DNA of 64,000 nt, from contig NC_017770.1 in NCBI RefSeq assembly GCF_000242635.2, forward strand, positions 2,678,669-2,742,668, written 5' to 3'. The notes under the pieces were generated by a model, which had not been told where the DNA came from, searched no databases, and saw only the letters and a list, made by a program, of their open reading frames with translations. Each line of letters opens with the position of its first letter. Position 1 is the first letter of the stretch. Origin of the DNA: Solitalea canadensis DSM 3403. Lineage in GTDB: Bacteria; Bacteroidota; Bacteroidia; Sphingobacteriales; Sphingobacteriaceae. Of the stretch, positions 1-64,000 are shown in pieces. The translations under genes were made by a program, and so were the position numbers.

Positions 1-2
1 GT

Positions 3-1148
3 GAAACTACAGCCATTAATCCGGAAAAGACGCCATCTGAATTTATTCAATATTACAAGCCCATGATTGCCAGAGAACAGGGTAAATCCATTCTGGACAG
101 CTTTCCGTCATTATCTTATAAAATAACACCCTATAAAGAAGCCTCACATTTAATTAACTTTCACAGCTTAAGTCCATACACCCAAGCGGGCGAAAACGAC
201 AACTACACGGCTGGAATTAGCCTTAAATCCAACAACCTGTTAAATACAATGGGAATTACCCTTGGCTACTCTTATGATCAGTCGGTTAAATCAGGTGAAT
301 ACAATGCCAGCATTGCTTACAAAAAGTTCTTCCCGATCTTCTCATTAAATTATAATAATCGTAAAAGGACTGCTGTTTTTGACACCCTGATCAATAACAA
401 GGAGACATTCCGGGAGTTTTCATTCAGAGAAAACAAGTTCGATTTTAGTGTTTCAATTCCACTGTCATTCTATAAATCGAATTACAATTACAGTGTTGGA
501 TTCACCTCGGAGATTAGTTATATATCCAGATATGATATTAATGGAGGACCTAAAAATTTAGTTAAAACCATCAATTTTCCTATTGATAATACACTCTATT
601 TTTACAGGACTGCCCGCAGAAGTGCACGTGATATTAATCCGAAATGGGGTGAGCAAATTAGCATAAGGTATAATTCGTTACCCTTCGACGACCAGTTAGA
701 TGGATCGATATTTACTGTAGAAAGTAGCTTTTTCTTTCCCGGATTATTTAAGCATCATTCATTTTTAGCTTCGTTTAACTATCAGCATAACACTGGCATT
801 TATCAAAGTGCCGTAGAAATTCCTGAAGTATCTGGCGCCGGTAATATCAGCAGAACTTCTCCATTAGAGAGTACTTTACTGTTAAGATACCGGTTTCCGT
901 TATTTTATCCAGACTGGGAGCTGAGTCGTTTTGCCTACATAAAACGTTTTAAAGGAGGATTCTTTGCTGATGCAGAAAACATCACCTCTTCAGGAGAATT
1001 TAAGTCATATGGAGTGGAATTGCGTGCAGATTGTAACCTATTGCGCTATTATCTGCCAAATTATGATATCGGCACCAAGGTGATTTTCTTTACAGATAAG
1101 GGTATTAATTCACCTGTTTTTCAGTTAATATTTAACTTTACACTATAA
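3..1148 (+). CDS. C-terminal part of an outer-membrane beta-barrel protein (5' end outside window)
   Basis: The reading frame is open from the left edge; the first internal Met is at 63, but in-frame codons continue upstream to base 3, so the gene starts outside the window. The visible 381 residues are rich in alternating polar/aromatic strands (for example GEYNASIAYKKFFPIFSLNY) and end in the aromatic terminal strand FQLIFNFTL, typical of an outer-membrane beta-barrel. In Bacteroidota such C-terminal barrels occur in BamA/TamA-like proteins and in PD40/TolB-propeller proteins. The N-terminal domains that would decide between these are missing. It probably sits in the outer membrane; substrate and partners are unknown. 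The next gene begins 119 bases downstream on the same strand. Confidence 0.6.
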   Translation, partial: ETTAINPEKTPSEFIQYYKPMIAREQGKSILDSFPSLSYKITPYKEASHLINFHSLSPYTQAGENDNYTAGISLKSNNLLNTMGITLGYSYDQSVKSGEYNASIAYKKFFPIFSLNYNNRKRTAVFDTLINNKETFREFSFRENKFDFSVSIPLSFYKSNYNYSVGFTSEISYISRYDINGGPKNLVKTINFPIDNTLYFYRTARRSARDINPKWGEQISIRYNSLPFDDQLDGSIFTVESSFFFPGLFKHHSFLASFNYQHNTGIYQSAVEIPEVSGAGNISRTSPLESTLLLRYRFPLFYPDWELSRFAYIKRFKGGFFADAENITSSGEFKSYGVELRADCNLLRYYLPNYDIGTKVIFFTDKGINSPVFQLIFNFTL

Positions 1149-1267
1149 TAATGAGAATAGCGATTGGAAAGTTGAGCATTTATACTTGAATATTTTTGAA
1201 TGAATCTTAACTCTTATGCCTAAATCTCAATTGTAACTAATAAATTAGCCTATATAATAACTACCAC

Positions 1268-1531
1268 ATGAGCTTTAAAACGATCTTTATTATTGTTGTA
1301 ACGATTTTACTGACAGTAATCTTTATGCAGAATACTAGTGATGTCAACGTCAGAATTTTAATGTGGGACGTTAGAGTATCCTTTATTTTGTTGATGGCGT
1401 CAATGGCAATTCTGTGTTTTTTGATGGGATATTTTGCGGCTTACCGCCAAAGAAAAATCACCAACACAACGTTGAACGCTCCAAATAATGAGAAAAATTT
1501 GAGCGACGAAGATAAAAGCTATCTTCAATAG
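1268..1531 (+). CDS. LapA-domain (DUF1049) small inner-membrane protein
   Basis: This 87-residue protein has two hydrophobic segments, about residues 4-20 and 38-58. Between them is QNTSDVNVRILMWDVRVS, which matches the LapA/DUF1049 pattern of a polar NT-x-V-x-V-R-x-L-x-W loop followed by a second membrane helix. A basic stretch (YRQRK) and a hydrophilic tail follow. In proteobacteria LapA/LapB tune LPS assembly, but Bacteroidota members have no defined role, so function is not assigned beyond the domain. It ends 31 bases before a strong bidirectional terminator and is convergent with the Rrf2 gene. Confidence 0.75.
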   Translation: MSFKTIFIIVVTILLTVIFMQNTSDVNVRILMWDVRVSFILLMASMAILCFLMGYFAAYRQRKITNTTLNAPNNEKNLSDEDKSYLQ

Positions 1532-1561
1532 ACATAATTATTTAGCAGTATTAGCAAACAG

Positions 1562-1594
1562 AAGGGGCTTCATTTATCTAAAATGAAGCCCCTT
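1562..1594. terminator. Bidirectional terminator between convergent genes
   Basis: A perfect 14-bp stem AAGGGGCTTCATTT (1562-1575) pairs with AAATGAAGCCCCTT (1581-1594) across a 5-base loop. It lies between the ends of the LapA-like gene (+) and the rrf2 gene (-), so it can serve both. Confidence 0.85.
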
Positions 1595-1604
1595 AATATC
1601 TAGA

Positions 1605-2054
1605 TTATTTTTCCACTTTAGCGTGGTCTGCTAAATCGGATTCTCTTTTAATAATATCTGCAATACTGGTTTCGAGTAAGATTTTCAATGTAGCGTCCCT
1701 TACATCTTTTGCCACATCCCTGATACCACAGGTAATCTCGTCTTTACATTCCTCACAACGCTCATAAAAATTTAAGCTCACGCAAGGAAGCATCGCAATT
1801 GGCCCGTCAACGATACGAATAATAGCAGAAAGGCTTATTTCTTCGGCTGGCTTTAACATATAATAGCCACCTCCCGCGCCTTTTTTGCTGCTTACAAAAC
1901 CATTATGCTTTAACTCCAAAAGAATTGCCTCAAGGAATTTTTTGGGCAGCTGCTCGTTTTTAGCGATATCAGCAATAAGCATAGGGTTATTCGTTTCATT
2001 CTTAGCCAGAGCCACCAATGCTTTAATAGCGTATTTAGTCTTTTTGGATAACAA
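1605..2054 (-). CDS. Rrf2-family transcriptional regulator, likely sulfur/cysteine regulator
   Basis: The 149-residue protein starts MLSKKTKYAIKALVALAK, the standard Rrf2 winged-helix opening, and continues with the wing region GFVSSKKGAGGGYYMLKP. Three or four cysteines follow in CVSLNFYERCEECKDEITC, the place where IscR/NsrR-type members bind an Fe-S cluster, so redox or Fe-S sensing is possible. CymR, the Rrf2 cysteine regulator of Firmicutes, is the functional parallel. It is the last gene of a long minus-strand run of sulfur-assimilation genes, 256 bases downstream of the siroheme/TSUP gene, with its own promoter. Control of the neighbouring cys genes is inferred from position; no operator was identified. 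Confidence 0.85.
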   Translation of the reverse strand: MLSKKTKYAIKALVALAKNETNNPMLIADIAKNEQLPKKFLEAILLELKHNGFVSSKKGAGGGYYMLKPAEEISLSAIIRIVDGPIAMLPCVSLNFYERCEECKDEITCGIRDVAKDVRDATLKILLETSIADIIKRESDLADHAKVEK

Positions 2055-2092
2055 TTTATTCTTAGTTAAGTAAGTTAAAAGTGCAAATTAAC

Positions 2093-2123
2093 CAAATGTA
2101 ACCCAAAATTGAAAAAATACCAA
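2093..2123 (-). promoter_or_regulatory. Bacteroidota-type promoter for the rrf2 gene
   Basis: On the minus strand TTG (2121-2123) is followed by 20 bases and TACATTTG (2093-2100), matching the Bacteroidota -33/-7 consensus TTG-N19/20-TAnnTTTG. Transcription would begin near 2087, giving a leader of about 33 bases before the ATG at 2054. Confidence 0.6.
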
Positions 2124-2258
2124 ACCTATTAATTTAGTAGCCTGTTTTTAAATGATTTAATGAAATGAACTATTTTAAGGTGGAGTTAACCTTTCGGGTT
2201 GCTTGGGAAGGATAGGATTGAAAGGGATTTTCTATTCTGAGGATTTTCTATAGTACTT

Positions 2259-2294
2259 ATAGGTATGAACTGGTGTTAATCAGTTCATACCTAT
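2259..2294 (-). terminator. Hairpin at the end of the sulfite-reductase/siroheme operon
   Basis: A perfect 14-bp inverted repeat ATAGGTATGAACTG / CAGTTCATACCTAT with an 8-base loop lies 17 bases past the stop of the TSUP fusion gene. No T-run follows on the minus strand, so it may terminate weakly or stabilise the 3' end of the mRNA. Confidence 0.5.
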
Positions 2295-2310
2295 TAAGCC
2301 TGTAATTTCA

Positions 2311-3870
2311 TTAAATATATTTACCTACCATCATAATGATAATGCGTAGTGAAACGAGAATTACGATAATTCCCACTGCCAGCATAATAGTTTTAACAGG
2401 TAATTTACTTGATAAACGAGCCGCAATTGGTGCTGCAATTGAACCACCTATAATTAATCCGGCAATAACCTGGAAGTGATTTAAGCCTAAAACAAGAATA
2501 AAAGTAACTGAACTCGCGAATGATACAAAAAACTCTGTAAGATTAACAGATCCAATCGTATAACGCGCATGACGACCACTTGCAATAAGTGTTGAAGTAA
2601 CAATAGGTCCCCAGCCGCCACCGCCAACAGAATCCAGAAAACCTCCAATACCGGCTAACCAACCTATTCTTTTCAGCTTCTTCTTAACGATGCGTTTCTT
2701 AATCACTTTACGGATAATCACAATACCTAAAATAAGCGTATAAGTAGCCACTAAAGGTTTCATATAGTCTGCATATTCTTGCAATGAAGACAAAATATAC
2801 GCTCCCATAATAGCACCTAATACCCCTGGAATTACCAGTGTTTTAAACAGTTTCGTATTTACGTTACCAAATTTAAGGTGACTGATACCGGAAACTCCGG
2901 TTGTAAAGATCTCGGATGCATGCACACTGGCACTTGCAGCTGCCGGAGTAATTCCGAACGACATTAAGAACGTAGTTGCGCTAACCCCATAGGCCATTCC
3001 TAGGGCCCCATCGATCATTTGTGCGATAAAACCTCCAATAATGAAAATGAAAATTTCGGAAGTTACATGGCTGCTTAACCAGCCTTCTGCCACAGTATAA
3101 TTATCAATAGTGGCATATTTTCCAGCAAGAAAACCTAAAATTGTTAAGCCAACTGCAGAAAAAATATACGTTAAAAGATTAACAATTTTACGGCGTTTCT
3201 TAGTTTCAGGTTCAGTTTTAACTGCTAAAACTGACGTAATATCGTTTAACTGACGCACTTTATCCGCAAAATCTCCATCGAGTTTCTTCCGGATAACTTC
3301 CATATTATTAAGTACATCGTCAATTTCATATGGAAACGCATCATTAAGCACTTCTTTTACACGTTTTGCAATGGTTGGTGATTTACCATTCGTGGAAATT
3401 GCTAATTTCAGATTACCTTTTTGAACTACTGAACTCAGGTAGAAATCACAAATATCAGGAGTATCAGCAACGTTTACCAGGATATGGCGTTCAGTACAAA
3501 TCTTCTGAATTTCGGCGCTTGCGTTCCGATCATTCACCGAAACAATAACTAAATCAATATCCTCCAAATCAGTGGCATCAAACGCTTTTTGCTCATAACT
3601 AATCTCGTATTCATCCAAAAATTCTTTCACTTCAGGATTAAACTCTTTAGCTACAACCTCAATATTAGCATCGGGACTATTGCTGATCACTGCACGCAGC
3701 TTTTCAAGTGCAACATTTCCGCCGCCAACGATTAGCGTATTCAGCTTTTCCAACTTCAAAAAGACTGGAAAAAGATTATTTCTTTCACGGTCGTGACCTA
3801 AATACGGATGGTGCACAACCGTTGAATCGGGTTGGTCGTTTTTCTCAAGCTCTACTAATTCTTCCATCAA
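2311..3870 (-). CDS. Precorrin-2 dehydrogenase (CysG/Met8 N-type) fused to a TSUP (TauE/SafE) permease
   Basis: The 519-residue protein joins two functions. Residues about 30-215 form a siroheme-synthase N-terminal domain: a Rossmann loop in NTLIVGGGNVALEKLRA, the DLVIVSVNDRNAS strand, and VADTPDICDFYLSSVVQKGN, the signature of precorrin-2 dehydrogenase/sirohydrochlorin ferrochelatase. After a short charged linker, residues about 230-519 hold roughly eight membrane helices of a TSUP family transporter, with the family's GGFIAQMIDGALGMAYG and GGFLDSVGGGGWGP repeats. The soluble half would supply siroheme to the upstream sulfite reductase; the membrane half is likely a sulfite, sulfonate or sulfate permease. 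The start overlaps the end of cobA by 4 bases, so translation is probably coupled. No frameshift or stop separates the halves. Confidence 0.88.
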   Translation of the reverse strand: MMEELVELEKNDQPDSTVVHHPYLGHDRERNNLFPVFLKLEKLNTLIVGGGNVALEKLRAVISNSPDANIEVVAKEFNPEVKEFLDEYEISYEQKAFDATDLEDIDLVIVSVNDRNASAEIQKICTERHILVNVADTPDICDFYLSSVVQKGNLKLAISTNGKSPTIAKRVKEVLNDAFPYEIDDVLNNMEVIRKKLDGDFADKVRQLNDITSVLAVKTEPETKKRRKIVNLLTYIFSAVGLTILGFLAGKYATIDNYTVAEGWLSSHVTSEIFIFIIGGFIAQMIDGALGMAYGVSATTFLMSFGITPAAASASVHASEIFTTGVSGISHLKFGNVNTKLFKTLVIPGVLGAIMGAYILSSLQEYADYMKPLVATYTLILGIVIIRKVIKKRIVKKKLKRIGWLAGIGGFLDSVGGGGWGPIVTSTLIASGRHARYTIGSVNLTEFFVSFASSVTFILVLGLNHFQVIAGLIIGGSIAAPIAARLSSKLPVKTIMLAVGIIVILVSLRIIIMMVGKYI

Positions 3871-4649
3871 TTTTCTTTCTTAAGTGACGCTAGTTGTTCA
3901 AATAAATATGAATTGCGACCCAACCGAACCACCTCGCCTATAACGATAATGGCCGGATTAGCCAGATTCTGATCTTTTGCCATATCAACCATTGTTTCAA
4001 CAGTTGCGTAACCTGCCTTCTCTTCCGGAAGTGACCCATTCTGAATAATAGCAACAGGTGTTTCACTTTTGCCATTCACCAAAAAAGCATGCGCAATTTC
4101 CGCCAATTTATTCATTCCCATCAGAATAATAACCGTGGCTGAAGATTGAGCAGCATGGTGAATATCTTTAGAAAGTTCGCCGGATGCAGTTGTTCCGGTA
4201 ACTACCCAAAAACTTTCATTGGTTCCTCGGGCAGTAACTGGTATCTTTTGTAATTCAGGAACTGAATAAAAAGAAGAAATACCAGGAACAACAGCTGTTT
4301 CAACACCGAATGCTTCAGCATAATCGATTTCTTCGTATCCACGTCCAAAAATAAACGGATCCCCACCTTTTAAGCGAACAACATGACCTTTTTGTAGCGC
4401 TTTTTTAACAATTAGCTGATTTATTTCTTCTTGCTTCATTGAATGCTTACCAGCACGTTTTCCTACAGAGATCAATTCAGCTTGTTTTGAAGCATATTTT
4501 AATAACTCTTCATTCGCTAAAGCGTCAAACAACACTACATCAGCATCAGCCAAAGCTTTTAACCCCTTGATGGTTAACAGATCCGGATCACCAGGACCTG
4601 CACCTACCAAGGTAAGTTTAGGTTGTATATGTTTATTGTTAATCTGCAT
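3867..4649 (-). CDS. cobA: Uroporphyrinogen-III C-methyltransferase
   Basis: This 260-residue SAM-dependent enzyme converts uroporphyrinogen III to precorrin-2, the first step toward siroheme. It has the full SUMT motif set in order: LVGAGPGDPDLLTIKG near the N-terminus, VVLFDALA, SVGKRAGKHSMKQEEIN, VVRLKGGDPFIFGRGYEE and AVVPGISS. Length is normal for a stand-alone CobA/SumT. It sits between sulfite reductase (27 bases upstream) and the precorrin-2 dehydrogenase fusion (4-base overlap), so the three form one operon that builds sulfite reductase with its cofactor. Confidence 0.95.
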   Translation of the reverse strand: MQINNKHIQPKLTLVGAGPGDPDLLTIKGLKALADADVVLFDALANEELLKYASKQAELISVGKRAGKHSMKQEEINQLIVKKALQKGHVVRLKGGDPFIFGRGYEEIDYAEAFGVETAVVPGISSFYSVPELQKIPVTARGTNESFWVVTGTTASGELSKDIHHAAQSSATVIILMGMNKLAEIAHAFLVNGKSETPVAIIQNGSLPEEKAGYATVETMVDMAKDQNLANPAIIVIGEVVRLGRNSYLFEQLASLKKEN

Positions 4650-4676
4650 TTTATTGTCCTTTAAAACGTAGAACCA

Positions 4677-6776
4677 TTAAGCTAAAGCAGCTTCTCTGTA
4701 AGTTTTAATCAATTGAGTAAAACCACGAGCCTGATCCAAATAATAGGCTGCAAAATCTGCCGTAGGTTCATCTTTATTGATTTGGTAAACCAATTCCTCA
4801 AACGAAACAGGCAATTTTACTTTTTCACTCTGAACAAAATTCAAATCAAAGTCCTTGATAATTCCACTTTGAGTATTTGTTTTGATGCCTTCTGAAGTCA
4901 AAATAGCCTTAGCCGTGTTAATGAATGAAGTATATGCATAGTAAATACTATCTGCATACTCTGCTTTTTCAAAAGCCTCCTGCGCATTGGCTGTTTTTTC
5001 CTCCGACTCAAGCAGCAATGTAGCTACTAAGTCAATCGTAACACCCGCACATTCACCGACACCTATTGCCTGAACATAAGGAGCTGTTTGTCCCCAGTCG
5101 ATAAAATCATCATCAGTGATCTTATCCATATCCGTCAGCGGATTTAACAAATCATAGAAATAAATTTTACCCTGACGCTGATAATAGCTAAGGAAATACT
5201 CACCTTCGTTTCTATTCTCCTGATAATCATTCAACAGCAATCTCAATACATCCGGACCACGTTTGCTAGGCACTTTAATCACTTTATCTGCAACAGCACC
5301 TGCTCCGTCACCTAAAACACCGCCACCGATAAGTACCTGTAATGCAGGTAAAACCAGTTTATCTTTTTTCATGCTAGAACCGTGGAAACCAATAGCTGCC
5401 ATCGCATGTTGTCCACATGAATTGATACAGCCAGAAATTTTAATGGAAATATCATTACCGTAGATAAACTCCGGATATTCATCATAAATCACTTTTTCCA
5501 ACTCACGGGTAATATCTGTGGAGTTAGAAATTCCCAAGTTACAGGTATCTGTACCAGGGCAAGAAGTAATATCAGCTGTACTTTCAAAGCCGATTTCGGC
5601 TAAACCGATTTCATTCAGTTTTTGAAACAAATAAGGAAGATGAACAGCAGGTACATACTTCAAAAGTATCCCCTGTGTATTCGTCAATCTTATTTCATCG
5701 GCTGTTAATTCGTTAATTATTTGAATAAGCTGACGTGCGACAGGAGTTTTGATATCTCCATTCGCAATTTTCAACCCTACAGAAAAATAGCCTGTCTGTT
5801 TTTGCTGAAACACATTGGTAGTTAACCATTTGTCATACTTCTGCCAATCAGAAAGCTCAAAATCAGGCAATTCAATAATTGCGGGAGGTTGAAGTTCTGA
5901 GGTTACAGTACCATCGATTTCATACACTTTATATTTTAAAGCAAGACGCTCTTCTTCAACTAATTTTAAAAACCCGTCTAAACCTACATCTTGTAGCAAA
6001 TATTTCATCCTTGCTTTATGACGTTTAGTACGTTCGCCATAACGATCAAAAACACGTAATACCGCTTCAGAAAAAGGAATAATCTGATTAATAGGCAAAA
6101 ATTCAAATGCTACTTCAGCTAAATAAGGTTGCGAACCCAATCCTCCTGCAAGCATCACTTTAAAACCTCTTTCCTCTTTACCATTTACCACTCTTATTTT
6201 AGGAATGAAACCCAAATCGTGCATAAAAGTGTAAGCAGTATCTGATTCAGAAGATGAAAAGGCAATTTTTACCTTTCTGCCCATCTCCTGGCACACAGGA
6301 TTGCGTAAGAAATATTCAAATGCAGCCTGTGCATATGGAGAAACATCGAACAATTCTTTAGGATCAATTCCTGCCGTTGCAGAAGCTGTAACATTACGTA
6401 CGGTATTACCACATGCTTCACGCAAAGTAATATCATCCCGTTCTAGCTCAGCCCATAATTCGGGTGTACGATCCAGGCTCACATAGTGGATCTGTATATC
6501 CTGACGTGTAGTAATGTGCAGATTACCACGAGAATATTCATCCGAAACCTGACAAATGCGCTCCAATTGTTGCGTAGTAACCTTACCATACGGTAATTTA
6601 ATACGCACCATTTGCACACCTTGTTGACGCTGGCCGTATATGCCGCGTGCAAGTCGCAGACTACGAAACTTTTCCTCGTCAATTTTCCCGTCGCGATATA
6701 ATCGGATCTTACGTTCCAATTCAATTATATCACGCTCTACGACTGGGTTCTCAAGTTCTGTCCTGAAGCTTTGCAT
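4677..6776 (-). CDS. Siroheme [4Fe-4S] sulfite (nitrite/sulfite) reductase with helical C-terminal extension
   Basis: The 699-residue enzyme likely reduces sulfite to sulfide in the cytoplasm. It shows the duplicated NIR/SIR ferredoxin-like halves (KLPYGKVTTQQLERICQVSD and RGNLHITTRQDIQIHYV) and the cluster/siroheme cysteines in SCPGTDTCNLG and SGCINSCGQH. The catalytic body ends near residue 550. A C-terminal stretch of about 140 residues follows and is predicted mostly helical (ECAGVTIDLVATLLLESEEK onward); similar tails in Bacteroidota are, as I recall, annotated HEPN-like. The context (cobA, siroheme enzyme, cysDNH) favours sulfite over nitrite as substrate. It is the first gene of its operon. 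No flavoprotein subunit is visible, so ferredoxin is the probable electron donor. Confidence 0.9.
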   Translation of the reverse strand: MQSFRTELENPVVERDIIELERKIRLYRDGKIDEEKFRSLRLARGIYGQRQQGVQMVRIKLPYGKVTTQQLERICQVSDEYSRGNLHITTRQDIQIHYVSLDRTPELWAELERDDITLREACGNTVRNVTASATAGIDPKELFDVSPYAQAAFEYFLRNPVCQEMGRKVKIAFSSSESDTAYTFMHDLGFIPKIRVVNGKEERGFKVMLAGGLGSQPYLAEVAFEFLPINQIIPFSEAVLRVFDRYGERTKRHKARMKYLLQDVGLDGFLKLVEEERLALKYKVYEIDGTVTSELQPPAIIELPDFELSDWQKYDKWLTTNVFQQKQTGYFSVGLKIANGDIKTPVARQLIQIINELTADEIRLTNTQGILLKYVPAVHLPYLFQKLNEIGLAEIGFESTADITSCPGTDTCNLGISNSTDITRELEKVIYDEYPEFIYGNDISIKISGCINSCGQHAMAAIGFHGSSMKKDKLVLPALQVLIGGGVLGDGAGAVADKVIKVPSKRGPDVLRLLLNDYQENRNEGEYFLSYYQRQGKIYFYDLLNPLTDMDKITDDDFIDWGQTAPYVQAIGVGECAGVTIDLVATLLLESEEKTANAQEAFEKAEYADSIYYAYTSFINTAKAILTSEGIKTNTQSGIIKDFDLNFVQSEKVKLPVSFEELVYQINKDEPTADFAAYYLDQARGFTQLIKTYREAALA

Positions 6777-6816
6777 ATTGTATTTATATAGTCTATGGAT
6801 TTACTGGATTATTATG

Positions 6817-6846
6817 CAATTATAAGACCTTTATTTTAAGAATCAA
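6817..6846 (-). promoter_or_regulatory. Candidate promoter of the sulfite reductase operon
   Basis: On the minus strand TTG (6844-6846), a 19-base spacer and TATAATTG (6817-6824) match the Bacteroidota promoter with one mismatch in the -7 box. This would give a leader of roughly 35 bases. The rest of the gene-free stretch 6777-7059 shows nothing I can name. Confidence 0.4.
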
Positions 6847-7059
6847 AACAAAATGTAGCAATGTTACAGTAAAATGATGTAAAAAATATCAATTTATCAA
6901 ATAACAATCATATTTATTGCCATTTAAGCAACAAATGAGTATTATTCTTCTTTTAATTAGTAATATCAATAAAAAGAAATTTTCAGAAAATTTTGTAGCA
7001 AAAAGAGTTCAGCAGTAAAAAATACTGTGCATTTAGGAAGGAAAGATGTGAGAATATTT

Positions 7060-7203
7060 TTATAGCGTCAGTAGATTAACCACTACAATTGTTAGAATTC
7101 CGCCTAATAAAAGGAGATGACGTTCATCAAATGTAAACTTAAATTCTATTACAATCTCTTCGCCTTTTTTAAAAGCCTCAACAGCTTCTTTAATCTTTTT
7201 CAT
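7060..7203 (-). CDS. Small predicted single-span membrane protein (47 aa)
   Basis: A short open frame starts at the ATG at 7203 and stops at 7060. It encodes a basic/acidic N-terminus (MKKIKEAVEAFKKGEEIV), the stretch IEFKFTFDERH, and a C-terminal hydrophobic segment of about 18 residues (LLLLGGILTIVVVNLLTL) that could be a single membrane anchor. AAAGGAGG lies directly before the ATG, closer than an ideal ribosome-binding site. It stands alone between the TonB receptor terminator and the sulfite reductase promoter. The amphipathic-then-hydrophobic layout supports a real small protein, but no family was recognised. Confidence 0.4.
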   Translation of the reverse strand: MKKIKEAVEAFKKGEEIVIEFKFTFDERHLLLLGGILTIVVVNLLTL

Positions 7204-7298
7204 ACCTCCTTTTACGATGGTGAAAAGGAAAAGTTGTCATTTTATTGTAACATAAACAACTGTAATACAATACAGTGTAAAATCCATTGAGTGAAAGA

Positions 7299-7332
7299 AG
7301 GCGTAATGGAAATCTCTTTCTTCATTACGCCT
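7299..7332 (-). terminator. Hairpin terminator of the TonB-dependent receptor gene
   Basis: AGGCGTAATG (7299-7308) pairs perfectly with CATTACGCCT (7323-7332) over a 14-base loop, followed on the minus strand by TCTTTC. It lies about 90 bases after the receptor stop; the intervening 7384-7413 is a short AGCTA/TAGCT word hairpin. Confidence 0.55.
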
Positions 7333-7422
7333 ATTATCAACCAATCGTAATTAATTACGCTCTAAGTAATTAAGAACATCTTTTAGTTAGCTAACTGCTA
7401 ATAGCTATCAGCTATATTTTTT

Positions 7423-10350
7423 TTATTTATTCAGTAGTCCATCAAACGTTATCGCAACATAATACACTCCACCCAAAGTAGGTCCTCCGGCATATTGAAT
7501 ATAGTTTCTGTTGAACAAGTTAGTTCCCCCAACTTTCACACTGGCTTTTGCCTGAGGAATTGCCAATGATACCTGTGCATCGAATGTATGAATAGCATCA
7601 ACAGTTCCGGTTACAAGCGGACTTTCCCACAAGAATGATTGTTGCCATTTATAGATAATACTAAAACCCACATTTTTAACCACTTCCCTATTACCAAATG
7701 AAACATTTCCAGACCATTCAGGCGTATTAAAGCCGGTTACAAAAATGTCTGAAGTTTCATTAGCCTTCATTTTATTGAAGCTTACATTACCGCCAACAGT
7801 GTAGCGTTTGTAGAAGTTGTAGGTAATTCCAAGCGCAGAACCATAGTTGCGGTAGGTATTTTTAGCATTGGTATAAACACGGTAACGATCTTGTCCCTTG
7901 CTTGCTGCGTTCCCTCCTGTTCCCGGATTTGGATCGCGATTACGGTCAACCATCGCAATTACAGCAGCATCAGAACCAACAGTTTCTCCTTTTGGAACGT
8001 AAACCTGTACTTGCCCTAAAAAGCCAGTGTAATCATTGGTATAAGCATCCACATCAACAACCAGTTTATTATTGAACAAGATGCTTTTATAACCAACTTC
8101 AAATGAATTGATACGCTCAGGGCCCGCATCAGGAAGGTTTGCCACCTTTAATAAATCTCTGTTAGCTAATGCAGCAGCATCCGTATTGCCAGCAGCTTTA
8201 ACGGCTGCGTTAAAATTAACAACTGAAGCTTGTGTATAGCTGTTATCCAGGTATCCAAGTCCTTCGTTAATGTACGGAAGACTACCAACACGTTTTACAC
8301 GACCGTTATTTACATAAGAAAGTGCCTCAAACAATGCAGGGAAACGATAACCTTGCTGGAAGGTTACACGGAAATTATGTTTTTCAGAAAGCGTATAAAC
8401 CGCTGCAATACGAGGAGTTAATTTTGGATCGAATTCAGGATTATAATCCATACGAACAGAACCAAATAATTTCAGTTTTTCCTGAAAGAAAGTCTTGGTA
8501 ACCTGTGCGAAACCACCAAACTTCTTGTAAGAAACATCATTACCAAAGGTTCCGTCAGCTAATGGCTTATTACGATCTTCAATTGGTCTTGAAAAATCCA
8601 CAAAATTGTTTCCATCTGGAATAATGTCATAAATACGGGCATCAGCACCAATCAACAAATCAAAATATTTAACTTGTTTTGAAAGATCCCATTGGCCTTC
8701 AACATTATACAAACGGCTTTTTTGAACCAAAGCAGCACCACCTGTTTCCGGAGCATCCGGAATAGTTGCAGATTTAATGTCCCAGTTATTGATACCAATG
8801 ATAGTGTTTTTCAAATCCTGAAAGGCTTGTGTTCCAGGTTGCACACGACTTGCATCTGCTGCCTGCCGAGCGAATTGTGTAGCAGCCGCAAGATTTTCTG
8901 AGGTAAGTGCACCACCATGATCAATACCATAAGTGTTTAAAGCCGTTTTAAATTTCGCGGCCCATGCTGTACCGCTACCTCCACTATACAAATCCATATT
9001 ATCAGCTAATGGCTTCACATTAAATGAATCTCCGGTATCTTCTAACGACATATAACCACGGATCAGGAAATTACTTCCTTTTAATTCTACTTTATGATTC
9101 TGAACAATCACATTATCTAATTGAATTTTATTTCCGCGCTGAAAAACTCCGTCCATCTTTCCAAAACGATAAGAATATGAGGCTTCCAGATTATCTGTAA
9201 TACGATAATGTAATGCTGCGTCAAATTTTAAGTTATCAACGTTAGGGCTTACCAAGTCTTTTTCCCAGTAACCAGTGCGGGCAACAGTAAGTGTTTGATT
9301 AGGTTTACCATCAATAGTTAATCCTGTTAATGACACTGTATTACTTCCAGCCAAAGCATCATCTCCATACTTATTCCAGCCATCAAATACAGCATTATTA
9401 GCACCATCAAGAGCAGGATAAGCGGGATTGGCCGTTTTTAAGTTATTAGGATTTTGATCAAGGCGAGTATCTGAAAGCCAATCCGTGCCTTTCATGTAGC
9501 TAAAGTTCACTTTAAACGCCCATTTATTATTAAACGCTTTAGCATAACGAAGAGCAGTTTCCGTAAGATTGCTTACATCCCTTCCTGTTCCCTCAATATG
9601 ATTGATACCATTTCTACTATAAACACTTAATCCCTGGTAAACAAACGGACTTTTAGTCAATAGGTTAGACATACCATTAATGGCATTCATGCCGTATAAT
9701 GCAGAAGCTGCACCGGGAGTGATTTCAACGCTTGCAATATCTAACTCTGTTGGACCGATAGCATTACCAAGCGGAACACCTAATGTAGCTGCTTGCATAT
9801 CAACACCGTCCACCAGTTGCATAAAGCGAAAGTTATTAGGAATGTTAAATCCGCGTGTATTGGGCACTTTGAATGTTAAGCTAGAAGTGGTCATTTGTAC
9901 TCCTTTAACGTTTTCTAAGGCATCGTAAAAAGTAGGAGCCGGAGATTGTTTGATCGCTCTTATATCCAGTTTTTCAATTGCCACAGGCGATTTTAAAATA
10001 CTTTCTTCTACTCTGGAAGCAGTAACCACCACCTCATTTGCCTGTATATTAATGCTTGAAAGGTTTAAAGCGATGGATTGATTAATATCCTTCACCTCAA
10101 ACTCCTGGCTCTGAAAACCCACTAAAAACACTTGCAACACAAAAGGAAGTTTCTGACGTGTTTTTAATTCAAATCGTCCGTCGTTATTAGTTGACGTACC
10201 TGAATTGGTTCCCTTTACCCTTACTGATACACCACTTAATGCTTCGTGGGAATCTTTATCTTTAATGGTACCACTTATCAATATTGCATCTTGTGCTAGT
10301 AACCTCAACGAAAAGGTCAAAAGGATAGCTATTAGTAATGATTTTTTCAT
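7423..10350 (-). CDS. TonB-dependent outer-membrane receptor with carboxypeptidase-regulatory-like N-domain
   Basis: The 975-residue protein has a signal peptide (MKKSLLIAILLTFSLRLLAQ), a CarboxypepD_reg-like beta-sandwich (ILISGTIKDKDSHEALSGVS, about residues 22-105), a plug domain beginning near VVVTASRVEES, and a long beta-barrel ending GGVYYVAITFDGLLNK. It is not a SusC (no paired SusD). It would import a scarce ligand across the outer membrane using TonB energy. Its place inside a sulfur-assimilation cluster, and a leader peptide ending in three cysteine codons, suggest a sulfur-containing ligand. That is inference; the sequence does not show the substrate. Confidence 0.88.
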   Translation of the reverse strand: MKKSLLIAILLTFSLRLLAQDAILISGTIKDKDSHEALSGVSVRVKGTNSGTSTNNDGRFELKTRQKLPFVLQVFLVGFQSQEFEVKDINQSIALNLSSINIQANEVVVTASRVEESILKSPVAIEKLDIRAIKQSPAPTFYDALENVKGVQMTTSSLTFKVPNTRGFNIPNNFRFMQLVDGVDMQAATLGVPLGNAIGPTELDIASVEITPGAASALYGMNAINGMSNLLTKSPFVYQGLSVYSRNGINHIEGTGRDVSNLTETALRYAKAFNNKWAFKVNFSYMKGTDWLSDTRLDQNPNNLKTANPAYPALDGANNAVFDGWNKYGDDALAGSNTVSLTGLTIDGKPNQTLTVARTGYWEKDLVSPNVDNLKFDAALHYRITDNLEASYSYRFGKMDGVFQRGNKIQLDNVIVQNHKVELKGSNFLIRGYMSLEDTGDSFNVKPLADNMDLYSGGSGTAWAAKFKTALNTYGIDHGGALTSENLAAATQFARQAADASRVQPGTQAFQDLKNTIIGINNWDIKSATIPDAPETGGAALVQKSRLYNVEGQWDLSKQVKYFDLLIGADARIYDIIPDGNNFVDFSRPIEDRNKPLADGTFGNDVSYKKFGGFAQVTKTFFQEKLKLFGSVRMDYNPEFDPKLTPRIAAVYTLSEKHNFRVTFQQGYRFPALFEALSYVNNGRVKRVGSLPYINEGLGYLDNSYTQASVVNFNAAVKAAGNTDAAALANRDLLKVANLPDAGPERINSFEVGYKSILFNNKLVVDVDAYTNDYTGFLGQVQVYVPKGETVGSDAAVIAMVDRNRDPNPGTGGNAASKGQDRYRVYTNAKNTYRNYGSALGITYNFYKRYTVGGNVSFNKMKANETSDIFVTGFNTPEWSGNVSFGNREVVKNVGFSIIYKWQQSFLWESPLVTGTVDAIHTFDAQVSLAIPQAKASVKVGGTNLFNRNYIQYAGGPTLGGVYYVAITFDGLLNK

Positions 10351-10393
10351 TCTATTAAGTATTAGTTGGTTGAATAATAAATAGTTGTAATTA

Positions 10394-10416
10394 GTAATAC
10401 CTGAAATAGGTATTAC
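10394..10416 (-). promoter_or_regulatory. Leader hairpin between the Cys-rich leader peptide and the receptor gene
   Basis: A perfect 9-bp stem GTAATACCT / AGGTATTAC with a 5-base loop lies 15 bases after the leader peptide stop and 43 bases before the receptor ATG. No T-run follows, so it could act on translation, on mRNA stability or as one arm of an attenuator; its role is inferred from position only. Confidence 0.45.
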
Positions 10417-10431
10417 CTTTTATCGCTTGTT

Positions 10432-10479
10432 TTAGCAACAACAATCATAGAGCTGTAGTGCTGTCGATTTGCTTTTCAT
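10432..10479 (-). CDS. 15-residue leader peptide ending Cys-Cys-Cys upstream of the TonB receptor
   Basis: An ATG at 10479 opens MKSKSTALQLYDCCC followed by TAA at 10432. It lies inside the 5' leader of the TonB-dependent receptor, downstream of a TATATTTG promoter box and upstream of a stable hairpin. Three consecutive Cys codons (TGT TGT TGC) directly before the stop are the expected design of a ribosome-mediated cysteine sensor: low Cys-tRNA stalls the ribosome on the run. Polycysteine upstream ORFs with this logic are known in mycobacteria. Translation here has not been shown. Confidence 0.5.
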   Translation of the reverse strand: MKSKSTALQLYDCCC

Positions 10480-10549
10480 TTGTATTCTATTAGGTTGATT
10501 TGGAAGAAAGATTGAGCGTAGCTTTCTTCTTAATTAAAAGTTAACAAGA

Positions 10550-10557
10550 CAAATATA
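10550..10557 (-). promoter_or_regulatory. -7 box (TATATTTG) of the TonB receptor transcript
   Basis: TATATTTG on the minus strand matches TAnnTTTG; no TTG is seen at the -33 position, so an activator may be needed. It would give a leader of about 195 bases, which includes a GAAGAAAG/CTTTCTTC hairpin, the Cys leader peptide and the 10394-10416 hairpin. This accounts for the gene-free stretch 10351-10655. Confidence 0.45.
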
Positions 10558-10596
10558 TATAAATCCTACAGATTAAGTAGATTATTTTAAAAAAAA

Positions 10597-10624
10597 TTTA
10601 GGGTATTTAATAAAACACCCTAAA
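10597..10624 (-). terminator. Rho-independent terminator of the DUF4349 gene
   Basis: On the minus strand TTTAGGGT pairs with ACCCTAAA (10617-10624 with 10597-10604) and is followed by eight T residues (10589-10596), 32 bases beyond the stop of the DUF4349 gene. Confidence 0.75.
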
Positions 10625-10655
10625 AAACGCTTTTTTAGCCTTTATGGCGATTATT

Positions 10656-11531
10656 TTATTTATTATTTAAGAGGTTCATTACTTTAAGTTTATCGGCAAT
10701 TAAAAGTAAAACGAATATTGTAAGGGAAAGTACGAGTGAAATAAATACAATAATTGCAAAGTATTTAATTGTCCACTCTAATGACACTTTCACTCTGTGA
10801 AACAGGCCGATTTTCTTTTCAGTTGCTCCTTCATAGAGTGAGAGTTTGACTGTACAAAATTCATTTTCAGAATCAAAATTACCTAACTCAACCCCAAGTT
10901 CCTGAAGCTTCTCTTCTGTTTCTAATATCTTATCATTCAACGCTATAAAATCAGTTATTTCTCCCCCTCTGGATTTCAGCTCATTTAATGATTGTAACGT
11001 TTTCTCAATTGAAACTTTCTTTGCATTTAGTTGCCTGTACTCGTTTGTTTTATCGACTTTGGTAATTTCCTTTGTCTTAACAAGTCCAATTTTCTGAATA
11101 TCAACATAAAAACTATCAAATTTTGCTGGATTAACTCCAATGACTAAATGAAGTTGCCTGTTCCCCTGCTGCCCCACATTCTGTTCGTATTGAATAACAG
11201 CACTGTACGATTTGGTTTTGCCTTTAATTAGTTTATCATCTTTTTCAAATTCAGAAGATTTTGTTTTTATAGAGGCCGTTTTTTCAAACTTTTGATTGGT
11301 CGATAAAGATGGAACTGCCTGATAATTAGCCCCTTTAATTAAAATCTTTTCTGAAGCATAGTTCTTTCTAAGGTTTTCAATGCTGCTAAAAAAATCTTCA
11401 CTGTAATTATTGTTATAATTAACAGATCCCCCTGCAACATATCCATAAATCAACCTAAAAATAAAAAGGAGAATAAAAACAGCTCCAAACCATTTACTTA
11501 TTCTCCAAAATTGCGTTTTAAAATTGGGCAT
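10656..11531 (-). CDS. DUF4349 domain membrane protein
   Basis: The 291-residue protein has an N-terminal membrane segment (about 15-30), an extracytoplasmic middle part and a C-terminal membrane helix (AIIVFISLVLSLTIFVLLLI, about 258-280). The middle ends in a predicted coiled coil (KKVSIEKTLQSLNELKSRGG through LNDKILETEEKLQELGVEL) and the strand NEFCTVKLSLYEG, the usual C-terminal pattern of DUF4349. The family has no established biochemical role. Between metZ and the receptor gene it may simply be a passenger in the sulfur cluster. Its start lies 65 bases after the metZ stop, so co-transcription is possible. Confidence 0.75.
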   Translation of the reverse strand: MPNFKTQFWRISKWFGAVFILLFIFRLIYGYVAGGSVNYNNNYSEDFFSSIENLRKNYASEKILIKGANYQAVPSLSTNQKFEKTASIKTKSSEFEKDDKLIKGKTKSYSAVIQYEQNVGQQGNRQLHLVIGVNPAKFDSFYVDIQKIGLVKTKEITKVDKTNEYRQLNAKKVSIEKTLQSLNELKSRGGEITDFIALNDKILETEEKLQELGVELGNFDSENEFCTVKLSLYEGATEKKIGLFHRVKVSLEWTIKYFAIIVFISLVLSLTIFVLLLIADKLKVMNLLNNK

Positions 11532-11596
11532 AATGTTTTAATGCTTTAAATATTAACTATCAAACATAACAATTACTTATTATGTATAAAAGTTAT

Positions 11597-12769
11597 TTAA
11601 AGCTTCGAAACTTCTAATGCTTGTTTAATATCTTTCAGAATATCGTCGATATGCTCTAAACCAATAGACACCCTAACAGTTCCCTGATTGATGCCAACCT
11701 GTTGACGTTCAGCTTCGGTTAACTTTGAATGCGTACTTGATGCCGGATGCGTTGCAATTGAGCGCGTATCTCCTAAGTTTGCTGAGATAGAAAACATTTT
11801 TAATGCATCCATAAACTTACTTGCGCGATCATAACCTCCTTTAACCACAAAGGTTACAATGCCCCCTCCCGCTCTCATTTGTTTTTTAGCAATTTCATAT
11901 TGAGGGTGAGATTTTAATAATGGATATTTAACCAACTCAATCTCCGGGTTAGCTTCCAAAAACTCGGCTACCTTAAGTGCATTATCACAGTGGCGGTCCA
12001 TGCGGACAGCTAATGTTTCAAGGCTTTTCGAAAGCATCCATGCATTGAACGGCGACATAGCCGGACCTGAATGGCGGGCGAATCCCTCTATTTCAGCAAT
12101 CAATTTTTGACTTCCCAGTATTAAACCGCCTAAGGTGCGACCCTGACCGTCGATATATTTTGTAGCAGAGTGAATAGAAAGATCTGCTCCATATTTGATA
12201 GGTTGTTGCAGATAAGGTGTTGCAAAACAATTATCTACCACTAAAATAGCATTGTGTTTTTTCGCAAATTTACCCAACCATTCCAAGTCGATAATATCGA
12301 TTCCCGGATTAGAGGGTGTCTCCACAAAAATCATTTTCGTAGTTGGCTGAATAAGGTTTTCCCATTCTTCCGGTTTATCCAAATCAGCATAGGTTGATGT
12401 TACCCCCCATTTAGGAAATACATTTACCAATAACTGATGAGTTGAACCAAACACCGAACGGCTCGACAAAACATGGTCGCCGGACTTTAAGAAAGCAGCG
12501 AAAGTGGTGAAAATAGCTGCCATACCTGTTGAAGTTGCCCATCCTGTTTCAGAACCTTCCAAAATGGCCATTTTTTCAATCAATTCAGAAGTATTTGGAT
12601 TTGAATAACGACTGTAGATATTTCCTTCCCGTTCATTTGCAAAAAGCGCGCGCATATCTTCCGCGTCATCAAATTTATAGCTTGAAGTTAGGTAGATAGG
12701 TGCTGAATGCTCTTTTGCCCCTGAGCGTTCTGTTTGAATACGAATAGCGTTGGTTTCGAAATTTGACAT
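11597..12769 (-). CDS. metZ: O-succinylhomoserine sulfhydrylase (Cys/Met PLP-dependent enzyme)
   Basis: The 390-residue enzyme belongs to the Cys/Met-metabolism PLP family. Visible motifs are EGNIYSRYSNPNTSELIEKM, WATSTGMAAIFTTFAAF (cofactor phosphate region), FVETPSNPGIDIID and SIHSATKYIDGQGRTLGG, where the Lys of SATKY is the PLP Schiff-base residue. It would join sulfide from the neighbouring sulfite reductase to activated homoserine to give homocysteine, the direct-sulfhydrylation route. MetZ is preferred over MetB/MetC from overall resemblance and context, but family members are hard to separate by motifs alone. Expression is very likely controlled by the SAM-I riboswitch upstream. No clear Shine-Dalgarno precedes the ATG at 12769. 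Confidence 0.85.
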   Translation of the reverse strand: MSNFETNAIRIQTERSGAKEHSAPIYLTSSYKFDDAEDMRALFANEREGNIYSRYSNPNTSELIEKMAILEGSETGWATSTGMAAIFTTFAAFLKSGDHVLSSRSVFGSTHQLLVNVFPKWGVTSTYADLDKPEEWENLIQPTTKMIFVETPSNPGIDIIDLEWLGKFAKKHNAILVVDNCFATPYLQQPIKYGADLSIHSATKYIDGQGRTLGGLILGSQKLIAEIEGFARHSGPAMSPFNAWMLSKSLETLAVRMDRHCDNALKVAEFLEANPEIELVKYPLLKSHPQYEIAKKQMRAGGGIVTFVVKGGYDRASKFMDALKMFSISANLGDTRSIATHPASSTHSKLTEAERQQVGINQGTVRVSIGLEHIDDILKDIKQALEVSKL

Positions 12770-12778
12770 TCTGTTAGA

Positions 12779-12874
12779 TTAAATTTTAGAATTTGAAATA
12801 TAGGATGAGAGATTTGAGACATCACGGTAGGTAACATCGCCAAAATTCCTTAATAAATTTAATTGTAAATTCAT
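12779..12874 (-). CDS. Possible 31-residue leader ORF between the SAM riboswitch and metZ
   Basis: An open frame begins at the ATG at 12874 with AGGA five bases upstream and stops at 12779, nine bases before the metZ ATG. The peptide starts MNLQLNLLRNFGDVTYRDVS. The ACAG preceding its start lies in the 3' strand of riboswitch stem P1, so SAM binding could hide this start, and metZ, which lacks a ribosome-binding site, could be translated by coupling. Against this, the second half of the frame is made of the same GAGATTTGA-type words found in noncoding gaps here, so it may be fortuitous. Confidence 0.3.
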   Translation of the reverse strand: MNLQLNLLRNFGDVTYRDVSNLSSYISNSKI

Positions 12875-12878
12875 GATC

Positions 12879-13002
12879 CTGTAATTTTTATAGTTCCCAA
12901 TAAACTCAATTATTTGGGCAGGATTTGGCACCTTTCCGTATGCGGCGGTTGCCAGAGGGTCTTAGAGCCTGTTCTCTCGCCTCTTCTTTATAAGAACTAC
13001 AG
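12879..13002 (-). ncRNA. SAM-I (S-box) riboswitch controlling metZ
   Basis: Read on the minus strand the segment has the S-box core in order: an AAGAAGAGGCGAG 5' region, CAGGCTCTAAGACCCTC, TGGCAACCGCC, AAAGGTGCCAAATCCTGCC and a closing helix. Stem P1 pairs CTGTAGTTCTTATA (at 13002) with TATAAAAATTACAG (ending 12879), 14 pairs with one G-U and one mismatch. The ligand is S-adenosylmethionine; binding should switch the downstream sulfhydrylase gene off when methionine is plentiful. No terminator hairpin with a T-run lies between it and the ATG, which points to translational control. Confidence 0.9.
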
Positions 13003-13041
13003 TAACTTAGTGGAATGCTAAGGAGTAATTCAAAGTGGCTG

Positions 13042-13049
13042 CAAATATA
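13042..13049 (-). promoter_or_regulatory. -7 box (TATATTTG) of the riboswitch-metZ transcript
   Basis: TATATTTG on the minus strand matches TAnnTTTG and lies about 40 bases before the start of riboswitch stem P1. No TTG is seen at -33. It fits the expected start of the metZ leader RNA. Confidence 0.45.
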
Positions 13050-13228
13050 GGATTTAGATTTGAGATGTGAGATATTAGATTTGAGAAAAATTTCAATCTA
13101 AATTTGAGATTTGAGATATGGTATCTGAGAAAATCCATCTGACATAACCTCGTATTTGAATATAAATATGGGATTTGGAAAATCTATCTTATTAAGAAAT
13201 CTCAAATTCCATATCCCATATCTCACAT
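13050..13228. repeat. Degenerate GAGATTTGAGATATG-word inverted repeat
   Basis: The gap between osmC and the metZ promoter is filled by variants of the words GATTTGAGAT, GAGATATGG and ATTAGATTTGAGA on the left and their reverse complements (AAATCTCAAATTCCATATCC, CCCATATCTCACATCTAA) on the right, which can form a long imperfect hairpin. With the riboswitch and promoter it accounts for the whole gene-free stretch 12770-13228. Confidence 0.7.
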
Positions 13229-13642
13229 CTAATTAAGCTTATAAGTATAGCTTAATTTAGCTGTTTTACCTAAAATCTGAGCTACTGAGCAGTATTTATC
13301 GTAGGTAAGAGCCAAAGCTCTTTCGATCTTTTCTGTATTTAAGTCTCCGAAGAAATGATATTCAACATTGATCACTTCAAACAATGAAGGAATTTCTCCA
13401 TCTACACGTTTGGCGTCAATGCTGATTTTAAGGTCTTTTAACGGTTCTTTTTGCTTTGTAAGTATCGAGATAACATCAATAGCGCTACATCCTCCTAAAC
13501 CCGCTAAAAGCGTTTCCATCGGACGAAAACCTTTGTTCTCTCCTCCTATTGACGGATTTGCATCTATATTTACAACATTTCCCTGCTCGTTTACAGCTTC
13601 GAAATGGTAAGCGTTGTTTTTACGTTCCAGTTTAATATTCAT
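13229..13642 (-). CDS. OsmC/Ohr family protein
   Basis: The 137-residue protein has the OsmC layout: an N-terminal strand region (MNIKLERKNNAYHFEAVNEQ), the central helix GFRPMETLLAGLGGCSAIDV with the conserved Cys, and a second conserved Cys in DKYCSVAQILGKTAKLSY. The two cysteines form the peroxidatic/resolving pair in family members that reduce organic hydroperoxides or handle sulfane sulfur. Its place between metZ and cysN suggests a link to thiol chemistry rather than osmotic stress, but that is inference from context. Word-repeat hairpins flank it on both sides. Confidence 0.85.
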   Translation of the reverse strand: MNIKLERKNNAYHFEAVNEQGNVVNIDANPSIGGENKGFRPMETLLAGLGGCSAIDVISILTKQKEPLKDLKISIDAKRVDGEIPSLFEVINVEYHFFGDLNTEKIERALALTYDKYCSVAQILGKTAKLSYTYKLN

Positions 13643-13704
13643 TCTTTGATCCTGATTTAAGTTCTACAGCTTTGAAATTCGAGGCACCTAAATTATCAAT
13701 AATA

Positions 13705-13835
13705 TTAGATTTGAGATGTGGGATTTGAGACTCTTATCTATTAATAGCTTATCCTATCTCTATCTAATTGTTAATATGAGCTGAAGGATTAGTACATACT
13801 TAAAGTCTATCTCATATCTAATATCTCAAATCTAC
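13705..13835. repeat. Degenerate ATTTGAGATGTG-word inverted repeat
   Basis: Between cysN and osmC, left-hand words (TTAGATTTGAGATGTGGGAT) are mirrored by right-hand words (TATCTCATATCTAATATC and ATCTCAAATCTA). It is the same word family as at 13050-13228, with unique sequence between the arms. It may serve as the cysN-side boundary or transcript end of osmC. Confidence 0.6.
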
Positions 13836-13839
13836 CCCT

Positions 13840-15087
13840 TTACAAAATTACTCCGGCAGCAACTGTATTTTTTGTGCCTTCATCTATAATAATAAAGGAA
13901 CCGTTCGCTTTGTTTTGTTCGTAAGCATCAAAAAATAACGGTTGTGCAGTTTTGATCTGAACTTGTGCAATATCATTCAGCTTCAACTGCTTACGTTCAG
14001 TATCTTTTTCCAATGTACTTGTATTTACTATGAAGTCGACATCGCGAAGCATTGATTTTACACGATTATTACTGTGCTGAATAATATATTTTCCTCCCTG
14101 AACTGAAGGTGTTGTATCCATCCAACAAACCTGGGCTGTAAATTCTTTGTCGGCTTTTGGCTGATTACCAACCTTGGCAATTAAATTCCCACGGGTAATA
14201 TCAATCTCGTCTTCAAGCAAAAATGTTACTGCATTTTTAACCTCTGCAGTTTGCAGATCGCCATCAAATGTGGTGATTTGCTTGATTTTCGATGTTAATC
14301 CCGACGGGAATGCAATTACTTCATCACCCACACTGAATTTTCCACTCGCCACACGACCTGCATATCCTCTGAAATCGTGATATTCTTCTGAATGCGGACG
14401 AATTACATACTGAACAGGGAAACGAGCATCGTTCGTATTTTCATCTTTGTTAACTTCAACATTTTCAAGGTATTCAAGCAATGTCGGGCCTGTATACCAA
14501 TTCATTGTTTCTGAACGATTCACAATGTTATCTCCCTTAAGCGACGAGGCCGGAATAAAGGTTAGGTTTTGATGTAAACGGTCAAACCCTTTTACGAATT
14601 GTTCAAATTCAATGCGGATATTATTGAATGCATCTTCTGAATAATCAACCAAATCCATTTTGTTTACACAAACCACCACTTCAGGGATTTGCAATAGATT
14701 GGCAATAAAGAAATGGCGGTGCGTTTGTTCAATTACACCTTTCCGAGCGTCAATAAGTATGATAGAAAGCTGAGAATTGGATGAACCGGTAACCATATTT
14801 CGGGTATACTCAACGTGTCCTGGGGTATCAGCAATGATGAATTTGCGTTTATCTGTATTGAAATAGATATGTGCTACATCAATGGTAATTCCCTGCTCAC
14901 GTTCAGCACTTAGTCCATCTGTAAGTAATGATAAATCTAAATAATCAAAACCTTTGCGTTTACTAGCCGCCTCAACCGCCTGAATTTGGTCGGTAGTAAG
15001 CGAGTTTGTATCATATAATAAACGACCGATTAAGGTACTTTTACCATCATCTACACTTCCTGCGGTCGAAAATTTGAGTAGTTCCAT
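13840..15087 (-). CDS. cysN: Sulfate adenylyltransferase subunit 1 (GTPase)
   Basis: The 415-residue GTPase shows the P-loop GSVDDGKSTLIGRLLYD, the G3 box ADTPGHVEY and the G4 box VNKMDLVDY, followed by the EF-Tu-like beta-barrel domains. With CysD it makes APS from sulfate and ATP, GTP hydrolysis driving the reaction. Length equals stand-alone CysN; there is no fused APS kinase (CysC) domain and no cysC gene nearby, consistent with direct reduction of APS by the CysH type encoded next to it. It lies 137 bases after cysD on the same strand. Confidence 0.95.
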   Translation of the reverse strand: MELLKFSTAGSVDDGKSTLIGRLLYDTNSLTTDQIQAVEAASKRKGFDYLDLSLLTDGLSAEREQGITIDVAHIYFNTDKRKFIIADTPGHVEYTRNMVTGSSNSQLSIILIDARKGVIEQTHRHFFIANLLQIPEVVVCVNKMDLVDYSEDAFNNIRIEFEQFVKGFDRLHQNLTFIPASSLKGDNIVNRSETMNWYTGPTLLEYLENVEVNKDENTNDARFPVQYVIRPHSEEYHDFRGYAGRVASGKFSVGDEVIAFPSGLTSKIKQITTFDGDLQTAEVKNAVTFLLEDEIDITRGNLIAKVGNQPKADKEFTAQVCWMDTTPSVQGGKYIIQHSNNRVKSMLRDVDFIVNTSTLEKDTERKQLKLNDIAQVQIKTAQPLFFDAYEQNKANGSFIIIDEGTKNTVAAGVIL

Positions 15088-15142
15088 GTTGTTTTTTGGG
15101 ATTACACTGATTGTTGAAAAGATTTACTCCGATTTTTTTAAA

Positions 15143-15229
15143 GGTCGATAGACCATAGTCCATAGACCATAGTTTTTTGTCGCTATAAAAGCAAATCTAT
15201 TGACCATAGTCTATTGTCCATGGACTAAA
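15143..15229. repeat. Degenerate CCATAGACCATAG-word inverted repeat between cysD and cysN
   Basis: The words GATAGACCATAGTCCATAG and ACCATAGTTTTTTGTC on the left are mirrored by TTGACCATAGTCTATTGTCC on the right; several registers can pair. The last bases run into the end of cysD. Confidence 0.6.
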
Positions 15230-16115
15230 AATACCCCGCCAATTTGCGTTTCTCCATAGCTGCTTCGGAGCGTTTATCGTCGAAACGGGCTCCGCGTTCA
15301 GATATGGTTGAGGCTTTGATTTCTGTGATGATATCGTCTACGTTATCAGCTGTTGATAATACAGCTGCTGTACAGCTCATATCGCCTACTGTGCGGAAGC
15401 GAACATCCGTTTCGTATACTTCTTCTCCATCCATATTGATGTAAGGAGAGTGAGGAAATATTAAGCCATCGCGTTCAAACACTTCACGCTTATGAGTGAA
15501 ATAGATGCTTGGCAAATCCATATTTTCTTGTTTGATGTAACTCCAAACGTCTAATTCGGTCCAGTTGCTGATGGGGAAAACACGAACATTTTCTCCAAAA
15601 TTGATCATACCATTTAAATGATTCCAGATTTCCGGACGCTGACGTTTAGGATCCCATTGTCCGAAGTCGTCACGAACAGAGAATATACGTTCTTTAGCAC
15701 GTGCTTTTTCTTCATCACGACGAGCACCACCTATACATGCATCAAACTTATTTTTTTCAATAGTTTCGAGCAAAGTAACCGTTTGCAAAGCATTTCTGCT
15801 GGCATATTTACCGGTTTCTTCCGCTACTTTCTTCTGATCGATACTATCCTGAACAGAGCCTACGATTAACTGAGCACCAACTTTGTTGACTAACCAATCG
15901 CGAAAATCAATCGTCTCCTGGAAGTTATGACCAGTATCAATATGAACCAATGGAAAAGGGAATTTAGCCGGAAAGAAAGCTTTACGAGCCAAATGCACCA
16001 ATGTGATAGAATCTTTTCCACCTGAAAACAATAAAGCAGGACGTTCAAACTGCGCCGCAACCTCACGTAAAATGTAAATCGACTCTTCTTCTAATGTTTT
16101 TAAATGGTTGTTCAT
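15225..16115 (-). CDS. cysD: Sulfate adenylyltransferase subunit 2
   Basis: The 296-residue enzyme has the PP-loop ATP-pyrophosphatase signature LLFSGGKDSITLVHLARKA near residue 30, the HIDTGHNFQETIDFRDW strand, GGARRDEEKARAKERIFS and the C-terminal RFRTVGDMSCTAAV, all standard for CysD. It adenylylates sulfate as a heterodimer with CysN. The order on the minus strand is cysH, cysD, cysN, and a 199-base gap with a tandem duplication separates it from cysH. Confidence 0.95.
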   Translation of the reverse strand: MNNHLKTLEEESIYILREVAAQFERPALLFSGGKDSITLVHLARKAFFPAKFPFPLVHIDTGHNFQETIDFRDWLVNKVGAQLIVGSVQDSIDQKKVAEETGKYASRNALQTVTLLETIEKNKFDACIGGARRDEEKARAKERIFSVRDDFGQWDPKRQRPEIWNHLNGMINFGENVRVFPISNWTELDVWSYIKQENMDLPSIYFTHKREVFERDGLIFPHSPYINMDGEEVYETDVRFRTVGDMSCTAAVLSTADNVDDIITEIKASTISERGARFDDKRSEAAMEKRKLAGYF

Positions 16116-16123
16116 AACTGAAA

Positions 16124-16306
16124 GTTATTTGTTAATAGATCATGGTTCATAGTTCATAGAACAATACACCATGAAAAGTTATTATAAGTTATTGGCTATG
16201 AACAATTATCTATTGGCAACGTTATTTGTTAATAGATCATGGTTCACAGAACAATACCTGAAAAATTACTATAAGTTATTGGCCATGAACCATTAACTAT
16301 GAACTA
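16124..16306. repeat. Tandem duplication plus ATGGTTCATAG-word repeat between cysH and cysD
   Basis: A unit beginning GTTATTTGTTAATAGATCAT occurs at 16124 and again at 16221 (97-base period; second copy about 85 bases). Inside each unit, ATGGTTCATAG-type words and their complements (CCATGAACC, CTATGAACTA) form imperfect hairpins. Confidence 0.7.
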
Positions 16307-16314
16307 ATCGCATC

Positions 16315-17016
16315 TTAGCTACTATGCAATCCGCATTCTTTTTTCGACTCTTCCCACCACCAACGACCGGCCCGAGGGTCTTCTCCCGGTTCTATCGCAC
16401 GTGTACAAGGGGCGCAGCCAATACTTACAAAACCCTTATCGTGCATAAAGTTGTAAGGAACACTGTTTTTCTTGATGTATTCACGAACGTCATCTTCTGT
16501 CCACAATAAAATCGGATTAAACTTTATTAAATTAAAGCTTGCATCGTATTCAAACAGATTAAAACCTTTACGATTCTCTGATTGGTCGGCCCGAATACCT
16601 GTTATCCAGAGTTCAGCACCCGCTAACGCTTTTTTTAAGGGCTCAATTTTTCTGATTCGGCAACATTCCTTGCGGTTCTCTACAGATTCATAAAAAGAAT
16701 TAATACCCTTTGTTTTTACAAATTCCTGAATCTCATCCTGATTTGGATAAAAGGGAGTAATTGGAAATTTGTACCTTGCTACTGTTCTGGAATACACTTC
16801 GTACGTTTCATTGAACAAGCGTCCAGTATCTAGCGTAAAAACCTTTATATCAGATTTTGCACGAAAAATTGCATCGGTAATCACCTGATCTTCCATGCCA
16901 AAAGAGGTAGAGAACACAGCTTTTTGCGGAAAACGCTCGGCCACAAATGCCAGCGATTCTGCTAAACCTAACCCTTCTACTTCTTTCTGAAGCTGTTCTG
17001 TTAACTCGTTATGCAT
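16315..17016 (-). CDS. cysH: Assimilatory APS reductase (phosphoadenylyl-sulfate reductase family)
   Basis: The 233-residue protein has the PAPS-reductase fold motifs FSTSFGMEDQVITD, FTLDTGRLFNETY and the C-terminal catalytic KKECGLH. It also carries the cysteine pairs ECC (near residue 118) and GCAPC (near residue 201) that bind a [4Fe-4S] cluster in APS reductases; PAPS-specific enzymes lack them. It therefore most likely reduces APS to sulfite, in line with the absence of an APS kinase gene in the cluster. It is the first gene of the cysHDN unit, with a very good promoter about 30 bases upstream. Confidence 0.92.
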   Translation of the reverse strand: MHNELTEQLQKEVEGLGLAESLAFVAERFPQKAVFSTSFGMEDQVITDAIFRAKSDIKVFTLDTGRLFNETYEVYSRTVARYKFPITPFYPNQDEIQEFVKTKGINSFYESVENRKECCRIRKIEPLKKALAGAELWITGIRADQSENRKGFNLFEYDASFNLIKFNPILLWTEDDVREYIKKNSVPYNFMHDKGFVSIGCAPCTRAIEPGEDPRAGRWWWEESKKECGLHSS

Positions 17017-17044
17017 ATATCCTATCGGCTTAGTAGTTTAATTG

Positions 17045-17074
17045 CAAAAGTATTAAAAAAATCATTCCAAACAA
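17045..17074 (-). promoter_or_regulatory. Promoter of the cysH-cysD-cysN unit
   Basis: On the minus strand TTG (17072-17074), a 19-base spacer and TACTTTTG (17045-17052) match the Bacteroidota consensus exactly. Transcription would begin near 17039, about 23 bases before the cysH ATG. Confidence 0.7.
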
Positions 17075-17228
17075 CATCTGTTTACAATAATAGTCACTCA
17101 TATTTAAAAAAATACTACAAAAACACCTATTTACTGCACTATTAACAACAATAATTACTTAAAAATGAAAATTTAATAATAGAATTTATTCCGATTCAGG
17201 ACTATAGTGTACCAAATAAAACACAAAA

Positions 17229-17252
17229 GCGTCCCGGCTTTCGCCGGAACGC
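17229..17252 (-). terminator. Rho-independent terminator of the tonB gene
   Basis: On the minus strand GCGTTCCGGC, a GAAA tetraloop and GCCGGGACGC form a 10-pair stem with one mismatch, followed by TTTTGTGTTTT, about 40 bases past the tonB stop. Confidence 0.85.
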
Positions 17253-17292
17253 AGACACACTAACAATTGAGGTAGATGATTTAACGATATTT

Positions 17293-18126
17293 TTAATTCA
17301 ACGTGAATTTTATAGGCAAGCTAAACTGCACTTTTACAGGGCGACCATTTTGTTTACCGGGAGTGAATTTTAACAACCTTACAACACGCATAGCTTCTTC
17401 ATCACATCCTACGCCTATGCCTCTTAAAATTGACACTTTATTCACACTTCCATCCCGATCAACCACAAACTGTACAATTACAGAACCTTGAACATTATTT
17501 TCAACGGCTTGTGATGGATAACGCAAGTTGCGACCAATAAACTTGAACATCTTTTGCATTCCACCTTCATATTCAGGCATTTGTTCTACACTAACAAATT
17601 CCTTGTCGGCCGTTCCTTCAACAGCTCCTTCCGATCCTCCATTACCATTGCTATTATTATCTGCAATTGGCAATGATTTAGCATTAGGATCTCCATCCGG
17701 ATTTTCAACTGTTTCGCTACCCCCTACTTTATCCTTCATCTCATCACGAGTTTGCACCACATCCTTCTCGGTTACCTTATTATCCTCCACAATTCGCATC
17801 TCAGTATCTTTGACAGTAGATATAGGAGGTAATTCCTCTGCCTTTTTAGGTGTTTCTAACTTTTCAGGCTCATCAGGCACAATCATAATTTTTTCACCAT
17901 CTGTTAGGTCGGTTACAATTGTGATCACATCAGGAGCTTCATCAGCTTTCGAACTAAACACTAGTGCCGACAATCCTAAAACCACTAAAGTACCCACGGA
18001 AACAAATAATGACTTTCGCATGGTTTTGTCGTAGCGAGCCCTCAATTGATAAGCTCCATACTCCTTGTGGCGGTTCTCAAATACAATTTCGGTTAAATCG
18101 TTGTTGTTGATAAATGGGTTCTTCAT
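17293..18126 (-). CDS. tonB: TonB family energy transducer
   Basis: The 277-residue protein begins with the Bacteroidota TonB cytoplasmic motif FENRHKEYGAYQLRARYDK. A single membrane helix (about 36-56), a Pro/Glu-rich periplasmic linker (DEPEKLETPKKAEELPP) and a Ser/Asn/Gly-rich spacer follow. The C-terminal TonB domain runs from about 190 to 277 (FIGRNLRYPSQAVENNVQGS ... GRPVKVQFSLPIKFTLN). It passes proton-motive-force energy to outer-membrane receptors such as the TBDR of this cluster. No exbB/exbD lies nearby. It is a monocistronic gene ending at a strong terminator. Whether it is dedicated to the sulfur-cluster receptor cannot be told from sequence. Confidence 0.92.
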   Translation of the reverse strand: MKNPFINNNDLTEIVFENRHKEYGAYQLRARYDKTMRKSLFVSVGTLVVLGLSALVFSSKADEAPDVITIVTDLTDGEKIMIVPDEPEKLETPKKAEELPPISTVKDTEMRIVEDNKVTEKDVVQTRDEMKDKVGGSETVENPDGDPNAKSLPIADNNSNGNGGSEGAVEGTADKEFVSVEQMPEYEGGMQKMFKFIGRNLRYPSQAVENNVQGSVIVQFVVDRDGSVNKVSILRGIGVGCDEEAMRVVRLLKFTPGKQNGRPVKVQFSLPIKFTLN

Positions 18127-18300
18127 GGCTATAAGAATTTAAATTTCTATTAAGATGCGGCCATGAATAAAATTCCATAAGGCAGAAGAAAAATATTTTA
18201 CATTTAGGAATAAAAACAGATTAATATATTGTAAATCAGTCAGAAATAAATCGATTATTTTTTTTCAGAAGCGAATTTGAAATGAAAAATTGGATCAACT

Positions 18301-18471
18301 GGAAAAGTTGGGAAGACAAAAGGAGAGAATTTCATCCTTAAGAAGAAAACTTCATAGAGGTCTAACCTTAAATAGAAATAAAAAGATTTGAAAAGTTAAC
18401 TCCGGATGGAGTGAAACTAAACAAAGAATTAGTTTCACTCCATCCGGAGCTTATGTTTCAGACAAGATGTA
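18301..18471 (+). repeat. Dispersed palindrome-bearing element, copy A
   Basis: An element of about 170 bp has a near-identical relative in opposite orientation at 31202-31369. Its most striking part is a perfect 21-bp inverted repeat (18400-18420 with 18429-18449, core CTCCGGATGGAGTGAAAC, 8-base loop). A conserved 100-base flank begins GGAAAAGTTG and contains CAAAAGGAGA and TTTCATC. The element takes up much of the gene-free stretch 18127-18609; I see nothing else identifiable there. Confidence 0.8.
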
Positions 18472-18609
18472 CAAATAACTACTTATAGAGAAGTGTATTG
18501 CTAAAATCAATAAGAAAGAAATAAGTATTGATATATGACAAATTATAACACACCCCTAACCCGTCGCAAGATGAAAAACTGGAAACAGATAGTTTTTTCG
18601 AACAAATTA

Positions 18610-19413
18610 TTAAACCCCATAAAAAACTTTATGCTCCATTTCAAGGTGTGGTAAGACAACTTCCTTATCAAATATTCCGAATACAGAAGAACCGCTACCG
18701 CTCATTGATGCATACATTGCACCAGCCCTATAAAGTTCTTCTTTTATCTTTTGAATGGGAGGGTACTTTTTGAATACTGTTTTTTCGAAATCGTTTTTGA
18801 TAGTGTTTTTCCATTCAGAAACAGGCAGATGAGCTAATAACTGCAAGGATGTATCCGGTTTTTCAGGTTTACAGCCTCCATATGCATCTACTGTTGAAAC
18901 ATGAATGTCGGGCTTAATGAGCACAAGGAAATATTTTTCGAGATTTAATTCCTGAGAAAAGAATTCATCTCCTTTTCCAACTGCAAAAACAGGCGTATTT
19001 TCGATAAAAAAAGCACAGTCGCTTCCAAGTCGTCTCGCATATTGCTGCATTTGCTCCACACTTAAACCAAGCTCGAATTTTTGATTCAGCAATCTGATCA
19101 TATAGGCTCCATCTGCCGATCCTCCACCTAATCCTGCTCCAACAGGAATATTTTTAAGTAAATGAATATGAATTGGAGGAATATCTATATTTTCCTTCAC
19201 CATTTGATAGGCTTTCAGGCAAATGTTATCATTGGTATTTCCGGGAATATCAATTCCATGAGCAAAAAATTGGGTTTCTAAAGATTCAATGATCTCCAAT
19301 GAATCATAAATTTTTACTGGATAAAAAATAGTTTCGATGTTATGGAAACCATCGGTACGTTTTTCAACAATATTTAACCCGATATTAATTTTTGCATTAG
19401 GAAAAATGATCAT
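18610..19413 (-). CDS. ispE: 4-diphosphocytidyl-2-C-methyl-D-erythritol kinase
   Basis: This 267-residue GHMP kinase of the MEP isoprenoid pathway has an N-terminal PNAKINIGLNIVEKRTDGFH, the ATP-binding glycine loop VGAGLGGGSADGAYM (about residue 90) and the C-terminal ASMSGSGSSVFGIF. It phosphorylates CDP-methylerythritol using ATP. Length is normal. It is transcribed divergently from thyA across a 157-base gap. No operon partner is visible. Confidence 0.95.
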   Translation of the reverse strand: MIIFPNAKINIGLNIVEKRTDGFHNIETIFYPVKIYDSLEIIESLETQFFAHGIDIPGNTNDNICLKAYQMVKENIDIPPIHIHLLKNIPVGAGLGGGSADGAYMIRLLNQKFELGLSVEQMQQYARRLGSDCAFFIENTPVFAVGKGDEFFSQELNLEKYFLVLIKPDIHVSTVDAYGGCKPEKPDTSLQLLAHLPVSEWKNTIKNDFEKTVFKKYPPIQKIKEELYRAGAMYASMSGSGSSVFGIFDKEVVLPHLEMEHKVFYGV

Positions 19414-19547
19414 GCTACGAAAGTAAAAAGTTTCTTTTATAATGGAAAAAGCCTATTCCGGTTTAAAGGAAAGCTTCAATTAAGAACAGACTAAAATAAA
19501 TTTATTTAGCAAGTGAAATAAAAGTGTTATAATACAAAGGAGGTTTT

Positions 19548-19555
19548 TACTTTTG
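19548..19555 (+). promoter_or_regulatory. -7 box (TACTTTTG) for thyA
   Basis: TACTTTTG matches TAnnTTTG 16 bases before the thyA ATG, which would give a very short leader. The AAAGGAGG just upstream (19536-19543) would then lie before the transcription start and is not the ribosome-binding site it resembles. No -33 TTG is seen. Confidence 0.4.
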
Positions 19556-19570
19556 CAAAAGGGACACAAT

Positions 19571-20365
19571 ATGAAACAGTATCACGATTTAATGCAGCAT
19601 GTGCTGGACACTGGAGCCGAGAAGCACGACCGTACCGGAACTGGCACTATCAGTGTTTTTGGCTACCAGATGCGCTTTAACTTAAGCGAAGGCTTTCCTT
19701 TGGTGACTACCAAAAAGGTTCATTTAAAGTCTATCATCCATGAATTGATATGGTTTTTGAAAGGTGAAACCAATATTGCTTACTTAAAGGAAAATGGTGT
19801 TAGTATCTGGGATGAGTGGGCTGATGAAAGTGGTGAACTCGGGCCTGTATATGGTTCTCAGTGGCGCTCATGGCCAACTCCTGACGGAGGAAAAATAGAC
19901 CAGATAACACAGGTGGTGAATCAAATAAAGAACAACCCCGACTCCAGAAGAATCATTGTAAGCGCCTGGAATGTAGCTGAAATTGAACACATGGCCTTAC
20001 CTCCTTGTCATAGTTTCTTCCAGTTTTATGTAGCGAACGGAAAACTTTCTTGTCAGCTTTATCAACGCAGTGCAGATATTTTCCTTGGTGTTCCTTTTAA
20101 TATAGCATCTTACGCGTTATTAACGATGATGATGGCACAGGTATGTGATCTTGAGCCAGGAGATTTTGTGCATACTTTTGGAGATGCTCACCTGTACCTT
20201 AACCATATTGAACAGGCAAAACTACAGTTAAGTCGCGATTTCCGTCCATTACCTAAGCTGGAGATCAACCCATCAATTAAGAATATTTTTGATTTTAAGT
20301 ATGAAGATTTTACCCTCACGGGATACGATCCTCATCCACATATTAAGGCAGCAGTAGCTGTTTAA
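19571..20365 (+). CDS. thyA: Thymidylate synthase
   Basis: This 264-residue enzyme methylates dUMP to dTMP using methylene-tetrahydrofolate. It is close to E. coli ThyA throughout: [19 protein letters not shown], the arginine-bearing [11 protein letters not shown], the catalytic Cys in [13 protein letters not shown] and the nucleotide-binding [21 protein letters not shown] chose the ATG at 19571 ([11 protein letters not shown]), which aligns with the E. coli N-terminus, over an in-frame TTG at 19553 that overlaps the promoter box. folA follows 62 bases downstream, the usual pairing because ThyA produces dihydrofolate. Confidence 0.97.
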
Positions 20366-20427
20366 TCTAAAAAGTTCATTGCTATATTAGAATATGAACT
20401 ATTAACTTTCCTATGAACTCTGAAAAA

Positions 20428-20916
20428 ATGAACATAAGCATCATAGTAGCGCAGGCTGAAAATAACGTTATCGGCAAGAGCAATCAATTAATTTGGCATT
20501 TACCTGCTGACTTAAAGCATTTTAAAAAATTAACAACAGGTAACACCATTATTATGGGGCGTAAAACCTATGATTCAATAGGCCGACCATTGCCTAACCG
20601 CAGGAATGTTATTATCAGTCGAAATAAAGATTTAAAGATCGAAGGTTGTGATCTGGTTAATTCACTGGAAGAAGCTCTGGAGCTAACAAGAAATGATGAA
20701 AAGGTTTTTATTATCGGTGGTGCACAGATCTATAATCAGGCGATGAACATTGCAGATACACTCTTTATCACTGAAGTAAAACAAGTATTTGAAGGAGATG
20801 CTTTCTTTCCGGACATTGCAAGCGATAAATGGATCGAAATTGCACGTGAAGATCATAAAGCTGACGAAAAAAATAGGCTCGATTATTCATTCGTTACTTA
20901 TAAACGCAGGAATTAA
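20428..20916 (+). CDS. folA: Dihydrofolate reductase
   Basis: This enzyme of about 162 residues regenerates tetrahydrofolate after thymidylate synthesis. Visible motifs are NISIIVAQAENNVIGKSNQL, the substrate-loop IWHLPADLKHFKKLTTGNT, the NADPH-binding IIMGRKTYDSIGRPLPNRRN and VFIIGGAQIYNQAM. The ATG at 20428 is preferred because family N-termini start immediately before the ISIIVA strand; an in-frame ATG at 20413 lies in a CTATGAACT word repeat. The 3' end overlaps by 4 bases with the convergent chagasin-like gene. Confidence 0.93.
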   Translation: MNISIIVAQAENNVIGKSNQLIWHLPADLKHFKKLTTGNTIIMGRKTYDSIGRPLPNRRNVIISRNKDLKIEGCDLVNSLEEALELTRNDEKVFIIGGAQIYNQAMNIADTLFITEVKQVFEGDAFFPDIASDKWIEIAREDHKADEKNRLDYSFVTYKRRN

Positions 20917-21359
20917 TCAGTAACCTTTATTTCAAAATCCTTTGTATCAATCGGTGGTGAGGTTTTTTCCCAAGGGCGTCGCTGCTCAAAGTGAATTTTA
21001 GTTGTCCCTACTTTAGTGCCAATTACTTTAAACACTTCGGGGATGGATGATCCCACCGCGGGTTGAGGAGTGCCTTTAAAAAGATCTTCTGCATAATCTA
21101 CCCTTTCAATCGTAACAATACCCTCATTCTCTGTTTTGTATTCCCATAAAAGCCCCGATGTACCCTTTCCCGGAAGGGAAATAAAGAGGCTATCATTTAT
21201 TTTTAAGTCTTTGGATTCCATATTTTTTTCTTGCTGAAGTGATTTGCAGCCATAAAGGGAAGCAATCAAGAAGACAATATTCACAAGATAAACCCTATTC
21301 AAATTAGGGTTGAAGATCGTTTTCTTCAACCCCAAATTACGAAATAAATCAGCCTTCAT
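20913..21359 (-). CDS. Chagasin-like (family I42) cysteine-peptidase inhibitor lipoprotein
   Basis: The 148-residue protein has a membrane-targeting N-terminus ending in the lipobox LYGC (Cys38), so it is probably a lipoprotein. The mature part has the three loop motifs of chagasin/ICP inhibitors in the right order: a degenerate first loop ([14 protein letters not shown], for the usual NPTTGYxW), a Gly-containing second loop ([20 protein letters not shown]) and the terminal RRPWE of the RPW loop. Family members block papain-type (C1) peptidases. Its start codon lies inside the end of the upstream C1A-PLL gene (11-base overlap), so the peptidase and inhibitor are likely co-translated. Confidence 0.78.
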
Positions 21360-23013
21360 ACCATTTATGGTAAAGCTGAGAATTGGTACCCATCACAAAA
21401 CAATCGAGTCTGTTTGCAGCCCAAGATGAGACACCCACTCCAGAACTTAATACACCTCCAAGGTCTTCTACTCCACTCCATTGTCCGTTCCACCACTTAT
21501 GCATCATATGGTTATTTTGTCCCGGGAAGAAGACATCAATTCGATTTGGGCCCCAGGAAACAGCTCCCGGATTATCAAATAATTGTGCATTTAAATCTTC
21601 CCAATTAGACCATTGGCCTTCATACCATTTATGGAACAAACTATTATTGGTTCCTCTTGCAAAAATATCCAACCTGCCACTAGCCCAAGAACATACAGTT
21701 GGAGCTGAGGTTAAGACTCCACCCAAACTTTCCCAACCATACCAGGCCCCATCCCACCACTTATGCCAAAGAGCAGAGTCCGTTCCCCTTGCAAAAATAT
21801 CAATACGATTATTTCCCCAACTAACACACGATGGATCAGAAGAAAGCAATCCTCCCAGATCTTCCCATCCACTCCAACCTCCCTGATACCATTTGTGATA
21901 TAAATGATGATTTAAGCCAACTGCAAAAATATCCAACCTGCCGTTAGCCCATGAGCAGATAGACGGAGCACCTTGTATACCTCCTCCTAACGACTCCCAA
22001 CCAAACCAAGCCGTACCATTCCACCAACGATGCCAAACAGCAGAGTCTAATCCTCGAGCAACCACATCAATTCGATTATTATCCCATGAAACGGCATCTG
22101 GCTTTGAAGTTATACCACCTCCAAGGCTTTCCCATCCTTGCCAACCCTTTTGGGCAGGTAAAACAACTCCTTGTGCTCCATAAAACGGATACGTGGTATC
22201 GATACCACATTGACCATAGGCTATTTTGAAGAACCCTGCATTTCCCCAAGCAGTATTCCATGAATTCTTACAGATCCAGCATTGTTCTGCTTCAGAGTAA
22301 CCAATAACTGAAACGCAATGCAAACCAGCCAATCCTCCCGAAACATGATGATAAACACCGTTTGTATAACTAAAAAAGTCTTGATAAACCTCAATAACCG
22401 CCGAGCACGGCCCAATGTTTGTCAGGTGATTTTTACGATCAATTTCACTTACAAGTGCCGTATAACTGGTTATTTTCACTGCGTTAGAAGCCCTGTCGGT
22501 CACATTTGTACAATGCGGCGGACTTTGCCATATATCATTATTAGGAAATGCCGAAGCATACGGGAAGGACACATCATCCACAATGCCTCTTGCTTTAACT
22601 TCGTCCAATGCGTATTGTGGCCACCAACCTCCACAGTTTGCTCCATGATTAGAACAAAAGTGCAAATCGGCCTCTGATAAATTTAATAGTTGACCTTTTT
22701 CAATAGAGGTCATTGATTCTACAACGCTTGTAATACAGAACGATACGCATGAGCCGCAACCACCCTGATCTTTTACGGAGGTCACGTGATTTCCATTTCG
22801 ATTTCGCCAATCTACTGCAGGTGCGAAGCTTGGTGTAGTTGCTTTAGGAGGAACAGCCATAATGGCTTGTAATGCAGCAGGATCAATCTCAACTCCTAAT
22901 AAAGCACGTTGTTGATTTTCAGGAAGCTTCGAAACTTCAGTTTCACTCGCTTGCCATCGCGCTTGCGTTTTAGCCAGGTCAGACACCAACGCTTTGATTT
23001 TTAATTGTGCCAT
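21349..23013 (-). CDS. Papain-family (C1A) cysteine peptidase fused to a PLL-like lectin beta-propeller
   Basis: The 554-residue protein has an N-terminal propeptide-like region (1 to about 60). A C1A catalytic domain follows (about 65-280): the oxyanion Gln and nucleophile Cys in [13 protein letters not shown], His in [12 protein letters not shown] and Asn in [15 protein letters not shown]. From about 288 to the end there are six repeats of about 44 residues, each with the form W-x-x-W-E-x-L-G-G...SW...NR-[IL]-D-[VI]-F-A-x-G-x...HKWW-x-G, the pattern of Photorhabdus PLL-type sugar-binding propellers. No signal peptide is visible. The domain could anchor the peptidase to fucosylated or O-methylated glycans. 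It follows a second C1A gene by 50 bases and overlaps the inhibitor gene. Confidence 0.88.
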
Positions 23014-23063
23014 GATAGATATTTATTAATAGGTTTCAGATGTATAATATAGCCCGGATGTTA

Positions 23064-23972
23064 TCAGGCTTTAAAGTTTCCAGTATTAATCCAGGCATTT
23101 TTCAGAACGACCCACCAATCAACAGCAAGCCCATTCAACACATAATCATAAGGTAACCAACCATATCCCTTATCACCCCAACCCTTACCCCAGGAATTTC
23201 TTATTAATAATGCTCCTTTTGTTTTAGTGGTGCCAGAAGCATCAGGAATTTCAAGCTTATCATCATAGCCAACAGTCATAACGGCATGTCCGCCCACCAT
23301 TGGATCATTAGCTGATGGATAAGGTATAGTTCCATCATTGGTTGAATAAATAGAATTATAAACAGAGAAGCCAAACATACTTGGCAGACCTGAATTCAGG
23401 TGAGATTTTATAGACATTAATAGATCGGTTGTTTTGGTACCGGAAGGATCAAGCCGGTAATAAGTTATTGCTTTATAATTTTGACCAAAAGCATAACAGA
23501 AAGCACTAGGTTCGATATCATAATTACCTATTATGTATGGCCAATATTCTTCTGGTGGAACACCAAACAGCGTCATTGCACCTATTGTTGAACGTAGATA
23601 GGCTCCTGTATCACCATTCCATTTTAGCAGGTTTCGGGTAACCTTATATAAAAATAGTCTGGATGCGTCAATATGTTTTCCAAAAGCCCTTTTTTCAAAA
23701 TATTCAATTATCCCAACTCCTGCATTCGCCGTGCAAGAACCTATTGATTCCTGATTTTCAATTGGAGAGCACCAAGTCCTAAGATCCTTTTTAGTAGGTA
23801 ATGCAGGCTTTGTGGCTGTAGTTACACCAGCCGTTTTCAACATGTTTTTAATCGACTCTGTTTCACCCGCAACATGCAATGAATCAGAAACATTTTTTGT
23901 ATCAGCTGTGTAGTCTTTAAAGCTAGGAAGATCTCTTAACCAACCTAACGCATAAATGTTAGAATTTTCCAT
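23064..23972 (-). CDS. C1-family papain-like cysteine peptidase
   Basis: The 302-residue protein contains the catalytic residues of the C1A fold: Gln/Cys in IENQESIGSCTANAGVG (about residue 84), His in VGGHAVMTVGYDDK and Asn in LIRNSWGKGWGDKGYGW. The N-terminus YALGWLRDLPSFKDYTADT is typical of a bacterial branch of this family. As with its neighbour no signal peptide is seen, so if it acts outside the cell it needs a non-Sec route or lysis. It is the first gene of a three-gene minus-strand unit: C1A, C1A-PLL, chagasin-like inhibitor. Substrate unknown. Confidence 0.85.
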   Translation of the reverse strand: MENSNIYALGWLRDLPSFKDYTADTKNVSDSLHVAGETESIKNMLKTAGVTTATKPALPTKKDLRTWCSPIENQESIGSCTANAGVGIIEYFEKRAFGKHIDASRLFLYKVTRNLLKWNGDTGAYLRSTIGAMTLFGVPPEEYWPYIIGNYDIEPSAFCYAFGQNYKAITYYRLDPSGTKTTDLLMSIKSHLNSGLPSMFGFSVYNSIYSTNDGTIPYPSANDPMVGGHAVMTVGYDDKLEIPDASGTTKTKGALLIRNSWGKGWGDKGYGWLPYDYVLNGLAVDWWVVLKNAWINTGNFKA

Positions 23973-24173
23973 ATAGATATTTAGGTGATAAATGTTTACA
24001 TAAATTTACAAAAAATGCATACAAATTAATCTATTTAATTTATTGAAAATCAAAATATTACACTACTATTCTGTTGATTATTTAATCTATTGCTAACTGT
24101 AAAAAAATGACTAATAAGAAAGAGATTTTCATATAACTTTTTATTAAACACACAGATATTATGGAAGATAAAC

Positions 24174-24203
24174 TTGCGTAGAATCAAAATTTATTTAGAT
24201 TTG
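24174..24203 (+). promoter_or_regulatory. Promoter of secDF
   Basis: TTG (24174-24176), a 19-base spacer and TAGATTTG (24196-24203) match the Bacteroidota consensus. Transcription would begin near 24209, giving a leader of about 58 bases. Confidence 0.7.
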
Positions 24204-24266
24204 CGACTTCGTAAAAAAACCAACAAAACTTAAGAAACAACGCTTTAATTAAAATTTAACCGCATT

Positions 24267-27212
24267 ATGCAAGGAAAAGGTGTCATCAGGTTTGTGGCTA
24301 TCGCACTGGCACTTGCTTGTCTATACCACATCTCATTTACGTGGATAGTAAGCAGTGTCGAAAAAAAGGCAAAAGAATATGCCAATGGCAATGCAGCCAA
24401 AGAGAGTTATTATTTGGATTCAATTGCTACCGAACCGGTTTATAACCTGGGTGTGGCAAAATTTACTTACAAAGAGTGTAAAGAAAAACAGTTAAATCTG
24501 GGTCTTGACCTTAAAGGCGGTATGAACGTTACCATGGAAGTATCTGTGGTTGACCTAATCCGTTCAATGTCAGGAAACAGCACTGATCCTGCTTTCAATA
24601 AAGCTATGGATTTAGCTAAAGAAAGATCAACAAGATCGTCTGAAGATTTCGTTTCATTATTCGAGAAAGCTTATAATGAAGTAGCTCCTAACGGTAAATT
24701 AGCTTCCATTTTTGCTACAGCTGAAAATAAAGGCCGTATCAACTATGACACTCCTAATAAAGAAGTTATCAAACTTTTAAAAACAGAGTCTGAAAGCGCT
24801 TTTAATCGTTCATTTGAAATTCTCCGTACCCGTATCGATAAATTCGGTGTTACTCAGCCAAATATTCAGAAAATTGGCGGAAACCGAATTTTAATTGAGT
24901 TACCGGGCGTTGATGATCCTGAGCGTGTGCGTAAACTGTTACAAGGTTCTGCAAAACTTGAGTTTTGGGAAACTTATGATAACCGTGAAGTATATGGAGG
25001 TTTAGAAGCAGCTAACAAAGCATTAGCAACCAAGTTAGCTTTAACTGATAAAGCGGCTCCTGCAACTACTTCAGCAACAACTGATACAACTAAGAAAAAA
25101 TCTGATTTGGCTCTTTTAAACAAGATTAAATCAGACTCTTCTAAAAATGATACTTCTGCAATGCGCGCAATGATGGCTAAACAAAACCCATTATTTGCCG
25201 TAATGATGCCTAGTACTTATCAGGAAGCTAACGGACAACAAATGTTGGCTCCGGGTTCTGTGGTTGGTTATTCAGCATTAAAAGATACTGCAAAAGTTAA
25301 CGAATATCTTTCTTCTCCTGAAGTTAGAGCAAGCTTCCCAGCTAACATCAAATTTGCATGGAGCGTTAAAGCTATTAACGACAAGAATATTTTTGCTTTA
25401 AACGCATTAAGAGCATCCGGTCGTGATGGTAAAGCAGCATTAAGTGGTAACGTTATTTCAACTGCACGTTCAGATATCAGAGATGGTAAACCTGAAGTAG
25501 AGATGGTAATGAATGCTGATGGTGCTAAAGAATGGAGAAGAATTACTGCTGAAGCTGCTGCTGCAAATCACCGTGCAATTGCTATCGTTCTTGATGATGC
25601 TGTTTATTCAGCACCAAGTGTTCAAAACGAAATCTCTGGCGGTGTTTCATCCATCTCTGGTAACTTCAAAGTGGAAGAAACCCAAGACTTAGCTAACATT
25701 TTAAAAGCGGGTAAATTACCTGCTCCTGCTAAGATTGTTGAAGAAGCAACTGTTGGTCCTACTTTAGGTCAAGAGGCTATCAATGCAGGTTTAATTTCTT
25801 GTTTGGCTGGTTTAGCTGTTGTGTTCGTTTTCATGGCGATTTACTACAATAAAGCAGGTATTGCTGCTGACGTTGCTTTAATTGTGAACTTATTCTTCAT
25901 GATTGGTGTATTAGCGTCATTCGGAGCAGTATTAACCTTACCAGGTATTGCAGGTATCGTTCTAAACATCGGTATGGCGGTTGACGCAAACGTACTGATC
26001 TATGAACGTATCAAAGAAGAACTTGATCATGGCAAGAGCTTGCGTATGGCTGTTACTGACGGCTTTAAACACGCTTACTCAGCGATCATCGATGCGAACG
26101 TTACCATCTTGTTATTAGGTATCATTCTTTACGTGTTCTCTTCTGGTTTGATCCAAGGTTTCGCAACTACTCTTGTTATTGGTATTTTCACTTCATTGTT
26201 CTCAGCTATCTTTATCACTCGCTTGATTTTCGAAGCACAGTTAGCTAAAAACAAAGTGATTAAATTTACCAATGAGTTTTCTAAAAACTGGTTTAAAGAC
26301 ACTGATTTCGACTTCGTTTCTAAACGTAAAATATTCTACTTTATCTCGGGTGCTATTATTTTAGCAGGTGCTATTTCAATTGCTACCAAAGGTTTAAGTT
26401 TAGGTGTTGACTTCCAAGGTGGTCGTACTTATACTGTTCGTTTCGAGAAAGATGTTAAAGTTGGTGATGTAAGAGCAGCAATTACTCCTGAATTAGGTGG
26501 TAAAGAGCCTGAAGTAAAAACTTTCGGTGGTGCTAATCAGGTTCGTATCACTACTTCTTACGAAATCGATAATCAGTCAGAAAGCATTGATAAAGAAGTT
26601 GAAACTAAACTTCAAGCAGGATTAGCTAAGATCAAAGATAATAAGGCTGAAATCATGAATACCCGTAAAGTGGGTCCTACAATTGCAAACGATATTAAAA
26701 TATCTGCATTGTATTCAATTGGTTTAGCGTTGGTAATTATCTATATCTACATTATCATTCGTTTCCGCCGCTGGCAGTTTGGTATCGGTGCTACCGTTGC
26801 CCTACTTCACGACGTATTGGTAATTATTGCGATCTATTCGATATTCAATGGTTTATTACCTTTCTCATTGGAAGTTGATCAAACCTTCATTGCAGCAATT
26901 CTGACTATTATGGGTTACTCAATGAACGATACGGTGGTAGTATTTGACCGTGTTCGTGAATACTTAGGTTTACATCATAGCAAAAATGAATCAATGGGCA
27001 CTGTAATCAACAGCGCGTTGAACAGTACTCTTAACCGTACCGTTGTTACAGGTTTATGTACAATGTTAGTATTGGTAATATTATTCATATTTGGTGGTGC
27101 GGTATTGCGTGGTTTCTCCTTCTCTTTGTTGGTTGGTATTGTTGTAGGTACATACTCTTCATTGTTTGTAGCTACGCCAATTGTAGTTGACTTTATCCGC
27201 AAAAAGAACTAA
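24267..27212 (+). CDS. secDF: Fused protein translocase subunit SecDF
   Basis: This 981-residue inner-membrane protein uses the proton gradient to help Sec-exported proteins leave the translocon. The N-terminal SecD half has a first membrane helix (about 7-27), LNLGLDLKGGMNVTMEV, a large periplasmic domain and the conserved GMAVDANVLIYERIKEEL. The SecF half starts near residue 680 with SLGVDFQGGRTYTVRF and contains TIMGYSMNDTVVVFDRVREY. Bacteroidota usually carry this fused form. An insertion rich in Lys/Ser/Thr (AAPATTSATTDTTKKKSDLA) sits in the periplasmic part of SecD. It is monocistronic, with a good promoter and a strong terminator. Confidence 0.96.
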   Translation: MQGKGVIRFVAIALALACLYHISFTWIVSSVEKKAKEYANGNAAKESYYLDSIATEPVYNLGVAKFTYKECKEKQLNLGLDLKGGMNVTMEVSVVDLIRSMSGNSTDPAFNKAMDLAKERSTRSSEDFVSLFEKAYNEVAPNGKLASIFATAENKGRINYDTPNKEVIKLLKTESESAFNRSFEILRTRIDKFGVTQPNIQKIGGNRILIELPGVDDPERVRKLLQGSAKLEFWETYDNREVYGGLEAANKALATKLALTDKAAPATTSATTDTTKKKSDLALLNKIKSDSSKNDTSAMRAMMAKQNPLFAVMMPSTYQEANGQQMLAPGSVVGYSALKDTAKVNEYLSSPEVRASFPANIKFAWSVKAINDKNIFALNALRASGRDGKAALSGNVISTARSDIRDGKPEVEMVMNADGAKEWRRITAEAAAANHRAIAIVLDDAVYSAPSVQNEISGGVSSISGNFKVEETQDLANILKAGKLPAPAKIVEEATVGPTLGQEAINAGLISCLAGLAVVFVFMAIYYNKAGIAADVALIVNLFFMIGVLASFGAVLTLPGIAGIVLNIGMAVDANVLIYERIKEELDHGKSLRMAVTDGFKHAYSAIIDANVTILLLGIILYVFSSGLIQGFATTLVIGIFTSLFSAIFITRLIFEAQLAKNKVIKFTNEFSKNWFKDTDFDFVSKRKIFYFISGAIILAGAISIATKGLSLGVDFQGGRTYTVRFEKDVKVGDVRAAITPELGGKEPEVKTFGGANQVRITTSYEIDNQSESIDKEVETKLQAGLAKIKDNKAEIMNTRKVGPTIANDIKISALYSIGLALVIIYIYIIIRFRRWQFGIGATVALLHDVLVIIAIYSIFNGLLPFSLEVDQTFIAAILTIMGYSMNDTVVVFDRVREYLGLHHSKNESMGTVINSALNSTLNRTVVTGLCTMLVLVILFIFGGAVLRGFSFSLLVGIVVGTYSSLFVATPIVVDFIRKKN

Positions 27213-27235
27213 TCTGATTGCAAATTCAATAAACG

Positions 27236-27265
27236 AAAGGCGCGTAACAACTGTTACGCGCCTTT
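27236..27265 (+). terminator. Rho-independent terminator of secDF
   Basis: AAAGGCGCGTAAC (27236-27248) and GTTACGCGCCTTT (27253-27265) form a perfect 13-bp stem with a 4-base loop, followed by TT and CGTTT, 23 bases past the secDF stop. Confidence 0.9.
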
Positions 27266-27366
27266 TTCGTTTAATACTTTTTCTCTTGACATCGAAGGTC
27301 TTACCTAGCGCTGACAACAACTATGGATCTTTTTTGTTAATATTGAAAAACTCTTCTTATTAAGTT

Positions 27367-28674
27367 ATGTCGATAGATATTCCAGAAACAAATTTCCCAA
27401 GGGTTGTTATTATCGGAGGCGGATTTGGAGGCATCCAGGCTGCTAAAAAGTTAAAGAATAAAGAAGTTCAGGTGATCATGATCGATCGCCACAACTACCA
27501 CACCTTTCAGCCGTTGCTTTATCAAGTGGCAACGGGGGGCTTAGAACCCGATTCAATTGCACACCCTCTTCGCAAGATTTTTAAAAATCAGAAAAATTTT
27601 ATTTTCAGAGTGGCCGAAGCTCGCTTTATTGACGGTGAAAAGAAAACAATTATCACCAATATTGGCGACATTCATTATGATTACCTCATCATAGCGACAG
27701 GTTCTAATTCCAATTTCTTCGGTATGAAGGATATTGAAGAACACGCTATGCCAATGAAAACTATTCCTGAAGCATTGGATATGCGCAGCTTGGTACTTCA
27801 GAATTTTGAAAGTGCCTTACTTACTGATAGCTTAAGTGAGCAGGAAGCTTTCATGAATTTTGTGGTAATTGGTGGAGGTCCAACCGGAGTTGAAACAGCA
27901 GGTGCTTTGGCTGAGCTAAAAAATCATGTGCTTCCACACGATTATCCGGAACTTGATATTCGTCGGATGCAGATTAACCTGATTGAAGGCGGACCAAGGC
28001 TTCTTGGAGCAATGTCGGAACAGGCTTCCGAAAAATCGGAGAATTTCCTGAAACGTATGGGTGTAAATATCCGCACTAACGAAAGGGTTTTGGGATATGA
28101 CGGTGAAAAAGTAGAGCTTGGTAGTGGTAAAGCATTGGAGAGTAAAGTAGTGATTTGGTCTGCTGGTGTAAGAGGTGAAACGCTACCTGGAATCAACAAA
28201 GATGTTGTTGTAGGAGGAAACCGCTTCAAAGTAAATACATTTAATCAGATTGAAGGTTACGATGATATTTTCGCTATTGGCGACGTTGCTGCAATGATCA
28301 CGGAAGATTTTCCTCGCGGACATCCGGGAGTTGCTCCAGCAGCTATGCAACAGGGTGTTTTAGTGGCCAAAAATATCGTCAAAAAAATAAACGATATTCC
28401 AATGGAACCATTTAAGTATTTTGATAAAGGCTCAATGGCAACTGTTGGACGCAATCGTGCTGTTGTAGATTTAGGATTTATACGTTTCCAGGGAATGTTT
28501 GCATGGTTTGTATGGATGTTCGTTCACCTTATGACTCTTGTTGGCTTCAGAAATCGTGTGGTAGTGTTTGTTAACTGGGTTTGGAGTTACTTCAGCTACG
28601 ACAGGGGAACTCGTTTAATTATCCGGAGGTTTGAAAAACAAGCAGATAAGAAATTAGATCCAATAGAAGTATAG
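27367..28674 (+). CDS. ndh: Type II NADH:quinone oxidoreductase (NDH-2)
   Basis: This 435-residue flavoprotein would oxidise NADH and reduce the quinone pool without pumping protons. It has two Rossmann motifs, VVIIGGGFGGIQAAKKL (FAD, residue about 13) and FVVIGGGPTGVETAGALAEL (NAD, about 163), plus YDDIFAIGDVAAM and the quinone-site-like PAAMQQGVLVAKNI. The C-terminal stretch (FAWFVWMFVHLMTLVGF, then NWVWSYFSYDRGTRLI) is the usual membrane anchor of NDH-2. The symbol is given by family. A word-repeat hairpin follows the gene. Confidence 0.9.
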   Translation: MSIDIPETNFPRVVIIGGGFGGIQAAKKLKNKEVQVIMIDRHNYHTFQPLLYQVATGGLEPDSIAHPLRKIFKNQKNFIFRVAEARFIDGEKKTIITNIGDIHYDYLIIATGSNSNFFGMKDIEEHAMPMKTIPEALDMRSLVLQNFESALLTDSLSEQEAFMNFVVIGGGPTGVETAGALAELKNHVLPHDYPELDIRRMQINLIEGGPRLLGAMSEQASEKSENFLKRMGVNIRTNERVLGYDGEKVELGSGKALESKVVIWSAGVRGETLPGINKDVVVGGNRFKVNTFNQIEGYDDIFAIGDVAAMITEDFPRGHPGVAPAAMQQGVLVAKNIVKKINDIPMEPFKYFDKGSMATVGRNRAVVDLGFIRFQGMFAWFVWMFVHLMTLVGFRNRVVVFVNWVWSYFSYDRGTRLIIRRFEKQADKKLDPIEV

Positions 28675-28675
28675 A

Positions 28676-28745
28676 TTGGCCTATAGTTGATGGTTCATAG
28701 ATCATAGTTTAAGTCTCTATGAACCATCAACTATGAACTATGAAC
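28676..28745. repeat. ATGGTTCATAGATCATAG-word inverted repeat
   Basis: Left words (AGTTGATGGTTCATAGATCA) are mirrored by right words (CTATGAACCATCAACTATGA) across a short spacer. A long stem of at least 16 pairs is possible, at the end of ndh and immediately before the HMGL-like gene, whose upstream in-frame ATG codons lie inside the repeat. Confidence 0.75.
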
Positions 28746-28750
28746 ATTCA

Positions 28751-29611
28751 ATGAGCACCCATCCCTTAAAACTAATCGAATGCCCGCGTGATGCCATGCA
28801 GGGAATTCATGAATTTATTCCTACTGATCTTAAGGCTGAATATATTAATAAGCTTTTGCAGGTTGGTTTTGATACGATTGATTTTGGCAGTTTTGTTTCG
28901 CCAAAAGCCATTCCCCAGATGAGTGACACAAGGGAGGTTTTAAAACGATTAGACCTTTCATCCAGCAAATCAAAACTACTTGCCATTATAGCCAATTTAA
29001 GAGGCGCAGAAGAAGCTGTTGCATTCAATGAGATATCTTATCTTGGATTCCCTTTCTCTGTCTCTGAGACGTTCCAACAGCGTAATACAAATAGTTCTAT
29101 CACTGAGTCTTTTGATACGGTTCAAAAGATTCAATCACTTTGTGTAAAAAACAATAAGCAACTAGTTATTTATATCTCAATGGGGTTTGGAAATCCTTAT
29201 GGAGATGAGTGGAGTGCCGAAATTGTTTCCAAATGGGTAAATGAGATGAATAAGATCGGTGTAAACATCATTTCTTTATCTGATACAATAGGGGTTTCAA
29301 ACCCAGAAAACATTATTTACATCTATAGCAACTTAAGTAAAGATCATCCTGCTATTGAGTTTGGAGTACACTTACACTCAACCCCTTCTACACGAGTAGA
29401 AAAAATAGATGCTGCCTGGAAAGCTGGCTGTCGCCGATTTGACTCAGCGCTAAAAGGATTCGGCGGCTGCCCAATGGCCAAAGATGACCTTACAGGCAAC
29501 ATTGCCACTGAAGGCATATTATCTTACCTCGAACAAAATAACATCAATACAGGGCTTAATATGCGGGCTTGGGAAGAAGCAATGATTTTGTCGAGCAGGG
29601 TTTTTCTGTGA
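28751..29611 (+). CDS. Hydroxymethylglutaryl-CoA lyase-like (HMGL/pyruvate carboxyltransferase family) protein
   Basis: This TIM-barrel enzyme of about 286 residues opens LKLIECPRDAMQGIHEFIPT, the metal/substrate motif of HMGL-like enzymes (Asp in PRDAMQG), and has VDFGSFVSPKAIPQMSDT-type barrel sequence, ISLSDTIGVSNPENI, the metal-binding FGVHLHSTPS and the flexible Cys loop FGGCPMAKDDLTGN. It would cleave HMG-CoA or a related acyl-CoA to acetoacetate and acetyl-CoA, as in leucine degradation. I start at ATG 28751, because the in-frame ATG at 28733 lies in the word repeat. The last 20 codons are copied twice more downstream in a 271-bp tandem repeat. Confidence 0.85.
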   Translation: MSTHPLKLIECPRDAMQGIHEFIPTDLKAEYINKLLQVGFDTIDFGSFVSPKAIPQMSDTREVLKRLDLSSSKSKLLAIIANLRGAEEAVAFNEISYLGFPFSVSETFQQRNTNSSITESFDTVQKIQSLCVKNNKQLVIYISMGFGNPYGDEWSAEIVSKWVNEMNKIGVNIISLSDTIGVSNPENIIYIYSNLSKDHPAIEFGVHLHSTPSTRVEKIDAAWKAGCRRFDSALKGFGGCPMAKDDLTGNIATEGILSYLEQNNINTGLNMRAWEEAMILSSRVFL

Positions 29612-30133
29612 TTCTCTTACCGTTGGTTGAAACCAACGGCAATGAAGTCTTGTCCTATTAGATAATCTACTCCATAAATTTTCTCAATATAGTTCTGTGA
29701 TTCTTTTCTTACCCGTTGGTTAAAACCAACGGTAATGAAGTCCTTGTCCTATTTTCACAATATAGTTGCTTCATTGCCGTCTGCTTTAGCTGACGGAGGC
29801 TTGATGTGTGATTGATTGATTTTTATTTTAATATGCAGGCTTGAGAAGAAGCAATGATTTTGTCGAGCAGGGTTTTTCTGTGATTCTCTTACCGTTGGTT
29901 GAAACCAACGGCAATGAAGTCTTGTCCTATTAGATAATCTACTCCATAAATTTTCTCAATATAGTTCTGTGATTCTTTTCTTACCCGTTGGTTAAAACCA
30001 ACGGTAATGAAGTTCTTGTCCTATTTTCACAATATAGTTGCTTCATTGCCGTCTGCTTTAGCTGACGGAGGCTTGATGAGTAATTGATTGATTTAATTTT
30101 AATATGCAGGCTTGGGAAGTGGCAATGATTTTG
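29556..30133. repeat. 271-bp tandem repeat carrying copies of the HMGL gene tail and REP-like hairpins
   Basis: Unit 1 (29556-29827) begins TTAATATGCGGGCTTGGGAA inside the HMGL-like gene. Unit 2 (29828-30098) repeats it almost exactly, and a third truncated copy (30099 to about 30133) ends where the transposase leader begins. Each full unit contains the hairpins ACCGTTGGTTGAAACCAACG, CCCGTTGGTTAAAACCAACG and a near-palindrome CCGTCTGCTTTAGCTGACGG. The repeat explains the gene-free stretch 29612-30242 and resembles the REP/BIME clusters that accompany REP-associated tyrosine transposases. Confidence 0.85.
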
Positions 30134-30242
30134 AATCTTGATGAATGAATATATTTTAATCCTAAAAAGCTATAATTGCGCAATTATTATTGGCTATCAG
30201 ATTGATAATGAATTTTTCATTATCAATAAAAGAATTTCATCT

Positions 30243-30635
30243 ATGTCACATGTAAAGATTTGGGTACACCTTGTTTTTTCTACCAAAAACAGAATACCTT
30301 TTTTAAAAAGAAACATTCGATTTGAGCTAAGGCTGCATATCATGGAAAACTGTAAAAAGAACAATATTTTTTTGCAAGCTATCAATGGATATGAGGATCA
30401 TTTACACTGCCTGATTTCTATTGGAAAAGATCAGACCATCTCAAAAATTGCTCATATGATAAAAGGAGAATCAGCCTTTTGGTTAAATAAATCAAGAATG
30501 CTTAATGATTTTTTTAGCTGGCAAGATGATTATTTTGCAGTCTCTGTAAGTGAATCTCAGCTCTCCAAAGTGATTAATTATATCCATAACCAGGAAAAGC
30601 ATCCATACCTCAAAATCTTTTGCTCAGGAGGTTGA
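30243..30635 (+). CDS. REP-associated tyrosine transposase (Y1_Tnp / IS200-like HUH enzyme)
   Basis: The 130-residue protein has the Y1 transposase fold: an N-terminal strand VKIWVHLVFSTKNRIPFL, the HUH metal motif in GYEDHLHCLISI and the catalytic Tyr in KVINYIHNQEKHP. Such single-domain HUH nucleases, when not flanked by IS200/IS605 ends, are REP-associated transposases thought to spread REP palindromes. I chose ATG 30243 (MSHVKIWVHL) over an in-frame ATG at 30138 because the intervening 35 residues do not look like family sequence. The palindromic tandem repeat lies just upstream. No terminal repeats or target duplication were seen, so it is treated as a resident gene rather than an insertion sequence. 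Confidence 0.85.
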   Translation: MSHVKIWVHLVFSTKNRIPFLKRNIRFELRLHIMENCKKNNIFLQAINGYEDHLHCLISIGKDQTISKIAHMIKGESAFWLNKSRMLNDFFSWQDDYFAVSVSESQLSKVINYIHNQEKHPYLKIFCSGG

Positions 30636-30763
30636 TGCATTTATGAAAAATTTTAAATTTGAAATAAAATAATAATGCTTAAGATGTAAAGATCACTCTC
30701 TCCCACCTTTGTCGAAACTTATTTAGTAACAATTCATAATGATCATTTTTACACAATATAGTT

Positions 30764-31030
30764 ATGCCACAGAGTAGAAACAGACAAAAGCATCATACCC
30801 ATCAACAAGCTCATCATCAACAACACTCAGCTGTACAGTCACATCCTGTTCCTTATAAGAAGAATAAAACCTCATGGTTCTTTGCAATCTTTGTAGGAAT
30901 TATCGGAGCCGTTGTTGCATTTTTCCTTTATAAAATGAATTGGATTTCAGCTGTGAGCGGAGCCGTTATTGGAGGAATATTTGGCTATTTAATAGGTAAT
31001 TTCATCAGCAAGGCAAGTAAAACCAGATAA
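30764..31030 (+). CDS. Small His/Gln-rich two-span membrane protein
   Basis: The 88-residue protein has an unusual N-terminus in which nine of residues 10-28 are His and many others are Gln (KHHTHQQAHHQQHSAVQSH). A basic KKNK, a first membrane helix (WFFAIFVGIIGAVVAFFLY), and a second segment with Gly-zipper spacing (SAVSGAVIGGIFGYLIGNFI) follow. The His tract could bind Zn, Ni or Cu, and the Gly zipper suggests helix packing or oligomers. No named family was recognised. It is monocistronic, with its own 128-base leader after the transposase gene. Expression is likely but the function is unknown. Confidence 0.65.
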   Translation: MPQSRNRQKHHTHQQAHHQQHSAVQSHPVPYKKNKTSWFFAIFVGIIGAVVAFFLYKMNWISAVSGAVIGGIFGYLIGNFISKASKTR

Positions 31031-31201
31031 TTCGTTTTATTTTTTCATTTTAAGAGAGCCGGTACATACATCGCCTCTAACTCTTATTGCTTATATAGTT
31101 GGAGGCAAATTAATAGGAAAAGTGGGGGATTGAATTGTATACTCAAAACTTATGACTTTTAGATTATTTAAATCTCCGGAGGAGGATAACCTTAGTAGAT
31201 A

Positions 31202-31369
31202 TACATCAGTCTAATACATAAGCCCCGGATGGAGCGAAACTAATTCTCTGTTAAGTTTCACTCCATCCGGAGTTAACTTTTCTAATCTTTTATTTCTATT
31301 AAGGCTAGACTTCCCCGAATTTTTCTCCTTAAAGATGAAATTATCTCCTTTTGTCCCATCAACTTTTCC
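31202..31369 (-). repeat. Dispersed palindrome-bearing element, copy B
   Basis: Inverted copy of the element at 18301-18471. It carries the same palindrome (GGATGGAGCGAAAC / GTTTCACTCCATCC with one base change in one arm) and the same flank read in reverse (CAACTTTTCC at its right end). The gene-free stretch 31031-31488 contains only this element and AT-rich sequence. Confidence 0.8.
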
Positions 31370-31488
31370 ACTAAGTTTGAGAAGACTCTTAAATGGTCTT
31401 CCTTAATTGCTTTTTAAATAACAATTATTTGGGAAGCGTACTGTCATCCACATTTCATTAATTGTTTCTGCATAAAATAACCATTTGG

Positions 31489-32646
31489 CTATTTTACTAA
31501 GCTTTTCCATTTAAGGAATTTATTCTCAAAAAGGAATTTGGATAAATAAGAAACGCCGATTACTCCAACCGAGATAATTCCATAAAATACCAAAGTTGAC
31601 ATTAACGGGGATAATTGTTGCAAGTGATTCTTAAAAATCAAAATAACCCCGAATATCACCAGCATTTGGTACATGTATATACCGTAAGAAACATCACCCA
31701 AAGAATTTAACCATTTCTTATCCAAGTTAATCCATGATTTAGGATTTAAGGAAATAGACAGAATCAGCCAAAGAAACAACACGTACAAAATCAGATTCGA
31801 AATAACCGGGGTATTAAACAATACCTTTGAAACTTCACCCAACGCAATATTAGAAGCAACCAACTCGCCATGGAAAACCAATCGCCATATTAATAAAGTA
31901 AAACCTGTAAGTTGTACCACAGGCGAGAATATTTTCCAGTTATCAAAAGATTTGGTTCCGTGGAAAACATAATAAGCCCCAATCCCTCCTATTGCCATGG
32001 CTTCAAACTTTAGGGTGTCTACCACTTGTCTGGTTACATCTAAAAAAGAACCAGGCTGCGGGTCCATCAACATTAATAAGGTTATTAAACTGGTTTTGAT
32101 AACAATGATCAACCAAAACAGTAATAACATATGCTGACGGAAAAATTTCATTAGTGGTGCCCAAATAATGTAAAACCACTCTTCTACCCCTATAGACCAT
32201 AATGGCTCCAGTAAACTGCTGCCAAATAAGGTATTCACCAAAAACGGTAAAAACAAAAGGTACATCCACCATACTTCACCACCTGAATAAGGCATTTGAT
32301 ACTCAAACCCGATTGTTTTTAGTGCAAAAGGTACCAACCAAACTCCAATTATTACAAGCAAAAAATACAAAGGCCATATACGTACCACTCTTCTCCAATA
32401 AAAACCCTTTACACTTATGTCGCCGCTCTCTTTATCTTCTTTCAGTAAAAGATAACTAATCAGAAAACCACTTAACACAAAAAAGAAGGATACTGCAGTA
32501 CTTCCGTTTCTAAACAATGTATATGCTTCAAGGTTGAATAAGCCATATTTTTGCCTGATGGTTTCGGTATGATGCATCAGAACCAGGTAAGCGGCAAAAA
32601 AACGTAAAGCACTTAGGCCCGGGAAATATTTAATGGTTTTAGACAT
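31489..32646 (-). CDS. Acyltransferase 3 family membrane protein (OafA/YrhL type)
   Basis: This protein of about 385 residues has roughly ten membrane helices and the family opening YFPGLSALRFFAAYLVLMHH, whose His is the proposed catalytic residue, plus the FFVLSGFLISYLLL and EPLWSIGVEEWFYIIWAP motifs. Such enzymes O-acetylate cell-surface or secreted sugars using acetyl-CoA from the cytoplasm. I chose the start at 32646 (MSKTIKYFPG); an upstream in-frame ATG at 32685 would add 13 residues. It lies downstream of the GH13 gene of the sus block but beyond its terminator, so a direct link to starch use is unlikely. Confidence 0.88.
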   Translation of the reverse strand: MSKTIKYFPGLSALRFFAAYLVLMHHTETIRQKYGLFNLEAYTLFRNGSTAVSFFFVLSGFLISYLLLKEDKESGDISVKGFYWRRVVRIWPLYFLLVIIGVWLVPFALKTIGFEYQMPYSGGEVWWMYLLFLPFLVNTLFGSSLLEPLWSIGVEEWFYIIWAPLMKFFRQHMLLLFWLIIVIKTSLITLLMLMDPQPGSFLDVTRQVVDTLKFEAMAIGGIGAYYVFHGTKSFDNWKIFSPVVQLTGFTLLIWRLVFHGELVASNIALGEVSKVLFNTPVISNLILYVLFLWLILSISLNPKSWINLDKKWLNSLGDVSYGIYMYQMLVIFGVILIFKNHLQQLSPLMSTLVFYGIISVGVIGVSYLSKFLFENKFLKWKSLVK

Positions 32647-32705
32647 AGTTTCAGTCGGCAAAGATGTTAATTGTAATTGCTTCATACAATCTTTTCCAAT
32701 AAAAA

Positions 32706-32730
32706 AGCCTTTAGCGAAATGCTAAAGGCT
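32706..32730 (-). terminator. Rho-independent terminator of the susCDE-GH13 operon
   Basis: On the minus strand AGCCTTTAGC, a 5-base loop and GCTAAAGGCT form a perfect 10-bp stem followed by TTTTTT, about 40 bases past the GH13 stop. Confidence 0.9.
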
Positions 32731-32771
32731 GAGCTAAACTTTTAATAACACTGCTTAATCAATTATACACA

Positions 32772-34181
32772 CTATTTTTTACTCAGTATGTAGTATTGAT
32801 ACGGTTGTAATTTTAAAGAAGACTGCAAAGTAAAGTCTTTATTATCCATAGCGTTTTTCCAAGAAACATTTACTAGTTCTGACGAAGCCGCAAATGTACT
32901 TTCGCTATTATTCGTATTTACAATAACTAACACTTCCTGATTATTGGATACACGTTTAAACACAACTAAATCGGAACTGTTAACCTTAATAATCTCTCCT
33001 TCTTTAACAGCCTCACTGCCCATTTTAAAAGCAATGAGCTTTTTATACTCGGCTACCATATCAGGGTTTTCAGTCCAGTCGATCGGATCACGATCAAAGA
33101 AGGATAGCTTTTTAGTACTACCCACCTCCTGACCATTATACAGCAAGGTGCTTCCGCCCATGTACGAGGCGAGCACAAATGCTGCCATAGAGCCACGCTT
33201 ACCACTAAACAATCCAACCGGTGTATCATCCCAAGCCGTTTCATCGTGGTTGGTGGTAAATCTGAGTTTAGTAGAACCAGAAGGAATATTTGTCATTTCT
33301 TGCGAACTGGTGGTAAATAATGATGCATCCGGTTGAGTTCCCTTAAATACTTCCTTAAGCGTTTTGTAATAATCCCAACCGTAATTTAACTGAAAACCAG
33401 CATTAAAATGATTGGTGCGACTACCTTCTGCCAATAAAACCAATTTTCGGTCTTTAAAAGTTTTAAGCGTGTCGATGGCTTGTTTCCAGAAATCATATGG
33501 AATAAAATCAGCTGCATCGCAACGGAATCCATCAATATTTGCAGCTAGCACCCAATACTTCATAGAACGAATCATTTCTTTTCGCATATCCTGATTATTA
33601 TAATCAAGGGCAGCAACATCATTCCAGTTTGTATTAGGTGGAATTATGATATTTCCGTTGGCATCCTGCTTATACCATGCTTTATTACTGATCCATGGGT
33701 TATCCCAGGCGGTATGATTAGCCACCCAGTCGATCACCACCGCCATATCACGTTTATGGGCTTCTTTAACCAGCGTTCTGAAATCTTCTAACGTTCCGAA
33801 TTCGGGATTTACTTCTTTATAATTTTTAACTGCATATGGAGACCCTAATCCTCCAGCAGACCTGATTTGTCCGACTGGATTAATAGGCATCAACCAAATA
33901 ACATTCACACCTAAAGCCTTAATCGAATCCAGGCGATTTTGTACACCTTTAAAGTTTCCTTCTTTACTAAAGCCTCTTAGATTCACTTCGTACATTACCA
34001 CATCTTTTGTAGCAGGAACATTTGCAAAAGGTGCTGCATATACAGGTGGGTCAACGGGTTTTACAACAGGAGGAACAGGTGTTACCGGGTCATCTCCTTT
34101 CTTACAATCTAAAAAAGAGAAGGACAACGCGAGTAGCGCGTAAACAACATTCATTTTAAATGGTATGGTTACATATTTCAT
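32772..34181 (-). CDS. GH13 alpha-amylase family enzyme, likely SusG-like surface lipoprotein
   Basis: The 469-residue enzyme has a GH13 (beta/alpha)8 core with VVIDWVANHTAWDN, the nucleophile Asp in NIDGFRCDAADFIPYDFW, the acid/base Glu in LVLLAEGSRTN and the transition-state Asp in FTTNHDETAWDD. The N-terminus is hydrophobic and ends FLDCKKGDDPVTP, a probable lipoprotein site followed by the acidic stretch typical of surface-exposed Bacteroidota lipoproteins. The -1 residue before Cys is Asp, which is unusual for a lipobox, so the lipid anchor is not certain. It is last in the susC-susD-susE operon, 111 bases after susE with a hairpin between, and would hydrolyse alpha-1,4-glucans at the surface. 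Confidence 0.9.
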   Translation of the reverse strand: MKYVTIPFKMNVVYALLALSFSFLDCKKGDDPVTPVPPVVKPVDPPVYAAPFANVPATKDVVMYEVNLRGFSKEGNFKGVQNRLDSIKALGVNVIWLMPINPVGQIRSAGGLGSPYAVKNYKEVNPEFGTLEDFRTLVKEAHKRDMAVVIDWVANHTAWDNPWISNKAWYKQDANGNIIIPPNTNWNDVAALDYNNQDMRKEMIRSMKYWVLAANIDGFRCDAADFIPYDFWKQAIDTLKTFKDRKLVLLAEGSRTNHFNAGFQLNYGWDYYKTLKEVFKGTQPDASLFTTSSQEMTNIPSGSTKLRFTTNHDETAWDDTPVGLFSGKRGSMAAFVLASYMGGSTLLYNGQEVGSTKKLSFFDRDPIDWTENPDMVAEYKKLIAFKMGSEAVKEGEIIKVNSSDLVVFKRVSNNQEVLVIVNTNNSESTFAASSELVNVSWKNAMDNKDFTLQSSLKLQPYQYYILSKK

Positions 34182-34254
34182 ATAAACGAGATGGCTAAAA
34201 CGTTAAAATAATCTATTTATAAGAAATAGTTGGGTTTAACAATAGATTAAAAAA

Positions 34255-34282
34255 GGGCGGGTCACAGCCAGCGAAACCGCCC
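34255..34282 (-). terminator. Terminator-like hairpin between susE and the GH13 gene
   Basis: On the minus strand GGGCGG pairs with CCGCCC around a 16-base loop and is followed by TTTTTT. It lies inside the operon, so it may act as a partial terminator that lowers GH13 expression relative to susCDE. Confidence 0.6.
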
Positions 34283-34292
34283 CTACAATACA

Positions 34293-35363
34293 TTAGTTTT
34301 TGCGAACTGTGTACGTGTATTTGTAAGGCTGATTAGCTTTGCTTAAGCTAATGGTAACCGTATAATTTCCGCTTTCAGTTATGTTGATTGCGTCATTTGT
34401 TTGTACAAGTTCACCTTCTAACTCAGCACTTGCTGCAGGACCGAAATTAATATCCCAACCATCATTAGCACGGAATTTTAATGCTCCAGCTACCAGGTTG
34501 ATCGTTTTTGTCCACACATCTTTACTAGCATCATACGTTAGAGGTGTAGAGGCATCCCAACTACCTGGCGTTGCAGTACCAACCATTCCCCAAGTGCTAA
34601 TATGTGTAATTTTATAAGTAAGGTCACTGATATTAGCTTCAATCTTATAAACACCAGCTTTATCAACCGACATACTGCCGGCCTGTCCATCTGTTGTTAA
34701 TTTGCCATCAGAAGCATAGCCATAATTGATATGATCCCAATCAGGAGCTGAGGTAAACTTAAGATCAGTACCTGAGTTGAAATAGATATAACCTTCAAAT
34801 TTTCCATCATCAATAGCGGTTAGTTTAGGTGCTGACGCTGGCTTATAGCCTTGATAGCCACCTGGCACCCATAAACGTACAGGTTCAGGTATAGTCGGAG
34901 GTTCAACAATTTCCTTAAACGGCGTAATGGTCATTTTAATGACTTGAGAAATAACTGTATCTAAATTATTGATAGATGCACCTAATCTTAATTCTATTAC
35001 TGAAGATTTGTTGGCAGGTAAATGCAACTGGTCTAATAATTTTTTATTCAGATCGGTCATTACTATTGATAATTCATCTGAATTACTTGAACCGATAGAA
35101 ACCGGATGAGCAAATTGTTTAGTTGCCGAATCAGCTTGTAAAAAATAACTTACTGATGTGGTTACCCCATAATCTGCCTTTTTCCATTTAACTTTAACCG
35201 TATCAGTTAGGTTTAGTGCTGTTATTTCAATAGTTGATCCGCTTGACGGAGTTGTTATTTCAGGTGCAATAATTTTTTCACCTATCATTGGACCAACCTC
35301 ATCTTTCTGACAAGCAAACAAGGTTAAACCAAGAAACAATAGTGTATAAAAATGTTTTTTCAT
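34293..35363 (-). CDS. susE: SusE/SusF-family starch-binding outer-membrane lipoprotein
   Basis: The 356-residue protein has a clear lipoprotein signal (LLFLGLTLFACQKDEVGP), an N-terminal SusE domain with Ig-like strands (about 35-150), and at least two starch-binding modules in the C-terminal half. Aromatic motifs there (LWVPGGYQGYKPASAPKL, GMVGTATPGSWDASTPLTYD, LKFRANDGWDINFGP) match SusE/SusF carbohydrate-binding domains. It would hold glucans at the outer surface for SusC/SusD. Only one such gene is present here, against separate susE and susF in Bacteroides. It starts 11 bases after susD. Confidence 0.88.
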   Translation of the reverse strand: MKKHFYTLLFLGLTLFACQKDEVGPMIGEKIIAPEITTPSSGSTIEITALNLTDTVKVKWKKADYGVTTSVSYFLQADSATKQFAHPVSIGSSNSDELSIVMTDLNKKLLDQLHLPANKSSVIELRLGASINNLDTVISQVIKMTITPFKEIVEPPTIPEPVRLWVPGGYQGYKPASAPKLTAIDDGKFEGYIYFNSGTDLKFTSAPDWDHINYGYASDGKLTTDGQAGSMSVDKAGVYKIEANISDLTYKITHISTWGMVGTATPGSWDASTPLTYDASKDVWTKTINLVAGALKFRANDGWDINFGPAASAELEGELVQTNDAINITESGNYTVTISLSKANQPYKYTYTVRKN

Positions 35364-35374
35364 GTTGTTTAATC

Positions 35375-36970
35375 TTAATAACCTTTGTTTTGAACCAGAT
35401 TAGTATTGATTGATAGATCGGAAGCCGGAATTGGGAACAGATCCATGTGGGCCGGAGTTGCTGCGCCTGCTTTAACATTTCCTTTCCAATCCCATAAATA
35501 CTCACCACCGGAAAATTTGCCAAAACGGATCAAATCTGTTCTGCGGTGGCACTCCCAATAGAGTTCGCGAGCTCTTTCGTCCAAAATGAAATCAAGTGTC
35601 AGATTGGCAGCAGCAATATTTCCGGATGTATTTCCATAGGCCCTCTCGCGGATTTTATTGATATAAGAAACGGCAGTTGCTTCAGTACCACCTGTTCCCC
35701 CTCTTTTTACTGCTTCTGCATACATCAGGTAAACATCAGCCAAACGGAATAAAGGAAAATCTGTGTCGACAAATGTTCCATGCTTTCCAGCTGAGCCATC
35801 TGCGTTCACATTTCTATATTTAGTACTTAGGTATCCCTCTTTAAACTGATTAGGAACATCTATATCCAGTTTCTGGCCATCGGTAAAGAACATTGCTCTT
35901 TTATCAGTGGCACCGGTTTTATCGGCAAATTTGTTTACAAACGTATTCGTAAATCTGTTACCGGCCCAAGGCCCACTAGGTATGCCATAATCTTTTACAT
36001 AATCCATATTTCCACCCACCTGAGCATGGATAATATAGGTTACACCTCCATAACCACGGGTATTCATTCCATCTTCGGCAATCGGCAATATGATTTCTTC
36101 ATTCCACTTATGGTTATCAGCTAAAAAGAGTTCATTATATTTAGGGTGAAGAGTATAACCTGCATTAATGATTTTATTGCAATAGGTTAAACAGTCGGTA
36201 TATCGGGCATTCCCTTTACCTAAGTACACTTCCGCATTCAAGTACATTTTAGCTAGCAACATCCATGCAGCAGCCTGATCTGCACGACCATATTCATTGG
36301 TACGAGCTTCTGCTAATGAAGGAAGCACGTCAACTAACTCTGATTCGATATAAGCGAAAAGGTCTTTTCTATTAATTTGCTTAGGAATAAATGCACCTGT
36401 TTTATCTTTTTCAGTGGTAAATGGCACATTTCCCCACAGATCCATAGCATAGTAATAATACAACGCTCTCATAAAACGAGCTTCAGCAAGGTATTTGGTA
36501 ACGTCTCCTTTTAACGGCTCCGACAGCCCCCCTACTCTTTCCTGTACCGAACGGATATATTCATTACAATAAGAAATATTGATGAAAATGCGCTGGTACA
36601 TCAGGTTAACATAACCGTTAGCATCCGACCATACCATTCCATGATATTCTACTAATCCTCCATCGCCCCAGGCATTAATACATTCATCCGTAGTAACCTC
36701 CTGAATATTGAAATATCCTCGTAAAAATGAAGTGGTACCTTCATCAGAAGCAGAAAGCTCAGGCGAACCAAATTCCCCTTTTTGTCCGGTAAGGGTTAAG
36801 CTACCGTAAAGTTTTGCAAGCATTTGTTTGTAGGCCTGCGGATCATTAAAAACAGATGCCGAAGTAATAATCCTTTTATCCGTAGGAACGGTATCCAGAT
36901 CGTTAATGCAAGACGACATGCTAAGTCCTGCTGCCACTAAAGCGATCGTGAAAAATTTATATTTTTTCAT
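35375..36970 (-). CDS. susD: SusD-family starch-binding lipoprotein
   Basis: The 531-residue protein has a lipoprotein signal peptide (FTIALVAAGLSMSSCINDLD). A helical TPR-like SusD fold follows, with the family features RALYYYYAMDLWGNVPFTTE, a RADQAAAWMLLAKMYLNAEVY helix pair and the C-terminal DERARELYWECHRRTDLIRF. It covers the SusC pore from outside and binds the polysaccharide. It starts 21 bases after susC and 11 bases before susE, so the three are one operon. Starch is indicated by the GH13 neighbours rather than by SusD itself. Confidence 0.95.
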   Translation of the reverse strand: MKKYKFFTIALVAAGLSMSSCINDLDTVPTDKRIITSASVFNDPQAYKQMLAKLYGSLTLTGQKGEFGSPELSASDEGTTSFLRGYFNIQEVTTDECINAWGDGGLVEYHGMVWSDANGYVNLMYQRIFINISYCNEYIRSVQERVGGLSEPLKGDVTKYLAEARFMRALYYYYAMDLWGNVPFTTEKDKTGAFIPKQINRKDLFAYIESELVDVLPSLAEARTNEYGRADQAAAWMLLAKMYLNAEVYLGKGNARYTDCLTYCNKIINAGYTLHPKYNELFLADNHKWNEEIILPIAEDGMNTRGYGGVTYIIHAQVGGNMDYVKDYGIPSGPWAGNRFTNTFVNKFADKTGATDKRAMFFTDGQKLDIDVPNQFKEGYLSTKYRNVNADGSAGKHGTFVDTDFPLFRLADVYLMYAEAVKRGGTGGTEATAVSYINKIRERAYGNTSGNIAAANLTLDFILDERARELYWECHRRTDLIRFGKFSGGEYLWDWKGNVKAGAATPAHMDLFPIPASDLSINTNLVQNKGY

Positions 36971-36991
36971 AATTGATAAGCTTATTGATGA

Positions 36992-39967
36992 TTAAAAATC
37001 ACAGTTAACACCTAATTGGAATGTCCTTGAACGTGGGTAGAAGTTATTATCCAAACCTCCACTGATCTCAGGATCCAAGCCGTCATAATTAGTGATCACG
37101 AATACATTCTGCACATTGGCATTAATTCTCAGGTTCACTTTGTTATTCCATAAAGCTGGCAGGCGGTAACCCAAGCTGATATTGTCCAAACGGAAGTAAG
37201 AGGCATCCTGGATATAATAATCTGATGTATTGGTTTTCAATGCAGTCATGAAACGGGTATCTGAGGCCGACATAGTCTGGTTGCTTAAATAACCCAGTGT
37301 TGAATAAAATCCTCTGTAGGTGCTGTTAGCCGCTACGTTATTGTAATTGTAGTTACCCAAGCTTAATCTTCCGAATGCTGAGAAATCCCAACGTTTGTAA
37401 GATAAATTGGTTCCGATACCCATCAATACTGTTGCGTCCGGCTTTTTGAATACATACAGATCGCTGCTGTTGATGATACCATCATTGTTACGGTCTACAT
37501 ACACATCTTCCATAGGTTTTCCATCACGATCGTACACTTGTTCATACACAAAGTAGGAGTTAACAGGATAGCCTACTTTCTGTACCTGAATTGTTCCGGA
37601 AGTGGTTCCGGCAATTCCTCCTACCAATACTTGATAGTTTGGATCACCTGTTAAACTCAGGTTGGTGATTTCGTTCTTATTGTAAGAAATGTTATAATTC
37701 ACATTCCATTTCAAAGCAGATTTTGTAAGTATTTTTGCATTTAAAGTGAATTCAACTCCTTTGTTTTCCATGTCCCCAACATTGGTAAGCACACGGGCTG
37801 AGAAGTTGGTTCCTGCTGGCACATCCACAATGCTTAGCAGATCGTTCGTTTTTTTCTGATAGAAATCTAAAGTACCGGTGATGCGGTTATCAAGGAATCC
37901 ATAATCTAAACCGATGTTGGCTGTATTGGTAGATTCCCATTTAATGTTTGCATCATAACCATCCGGACGTAAGGTGTTGTAAAATGAATTCCCGAACTGG
38001 TAACGTGAGGTATTATCACTGATCGTGTATTTAGCCAAATAAGGATAATTATTGCCGTTATTTAAATCTTGTTGTCCGGTTGTACCGTACCCAACACGCA
38101 GCTTAAGGTCTGAGATGGTTTTGTTATTTTTAAAGAAATCATCATTGATCTTCCAGGCAACAGCAACTGATGGGAACAAGCCCCAACGGTTATCTGCATC
38201 AAAACGAGAAGTCGCATCATCACGCAAGGTAAAGGTTACCAAATATTTATCTTTAAACGTATAGTTTAAACGGCCGAAGAAAGAAACCAGGTAATACTCA
38301 GAACTGTAGATATTAGGCTCGCCCTTAGCGGTTTTAGTAACGTTCATGCTCGAATCTGCACCTTCTCTATAAAAGTGCGACCACGAATAACCGCCCATCA
38401 CGTCAATCTTACTTTGGATACTCTTTACCTCTTTTGAGTAATTAAGGTAGAAATCCAATAACTGATTGCGGCGTCTTTCTTCATATGGATTAATTCTACC
38501 TCCTGAAACGGCAGGAGAATTTACCCATTGTGTACTGTCCTTAACGTTATTATGACCTTGAGATATCGTATAGTCATAACCTAAGTTAAGGTTAGCACGT
38601 AATTCCTTTAAGAATGGAAACTGGTAATCTGCTTGGGCATTTCCAATACTTCTTTTAACAGTTGATGTATTATCTGTTAATTCTAACTGTGCAACAGGGT
38701 TTGGTGTTGCCAAAGGAACAGGGTTGCCATTCAAGGTATTATCCTGCGTCCAGGTGGTGAAACCTCTCCAACGTTCATTGCCATTGTATACAGGCTTTGT
38801 TGGATCGTAGTATACAGCATTACCAATTGCTCCCTGATCAGCGAAATTGTTATTGTTATACATTCCCTTTACGTTGAAATTGAGTTTCAAGGAGTTTTTA
38901 AGGAATGTTGGATTTGCATTAATTGCTAAAGTTGTTCTTTCAAAATTGTACGTTTTCAGCGTTCCATCGGTATTATTATAACCTAATGAAACACGATAAG
39001 GCATTTTCTTCCAGGTTCCTGAAACGCCTACGTTATGATCCTGACCAAACGCATTTTGATAAATAGCATCTTGCCAATCGGTATTGGCAGTTCCTAAAAG
39101 TGACAATACAGGCTGCTGACCAGCATAAATTTTATTAACCAAAGCTCTAAATTCATCTCCTGTATAAACTGCCACTTTATTTGGAACAGTTGCCAATGAT
39201 GTTGTTAATCCGTAAGTAACTTTAAATTTTTCGCCACCTTTTTTAGTGGTGATCAAGATAACACCGTTTGATGCTCGTGAACCGTAAATAGCTGTAGCAG
39301 AAGCATCTTTAAGAACGGTTACATTTTCCACATCGTTAGGATTTATGGATGATAAAATGTTAGGAGAACCTCCGATCGGAGTGTTATCAACCGGAACGTT
39401 ATCAATAATGATCAGCGGATCATTGCTAGCATTTAAAGAAGCTCCACCTCGAATACGGATAGTTGATGTATTACCAGGTGCTCCACTGATTGAGGTTACG
39501 GTAACACCCGCAATACGTCCAGAAATCGCCTCCTGAACAGAATTTACTGCACCAGCATTAAACTCTTTATTAGAAAGCGTCCCTACCGCTCCGGTAAGGT
39601 CATCTTTTTTCTTTGTTCCATAACCAATAACAACTACCTCATTCAATGAAGTTGCAGAGGCTTTTAAATAAAGTGTGATATTGGTATTAGCCGTTACATT
39701 GATTGTTTTTTCTAAAACTTCAAATCCCATTGAATTAACCACTACCGTGTGTTGCCCAAGTGGTAATCCTGTAAATTTAAAAATACCGTCTACATTGGTT
39801 CCCGTAGATAATTTGGTGCCTTTTATGGTTACCCCGGCAAAAGGCATTGGCAGATTCGTGTCGTCAAAAACACGACCGGTGAGTGTTCCTGTCTGTGCAA
39901 ATGTTATCAGCGAAACTAATAACATACACAAGGTAGCACCGTACTTAAGTAAGTAGAGTTTTCTCAT
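36992..39967 (-). CDS. susC: SusC/RagA-family TonB-linked outer-membrane transporter
   Basis: The transporter of about 991 residues has a signal peptide (LLKYGATLCMLLVSLITFAQ), a CarboxypepD_reg-like domain (TGTLTGRVFDDTNLPMPFAG), the SusC marker region LNEVVVIGYGTKKKDDLTGA, a plug with IRIRGGASLNASNDPLIIID and a C-terminal barrel ending FYPRSRTFQLGVNCDF. It imports the oligosaccharides captured by SusD/SusE. The start at 39967 gives a normal signal peptide; an in-frame ATG at 40039 would add 24 unlikely residues. A leader of about 250 bases upstream contains a 10-bp palindrome that may be an operator. Confidence 0.95.
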   Translation of the reverse strand: MRKLYLLKYGATLCMLLVSLITFAQTGTLTGRVFDDTNLPMPFAGVTIKGTKLSTGTNVDGIFKFTGLPLGQHTVVVNSMGFEVLEKTINVTANTNITLYLKASATSLNEVVVIGYGTKKKDDLTGAVGTLSNKEFNAGAVNSVQEAISGRIAGVTVTSISGAPGNTSTIRIRGGASLNASNDPLIIIDNVPVDNTPIGGSPNILSSINPNDVENVTVLKDASATAIYGSRASNGVILITTKKGGEKFKVTYGLTTSLATVPNKVAVYTGDEFRALVNKIYAGQQPVLSLLGTANTDWQDAIYQNAFGQDHNVGVSGTWKKMPYRVSLGYNNTDGTLKTYNFERTTLAINANPTFLKNSLKLNFNVKGMYNNNNFADQGAIGNAVYYDPTKPVYNGNERWRGFTTWTQDNTLNGNPVPLATPNPVAQLELTDNTSTVKRSIGNAQADYQFPFLKELRANLNLGYDYTISQGHNNVKDSTQWVNSPAVSGGRINPYEERRRNQLLDFYLNYSKEVKSIQSKIDVMGGYSWSHFYREGADSSMNVTKTAKGEPNIYSSEYYLVSFFGRLNYTFKDKYLVTFTLRDDATSRFDADNRWGLFPSVAVAWKINDDFFKNNKTISDLKLRVGYGTTGQQDLNNGNNYPYLAKYTISDNTSRYQFGNSFYNTLRPDGYDANIKWESTNTANIGLDYGFLDNRITGTLDFYQKKTNDLLSIVDVPAGTNFSARVLTNVGDMENKGVEFTLNAKILTKSALKWNVNYNISYNKNEITNLSLTGDPNYQVLVGGIAGTTSGTIQVQKVGYPVNSYFVYEQVYDRDGKPMEDVYVDRNNDGIINSSDLYVFKKPDATVLMGIGTNLSYKRWDFSAFGRLSLGNYNYNNVAANSTYRGFYSTLGYLSNQTMSASDTRFMTALKTNTSDYYIQDASYFRLDNISLGYRLPALWNNKVNLRINANVQNVFVITNYDGLDPEISGGLDNNFYPRSRTFQLGVNCDF

Positions 39968-40094
39968 TGGTTGTAATACATTAAAAATTGGTCGTAACTT
40001 TTTTTTGCCCGCACATTTGGTTGTGCTAAGCAGAATCAAAAGAAATGAGGAAACGGATTGAATACAATCAGTATAGAGGGCAATATAGATTAAT

Positions 40095-40119
40095 ATAGTT
40101 TATACAAAATATAAACTAT
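40095..40119 (-). promoter_or_regulatory. 10-bp perfect palindrome upstream of susC (candidate operator)
   Basis: ATAGTTTATA and TATAAACTAT are separated by CAAAA, 128-152 bases before the susC start, between susC and the SusR-like gene. Position and symmetry suit a regulator site; no second copy was found before the other maltose genes, so assignment is tentative. Confidence 0.35.
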
Positions 40120-40185
40120 TGATCTTCAGAAAACTACACCAAGTTCATATCAGTGAAATATCGATTTTTAAAACAAAAATATTGA

Positions 40186-40250
40186 TGATAGCTGGTAGCT
40201 TTTAGCCGTTAGCTATTAGTTTTTAGTTAGGATTATGACTAAAAGCTAAG
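40186..40250. repeat. AGCTATTAGCTTTTAG-word inverted repeat
   Basis: GATAGCTGGTAGCTTTTAGC and GTTAGCTATTAGTTTTTAG on the left face ACTAAAAGCTAAG on the right. It sits directly after the SusR-like stop codon and may end that transcript. Similar words occur at 7384-7413 and 53079-53126. Confidence 0.6.
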
Positions 40251-40251
40251 C

Positions 40252-41853
40252 TCACACCGACTGGATCTTCATAAGGTATTCTTCAAAATCATCATTGGAG
40301 ACCAGCGATTTTTTCTTGATACGGGTTTTGTAGGCGTAAATGGTATTGACTGAATAATCCAATATTTTTGCGATTCGGTCATTATCCGTAATACCAATTC
40401 TAATGAGGGCAAAAATTCGGAGTTCTGGATTCATTAACTGACCGTCTTCGATTTTCATCCGGTCTTCTTCTTTAAACAATGAATTAAATCCCTGAACAAA
40501 GTTGGGGAACAATTTCAGAAACACTTTATCGAAGCTCAAGAAAAGTCCTTCTCGTTCTTTATGCAGATCGACCTTTGCTAATGTAGTTTTAAGGTCGTCA
40601 CCCCTACCCATTAGCAGCTTTTGCTCAATTGATTTCTTCAATCGCTCCAGCTTGTCTATATATTCAGAACATACATTAAAGTAATACACAATGTACTCAT
40701 CCTTAATTTTGTTGGCCTCTTTCAGCAAATCATTTGTATGCTGTAAATTTTCATTCGCCAGTTTGATGATCTTATCAGCAACTTTTAATTTTTTAAGTTG
40801 TTTAAAGATGATTACAATAAACGTAACCACCATCAAGAACAAAACGGTAGCCAGGATAGAATATCCAAGTAATAACTTACGTTGATGCTCAACCGTACTC
40901 AATTGTTGTCCTTCAATGATAGGTAAAATGGCCCCAATTTGAATTTCACGGTGACGGGCACCGTAATAGGTTGCATCTTCCAGCGCCTGCTTTATATAAT
41001 CATAAGCCGTTTGTGTATTTCCCTTTTTATATAAGATATCGGCCAGATTTAAGATCGCCACCGTTTCTTTAGTGGCTGATTTTACATCGGCAATTGCAGC
41101 TTTAACCAACAGATCAACCGACTCTTTTTCATGTCCAGAATAAGCATAAATAAAACTTAGGCTACTTGCATTAATAGCAAACTGGTGTGGTGTTAAGTTT
41201 TTAAAGCTCATGATCTGCTCATAGCTTTTTGTTGCCGCTTTCATATCGCCATTACGAAGGTTTTTAAGACCTTGAAGCGATAAATAATCATACGAGGCAG
41301 GATCTGATAAAGCCATCGCTGAATCAGCAAAATCATTTCCTTTTTGATTGTACGCTGCGGTAAAGTATTTGTCTTTATGAAAATCGGCTAAATCAAAGTA
41401 ATAGCGGGCTTGCAACGAGAAAAATTCGACTCTCTCTTTTTTATTTAATGATGAAGGGATGATAGACTGCAATACATCATAGGTTTCCTTAAACATTCCT
41501 GATGAAAGCAGGATAAAACCTATTTTCAGTTTTACCTCTTCAATTTTGGCTTTATCGTTTAATTGTGGCGCAACCTTTTCCAATTGCTTGGCGCAATAGA
41601 ATGCAGAATCGTAATTAAAGGTTTTGTACTCTTCATAAAGCGAAGAGTAGCCATTATAAAGTTGTTGCGCAGTCGGATTTTGCTCTTTTCTGAGCGATTG
41701 TTTTAGTTCATCAATCCGTTTAAGCTTTATAGCCTCGTATTCTTTCTTTTTAACTAACGCCGCATTCAACTCATTAAATAAGCTGTCTGTTGAGGTTGCA
41801 AATGTGGAGAGCGCGCATAATAATCCAATAATAGTGGCTAAAAAATGCTTCAT
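40252..41853 (-). CDS. SusR-like membrane-bound transcriptional regulator (DUF6377-type, TPR sensor)
   Basis: The 533-residue protein has a signal peptide (1-20), a periplasmic helical region with TPR-like repeats (about 30-310), a single membrane helix (LLLGYSILATVLFLMVVTFI, about 325-347), a coiled coil, and a cytoplasmic C-terminus. That C-terminus ends in a helix-turn-helix (LRIFALIRIGITDNDRIAKI, then LDYSVNTIYAYKTRIKKKS). This is the architecture of the Bacteroides SusR maltose sensor, in which the periplasmic part senses the sugar and the DNA-binding part activates sus genes. It lies next to susC on the same strand, with a 284-base gap. Identity as SusR is by architecture and context. 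Confidence 0.8.
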   Translation of the reverse strand: MKHFLATIIGLLCALSTFATSTDSLFNELNAALVKKKEYEAIKLKRIDELKQSLRKEQNPTAQQLYNGYSSLYEEYKTFNYDSAFYCAKQLEKVAPQLNDKAKIEEVKLKIGFILLSSGMFKETYDVLQSIIPSSLNKKERVEFFSLQARYYFDLADFHKDKYFTAAYNQKGNDFADSAMALSDPASYDYLSLQGLKNLRNGDMKAATKSYEQIMSFKNLTPHQFAINASSLSFIYAYSGHEKESVDLLVKAAIADVKSATKETVAILNLADILYKKGNTQTAYDYIKQALEDATYYGARHREIQIGAILPIIEGQQLSTVEHQRKLLLGYSILATVLFLMVVTFIVIIFKQLKKLKVADKIIKLANENLQHTNDLLKEANKIKDEYIVYYFNVCSEYIDKLERLKKSIEQKLLMGRGDDLKTTLAKVDLHKEREGLFLSFDKVFLKLFPNFVQGFNSLFKEEDRMKIEDGQLMNPELRIFALIRIGITDNDRIAKILDYSVNTIYAYKTRIKKKSLVSNDDFEEYLMKIQSV

Positions 41854-41894
41854 GAGGAAATCAAACTTAAATTGGCTGTGTACAGCCGACTAAG

Positions 41895-42698
41895 TTAAAA
41901 TCCTTTTAACAAATCCATCAATATTTTTTTACGTTGTTCAATACTAAGGTTTCGTTGGTAGTTATATAAAGCATTTTCCCACTCACCGTAAAATGCATTC
42001 GGTAACACAATGTACCGATGCCCCCATTGTTCTTTAGCCTTATCTGTCTCAGCAAAACGCTCATCAACTGGCTTCTTTTCGAATACTTCAGCATGATCAT
42101 TCAGGTTATCACCCATCAACATCACAATTTTATGGTTTTCAGCAACTTTATGACGACGATCTTCCTTATTCGATTTATTGGAGCGGAATAAACAATGAGC
42201 TGCATCCGCATTAGGTAATTGCAGTTTATTCAGATTTATTACGGTGGTAGTAACTTCACTTGTATCTCTATTACTGATATAGAATATTTCAATTCCTTTA
42301 GATGCTGCCCATTGTAAAAACTCAACACCACCAGGTACAGCAGTTGCAGCTGAAAGGTTTGTCCATTGTTTCCATTTTGCTTCCGTAAAATCAACACCCT
42401 CCTTAATCAACTGTGCATTGAAATAGCTGTTATCGATAATTGTTTCGTCCAAATCGGTAATTATCGCCCATTTCTCTTTTCTTTTTTTATGCTTCAGATC
42501 CTTTTCTAATGTCCATTTGGCCGAATTAAATGCCTGGTAACACAAAGCCCGGTATTCTGCTGCTTTCTGAGTATATAACACTGAAAACGTTTTTAATTCT
42601 TCGACAGAGACCTGATGCATTACCGGAGCGGTAGTTTCCTGGGCAAAGGCAAAATTTCCCAAAGAAATGGCAAAAAGGAGAACAAAAATCTTTTTCAT
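41895..42698 (-). CDS. e(P4)-family acid phosphatase / 5'-nucleotidase (class C)
   Basis: The 267-residue HAD-superfamily enzyme has a signal peptide (KIFVLLFAISLGNFAFAQ) and the class C motif WAIITDLDETIIDNSYFNAQ, whose two aspartates are nucleophile and acid. The YISNRDTSE and IVMLMGDNLNDH motifs follow. Family members are exported phosphatases that dephosphorylate nucleotides, including NMN in Haemophilus. The signal peptide lacks an obvious lipobox, so it may be soluble and periplasmic. It precedes the SusR-like gene by 41 bases on the same strand but has no evident role in starch use. Confidence 0.9.
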   Translation of the reverse strand: MKKIFVLLFAISLGNFAFAQETTAPVMHQVSVEELKTFSVLYTQKAAEYRALCYQAFNSAKWTLEKDLKHKKRKEKWAIITDLDETIIDNSYFNAQLIKEGVDFTEAKWKQWTNLSAATAVPGGVEFLQWAASKGIEIFYISNRDTSEVTTTVINLNKLQLPNADAAHCLFRSNKSNKEDRRHKVAENHKIVMLMGDNLNDHAEVFEKKPVDERFAETDKAKEQWGHRYIVLPNAFYGEWENALYNYQRNLSIEQRKKILMDLLKGF

Positions 42699-42847
42699 TA
42701 ATCACAGTTTTAGCCGGCAAATTTAAGGTTCTAATACAGAATTACCGATAATAGCCAATTTATTAATACCAATTCCATTTTACACTCCGTTTCGTTAAGC
42801 ACCTCAAAAAATGATAACTTTCTCAGGATTCCAAACGACAACCATCT

Positions 42848-45358
42848 ATGTCCAAAATAACATCTCTGCCCATTGCAGATAAAGGATTAAGTGAACCTGA
42901 GGTTATTATTTCTAGAAAAAAACACGGCAGCAATGACTCTAACCATGAAGAATCAGGGGGATTTTTACATGCATTAAAAGACGCGGTACTGGAGCCTATG
43001 TTCCTTATTTTAGTTGCCGCATCTATATTATATTTTGTGATGGGAGAAATGCAGGAAGGTTTTTTCCTGTTAGGTGCCATTGTACTTGTTGCCACAATCT
43101 CCATCTGGCAAGACTCAAAAAGTCGAAAAGCCTTAGATGCCTTAAAGAAACTCACCTCACCCCAATCAAAGGTTATCCGCGACGGAAAGCTTCAGCCTAT
43201 CGCAACAGAAGATATAGTAGTAGACGACTTACTAATTGCTGAAGAAGGTGATATGGTTGCAGCTGATGGGAGAATTATTCACTCCAACGATTTTTCGGTT
43301 AATGAATCTATTTTAACAGGAGAATCATTTTCATTACAAAAAAATAGCGATACAGATAATAATGAACTTTTCCAGGGAAGTACCGTTGTATCGGGCTTGG
43401 CTATTTTAAGAGTTACGGCAGTAGGAAGTAATACGCAGTTAGGGAAAATCGGTAAATCACTTGCCGAGATTAAACCTGAGGCCACTCCTTTACAATTACA
43501 GATCAGAAATTTTGTAAAGAAAATGGCCATTGGGGGCATAATTGTATTTCTGTTGGTGTGGCTTATCAATTTTCTGAACGGATTAAGCTTACCCGAAAGT
43601 TTATTAAAAGGCCTTACGCTGGCCATGTCAATACTGCCTGAAGAAATTCCTGTTGCCTTTACCACCTTTATGGCCCTAGGTGCCTGGCGCTTAAGCAATA
43701 TGGGCATTGTGGTTAAACAAACCCAAACTGTTGAAAGCTTAGGATCTGCTACCGTTATATGTACCGATAAAACAGGAACGATTACAGAAAACCGAATGGA
43801 ATTGTCCCGGATTTATGCCATTACCAATCACCATGTTTATTTGCCTGAACAATTTAATACCCTCGAAGCTGAAAAAGTAATAGAAATAGCCATGTGGGCA
43901 AGCGAGCCGATTCCTTTCGACCCAATGGAAAAATCATTACATGCAGCTTATGGGAATGTGACTTCTGTAGATAAACGAAGTGCTTTCAGTATGTACCATG
44001 AATATCCGCTGTCTGGAAAACCGCCCATGATGACGCATATCTTTGAGGATGCAGAGAAACATCGGATCATTGCCGCAAAAGGAGCTGTTGAAGGTGTGTT
44101 ACCGTCATGCGATCTTTCTCCGGATGAAATCCAAAAGGTTCTTCGAATAGCACGTGGATTAGCGGCTCAGGGATATCGTGTACTGGCAGTTGCTGAAGCT
44201 TCGTTTGAGGGTGATAATTTTCCGCAGCAACAACAGGCGTTTAAGTTTAATTTTATAGGGTTGGTGGCATTTTTTGATCCGCCGAAAGAAAATATTGAGC
44301 AAACATTTGAGGGCTTCTATAAGGCGGGTATTAAGGTTAAAATCATTACAGGTGATAATGCCGAAACGACAGGTGCCATTGCTCGATTAGCAGGTTTTCA
44401 GGGTATTGAAAATTCGTTAAATGGAAAAGAGCTGATGGATTTAAGTGATGAAGAACTTCGTGAACGTGTAAAAACCACTAATCTTTTTACCAGAATGTTT
44501 CCGGAAGCGAAGCTTCGCATCATTAACGCTTTAAAGTCCAATGGAGAAATTGTAGCAATGACCGGAGATGGAGTAAATGACGGTCCGGCCTTAAAGGCTG
44601 CTCACATTGGTATTGCAATGGGAAAACGAGGTTCCGAAATTGCTAAGAATGCATCCTCGCTCATTTTAACCAATGACGATTTGGGTAGCATGGTTAACGC
44701 AGTTGCTATGGGACGTAAAATCTATAGTAACCTCAAAAAAGCCATCCAATACATTATTTCCATTCATATACCTATCATCCTTACTGTTGCCCTTCCCTTA
44801 TTTTTGGGCTGGTTGTACCCCAATATCTTTAGTCCGATACACGTTATTTTTATGGAGTTGGTAATGGGACCAACCTGTTCTGTCATATATGAGAATGAAC
44901 CTATTGAGAAAAACTTAATGGTTTCAAAGCCAAGAAATATGACGGAAACATTTTTATCCTTTAAGGAACTAAACATTAGCATATTTCAGGGACTGGCAAT
45001 AACATTGGGCTGTTTGTATCTGTATCAGTTCAGTGTTGCAAATGGTTTCAGTGAGAATTTAACACGTACATTGGTTTTCGTAACTCTGATCCTGTCTAAC
45101 GTGTTTCTGACGTTGGCAAATCGTTCCTTCTATTATTCATTTATTTACACACTTCGTTATAAGAATAATCTTATCCCTGTAATAATAGGAGTTACAGTTC
45201 TGGCCTTAATTGCCATGGTGCAAATTCCGTTTTTATTGAATCTTTTTGCATTCGAAAAACCAGAATGGATATTATTGTTAAGATGTGTTATTGTGGCTGC
45301 TGCATCAATTATTCCGTTTGAGGCTTATAAGCTCGTTAAAAGGATACAGGCAAGATGA
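42848..45358 (+). CDS. Cation-transporting P-type ATPase (P2-like)
   Basis: The 836-residue pump has the phosphorylation site CTDKTGTITENRM, the actuator motif ILTGESFSLQ, the hinge MTGDGVNDGPALKAAHIGIA and about ten membrane helices. The fourth helix motif is ILPEEIPVAFTT, where calcium pumps usually have PEGLP, so the ion cannot be named with confidence; Ca2+ or another divalent cation is most likely by general resemblance to P2 pumps. There is no heavy-metal-binding domain or CPx motif, which argues against Cu/Zn/Cd. It is divergent from the phosphatase gene (149-base gap) and monocistronic. Confidence 0.9.
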   Translation: MSKITSLPIADKGLSEPEVIISRKKHGSNDSNHEESGGFLHALKDAVLEPMFLILVAASILYFVMGEMQEGFFLLGAIVLVATISIWQDSKSRKALDALKKLTSPQSKVIRDGKLQPIATEDIVVDDLLIAEEGDMVAADGRIIHSNDFSVNESILTGESFSLQKNSDTDNNELFQGSTVVSGLAILRVTAVGSNTQLGKIGKSLAEIKPEATPLQLQIRNFVKKMAIGGIIVFLLVWLINFLNGLSLPESLLKGLTLAMSILPEEIPVAFTTFMALGAWRLSNMGIVVKQTQTVESLGSATVICTDKTGTITENRMELSRIYAITNHHVYLPEQFNTLEAEKVIEIAMWASEPIPFDPMEKSLHAAYGNVTSVDKRSAFSMYHEYPLSGKPPMMTHIFEDAEKHRIIAAKGAVEGVLPSCDLSPDEIQKVLRIARGLAAQGYRVLAVAEASFEGDNFPQQQQAFKFNFIGLVAFFDPPKENIEQTFEGFYKAGIKVKIITGDNAETTGAIARLAGFQGIENSLNGKELMDLSDEELRERVKTTNLFTRMFPEAKLRIINALKSNGEIVAMTGDGVNDGPALKAAHIGIAMGKRGSEIAKNASSLILTNDDLGSMVNAVAMGRKIYSNLKKAIQYIISIHIPIILTVALPLFLGWLYPNIFSPIHVIFMELVMGPTCSVIYENEPIEKNLMVSKPRNMTETFLSFKELNISIFQGLAITLGCLYLYQFSVANGFSENLTRTLVFVTLILSNVFLTLANRSFYYSFIYTLRYKNNLIPVIIGVTVLALIAMVQIPFLLNLFAFEKPEWILLLRCVIVAAASIIPFEAYKLVKRIQAR

Positions 45359-45360
45359 GA

Positions 45361-45487
45361 TAGCACTCAAAGACGCAAAGTCTTTTCAAAAGATTTCTTG
45401 CAAGTCTACATAATCCTTAGCGGCTTTGCGAGATAATCTTAATTCATCAAAAAATAATTCTTGGCACCTTTGCGGCTTTGCGAGATA
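45361..45487. repeat. GCAAAG/CTTTGCG-word repeat after the P-type ATPase
   Basis: CTCAAAGACGCAAAGTC on the left is mirrored by two later copies of GCGGCTTTGCGAGATA (45420 and 45471). The words can pair in several ways. The repeat fills the gap before the class I aldolase gene and probably ends the ATPase transcript. Confidence 0.6.
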
Positions 45488-45526
45488 TGTACTAACTTAA
45501 GTTATCAATCAATTTAACTTTATACT

Positions 45527-46582
45527 ATGTCTCTCCAAACTCTTAATGAAGTTTTAGGCGATAATGCCGAATTTTTGTTAAATCATCAGCCCAAAGTTTC
45601 AAAGGAAACGCTGCACTTGCCCGGACCTGATTTTGTTGACCGAATGTTTAGTGGAAGTAACCGATCGAACCAGGTATTAAGAAATATTCAAACACTTTAT
45701 GGGCACGGAAGATTAGCCGATACTGGCTACTTATCTATTTTACCAGTCGATCAGGGAATTGAACACACTGCAGGGGCGTCTTTTGCTCCAAACCCGATTT
45801 ATTTTGATCCGGAAAACATTGTAAAGCTGGCCATTGAAAGTGGTTGTAATGCAGTTGCTTCCACATTTGGAGTTTTAGCTTCCGTTTCAAGGAAATATGC
45901 ACACAAAATTCCTTTCCTAGTAAAGATCAATCACAATGAATTGCTTACTTATCCGAACAAATTCGATCAGATTTTATTTGGAAGTGTAGAAGACGCGTGG
46001 AACATGGGAGCTGTTGCCGTTGGTGCTACTATTTACTTTGGCTCTGAAGAATCATCACGTCAGATCATTGAAATTGCCGCAGCATTTGAACGTGCACATG
46101 AATTGGGAATGGCTACCGTATTATGGTGCTATGCCCGAAACAATGCCTTCAAAAAAGATGGAGTTGACTACCATGTTTCGGCTGATATTACCTCACAAGC
46201 TAACCACTTAGGTGTAACCATCCAGGCTGATATCATTAAACAAAAGTTACCTGAAAACAACGGTGGTTTTACAGCAGTAAATTTTTCGAAGAGTAATCCT
46301 AAAATGTATTCCGAATTAAGTTCAGACCATCCGATCGACCTTTGTCGCTACCAGGTGCTTAACTGCTATTCAGGACGAATTGGATTGATTAACTCCGGCG
46401 GGGAATCCAAAGGAGCCAGCGACAAGGCTGAAGCCATTACAACTGCCATAATCAACAAAAGAGCAGGCGGACAAGGTTTAATTATGGGACGAAAAGCATT
46501 TCAACGCCCAATGAAGGAAGGTATTTCGTTATTAAATGCCGTGCAAGATGTCTACCTGTCAGAAGAGATTACGATAGCTTAA
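45527..46582 (+). CDS. fbaB: Class I fructose-bisphosphate aldolase (FbaB/DhnA type)
   Basis: The 351-residue enzyme belongs to the archaeal-type class I aldolases that use a Schiff-base Lys. Visible features are [20 protein letters not shown], the strand [25 protein letters not shown], and the phosphate-binding C-terminal [14 protein letters not shown] and [14 protein letters not shown]. It interconverts fructose-1,6-bisphosphate and the two triose phosphates without a metal. A class II, metal-dependent aldolase is also encoded in this window (62141-63232), so the cell can use either. The start at 45527 is the first ATG after the repeat. Confidence 0.9.
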
Positions 46583-46796
46583 TTGATTACGAGTTACGGA
46601 TTGCGTGTTACGGATTATGAGTTGCGTGTTATGGGTTAATTGATTATTGATTATTGATTATTGATTATTGATTATTGATTGCGAATTATGTAGTGCATAA
46701 AAAACATATAATTTGAAAATTAATCAATTTCGCATAAACTGCTAACCCGAAACTCGCAACCCGAAACCCGAAACTCGTAACCCGTAACAAGTTAAT
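46583..46796. repeat. GAGTTACGGATTGCG-word inverted repeat with ATTGATT tandem core
   Basis: Left arm: ATTACGAGTTACGGATTGCG and TGTTACGGATTATGAGTTGC. Right arm: CCGAAACTCGCAACCCGAAA and ACTCGTAACCCGTAAC, the complementary words. Between them is a run of about five ATTGATT heptamers (about 46643-46680). It separates convergent genes (fbaB and the YeiH-like gene) and may be a bidirectional terminator. Confidence 0.75.
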
Positions 46797-47729
46797 CTAT
46801 AACCCCATACAATACACCAATGCCACAACTGAAATAAATACCCACGTTAGGATACCTTGCAGTAAAGGCTTCAGACCTACATGTTTCAGGGCTTCTTTTG
46901 ACAATCCGGTCCCTACAAGGAATAAGGTTCCGCTGAATCCTAATTTTGACACTTTTGAAATTTCTGTTGATATCTCATGCAATTGAGGTAAATAGGTACT
47001 TAACAACATGGCAACTATGTAACCTATAATAAAGTAAGGGATAGTAACCTTTTTCTTATCGCCACCGAACAAGTAAGAAAAAATAAGTGAAACCGGGATG
47101 ATCCATAAAGCACGACAAAGCTTTACTGTTGTGGCAATCTGCAATGCTTCATTCCCATATTTTGATGCAGCTCCAACCACCGAACTGGTATCATGTATTG
47201 TAATGGCTGCCCAAAGACCAAATTGTTCTTGAGAGAGTTTAAAATAATGCCCTATGGCAGGAAAAATAAACAGAGCAACACAATTCAATAAAAAGACCAC
47301 ACCCAAAGCCATTGAAATTTGTTTAGAGTCGGCTTTAATTACCGGTGAAATGGCCGCTATGGCGCTGCCTCCGCAAATAGCAGTACCACTTGAAATCATT
47401 AAGGAAGTTTTCTTTTCAGTTTTAAAAAAACGCCCCAGAAGCAAACCTAAACTGATAGTTATAAAAATAGAAAATATGGTTACTACTAAACCACTTTCTC
47501 CTGCTTTGATCGCTTCATGAAAGTTCACACCAAATCCCAATCCAATAACAGAAAGCTTTAATAACTGATGCATTAATGAAGCTGTTTTTTCTTCAAAGGG
47601 ATTACCAATAATATTTACGATTACTATTCCTGCTAATAGAGCGATAGAGGAATCAACAAAGGGAGTTACACAGACTAAACCACAACAAATGAAAATGATT
47701 TTTTTAAGACGTAAGGAAGATTTTTGCAT
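46797..47729 (-). CDS. YeiH/UPF0324-family putative sulfate exporter
   Basis: The 310-residue protein has nine or ten membrane helices and the family features GLGFGVNFHEAIKAG, MISSGTAICGGSAIAAISPVIK, and WAAITIHDTSSVVGAASKYG, which identify the Cons_hypoth698/YeiH group. Members are annotated as putative sulfate exporters but the substrate is not firmly proven. A LysR regulator lies directly upstream on the same strand (76-base gap), as yeiE pairs with yeiH in enterobacteria, though there the two are divergent. It could relieve sulfite or sulfate stress linked to the sulfur cluster. Confidence 0.85.
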   Translation of the reverse strand: MQKSSLRLKKIIFICCGLVCVTPFVDSSIALLAGIVIVNIIGNPFEEKTASLMHQLLKLSVIGLGFGVNFHEAIKAGESGLVVTIFSIFITISLGLLLGRFFKTEKKTSLMISSGTAICGGSAIAAISPVIKADSKQISMALGVVFLLNCVALFIFPAIGHYFKLSQEQFGLWAAITIHDTSSVVGAASKYGNEALQIATTVKLCRALWIIPVSLIFSYLFGGDKKKVTIPYFIIGYIVAMLLSTYLPQLHEISTEISKVSKLGFSGTLFLVGTGLSKEALKHVGLKPLLQGILTWVFISVVALVYCMGL

Positions 47730-47805
47730 TAAATTATTGATTGATTACAGTTGCGAAAGTAGAACCTTATCATAACTGCATCAAATCATCAATTACTATA
47801 ACCCA

Positions 47806-48702
47806 TTACTTAAAGTTATAATAATTCATTAAAAACCGCTGAAATCGCTCAGAAAGCCGATCTGTTTGACCTATCAACGTTATTAGTTGAAAACTTCTGG
47901 TTATTTGTAAATCTTTGACACCTATGTATTTAAACACTCCGTTCGCCAATTCCTGCTCAACGGTTAGTTTTGATAAAAAGGCAAAACAGGAAGAATGTGA
48001 GAGAAATGACTTTATACTTTCTGGACTGCCTAATTTCATGACAATGGAAAGATCTGAGGTTTTTACTTTCTTCTCTTCCAATGCATATTCGATCACTTCA
48101 AATGTTCCGGAACCCGGCTCCCGAACTACCAAAGGCAAGGATTTAAGATCGCTTATGCTTATTTCTTTTTGAGGAGCTTTCGTGTTATTACGATGGCATA
48201 CAAGGATTAACTCATCTTTGAGCAATGTTCTATAATGAAGTTCCGTTCGGTGAGATACTCCTTCAACCACTCCTACATCTATTTCTCCTTTGATCAAAAG
48301 CTCTTCAATATATTGCGTATTACCACTCAACAGATTAATCTTTATATCCGGAAAACGCTCATGATAAGCAGCTAAAACCGGCGGTAAAACATACTGTGCT
48401 ATTGTGGTACTGGCACCAACCCTAATTGACCCACTTACTTTCTCTTTCAATAAGCCTAGATCATAAGAAAGTTGTTTGTCAATCGCTAAAACCGATTTGC
48501 AATAATCGACCAATATTTTTCCACCATCAGTTAAATTGATCCTTGTGCCGGTTCGCTCAAATAACCTGAGCTCTAAAATCGACTCCAGTTCTTTAATGTG
48601 CTTGGTGACAGCAGGCTGCGTTATGAATAGTTCATGAGCCGCTTTGGTAAAGCTTAAATTACGGGCAACTGCATAAAAAACCTTGTATCTGAAATCGAGC
48701 AT
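47806..48702 (-). CDS. LysR-family regulator (YeiE/CysB-like), probably of the YeiH-like exporter
   Basis: This 298-residue LTTR has an N-terminal winged helix (FYAVARNLSFTKAAHELFIT through QPAVTKHIKELESILELRLF) and a periplasmic-binding-like effector domain (about 90-295). The neighbouring YeiH gene and overall resemblance suggest the YeiE group, whose enterobacterial member senses sulfite. It lies 29 bases after the alpha/beta hydrolase gene and may share its transcript. Effector and targets are inferred. Confidence 0.85.
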   Translation of the reverse strand: MLDFRYKVFYAVARNLSFTKAAHELFITQPAVTKHIKELESILELRLFERTGTRINLTDGGKILVDYCKSVLAIDKQLSYDLGLLKEKVSGSIRVGASTTIAQYVLPPVLAAYHERFPDIKINLLSGNTQYIEELLIKGEIDVGVVEGVSHRTELHYRTLLKDELILVCHRNNTKAPQKEISISDLKSLPLVVREPGSGTFEVIEYALEEKKVKTSDLSIVMKLGSPESIKSFLSHSSCFAFLSKLTVEQELANGVFKYIGVKDLQITRSFQLITLIGQTDRLSERFQRFLMNYYNFK

Positions 48703-48731
48703 ATTAAAAAATCAACCCTGAAAGTTTATAA

Positions 48732-50147
48732 TTACTTCCCTGTTTCCTGCTTCATCCACTTGCCAATTAGTTTTAATGCTTTGGGAGAAATGGTTTCTTT
48801 GATAAAAGCATATTCGTCAACAGTACCTTTCTGAGCAGTCTGAAACAAGTGATTCAGGTTTTCCATGGCAGCAAATGTAACACGTTGATTGCCTCCTTTT
48901 TCTAAAGCGGATTGGATCGCAGATAAATTCGATTTATATTCTACCTGCAAATCCTTAGTACCATTTATAGCTAATACAGGACATTTAACTTTTTCAAGAT
49001 AAGGTTTTGGATCGAATTTTACGAACTCTGAAAACCATGATGATTGCCAGATCTTTACGCGGCTATTTACAAACCCTTCAGAATAAGCCTGATTGCTTTT
49101 ATCTGATTCAGGAATCTTTGTCCAGTAGTCTTCAAAAATGGTCTTAAGTTCATGAGCTTGAGCTATTGAGTCCTTATCCGAAAATATTACTGCAGAAGCC
49201 TTTCTGATCGTATTCTCTTCCGTTTTTATCCTACTCTCTTCTGCCCCACCGGCCTCCATAAGTATACGGGTTTGTGTCAACAAAACTTCCTTTCCTGTTG
49301 TTCCCGGACCAGCCAACAAAACAATAAAGGCAATTTCTTTATTATCAGCAGCAATCATTGAAGCAATATAACCTCCCTCACTGTGACCAATTAAACCAAT
49401 TTTAGTAGCATCAACATCAGCACGACTTTTCAGGTAAGCAAAAGCAGCTCTCGCATCATCAGCAAAACCGTAAAGAGATGAAGTTGAAAAAGTCCCTGAT
49501 GATTTTCCAAATCCGCGATCGTCATATCTTAATACCGCAAAACCCTGTTTGGTAAGGTAATCCGAAAGAACAAAAAATGGCTTATGTCCGGAAATGGTCT
49601 CATCACGATCTTGGGGACCGGAACCGGAAATTAAAACAACTGCCGGATATTTTCCTGATCCTTTAGGGCGAGTAAAAGAACCTGAGAAATCGATCTTATC
49701 TTTTTTATTTCTGAACACAATCTCCTCCTTATAATAAGGAAGTTCTTGTGCTTTATCTTGAGCATCTTCAGCCTTTAAAACAGCCTGAATTTCTTCTCTA
49801 CCGAAGCTCAACTCTTTCACAAATCCCGATTGCATAAACTGACCGACAATAGTTTGGCGTGCAATATTATAGATTCCCTTGTAGGAAAAACCAATACGGT
49901 GTATTTTAATGGTAAGTGTATCCGTATTTAAGGTGATCTCATCAACCGGAATTCCAAACACTTTTTGGTCAGGACTATCCATGTTTGCCCTTAACTTATC
50001 ATTCTCACGCGAGATATACAGATTTAATCGAAGCTGATTTCCGATATTAGCCACTCCATACCAACCACCTACGATATCAAGTGATTGGGATGATACTGAT
50101 AATGAAGCAAATAATAATATAATTAGAGACGGTATTCTTTTAAGCAT
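48732..50147 (-). CDS. Exported alpha/beta hydrolase (S9-like esterase/peptidase fold)
   Basis: This protein of about 471 residues has a signal peptide (MLKRIPSLIILLFASLSVSS), an N-terminal beta-rich calycin-like domain (about 20-120) and an alpha/beta hydrolase domain. The nucleophile Ser is in IGLIGHSEGGYIASMIA, the oxyanion region in AVVLISGSGPQDRDE and the likely His in MENLNHLFQTAQ. Such proteins are esterases or acyl-peptidases; the substrate is unknown. I start at ATG 50147 because it gives a proper signal peptide; an in-frame ATG at 50168 adds seven residues. GNAT and LysR genes flank it closely, so the four minus-strand genes may be co-transcribed. Confidence 0.85.
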   Translation of the reverse strand: MLKRIPSLIILLFASLSVSSQSLDIVGGWYGVANIGNQLRLNLYISRENDKLRANMDSPDQKVFGIPVDEITLNTDTLTIKIHRIGFSYKGIYNIARQTIVGQFMQSGFVKELSFGREEIQAVLKAEDAQDKAQELPYYKEEIVFRNKKDKIDFSGSFTRPKGSGKYPAVVLISGSGPQDRDETISGHKPFFVLSDYLTKQGFAVLRYDDRGFGKSSGTFSTSSLYGFADDARAAFAYLKSRADVDATKIGLIGHSEGGYIASMIAADNKEIAFIVLLAGPGTTGKEVLLTQTRILMEAGGAEESRIKTEENTIRKASAVIFSDKDSIAQAHELKTIFEDYWTKIPESDKSNQAYSEGFVNSRVKIWQSSWFSEFVKFDPKPYLEKVKCPVLAINGTKDLQVEYKSNLSAIQSALEKGGNQRVTFAAMENLNHLFQTAQKGTVDEYAFIKETISPKALKLIGKWMKQETGK

Positions 50148-50190
50148 AGAAGTTTGGTAATTGGGCATAACTATTAACTATTTCAAACTC

Positions 50191-50613
50191 CTACTTTTTA
50201 CTCATTTTGTAATGACCAATACCAGCTTCCTCAAAACGATCGCCTTCTATTACAAAGCCATGTTTTAAGTATAAACCAGTTGCAGATTCTTGTGAATGAA
50301 GGTAGATTTTCTTTCCATCAGCAGGAATATCCTCCAATACTTTCATTAGTAATGCAGAACCAACTCCACTTCCTCTAGCCTCCGGTAGAACAGCAAAACG
50401 TTGTAATTTATAGCCTTCATCGGTCACTATCCATCGTGCCGCTCCTACTGTTTTACCATCTAAATCTGCCAGGTAATGAGTAGCTCCTTCATCATCAAAC
50501 TCGTCGTATTCAAGATCGGCAGGCACCTTTTGTTCATCAACAAATACTTTCCTTCTAATAGCAAAAACAGCATCAAGGTCGGTTCGAGAATGGGCTTGTT
50601 TAACTGTTATCAT
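50191..50613 (-). CDS. GNAT-family N-acetyltransferase
   Basis: The 140-residue protein contains the acetyl-CoA-binding motif A in RFAVLPEARGSGVGSALLMK (the GSGVGSAL turn) and the family C-terminus LYLKHGFVIEGDRFEEAGI. It resembles the ElaA/YitI-like small GNATs with an early AIRRKVFVDEQKVPADLEYD. The acceptor is unknown. The start at 50613 is followed upstream by a 300-base region holding a structured segment and a strong hairpin. Confidence 0.88.
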   Translation of the reverse strand: MITVKQAHSRTDLDAVFAIRRKVFVDEQKVPADLEYDEFDDEGATHYLADLDGKTVGAARWIVTDEGYKLQRFAVLPEARGSGVGSALLMKVLEDIPADGKKIYLHSQESATGLYLKHGFVIEGDRFEEAGIGHYKMSKK

Positions 50614-50744
50614 TTGAGAATCGCTTGTAATATTAAACGTCTAAAAATAGCCATTTAGAATATATCGACACAGTTTTTATCGATGTTTAGACATTAACTT
50701 TTTGTAAAAATTTTGCAATAACCGATTATAGGTTAATTATCAGC

Positions 50745-50894
50745 AGTGTAGAGTAATTAATTTAAGCATACTAATTGGTTGCTAGAATAATTATCGAACC
50801 GATCAATTAGTGTGGGCTACTAATGGGGAATTACTTTTCGGATAGCGTATTTAGAAAGCGAGCAGTTTCGATTTTACCTGAAACTGCTCGCTTT
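50745..50894 (+). ncRNA. Possible small structured RNA on the + strand ending in a strong terminator
   Basis: The gene-free stretch 50614-50913 contains an 11-pair stem CATACTAATTG (50767-50777) / CAATTAGTGTG (50804-50814), enclosed by GTAATT (50753-50758) / AATTAC (50829-50834). A strong terminator oriented for the + strand follows, although no + strand gene ends here. A clear promoter was not found. Alternatively the stems belong to the GNAT leader on the opposite strand. Confidence 0.25.
50855..50894. terminator. Strong hairpin with + strand T-run
   Basis: AAAGCGAGCAGTTTC (50855-50869) and GAAACTGCTCGCTTT (50880-50894) form a perfect 15-bp stem, continuing into a run of eight T on the + strand. 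It lies 20 bases beyond the stop of the minus-strand lipoprotein gene and can also end that transcript. Confidence 0.85.
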
Positions 50895-50913
50895 TTTTTA
50901 TTTATTCTCTTAG

Positions 50914-51501
50914 TTATTTACGCTGAAGAGTTATTTTTACTTTGTTATTAGTTTTAGATACCACTTTAACATCATTTTGAGTTACATTTTGAGTATCATT
51001 AATAATCATATCCAAAATAATTTTATCACCTTCGTATCTCAGTTTAGCACCCGTGGGCCTTGCCTTAGGATTGTTACTACTCATAAAAATTGAACCTGAT
51101 TCAAAATAAATAGAATCGGTCCCTATCATTTTAAATTTCGCTTCAGAACTTGCAAGCGGCATAGTTAAATCCACAGTCTCTTGCGTGGTGTCCACTAATT
51201 CACCATCAACATAGCCTTCTCCATACAACGTTGTTTTTATATGATATGAAATACCTCTTGCTACCACTCTTGCTCCTACAAAATTGATAGAACCACTGTT
51301 TTTATCGGATACATAAGCCATTTTTGCCACTGCTTTTTGCATAGCTCCCTCAACATTCATTTCATTTGAACTATACATATCAGCAGTTACACCAATAAAC
51401 TTATACTCCCCTTCTAATGGAGTTGTGTCATCTTCGTCTTTGCTACAAGAAATCAGAGAAATAGAGAATAAGAATAGAATTAGGGTAGAGTAGAATTTCA
51501 T
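50914..51501 (-). CDS. Hypothetical lipoprotein
   Basis: The 195-residue protein has a textbook lipoprotein signal: a hydrophobic stretch FLFSISLISC followed by SKDEDDTTP, an acidic surface-export-like tract. The mature part is predicted all-beta (GEYKFIGVTADMYSSNEMN, SGSINFVGARVVARGISYHI, ending NNKVKITLQRK), like a small lipocalin-like or DUF4840-type domain, but no family was confidently recognised. It is monocistronic, with terminators on both sides. Confidence 0.6.
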   Translation of the reverse strand: MKFYSTLILFLFSISLISCSKDEDDTTPLEGEYKFIGVTADMYSSNEMNVEGAMQKAVAKMAYVSDKNSGSINFVGARVVARGISYHIKTTLYGEGYVDGELVDTTQETVDLTMPLASSEAKFKMIGTDSIYFESGSIFMSSNNPKARPTGAKLRYEGDKIILDMIINDTQNVTQNDVKVVSKTNNKVKITLQRK

Positions 51502-51596
51502 TAAAATATTGCTAGTTAATTTTTGTGCAAATAAATAAAATGAAAGGAATATTTAAGCGAGATCAGATCTGTATTTTTTAACAATTATCTACAAAA

Positions 51597-51623
51597 AAGA
51601 AAACCGCCTCAAAAGGGCGGCTT
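51597..51623 (-). terminator. Terminator of the MFS sugar transporter gene
   Basis: On the minus strand GAAGCCGCC and GGCGGTTTTC pair around a short loop and are followed by TTTTTT, about 40 bases past the MFS stop. Confidence 0.8.
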
Positions 51624-51658
51624 CCTACCATTAATCAATAAACCTTATGGAAGATTCA

Positions 51659-53008
51659 TTATCTTGATTCATCATTCACTCTCAAAACACTGAGAGCTCC
51701 TAATAACATACAAACTCCCGCAATTACAATAGCATAAATTGCCTGTCCATTGTATAAATGTTTTACAATAAATCCACCAAAAAAGCCATTTACTATTTGT
51801 GGAAAAGTAATGAAAAAATTAAAAATGCCCATATATACCCCCATTTTTTTTGCAGGTAGTGATCCGGACAAAATAGCGTAAGGCATTGCTAAAATACTTC
51901 CCCATGCAAATCCAACACCAATCATGGATATAATTAACAACTTAGGATCCTTAAATATAAAAATAGATAGTAATCCTAGCCCTCCGGTGATCAATGAAAA
52001 TGCGTGTGTCTTTTTAAGCCCTATTCTTTTTGATATATATGGCAAACATAGTGCATATACAGCAGAAACACCATTATATACACTAAATAAAACACCTACC
52101 CAATTACTTGCATTAGCATAATCATCCGATTTGGTATCAGTAACAGGCAGATTATAAATATGCTGAGCTACAGCAGGTGTTGTAAATACCCACATTGAAA
52201 ATAAAGCGAACCACGAGAAAAACTGAACTAAACCTAGTTGCTTCATGGCTTTGGGCATATTTGCAAAGTCTGTAAAAATATCAAAGAAACTTCCTTTTTC
52301 TTTTTCACTTTCATCCATTTCAAAGGAAGCACGTTCTTCAGGTGAATATTCTTTTGTGGAAATAATCGTCCAAATAATAGAAATCACTAGAATTGCTGCT
52401 CCTATATAAAACGACCATTTTACATTTTGTGGGATAATGCCTTGTGCATCCGTTTTAGCAAAGCCAAACCAATTGGAAAGAATATAAGGTAAAGCAGAAC
52501 CTATAATGGCCCCTACTCCAATTAGGAATGTCTGAATGGAGAAACCAATGCTTCGCTGACTATTAGGTAGGTTGTCTGCAACTAAAGCTCTAAAAGGCTC
52601 CATGGCTACATTTATAGATGCATCCATGATCATCAAAAGCCCGGCACCTATCATAATTGGAGGCAAAACAGTAGCCAATGCAGGTGAATTAGGCATTAGT
52701 ACTAAGGCCAAAGCCGTTAAAATGGCACCTACCAGAAAATAGGGACGTCTTCGTCCGAGTTTATTCCAGGTGTGATCACTGTAGTGTCCAATTATGGGCT
52801 GCACTATCATTCCTGTTAATGGTGCAGCTAACCAAAATAATGAAAGATGCTCTACATCAGCTCCAAATGTTTGTAAAATACGAGATGCATTTCCATTCTG
52901 CAGTGCAAATCCAAATTGAATGCCCAAAAAACCAAAACTCATATTGAAGATTTGCCAAAATGAAAGATGAGGTTTTTCTTTTACTATTTTAATATCTGTT
53001 AAACTCAT
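51659..53008 (-). CDS. SLC45/GPH-like MFS transporter, probable maltose/maltooligosaccharide importer
   Basis: The 449-residue protein has twelve membrane helices and the SLC45-type features NMSFGFLGIQFGFALQNGNA, the loop GHYSDHTWNKLGRRRPYFLV between helices 2 and 3, and NVAMEPFRALVADNLPNSQR. Relatives in Bacteroidota lie in maltose operons and are taken to carry maltose with protons across the inner membrane. It is the last gene of the right-hand maltose block, 111 bases after a GH13 gene with a word hairpin between, and upstream of its own terminator. It supplies substrate for the cytoplasmic GH65 phosphorylase. Confidence 0.85.
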   Translation of the reverse strand: MSLTDIKIVKEKPHLSFWQIFNMSFGFLGIQFGFALQNGNASRILQTFGADVEHLSLFWLAAPLTGMIVQPIIGHYSDHTWNKLGRRRPYFLVGAILTALALVLMPNSPALATVLPPIMIGAGLLMIMDASINVAMEPFRALVADNLPNSQRSIGFSIQTFLIGVGAIIGSALPYILSNWFGFAKTDAQGIIPQNVKWSFYIGAAILVISIIWTIISTKEYSPEERASFEMDESEKEKGSFFDIFTDFANMPKAMKQLGLVQFFSWFALFSMWVFTTPAVAQHIYNLPVTDTKSDDYANASNWVGVLFSVYNGVSAVYALCLPYISKRIGLKKTHAFSLITGGLGLLSIFIFKDPKLLIISMIGVGFAWGSILAMPYAILSGSLPAKKMGVYMGIFNFFITFPQIVNGFFGGFIVKHLYNGQAIYAIVIAGVCMLLGALSVLRVNDESR

Positions 53009-53078
53009 ATACTTGGTTGTTTTTATTGCTAGGTTAGCTAATAATATTCATAATTTCAGGTGCTACCCACTGACTATT

Positions 53079-53126
53079 AGCAGTATTATGGCTAATTACT
53101 AATAGCCGGTGGCTATTAGCTACAAT
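53079..53126. repeat. TAATAGCCGGTGGCTATTAG hairpin
   Basis: GGCTAATTACTAATAGCC and GGTGGCTATTAGCTAC form overlapping hairpins between the GH13 and MFS genes. It belongs to the AGCTATTAGC word family also seen at 7384-7413 and 40186-40250, and overlaps the last codons of the GH13 gene. Confidence 0.6.
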
Positions 53127-54964
53127 TCTATTTTCAAAATCATACTATTTAAAAACGGCATTTTAACCGGTACTCCTTTGTTATTTTCCTCACTGATTAA
53201 ATCAACGCCTTTTACTTTTACTTTATAACCCGAACCTAAAAGGTCTGTGAAGGTGTATTCTTTGTTTTCATCCAATTTCATCAACTGGAAAACATCTTTG
53301 CTGAATTTAATAACAGCATTCATATTTACCGACTGATCAAATGAATTGACCACCATTACACGTTCCTTGTCTGTAAATCGTAAATAGGAATAATTCAGGT
53401 AAGGATTATAACCGCTGCTTTTGCCGTTATCATTTGCCGATTGTAATTCGTAAAACTGACCTTCACGAATGGCTTTTTCATTGCTGCTAACATTTAATAA
53501 TTTGCTGTAGAAAGCTCGTAATTTTTTCTGATCGGGGCTTAGGTTTCCACCATCAAACTTTCCGTTATTTACCCATTTCTGATGTTCCGGAACTCCCCAA
53601 TAATCAAAAATAGTGGTTCGACCGTCTTCTCCTCCAAAGCCCTCTACACCTAACCCTGGCTCTCCTACTTCTTGTCCAAAGTAAATCATTACCGGACCGC
53701 TTGAGATGGTAGAGCTAATGGTCATCATCGGAATGCCTTTTTTAGCATCTCCGGCAAAACCCTTGCTTGCAATGCGTTGCTCGTCATGATTTTCCAGGAA
53801 GTTAAGCATATACGAGGTTATACCATTGATATCTTTTACTCTCGCCTGACTTATAGCCTCTACATTCGATTTATGCTGAATCACATATTTTAATGTATCA
53901 TACAAACCTACCTTATCATATAAATAATCAAACTTCCCTTGTTCAATATATTTACGATAAACCTTAGGATCATAAGCCTCGCCAATAAATTTGATAGTAG
54001 GCTTAGTGGTTTTCACTTCGCTGATTGCATAATTCCAAAACTGAACCGGAACCATTTCGCACATATCGCACCTAAATCCGTCTACGCCTTTGGCCGTCCA
54101 ATACAACAAAATATCCTTCATTTGTTTCCATGTATTGGGAACTGGATCAAAATGTTCAGCACGGTTATTCTGATAATCAACACCGTAGTTCAACTTTACT
54201 GTTTCAAACCAATCATTAATGGATGGAGTTGCAGAAAAGACATCATTTCCTGTTGCCTTAGCCGGAGTTTCATTAAACTTTCCGTCTTTTAACGAATGTT
54301 TAAAATCAGTGCCGCCGGCATTATAGCCATCAGGGACAATCAGTGATTGTCCAGGCAAATAATAAAAGTTATTATTAGGGTCGAACGCTTTCGATTTGTC
54401 ATCCTTTTCTCCCAAATCAATAACTCCTGAAGGCTTTACATCCGAATAATAAGTGCGAGCTACATGATTTGGAACAAAATCGATAATCACTTTCATTCCT
54501 GCAGCATGAGTTCTGGCAATTAACGCCTCAAACTCCTTCATTCTATCGGCTGTATTTACAGCCAGATCGGGATTAACGTCATAATAATCTTTAATAGCAT
54601 ATGGTGATCCTGCGCGACCTTTTACCACGTCAGGATCGTCCATTTTTATTCCCTTTGCTGAGTAATCGGTCATTGTTGCTTGTTCGATCACTCCTGTGTA
54701 CCAAACATGCGAAACACCCATCTTCCTCAATTCGGCAAGGGCCTTTGCTGAAATATCATTAAACTTACCTACACCATTTTCGTCTTTAGAACCGTAAAAC
54801 TTATTGGTGGTATTGGTATTCCCAAACAAGCGCGTCATCATCTGATAAATGATCAGTTTATTATCAGTTATCTTTTCTGATGATGTATTTGCATTCATTG
54901 TTTGCGCATTTGTAAGTTGACTACCAAACACTGTAATAAGAACGGCAATTATAAACTTATACAT
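53120..54964 (-). CDS. GH13 alpha-amylase family enzyme, exported
   Basis: The 614-residue enzyme has a signal peptide (MYKFIIAVLITVFGSQLTNA) without a lipobox, so it is probably periplasmic. The GH13 catalytic core shows KVIIDFVPNHVARTY, nucleophile Asp in KGVDGFRCDMCEMVP, Glu in IKFIGEAYDPKVY and Asp in LNFLENHDEQRIAS, with an all-beta C-terminal domain. It would trim imported maltooligosaccharides. It lies 64 bases after the SDR gene within the run SusA-like GH13, pgmB, GH65, SDR, GH13, MFS. Confidence 0.92.
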   Translation of the reverse strand: MYKFIIAVLITVFGSQLTNAQTMNANTSSEKITDNKLIIYQMMTRLFGNTNTTNKFYGSKDENGVGKFNDISAKALAELRKMGVSHVWYTGVIEQATMTDYSAKGIKMDDPDVVKGRAGSPYAIKDYYDVNPDLAVNTADRMKEFEALIARTHAAGMKVIIDFVPNHVARTYYSDVKPSGVIDLGEKDDKSKAFDPNNNFYYLPGQSLIVPDGYNAGGTDFKHSLKDGKFNETPAKATGNDVFSATPSINDWFETVKLNYGVDYQNNRAEHFDPVPNTWKQMKDILLYWTAKGVDGFRCDMCEMVPVQFWNYAISEVKTTKPTIKFIGEAYDPKVYRKYIEQGKFDYLYDKVGLYDTLKYVIQHKSNVEAISQARVKDINGITSYMLNFLENHDEQRIASKGFAGDAKKGIPMMTISSTISSGPVMIYFGQEVGEPGLGVEGFGGEDGRTTIFDYWGVPEHQKWVNNGKFDGGNLSPDQKKLRAFYSKLLNVSSNEKAIREGQFYELQSANDNGKSSGYNPYLNYSYLRFTDKERVMVVNSFDQSVNMNAVIKFSKDVFQLMKLDENKEYTFTDLLGSGYKVKVKGVDLISEENNKGVPVKMPFLNSMILKIEL

Positions 54965-55028
54965 TGCATCGATCTAAATAATAATAGAATCAGAGAATGT
55001 GCCGAAACGAGTTGGCAAACATTCTCCA

Positions 55029-55739
55029 TTAATATTCCTGCGACATCGGGTGGATCATCAATTCATCAATTACAACATGTTTTGGAGCTGTAGCCACATA
55101 AGCGATAGCATCTGCAATATCCTGAGGCATCAGCCATGTTTTACCCTCATCGGTACCCGGACCATTTGCGTGAAAATAAGTATCTACCAAGCCTGGATAA
55201 ATTACACTTACTTTGATGCCATATCGGCGGACTTCCTTACGTAAACCCGAACAGAAAGCATCCTGTGCATATTTACTTGCACAATACAGAGACCCGGTTT
55301 CAAACGTGCGTTTTGACACATCTGAAGCAATGGAGATAATATGACCGCTTTTATTGGCTTTCATGTATGGAACTACGGCCTTACTCATTAAAAAAGTGCC
55401 TTTAACATTGGTATCCATAACAGTATCCCAATCCGTTGTTTCCAATTGATCGGCAGGCAAGAAAACTCCAATCCCCGCATTGTTTACTAACAAACTGATC
55501 TCGTCAAATTCAGCAAGCGTCCTCTCTACAACCATTAGCGCATCAGCCTCTTGCGAAACATCCGCTTTAATTGGCAAGGCACTCAAACCTTCATTAGCCA
55601 GTTCATTAGCAAGCACATCTAAATCTGCAGAAGTTCTGCCAACTAATACCACGTTAAACCCTTTACGGGCAAGAGTAAACGCTGTACTGCGTCCAATTCC
55701 TCTTGTTGCACCCGTTATTATAGCAGCTTTTTTTGTCAT
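55029..55739 (-). CDS. Short-chain dehydrogenase/reductase (FabG-like)
   Basis: This 236-residue classical SDR has the NAD(P)-binding GATRGIGRSTAFTLARKG, the structural NNAGIGVFLPA, catalytic Ser in ISIASDVSKRTF and Tyr/Lys in LYCASKYAQDAF. The coenzyme-loop basic residues (VLVGRTSADLDV) suggest NADP. It may reduce a 3-ketoacyl or sugar substrate. It sits 27 bases after the GH65 gene and before a GH13 gene, so it is co-transcribed with maltose genes, yet it has no obvious role there. Confidence 0.9.
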   Translation of the reverse strand: MTKKAAIITGATRGIGRSTAFTLARKGFNVVLVGRTSADLDVLANELANEGLSALPIKADVSQEADALMVVERTLAEFDEISLLVNNAGIGVFLPADQLETTDWDTVMDTNVKGTFLMSKAVVPYMKANKSGHIISIASDVSKRTFETGSLYCASKYAQDAFCSGLRKEVRRYGIKVSVIYPGLVDTYFHANGPGTDEGKTWLMPQDIADAIAYVATAPKHVVIDELMIHPMSQEY

Positions 55740-55766
55740 ATATTGATAAATAAAATAATCTTTCGA

Positions 55767-58088
55767 TCAGGCGTGAACTTCGGTTTTCTTTACCTCAACT
55801 TCACTGCCGGCCGCAACCGTATATTCTTGTCCGTAAACAAACAGCGTTACTGCTTTATCACTTTGATTTTGAATAGTTACACCTGCTTTATGTGCTTTAA
55901 TCTTTAATAAGGCACCACGGAAACCCACTTTGAATGAAAACGAAGCCCATTTACCCGGAATAAACGGAGCAAAATACATTTGTCCATCTTTCACTCGCAT
56001 TCCACCAAACCCCTGTACAACAGCCATCCATGTACCGGCCATGCTGGTAGTATGACAACCATCTTCCGTATCATTATTGTAATCGTCGAGGTCTAAGCGT
56101 GAAGTACGCAGGTAAAATTCATAGGCACGTTTTTCATCACCTAACTTCGCAGCTAAAATAGCATGCACACATGGCGACAATGACGACTCATGCACGGTAC
56201 GGGGTTCATAAAAATCAAAATTCCTACGTAATGTTTCGGTATCAAAACGATCTTCAAAGAAGAACAAGCCTTGCAATACATCCGCTTGTTTAATAAAGCA
56301 TGAACGCAAGATACGGTCCCATGACCATTTTTGATTTAAAGGACGGTCAGACGCAGGGAGATCCTGTACAAGAATCTGCTCTTTGTCCATATAACCATCT
56401 TGCTGCAAGAATACACCTAGTTCTTTATCTTCAGGAAAATACATATTATCAATAATATGTTCCCATTTCTCCGCTTCTTTAGGTGTGAAGTTGATTTTTG
56501 AAATCAACGCATTGTAAGTATCCGGAGCATGTTCACTTACATATTTCAATGCATACGAAGCATACTCCATACACCATGATGCAATGTAGTTGGTATACCA
56601 GTTATTATTAACGTTATTTTCATACTCGTTAGGTCCGGTTACACCTAACATAACATATTTATGACGAGCTTCCGACCAGTTTACACGCTGCGACCAAAAA
56701 CGAGCAATGCCTGTTAATACTTCTGCACCTGCTTCAGCTAAATAAGCTTCATCACCAGTATACCTAATGTAATCGTAAATTGCATAAGCAATAGCCCCAT
56801 TACGGTGAATTTCTTCAAAAGTGATTTCCCATTCATTATGGCATTCTTCACCGTTCATGGTTACCATCGGATACAATGCCGCGCCATCTTTAAACCCTAA
56901 TTTTTCGGCATTTTCAATGGCTCTGTCGAGTTGTTTGTAACGGTATAACAACAAGTTACGCGCTACACGCTGATCGGCAGTAGCAAGATAGAAAGGCACA
57001 CAATATGCTTCTGTGTCCCAATAAGTACTACCTCCGTATTTTTCTCCGGTGAAACCTTTCGGACCGATATTTAAACGTTCATCCTCGCCTGTATACGTTT
57101 GGTTTAATTGAAATATATTAAAACGAATACCTTGCTGAGCTGCAGCATCGCCCTCGATCACAATATCCGATTCGTCCCATTTGGCAACCCAAGCATCAGC
57201 CTGTTCTTTCAGTAATTGATCAAACCCTTTTTCAACGGCAACTGCTATTGCTTTTTTGCAGGCAGAAACCAGGTCTGTCGATGAATAATTTAAAGAAGAC
57301 ACATTGGCTGCATACTTGTACAGCACCGTTTCTTCATTTTGTTTACCATTAACAACAACCTCATTAGCTACAAATTTTTCCCGCTCTATAGGTTGAATTG
57401 AAGCATTAACAGGAATACTATTTTGTGTAAGATGAAAGTGCATACCTGTACACACTTCAAATCCCGTTTTCTTGGTTTTTAAAGTAATGTAAGCATTGCC
57501 TTCACCTGTTTCCTTGCTTATTTGCTCCCAAAACTTCTCATCATAGTTTGCATCCTGATTTTTAATATCACCATCCAAATAAGGAGTGAATTTTACCGTT
57601 CCGGAAAAGTTTATTGGTGTGATAGCGTAACGGATAGCACCTAAGTCATCATTTACAATACTGCAAAAACGGAGGGTTGATACTTTTACTTCCTTACCAT
57701 TTTTCAGTTTTGCATTGAAACTCCTTGCTAAGAATCCTTCGCGCATATTTAATTCACGACGAAAATTGGAGACTTCACAATGCTCCAGATCAAAATTTTC
57801 CCCTTCAATTTCAATTTTAATCCCAATCCAATTGGTGGCATTTAATACTTTGGCAAAATATTCCGGATAACCGTTTTTCCACCATCCCACTCTGGTTTTG
57901 TCTGGATAATAAACACCTGCAATGTAATTACCCAACATAGTTTCCCCTGTAAAGTCTTCCTCAAAGTTTGCGCGTTGCCCAAATCGGCCGTTACCCAAAC
58001 TGAAAACACTTTCTGAAATCTTATTATGCTCACGGTGGAAACCGTTCTCAACGATGCTCCACTCGTTCACTTCAAGATACTGTTTCAT
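55767..58088 (-). CDS. GH65 family phosphorylase, probably maltose phosphorylase
   Basis: This 773-residue cytoplasmic enzyme has an N-terminal super-sandwich, a linker and an (alpha/alpha)6 barrel with the catalytic Glu in GVTGPNEYENNVNNNWYTNY, plus WDTEAYCVPFYLATAD and the phosphate-pocket region (ESSLSPCVHAILAAKLGDEK, then YFRTSRLDL-like sequence). It would split maltose with phosphate into glucose and beta-glucose-1-phosphate. Other GH65 substrates (trehalose, kojibiose) cannot be excluded, but the adjacent beta-phosphoglucomutase, GH13 enzymes and MFS importer favour maltose. It lies 170 bases after pgmB. Confidence 0.92.
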   Translation of the reverse strand: MKQYLEVNEWSIVENGFHREHNKISESVFSLGNGRFGQRANFEEDFTGETMLGNYIAGVYYPDKTRVGWWKNGYPEYFAKVLNATNWIGIKIEIEGENFDLEHCEVSNFRRELNMREGFLARSFNAKLKNGKEVKVSTLRFCSIVNDDLGAIRYAITPINFSGTVKFTPYLDGDIKNQDANYDEKFWEQISKETGEGNAYITLKTKKTGFEVCTGMHFHLTQNSIPVNASIQPIEREKFVANEVVVNGKQNEETVLYKYAANVSSLNYSSTDLVSACKKAIAVAVEKGFDQLLKEQADAWVAKWDESDIVIEGDAAAQQGIRFNIFQLNQTYTGEDERLNIGPKGFTGEKYGGSTYWDTEAYCVPFYLATADQRVARNLLLYRYKQLDRAIENAEKLGFKDGAALYPMVTMNGEECHNEWEITFEEIHRNGAIAYAIYDYIRYTGDEAYLAEAGAEVLTGIARFWSQRVNWSEARHKYVMLGVTGPNEYENNVNNNWYTNYIASWCMEYASYALKYVSEHAPDTYNALISKINFTPKEAEKWEHIIDNMYFPEDKELGVFLQQDGYMDKEQILVQDLPASDRPLNQKWSWDRILRSCFIKQADVLQGLFFFEDRFDTETLRRNFDFYEPRTVHESSLSPCVHAILAAKLGDEKRAYEFYLRTSRLDLDDYNNDTEDGCHTTSMAGTWMAVVQGFGGMRVKDGQMYFAPFIPGKWASFSFKVGFRGALLKIKAHKAGVTIQNQSDKAVTLFVYGQEYTVAAGSEVEVKKTEVHA

Positions 58089-58258
58089 AACTCTGATTGT
58101 TTTGGGTCAGTCGTCTGTATTTTAGATTTTTTATACTATTAACAGAAATTAAATAAAGCTGGCTGTTTTTTAAAATCTTTCCGTCTGTAGTTTTAGTTCT
58201 AAAACTGATCGCTGAGCTCCTGCATAATTGGCTGTTTTATATTTTACTAATTTATTTA

Positions 58259-58930
58259 TTAAGATTTTGGCGTGTAAGCACTTAACGATCTTACCTCTTC
58301 TAAGGTAATTTCAGCTAAAGATGACACTACGGTATCTGCTTCTGTAAGAACAGCAGGCTGACCGATTCCTACGCAACGCATAGCAGCATTTTTAGCTGCT
58401 TCAATACCCGCAATGGCATCTTCAAATACCACACACTCTGTTGCGTTAACATTTAATTCTTTGGCTGCATTCAAGAAAACTTCCGGATCTGGTTTGGCCT
58501 TTGTCACTTTATTTCCATCCACAATCGCATCGAAATGTTTATCCATACCGATCTTCATCAAAATGGTCATTGTGTTTTTGCTGGCAGAACCAATGGCCGT
58601 TTTTAATCCGGCTTCACGAACCGATTCCACAAATGCCTTAGCGCCGGGCAAAATATCAGCCGGGGTCATCTGTGTAATTAACTCCAAGTACCAGTCATTT
58701 TTTTGAGCGGCCATTTTTTCTTTTTCCTCAGAAGTAGCTACATAGTTTCCAAGCGCTAAAATAATTTCTAATGATCTTACTCGGCTTACTCCTTTTAATT
58801 GCTCATTCTGGTGTTCAGAAAAATCAAATCCAAGCGAATTGGCCAGGCGTTTCCATGCTTTATAATGATGCACTGCTGTGTCGACGATCACTCCATCAAG
58901 ATCAAATATGCAGGCGGATAATTTTGTCAT
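58259..58930 (-). CDS. pgmB: Beta-phosphoglucomutase
   Basis: This 223-residue HAD enzyme converts the beta-glucose-1-phosphate made by GH65 into glucose-6-phosphate. It has the nucleophile motif ACIFDLDGVIVDTAVHHYKA, cap-domain sequence SVRLEI-like after QLKGVSR, the GSASKN motif II, and VTKAKPDPEVFLNAAKEL with VVFEDAIAGIEAAKNA. Length is typical. It is upstream of GH65 on the same strand. Together the two genes give one glucose and one G6P per maltose without spending ATP. Confidence 0.93.
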   Translation of the reverse strand: MTKLSACIFDLDGVIVDTAVHHYKAWKRLANSLGFDFSEHQNEQLKGVSRVRSLEIILALGNYVATSEEKEKMAAQKNDWYLELITQMTPADILPGAKAFVESVREAGLKTAIGSASKNTMTILMKIGMDKHFDAIVDGNKVTKAKPDPEVFLNAAKELNVNATECVVFEDAIAGIEAAKNAAMRCVGIGQPAVLTEADTVVSSLAEITLEEVRSLSAYTPKS

Positions 58931-58939
58931 ATTTTTTTT

Positions 58940-59111
58940 AGATTTTAGATTTGAGACTTGAGATATGAGATTTGAGACTTGCTTATATAATACGTTATAG
59001 GTCTAATATCTCAAATCTGATAGCTCACATCTCTTTTTTAGATTTGAGATTTGAGATATGGGATTTGAGACTCGTTTATATATTATATCTCACATCTGAT
59101 ATCTCACATCT
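58940..59111. repeat. Double GAGATTTGAGATATG-word inverted repeat
   Basis: Two consecutive hairpins lie between the SusA-like gene and pgmB. In each, words such as TTAGATTTGAGACTTGAGAT on the left face complements such as CTAATATCTCAAATCTGATA on the right. They belong to the same word family as 13050-13228 and 13705-13835, more than 45 kb away. Confidence 0.75.
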
Positions 59112-59118
59112 CATTCAA

Positions 59119-60972
59119 TTATTTCCCCAACTCCAACACTAATGTGCTCGTTGCAGGTAGTTTAATTTCTTCTATTTTATTGTGTTGATTACCACTTACC
59201 ACGTCTTTGGCTGTTGAAAAGCTATTTATGCGATCAGTAAAACGCTTAGTGTTTAGTGTCTGCGGAGTATCATTTGTATTAACGATAACCATCACAGTCT
59301 GACTATTTGTATATCGGAAGTAAACGTAAATACCATTCTCTGGTACATATTGCATTAACTTTCCATTCTGTAAAGCATCACTTGTTTTCCGGTAGTTAGC
59401 TAATGTTTTGAAAAATGTAAAAGCCTCATTTTCAAAAGCCGTACGACCAGCAGCGGTAAATTTATTTTGTTTATCACCAGGCCAGCCTCCTTGAAAATCT
59501 TCACGAACCCATCCATCCGGGTTAGAGAAGTTTTTCATTAAAATTTCAGTACCATAATATACTTGCGGAACACCTCTGGTTGTAAACAATATGGCTAACC
59601 CTGATTTATATTTATCAAAGTTTTGCCCTACCATCGAAAAATAACGGCTCATATCATGATTATCCATAAATATCACATTATTTTCAGGATTTTTATAGAT
59701 AAAATCCTGTGAAAGAACATCATAAAGTCTGTTAACTCCATTGGTCCAACCAAATGATCCATTTAACGTTTCATAGATAGCGTTTTTAAGTGCAACATCC
59801 GTTACACCTTTTAGTTTCGTATCAACCTTTTGATTGACGGTGGCTCCTTCTGTGTAAAAAGCCTGACTTACCACGCTGTTTACCAGCGCTTCCCCAAAAA
59901 TGCTAAATTTTGGATACTCTGCCCGAACAGCTTCCATCCAATTTGCCATAAACTGCAGATCGTTATAGGGAAATGTATCTATTCTGAAACCGTCGAGTCC
60001 TGTATATTCGATCCACCAGATATAATTCTGGGTAAGATAGTTTGCCACAAACGGATTACTCTCGTTCATATCTGGCATTGTAGGTACAAACCACCCATCC
60101 ACCTGTAGTTTCCAATCCATATCATTGCGGTATGGATCCATTGCAGGTTGATCTTTGTAAGTAGTTTGTGTGAATTTAGGCCATTCATGCACCCAACTCT
60201 TCATAGGAAGATCATGCATAAACCAAGCTTCACTTCCACAATGATTTGGAACCACATCCTTAATTACTTTTAATCCTTTTTCATGGCATTTTTCTACATA
60301 TGATTTATACAATTCATTAGTACCGTAACGAGGGTCAATTTTGTAGAAATCAGTTGCAGCGTAACCATGATAAGAGGCACTTTTTTGATCGTTCTCCACC
60401 TCTGGAGTCATCCAAATAGCTGTTATTCCAAGGTCTTTCAGGTAATCAAGATTATTGATGACACCTTGCAAATCGCCTCCGTGACGAGTATATAAAGAAT
60501 CACGGCTAAGAGACATATCTCGCATACCGTTTACCTTGTCATTGCTAACGTCTCCATTGGCAAAGCGATCAGGCATTAAAAGGTAAATAAGATCTTTTGA
60601 TGTAACTCCCTGGGCTTTTTTACCGTCATTTGCTCGCTGTTTCAACTCATAAGCATAAGTTGTTTTAGCTCCACCAGGAAAACTTAAAATAATATCAAAC
60701 TTTCCAGGTTTTGCAGCTGCAGTTTCAAAATCGACAAAAAGATAGTTGGGGTTTTCAACTTTGCTTACTTTCTTCAGGGTTAATCCGGGATACTTTGCTG
60801 TAACGGTTGCTGAGGCAATATTATCCCCATACAATAAAACCTGAAGTTTGGAATTTTTCATTCCCGACCACCAAAAGGCCGGTTCTACGCGCTTTAGTGG
60901 AGCGGTTTGGGCATACGCATTCATTGTCACTCCTGCCAATAGGCACAGGAGTAATCGTTCAAAATACTTCAT
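59119..60972 (-). CDS. SusA-like GH13 neopullulanase/cyclomaltodextrinase, periplasmic
   Basis: The 617-residue enzyme has a signal peptide (LLCLLAGVTMNAYAQ), an N-terminal cyclomaltodextrinase-type beta-sandwich (about 25-120, RVEPAFWWSGMKNSKLQVLL) and a GH13 barrel. Catalytic residues are the nucleophile Asp in GLDGFRIDTFPYND, Glu in FSIFGEALVNSV and Asp in VIFMDNHDMSRYFS. Length and layout match SusA of Bacteroides, which cuts imported maltooligosaccharides in the periplasm. It is first in the right-hand maltose block and is separated from the susRCDE block by 10 kb of unrelated genes. Confidence 0.92.
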   Translation of the reverse strand: MKYFERLLLCLLAGVTMNAYAQTAPLKRVEPAFWWSGMKNSKLQVLLYGDNIASATVTAKYPGLTLKKVSKVENPNYLFVDFETAAAKPGKFDIILSFPGGAKTTYAYELKQRANDGKKAQGVTSKDLIYLLMPDRFANGDVSNDKVNGMRDMSLSRDSLYTRHGGDLQGVINNLDYLKDLGITAIWMTPEVENDQKSASYHGYAATDFYKIDPRYGTNELYKSYVEKCHEKGLKVIKDVVPNHCGSEAWFMHDLPMKSWVHEWPKFTQTTYKDQPAMDPYRNDMDWKLQVDGWFVPTMPDMNESNPFVANYLTQNYIWWIEYTGLDGFRIDTFPYNDLQFMANWMEAVRAEYPKFSIFGEALVNSVVSQAFYTEGATVNQKVDTKLKGVTDVALKNAIYETLNGSFGWTNGVNRLYDVLSQDFIYKNPENNVIFMDNHDMSRYFSMVGQNFDKYKSGLAILFTTRGVPQVYYGTEILMKNFSNPDGWVREDFQGGWPGDKQNKFTAAGRTAFENEAFTFFKTLANYRKTSDALQNGKLMQYVPENGIYVYFRYTNSQTVMVIVNTNDTPQTLNTKRFTDRINSFSTAKDVVSGNQHNKIEEIKLPATSTLVLELGK

Positions 60973-61203
60973 ACTGGCTGTTTATAAAGTGTTAAAAGGA
61001 CACTAATATATAAATATATTTCAAGCAGTATACGTATTTTATTAAAAATGAAAAAAGAGTAAAAGCTCAAGTAGCTGTAAATGAGTTGATTATTTTTACT
61101 ATTGGGAGCAAATTTTCTGATATTTTTATTCAGTTCAGGGTTTAAATACCTTTTTTCAATCCACCTAACTTCTTAATAATCAACTATGATTTATTTGTTC
61201 AAA

Positions 61204-61602
61204 TTATAGTTCTAAACACATGAGCTCTAGTCCTAAATTATGCAATGCTGTTTCAATTTTTCTCTTTTGTTCTGAACGTGGTTTCTTTAATCCCGATGAA
61301 TAATGTTGCAATTGTCGTTGATTAATACCTGTTATTTTCTCCAATCCTGCTTTTGTAAATATGCCATTGTAATAATTAAAGAAACTTTCAATGTCCATCT
61401 TAAAAATGACTTCATATGGCCCTTTTAATATTTCTGGTACATTTTCAGAATCATTATACTCCTTTAATAATTTAATACCATTCAGGGCAGATTCTTTTGC
61501 TTCGGATACAGTGTCTCCCATTCCATATACACCGTCAATATTTTGGGCATAAGCAGAAAAACTATCTGCACTTCTTTCTATAATAACAGTTATTTTTTTC
61601 AT
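61204..61602 (-). CDS. hicB: HicB-family antitoxin with C-terminal helix-turn-helix
   Basis: The 132-residue protein has an N-terminal HicB fold (KKITVIIERSADSFSAYAQN, GVYGMGDTVSEAKESAL) and a C-terminal XRE-type DNA-binding region (AGLEKITGINQRQLQHYSSG). HicB neutralises HicA and represses the operon. It starts 10 bases after the hicA stop on the same strand, the usual toxin-first order. Confidence 0.88.
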   Translation of the reverse strand: MKKITVIIERSADSFSAYAQNIDGVYGMGDTVSEAKESALNGIKLLKEYNDSENVPEILKGPYEVIFKMDIESFFNYYNGIFTKAGLEKITGINQRQLQHYSSGLKKPRSEQKRKIETALHNLGLELMCLEL

Positions 61603-61612
61603 GTTAAAACGA

Positions 61613-61798
61613 TTAATACAGTATCAGCTTCATTTCTTTTTTAATTTTCATCTCCAATCCTTTACCTACCTCTTTGGAACCATGAAATGGCACAGGGTAA
61701 TTTCGATCATCTTTTTGATAAATGTAATGGCTGCCTTCGGATCGTATGCAAATCCAACCATTTCGCTTTATTAAGCGATGCAACTCAGATGATTTCAT
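61613..61798 (-). CDS. hicA: HicA-family mRNA interferase toxin
   Basis: The toxin of about 61 residues has the double-stranded-RNA-binding-like HicA fold: MKSSELHRLIKRNGWICIRS, catalytic His in GSHYIYQKDD, and FHGSKEVGKGLEMKIKKEM. HicA cleaves mRNAs to slow growth when freed from HicB. I start at ATG 61798, which aligns with family N-termini; an ATG at 61819 adds seven residues (MYYPFFL) that look non-native. It is paired with hicB downstream. Confidence 0.88.
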   Translation of the reverse strand: MKSSELHRLIKRNGWICIRSEGSHYIYQKDDRNYPVPFHGSKEVGKGLEMKIKKEMKLILY

Positions 61799-61948
61799 TA
61801 GAAAGAACGGATAATACAAAGGTAGTATTTTTACTACTTATTAAAAATATTTTCATACGTAAAGTTTTGTATTAATAGAATTATACAATTCAAAAAATCG
61901 TGTAAACTATTTAACTATGATACTGAATAAATGTTACCTGCCTAAAGA

Positions 61949-61990
61949 ATCACCTCATCCCCGGCCCTTCTCCTTAAGGAGAAGGGAGCG
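61949..61990. repeat. CCCTTCTCCTTAAGGAGAAGGG palindromic repeat
   Basis: A near-perfect palindrome (left half CCCTTCTCCTT, right half AAGGAGAAGGG) lies in the gap 61799-62140, preceded by CATCCCCGG. It resembles dispersed palindromic repeats of other genomes. A second imperfect arm (CCTTCTCTTTAATAAGAG) follows at about 62028. With the fbaA terminator it accounts for this gap. Confidence 0.6.
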
Positions 61991-62083
61991 CTCGGAATGT
62001 AAAATGGAGTTGCTCTGTCTTAATGACCTTCTCTTTAATAAGAGCTGAGTGCTTGGTATGTATAACTTGGGGAAATGGTTACT

Positions 62084-62123
62084 AACAAAGAAGGCTTTCC
62101 GTTTCTGGAAAGCCTTCTTTGTT
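62084..62123 (-). terminator. Hairpin terminator of fbaA
   Basis: AACAAAGAAGGCTTTCC and its exact complement GGAAAGCCTTCTTTGTT form a 17-bp stem with a 6-base loop, 18 bases beyond the fbaA stop. T-rich stretches within the stem give a poly-U side in both directions. Confidence 0.85.
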
Positions 62124-62140
62124 GTAATCTTGGTATAAAT

Positions 62141-63232
62141 TTAAACGCGACCGTGTACGTCTTTTGCATTTAAATCTTCAAATGCCTGGATTAAACGTTT
62201 AACGAAAGTTTCTTCGCCTTTGCGTAACCAAACACGTGGATCATAATATTTTTTGTTAGGAGCGTCTTCACCTGTTGGGTTACCGATCTGTCCTTGTAAG
62301 TAATCTTTTTTGTCGTTATAGAAATTCAAGATTCCTTCCCAGAATGCCCATTGCAAATCGGTATCAATGTTCATTTTGATTGCTCCGTAAGAAATTGCTT
62401 CACGAATTTCTGCTTGCGATGAACCTGATCCACCATGGAATACAAAGTTAACAGGTTTTTCAGCTGTTAAATTGTGCTTTGCTTTGATGAAATCCTGAGA
62501 GTTTTTAAGAATAACCGGAGAAAGCTTAACGTTACCTGGTTTATAAACGCCGTGAACGTTACCAAATGCAGCTGCAATAGTAAAGCGGTGGCTGATTTTG
62601 CTTAACTCAGTGTAAGCGAAGTCAACTTCTTCAGGTTGCGTGTATAGTTTAGAACTATCAACATCCGAGTTATCAACACCGTCTTCTTCTCCACCTGTAA
62701 CACCTAATTCAATCTCTAAAGTCATACCCATTTTGCTCATGCGCTCTAGGTAAGTTTTACAGATTTCAATGTTCTCATGTAATGGCTCTTCAGAAAGATC
62801 GATCATGTGCGACGAGAACAATGGTTTGCCATGTTGAGCATAGAATTTTTCACCTGCAACCAACATGCCATCGATCCAAGGCAATAATTTTTTAGCTGCG
62901 TGGTCTGTGTGAAGTATTACAGATACACCGTACATTTCAGCTAACAAGTGAACATGCTGAGCTGCAGAAACGGCTCCTGCAACACAAGCTTGCAAATTGT
63001 CGTTATTTAGTGATTTACCGGCATAAAATTGAGCTCCACCGTTTGAAAGCTGAATAATAACTGGAGAATTTACAGCTTTAGCAGCTTCCATTACACCATT
63101 AATAGTATCAGTTCCGATAGTGTTCACTGCAGGTAAAGCAAACTGATGTTGTTTTGCTAATTCAAATAATTCCTGAACCGCATCACCATGTAAAACGCCT
63201 TTTGCAATAGCGGTCTGTGTCTGGTTTGACAT
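62141..63232 (-). CDS. fbaA: Class II fructose-bisphosphate aldolase
   Basis: This 363-residue zinc-dependent aldolase of glycolysis/gluconeogenesis is of the FbaA (class IIA) type. It shows FALPAVNTIGTDTINGVMEA, the metal-binding SVILHTDHAAKKLLPWIDG, LEIELGVTGGEEDGVDNSDV, the zinc-site FGNVHGVYKPGNVKL and VFHGGSGSSQAEIREAISYG with AIKMNIDTDLQWAF. The window also encodes a metal-free class I aldolase, so the step is doubly covered. It is divergent from accD across 390 bases and ends at a strong terminator. Confidence 0.95.
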   Translation of the reverse strand: MSNQTQTAIAKGVLHGDAVQELFELAKQHQFALPAVNTIGTDTINGVMEAAKAVNSPVIIQLSNGGAQFYAGKSLNNDNLQACVAGAVSAAQHVHLLAEMYGVSVILHTDHAAKKLLPWIDGMLVAGEKFYAQHGKPLFSSHMIDLSEEPLHENIEICKTYLERMSKMGMTLEIELGVTGGEEDGVDNSDVDSSKLYTQPEEVDFAYTELSKISHRFTIAAAFGNVHGVYKPGNVKLSPVILKNSQDFIKAKHNLTAEKPVNFVFHGGSGSSQAEIREAISYGAIKMNIDTDLQWAFWEGILNFYNDKKDYLQGQIGNPTGEDAPNKKYYDPRVWLRKGEETFVKRLIQAFEDLNAKDVHGRV

Positions 63233-63622
63233 ACGAGAATAGTTTTGTTAATAGAGAATTATAAAAAAATTGAGTTGCTAAATATAGGAATTTAGAAATA
63301 AAATATTGTATGATTTTAAACATGCAATTTTTAATTTCACTGATTAACAATGCAATAGGCTTACTATTTTATATCATTTTAATAGTGTATTTTGTACACA
63401 AACATCAATTTATAGAAATTAACATGTCATTGAAAAATAGGGCCGAAATGATTTATTAAAAGTGGCTGTTTCTGTATTATATATTTTTGCTATTTTGCAG
63501 CCCTTTTTATTAAAATATTTTTTCGCTTTCCGGGCTTTTAAAAGGGTTTTATTAAACAGTATCGATAAATATCGGTTTTACAATTAACGAGAACAAACAT
63601 ATTCCAATACTAATACTAAACT

Positions 63623-64000
63623 ATGAGTTGGTTTAAACGAGCAAAAGAAGGTATTACCACTAAAACCGAAGAAAAGAAGGAAACTCCTGACGGTCTTTGG
63701 AACAAATGTCCTTCTTGCAAAAAGGTTTTACATAATTCTGAGCAGATAGAAAACAAATATGTGTGTCACCATTGCGGTTACCATATTCGTATCGGCTCGA
63801 AAGAATATTTTGAAGTTTTATTTGATGATAACCAATTTGAGGAACTTTTTTCAAATCTTACTTCCGGCGACCCGCTAAATTTTGTTGACAGTAAAAAATA
63901 TACTGATCGTATCATAGAAACGATGGCAAAAACGGGATTGAAAGACGCTATTCGTGCCGGACATGGAAAGATTGAAGGTCAGGATTTGGTGATTGCCTGT
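63623..64000 (+). CDS. accD: Acetyl-CoA carboxylase carboxyltransferase subunit beta (5' part)
   Basis: The first 126 codons are present; the gene runs off the right edge. The N-terminal zinc ribbon is visible as WNKCPSCKKVLHNSEQIE and YVCHHCGYHIRI (two CxxC pairs), followed by the start of the carboxyltransferase fold. With AccA it transfers carbon dioxide from biotin to acetyl-CoA in fatty-acid synthesis. It is divergent from fbaA. The gene-free stretch 63233-63622 shows a possible -7 box TATTTTTG at 63482-63489 but no -33, and nothing else identifiable. Confidence 0.93.
   Translation, partial: MSWFKRAKEGITTKTEEKKETPDGLWNKCPSCKKVLHNSEQIENKYVCHHCGYHIRIGSKEYFEVLFDDNQFEELFSNLTSGDPLNFVDSKKYTDRIIETMAKTGLKDAIRAGHGKIEGQDLVIAC

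Follow-up and report, generated by a model that had tools for sequence, protein, structure and literature searches.

What does a chagasin-like protein do for a bacterium that encodes it directly behind two papain-type peptidases? The question is raised by three genes of Solitalea canadensis DSM 3403, contained in a stretch of 64,000 nucleotides of contig NC_017770.1 (the window). To our knowledge, the targets of bacterial chagasins have been unclear so far. The reading that we favour, with modest confidence, is that of a self-guarded protease cassette, in which the chagasin-family (I42) protein would be the cognate inhibitor of C1 peptidases made without a leader. Domains, folds, gene order, the conserved pairing and, in the sets of loci examined, the link between leaderless peptidases and I42 were obtained by computation.

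Domain architecture of the three gene products

Three open reading frames, all on the minus strand, are found where a sequence-only reading of this DNA had placed two papain-type peptidases, one of them with lectin repeats, and a chagasin-like protein. Pfam assignments and catalytic residues confirm this set, and the inhibitor gene overlaps the upstream C1A-PLL gene on the same strand, as had been stated, by 11 nt. The features are:

23064..23972, minus strand: short C1 peptidase gene, 302 aa (Pfam; no signal peptide seen)
21349..23013, minus strand: C1A-PLL peptidase gene, 554 aa (Pfam, AlphaFold2, hydropathy; no signal peptide seen)
22828..23013, minus strand: predicted cathepsin-B-type pro-region, residues 1-62 (conserved W20, L39, G40; zymogen structural match)
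22192..22818, minus strand: papain catalytic domain, residues 66-274 (Pfam, catalytic residues)
22765-22767, 22747-22749, 22318-22320 and 22264-22266, minus strand: catalytic residues Q83, C89, H232 and N250 of C1A-PLL
21352..22143, minus strand: six-bladed PLL-type propeller, residues 291-554 (six DUF346; sequence and fold, VIA-align)
20913..21359, minus strand: I42/chagasin-family inhibitor gene, 148 aa when counted from the first ATG (Pfam PF09394, PDB matches, selection)
21307..21333, minus strand: inverted repeat, predicted to form a hairpin, preceding the possible leader of the inhibitor
21246..21299, minus strand: possible lipoprotein leader, a hydrophobic stretch ending at Cys38 (LYGC; sequence)
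20931..21206, minus strand: chagasin domain, residues 52-143 (Pfam)

The C1A-PLL protein matches Peptidase_C1 (E 3e-44) and contains six DUF346 stretches; all 22 aligned rows keep its four catalytic residues unchanged. Its AlphaFold2 model (pLDDT 92.0) comprises a procathepsin-B-like pro-region, a papain core and a six-bladed ring, and a repeat motif recurs at residues 321, 366, 410, 454, 498, and 542. The six PLL-like repeats noticed earlier are thus borne out, and the blade count, for which a structure prediction had been proposed, is six in the model. From residue 1 onwards, the model matches whole cathepsin B zymogens (Z 30.8-31.8 for the best four), while six-bladed AAL-type lectins align with the ring over 257 residues (VIA-align; Z 30.8, rmsd 2.0). 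The propeller resembles PLL/PHL lectins both by sequence and by fold. The model and these fold matches support a papain zymogen with a PLL-type propeller, and according to the model the protein is a natural lectin-bearing cathepsin. The N-terminal profile of the pro-region alone retrieved two weakly matching chains (E 0.19 and 0.34) and no cathepsin, so that its assignment to a known domain by sequence was dropped; the zymogen assignment is based on the structural match together with the joint profile, and the pro-region would cover the cleft. The fucose-site residues of PHL are T194, W199, and W214, as given in PMC5584973. When compared by eye, this T-W-W signature is complete in one of the six blades (residue 410), partly kept in four, and lost from the blade at residue 498.

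The short C1 peptidase (Peptidase_C1, E 2.4e-13) has the catalytic residues Q74, C80, H229, and N259, so that both peptidases possess the Q-C-H-N set of C1A enzymes which had been read from the sequence. The absence of a signal peptide from either of them also holds (by hydropathy for C1A-PLL). The best solved relative of the short peptidase is 3ois_A (E 1.1e-31), which we take to be xylellain.

The third protein matches Inhibitor_I42 (PF09394) with E 9.3e-17 and 61.5 bits (cut-off 27.2). Its AlphaFold2 model (pLDDT 82.9) retrieves chagasin-family ICPs in all of the 12 best Foldseek rows, and a profile search of the PDB also returns chagasin-family matches; the chagasin fold, on which the earlier interpretation depended, is therefore supported. 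The segments KGTSG (65), VGSSI (102), and QRRPW (126) are presumably the counterparts of the chagasin loops, and they follow in the same order, as had been described. Purifying selection on the I42 core (pN/pS 0.15-0.36 among four congeners) argues for the self-guarded cassette.

Pairing of I42 with leaderless C1 peptidases

The gene pairing is conserved in relatives, so that, with the chagasin fold, both checks which could have refuted the earlier interpretation turned out in its favour. I42 is next door, on the same strand, in all 15 relatives which are matched from residue 1 and for which downstream sequence exists (L034-L046, L048, L049). The proposed genome-neighbourhood search thus finds the pairing well outside this genome, and I42 is the sole family found beside the C1A-PLL gene in nearly all loci. 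Since enzyme and inhibitor are found together again in bacteria of distant lineages, the pair has the look of a protease cassette that guards itself. This is also favoured by the finding that I42 is beside none of 13 loci which carry PLL repeats without C1. After the shared C1 core, the C-terminal binding domains vary (DUF346, FG-GAP, BTRD1). In one relative, I42 and C1 are joined in one polypeptide, which also carries a type IX secretion tail. In other genomes of the phylum, 17 of 29 I42 loci had a C1 gene within 1.5 kb; its absence at the other 12 argues against the cassette. An ortholog of the short C1 peptidase is paired with I42 in the congeners G001 and G003, which have no C1A-PLL, so that I42 may mainly guard either enzyme.

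In the sets examined, the association goes with the lack of a leader in the peptidase. Among loci fetched by C1 similarity (set 1), I42 adjoins 24 of 26 leaderless C1 genes and none of the 12 with a leader or membrane segment (Fisher 3e-8); the latter count becomes 0/13 with L033, which was left out first and has a hydrophobic leader and no I42. This set was compiled without L047 (the contig ends at the gene), L022 (broken peptidases), the loci retrieved through I42 or SecDF, and the gene at 23064-23972, which has I42 as its second neighbour. L066 was scored as leaderless in spite of an internal hydrophobic segment that the rule had flagged, and L027 as leader-bearing with no neighbour, its I42 being located in the same chain. 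L028 and L029 are short leaderless C1 genes with no I42 beside them.

Set 2 was fetched by C1 family and consists of 29 loci, one per genome, out of 76 matching genomes among 198; several of these genomes also occur among those of the I42 loci. I42 is beside 9 of 16 leaderless and 0 of 13 leader-bearing C1 genes (Fisher 0.001), or 9/18 versus 0/11 if L129 and L135 start past their hydrophobic segment. All nine positive loci belong to family f60, where nine of 12 leaderless genes have I42. Outside f60, I42 is beside none of the four leaderless C1 genes (0/6 with later starts of L129 and L135), so that the leaderless rule is not universal, and L099, with I42 beside a leader-bearing C1 gene, is a counter-example. 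As both sets contain close relatives, the Fisher values overstate independence, and this likewise applies to the Mantel test, according to which C1 and I42 distances co-vary (r 0.705, 0/5000, 21 pairs; 0.731, 0/5000, in a subset of 17 pairs).

These data also bear on the idea that I42 serves as a shield against the C1 peptidases of foreign organisms (predators or hosts), and that a shared regulon is the sole reason for its place beside C1 genes. Chagasin-family proteins of parasites do act on foreign cathepsins. For a bacterium, such action is reportedly described in PMC5014320. In the sister species G002, I42 is intact and both peptidases are broken, which would suit a shield and counts against the cassette; the retained I42 may have another target or may simply lag. 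But the close linkage of the two genes in several phyla, the co-variation of their distances, and the naturally occurring fusion of I42 with C1 indicate that the target is the neighbour, and we consider a shield of this kind highly improbable.

Compartments, delivery, and spread

For inhibition, release, glycan target, and ecological role of the self-guarded cassette, we infer the following scheme. Both peptidases would be made without a signal peptide, C1A-PLL as a zymogen with its pro-region over the cleft, and the chagasin-type protein encoded right after them would be their inhibitor. It might protect the producer from being cut by enzyme that is astray or activated too early, much as staphostatins are thought to curb staphopains. 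The enzymes could leave by lysis or a non-classical route, like the leaderless PLL lectins, and act outside, where the propeller would anchor C1A-PLL to other cells or to the matrix through their fucosylated or O-methylated glycans; glycan-bearing competitors may be attacked in this way. According to PMC12203525, PLLs have no recognised signal peptide, and PLL2 and PLL3 occur in the extracellular fraction.

The lipobox that had been assigned to the inhibitor (L-Y-G-C, Cys38) is plausible in S. canadensis, judged from sequence, and a lipoprotein leader would keep the inhibitor in a compartment apart from the leaderless enzyme, which argues against the cassette. The extension which bears it is alignable in G002 and absent in two of the four congeners, G001 and G003, where the I42 protein begins with METK. 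Compared to G002, pN/pS is 0.53 for the extension, 0.78 for its hydrophobic part, and 0.29 for the I42 core. Translation may start at Met47 (21219-21221) instead of the first ATG. Hairpins of differing sequence are predicted at the corresponding place in three congeners. Of 25 aligned I42 proteins, the window and G002 included, 21 have no leader when read by eye, the leaders being those here, in G002, L039, and L046. In other genomes of the phylum, 16 I42 genes adjoining C1 genes were scanned, and 11 of them show a lipobox pattern (16 of 27 I42 frames), though the scan runs through each frame from one stop codon to the next and may include letters before the true start. As leaderless and lipoprotein-like I42 proteins both recur elsewhere, the inhibitor may act at the envelope in some bacteria, but not in all; the claim that it generally guards the envelope is not supported.

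These leaders and lipobox patterns, as well as the exchange of binding domains on the same core, would suit a weapon proper, with enzymes delivered or released onto neighbours and a lipoprotein inhibitor that shields the envelope of producer and kin. It would also fit that the genome of S. canadensis has a contractile-sheath match and G002, with broken peptidases and intact I42, has none. However, the leader is absent from most aligned I42 proteins and weakly constrained here, about 155 kb separate the sheath match from the cassette, and an injector common to carriers was not found (among 17 genomes, TssC in 5 and a sheath in 9). Contractile delivery as the common route was rejected, because neither TssC nor sheath is matched in four of the 16 genomes whose cassette is intact, two of the four being metagenome bins and maybe incomplete. 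The 16 comprise the own genome and those of 15 loci; the genomes of L037, L042, L047, L051, L063, and L066 were left out. We regard the weapon as unlikely.

Peptidases without signal peptides and mostly leaderless inhibitors would be expected if the system served regulated proteolysis within the cell (turnover, stress, or death), with I42 as on/off control and a propeller that binds an internal partner. Binding tails of the PLL, FG-GAP, and BTRD1 type are, however, usual on exported proteins. At one plasmid locus, C1 and I42 are followed by a caspase-family gene, which would fit an intracellular role, and prokaryotic C1A peptidases without signal peptides are noted as intracellular in PMC10380794, in the accessible part of which the word chagasin does not occur. 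The complete fucose site in one blade, the lack of a PADLOC match to anti-phage defence, and the patchy distribution speak against this role, which we consider quite unlikely.

The distribution is patchy indeed: nine of 150 genomes, that of S. canadensis among them, have a C1A-PLL match, some carriers being metagenome bins, and relatives are 61-70% identical across phyla. Inter-phylum transfer could not be derived from a tree (two changes each for Bacteroidota and Pseudomonadota; 7 of 19 inner branches open; long branches), so that the argument for transfer is drawn solely from this identity and the patchy presence. Searching 50,697 phage records gave no match. Among 72,556 plasmid records, the C1A-PLL protein has matches in 35, in no case across 80% of its length. 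A tblastn search of plasmids with I42 was empty, and since two annotated I42 genes lie near C1 matches among the three of the 35 records that were examined, tblastn evidently misses distant I42. Plasmids of Deinococcus and of Streptomyces have C1 annotated together with "protease inhibitor I42". A bolder proposal, which we put forward tentatively and think unlikely, is a horizontally spread module: a leaderless cathepsin-like core with swappable glycan-binding tails would be a released or injected weapon and chagasin its immunity, and a leader would turn the cytosolic guard into envelope kin immunity, kept after loss of the weapon in G002.

Relation to known protease-inhibitor systems

The pairing of I42 with leaderless C1 peptidases suggests that many bacterial chagasins guard the cell from its own papain-type enzymes, an answer that can be tested, for instance on the natural fusion of I42 with C1. 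No report of prokaryotic C1-I42 gene pairs was found in the literature searched, most subscription papers being outside its reach.

The cassette is a variation on the known pair of protease and cognate inhibitor. Staphopain/staphostatin, SpeB/Spi, and the Bacteroides C10 proteases with Bfi/Bti likewise combine a papain-fold protease with a small dedicated inhibitor, but their proteases belong to C47 or C10 and their inhibitors to families other than the chagasins, whereas C1A and the I42 fold are found here; the Bacteroides C10 proteases have leader peptides, unlike the C1A enzymes (PMC3462683). The same source describes the inhibitors as thought to be cytosolic in Staphylococcus and Streptococcus and as predicted to be exported or lipoproteins in Bacteroides. 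Tox-PL1 and Imm35 are also a papain-fold enzyme and a proposed peptidase-inhibitor immunity protein, but Tox-PL1 belongs to another papain-like clade and ends large polymorphic toxins; chagasin is unmentioned in the accessible part of that paper (PMC3482391).

The ICPs of Trypanosoma, Entamoeba, and Pseudomonas aeruginosa share fold and segment order with the I42 protein, which differs by its diverged loops (KGTSG, VGSSI) and by being co-encoded with C1 peptidases. The short C1 peptidase is set apart from 3ois by its pairing with I42 in this genus. Cathepsin B zymogens share the papain core and, by structural match, the predicted pro-region with C1A-PLL, which is bacterial, has no signal peptide, and carries an extra propeller. 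The latter is 31-41% identical (Foldseek) to the Photorhabdus PLL/PHL lectins, with their aromatic inter-blade sites; like PLL (PMC12203525), C1A-PLL has no recognised signal peptide, but it has six repeats instead of seven blades and is fused to a peptidase.

Gene layout and predicted peptidase structures

Three genes on the reverse strand lie side by side, flanked by folA and secDF, names that, like thyA, were assigned by reading the translations.

Features of the locus
23064-23972, reverse strand: short peptidase (302 aa; Pfam Peptidase_C1), first of the three genes
21349-23013, reverse strand: C1A-PLL peptidase (554 aa; Pfam Peptidase_C1 and six DUF346 stretches), second gene
20913-21359, reverse strand: chagasin-type inhibitor (Pfam Inhibitor_I42), third gene
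20413-20916, forward strand: folA, flanking the group
24267-27212, forward strand: secDF, flanking the group on the other side

A gap of 50 nt separates the two peptidase genes, and the C1A-PLL gene overlaps the I42 gene by 11 nt. In the complete genome (5.2 Mb, one contig), I42 has a single match at E 0.001, and the two DUF346 matches both lie inside the C1A-PLL gene.

The AlphaFold2 model of the C1A-PLL protein (alignment of 22 sequences) has a mean pLDDT of 92.0. Its residues 1-284 are predicted to superpose on cathepsin B zymogens (4i04, Z 31.8; 1mir, 31.0; 1pbh, 30.9; realignment of Foldseek's best 1000), and among the peptidases that Foldseek retrieves with the model, procathepsins B of trypanosomes and schistosomes come first. 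The short pro-region is conserved, with W20, L39, and G40 invariant in 22 of 22 aligned rows; as a stand-alone profile, it had no cathepsin among its matches. Residues 291-554 are a PLL/PHL lectin by sequence (at most 41% identity) with six repeats. The six-bladed fucose lectin 1ofz aligns to this modelled ring with Z 30.8 (rmsd 2.0, 257 residues), which, with the six DUF346 stretches, bears out the propeller proposed in the sequence-only reading. The fucose-site residues of PHL are T194, W199, and W214, according to PMC5584973. By eye comparison, this T-W-W set is complete in the blade at residue 410, wholly missing from that at residue 498, and partly present in the remaining four.

No hydrophobic leader was seen by hydropathy on either peptidase, in agreement with the earlier view that both lack a signal peptide. 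The top solved relative of the short peptidase is 3ois_A (E 1.1e-31), which we take to be xylellain. Similar short peptidases adjoin I42 in two fetched loci (L026, L030), and I42 is absent beside those of two others (L028, L029). PMC10380794 mentions short bacterial C1A peptidases of the xylellain type, and describes prokaryotic C1A signal peptides as present on extracellular and absent from intracellular proteins.

Pairing of leaderless C1 peptidases with I42

Scanning the C1A-PLL protein against genome contigs gave 39 loci: 16 match from residue 1 to at least residue 510 (L034-L049), 10 in the C1 part (L051 in the propeller too), and 13 in the PLL repeats only. I42 adjoins the gene in all 15 of the 16 residue-1 matching loci that have downstream sequence, so that the pairing is conserved in relatives. 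C1 and I42 are both absent from all 13 PLL-only loci. Among families occurring in at least three loci, no other adjoins the C1A-PLL gene in most of them; the small neighbour-family clusters are mostly close relatives, and clusters 1, 6, and 7 join distant loci also.

In these pairing counts, which include related genomes and several metagenome bins, and with leaders assigned by hydropathy, pattern, and eye, I42 adjoins 24 of 26 leaderless C1 genes and 0 of 12 with a leader or membrane segment among loci fetched by C1 similarity (Fisher 3e-8). In a second set, drawn by C1 family from the phylum's other genomes, the corresponding numbers were 9 of 16 and 0 of 13. All nine positives belong to a single family, f60, in which I42 adjoins 9 of 12 leaderless genes; outside f60, it adjoins 0 of 4. 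Conversely, a C1 gene was found within 1.5 kb, the stretch examined, in 17 of 29 I42 loci (two of the 29 below the Pfam cut-off). Fourteen of these C1 genes have no leader, and two (L097, L098) begin outside the stretch. The remaining one (L099 1474-3149, reverse strand) is leader-bearing and adjoins I42, contrary to the leaderless rule. Across 21 pairs, C1 distances are correlated with I42 distances (r 0.705; 0 of 5000 permutations). We found no report of prokaryotic C1-I42 gene pairing in the mostly open-access literature searched.

Three plasmid records were examined for gene content. Deinococcus aetherius plasmid pDAETH-2 (L146 2938-6789) carries a C1 peptidase, a hypothetical gene, a "protease inhibitor I42 family protein", and then a caspase-family gene; C1 and I42 are also annotated on a Streptomyces plasmid. 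On the Nocardia sp. plasmid (L148 3010-4551), mobC and mobF flank a PLL-like stretch that comes with a papain-like C70 domain, and no I42 is annotated nearby. A natural fusion occurs in L027 (420-2798, reverse strand), where one 792-aa frame joins a leader and I42 to C1, PKD, and Ig domains and a type IX secretion tail, the I42 domain occupying the place at which a pro-region would be expected.

The inhibitor and its history in the genus

A chagasin fold is predicted for the I42 protein, as had been expected: the model (pLDDT 82.9) retrieves chagasin-family inhibitors in the 12 top Foldseek rows, and the best solved relatives in a profile search are Pseudomonas aeruginosa ICP and chagasin. Its export through a lipobox, also proposed earlier, stands only in part. 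In the window and in the sister species (G002), the equivalent I42 Met is preceded by an open extension that contains a hydrophobic stretch and a Cys; in two other congeners (G001, G003), the protein begins METK, and a stop codon lies in frame a short way upstream. Export of the window's I42 is thus plausible, and an exported state is, judged from these starts, not common to the whole genus. With synonymous sites near saturation, pN/pS is 0.15-0.36 for the core across four congeners, indicating purifying selection, and 0.53 for the extension that the window shares with G002 (0.78 in its hydrophobic part), indicating weak constraint. A hairpin is predicted ahead of I42 in all four (21307-21333 in the window; a like place in L112, L113, and L022), with differing stem sequences.

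In other genomes of the phylum, 11 of 16 scanned C1-neighbouring I42 genes have a lipobox pattern. Within L073-L092 (mostly f60), an I42 gene with a lipoprotein-like leader often comes after a leaderless C1 peptidase. Where I42 is a lipoprotein, as perhaps in the window, it may also act at the envelope.

I42 lies between folA and secDF in 4 of 4 genomes of the genus examined. G001 and G003 lack C1A-PLL and carry I42 together with the short peptidase (84% identical), a pair that is thus probably the older one here; C1A-PLL was either inserted between the two or lost from G001 and G003. At the corresponding locus in G002 (L022 9219-10551), I42 is intact and both peptidase genes are broken: residues 1-22 of the short peptidase remain, along with a C1A-PLL remnant that contains stops and has no catalytic part. 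Going by these remnants, the putative inhibitor guard was kept after the enzymes were lost. G001 and G002 also carry C1 peptidases with lipoprotein-like leaders (L024 9669-10541, L025 8416-10736), in tandem in G002; no I42 lies beside them.

Possible release and targeting, and comparison with staphostatins

Peptidase release may occur by lysis or another route. Of 17 genomes searched for injector markers, 5 matched TssC and 9 matched the sheath; the cassette is intact in 16, and 4 of these matched neither marker, so that contractile injection is not a route shared by the carriers tested. The window's own genome has a Phage_sheath_1 match amid contractile-tail-like genes (L114, about 435-11657; other genes judged by eye), and sister G002 has no sheath match. 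According to PMC12203525, PLL lectins themselves lack a recognised signal peptide; PLL2 and PLL3 were nevertheless found outside. The tails after the C1 core vary among relatives (DUF346, FG-GAP, BTRD1, or no recognised domain), suggesting that targeting parts are swapped and the guarded core stays.

The simplest and most likely account of the cassette is the staphostatin principle (PMC3462683): the producer makes an inhibitor along with its protease, and so is spared premature or stray cleavage. That I42 tends to adjoin leaderless C1 peptidases fits this principle, because leaderless enzymes would be made and kept in the cytosol.
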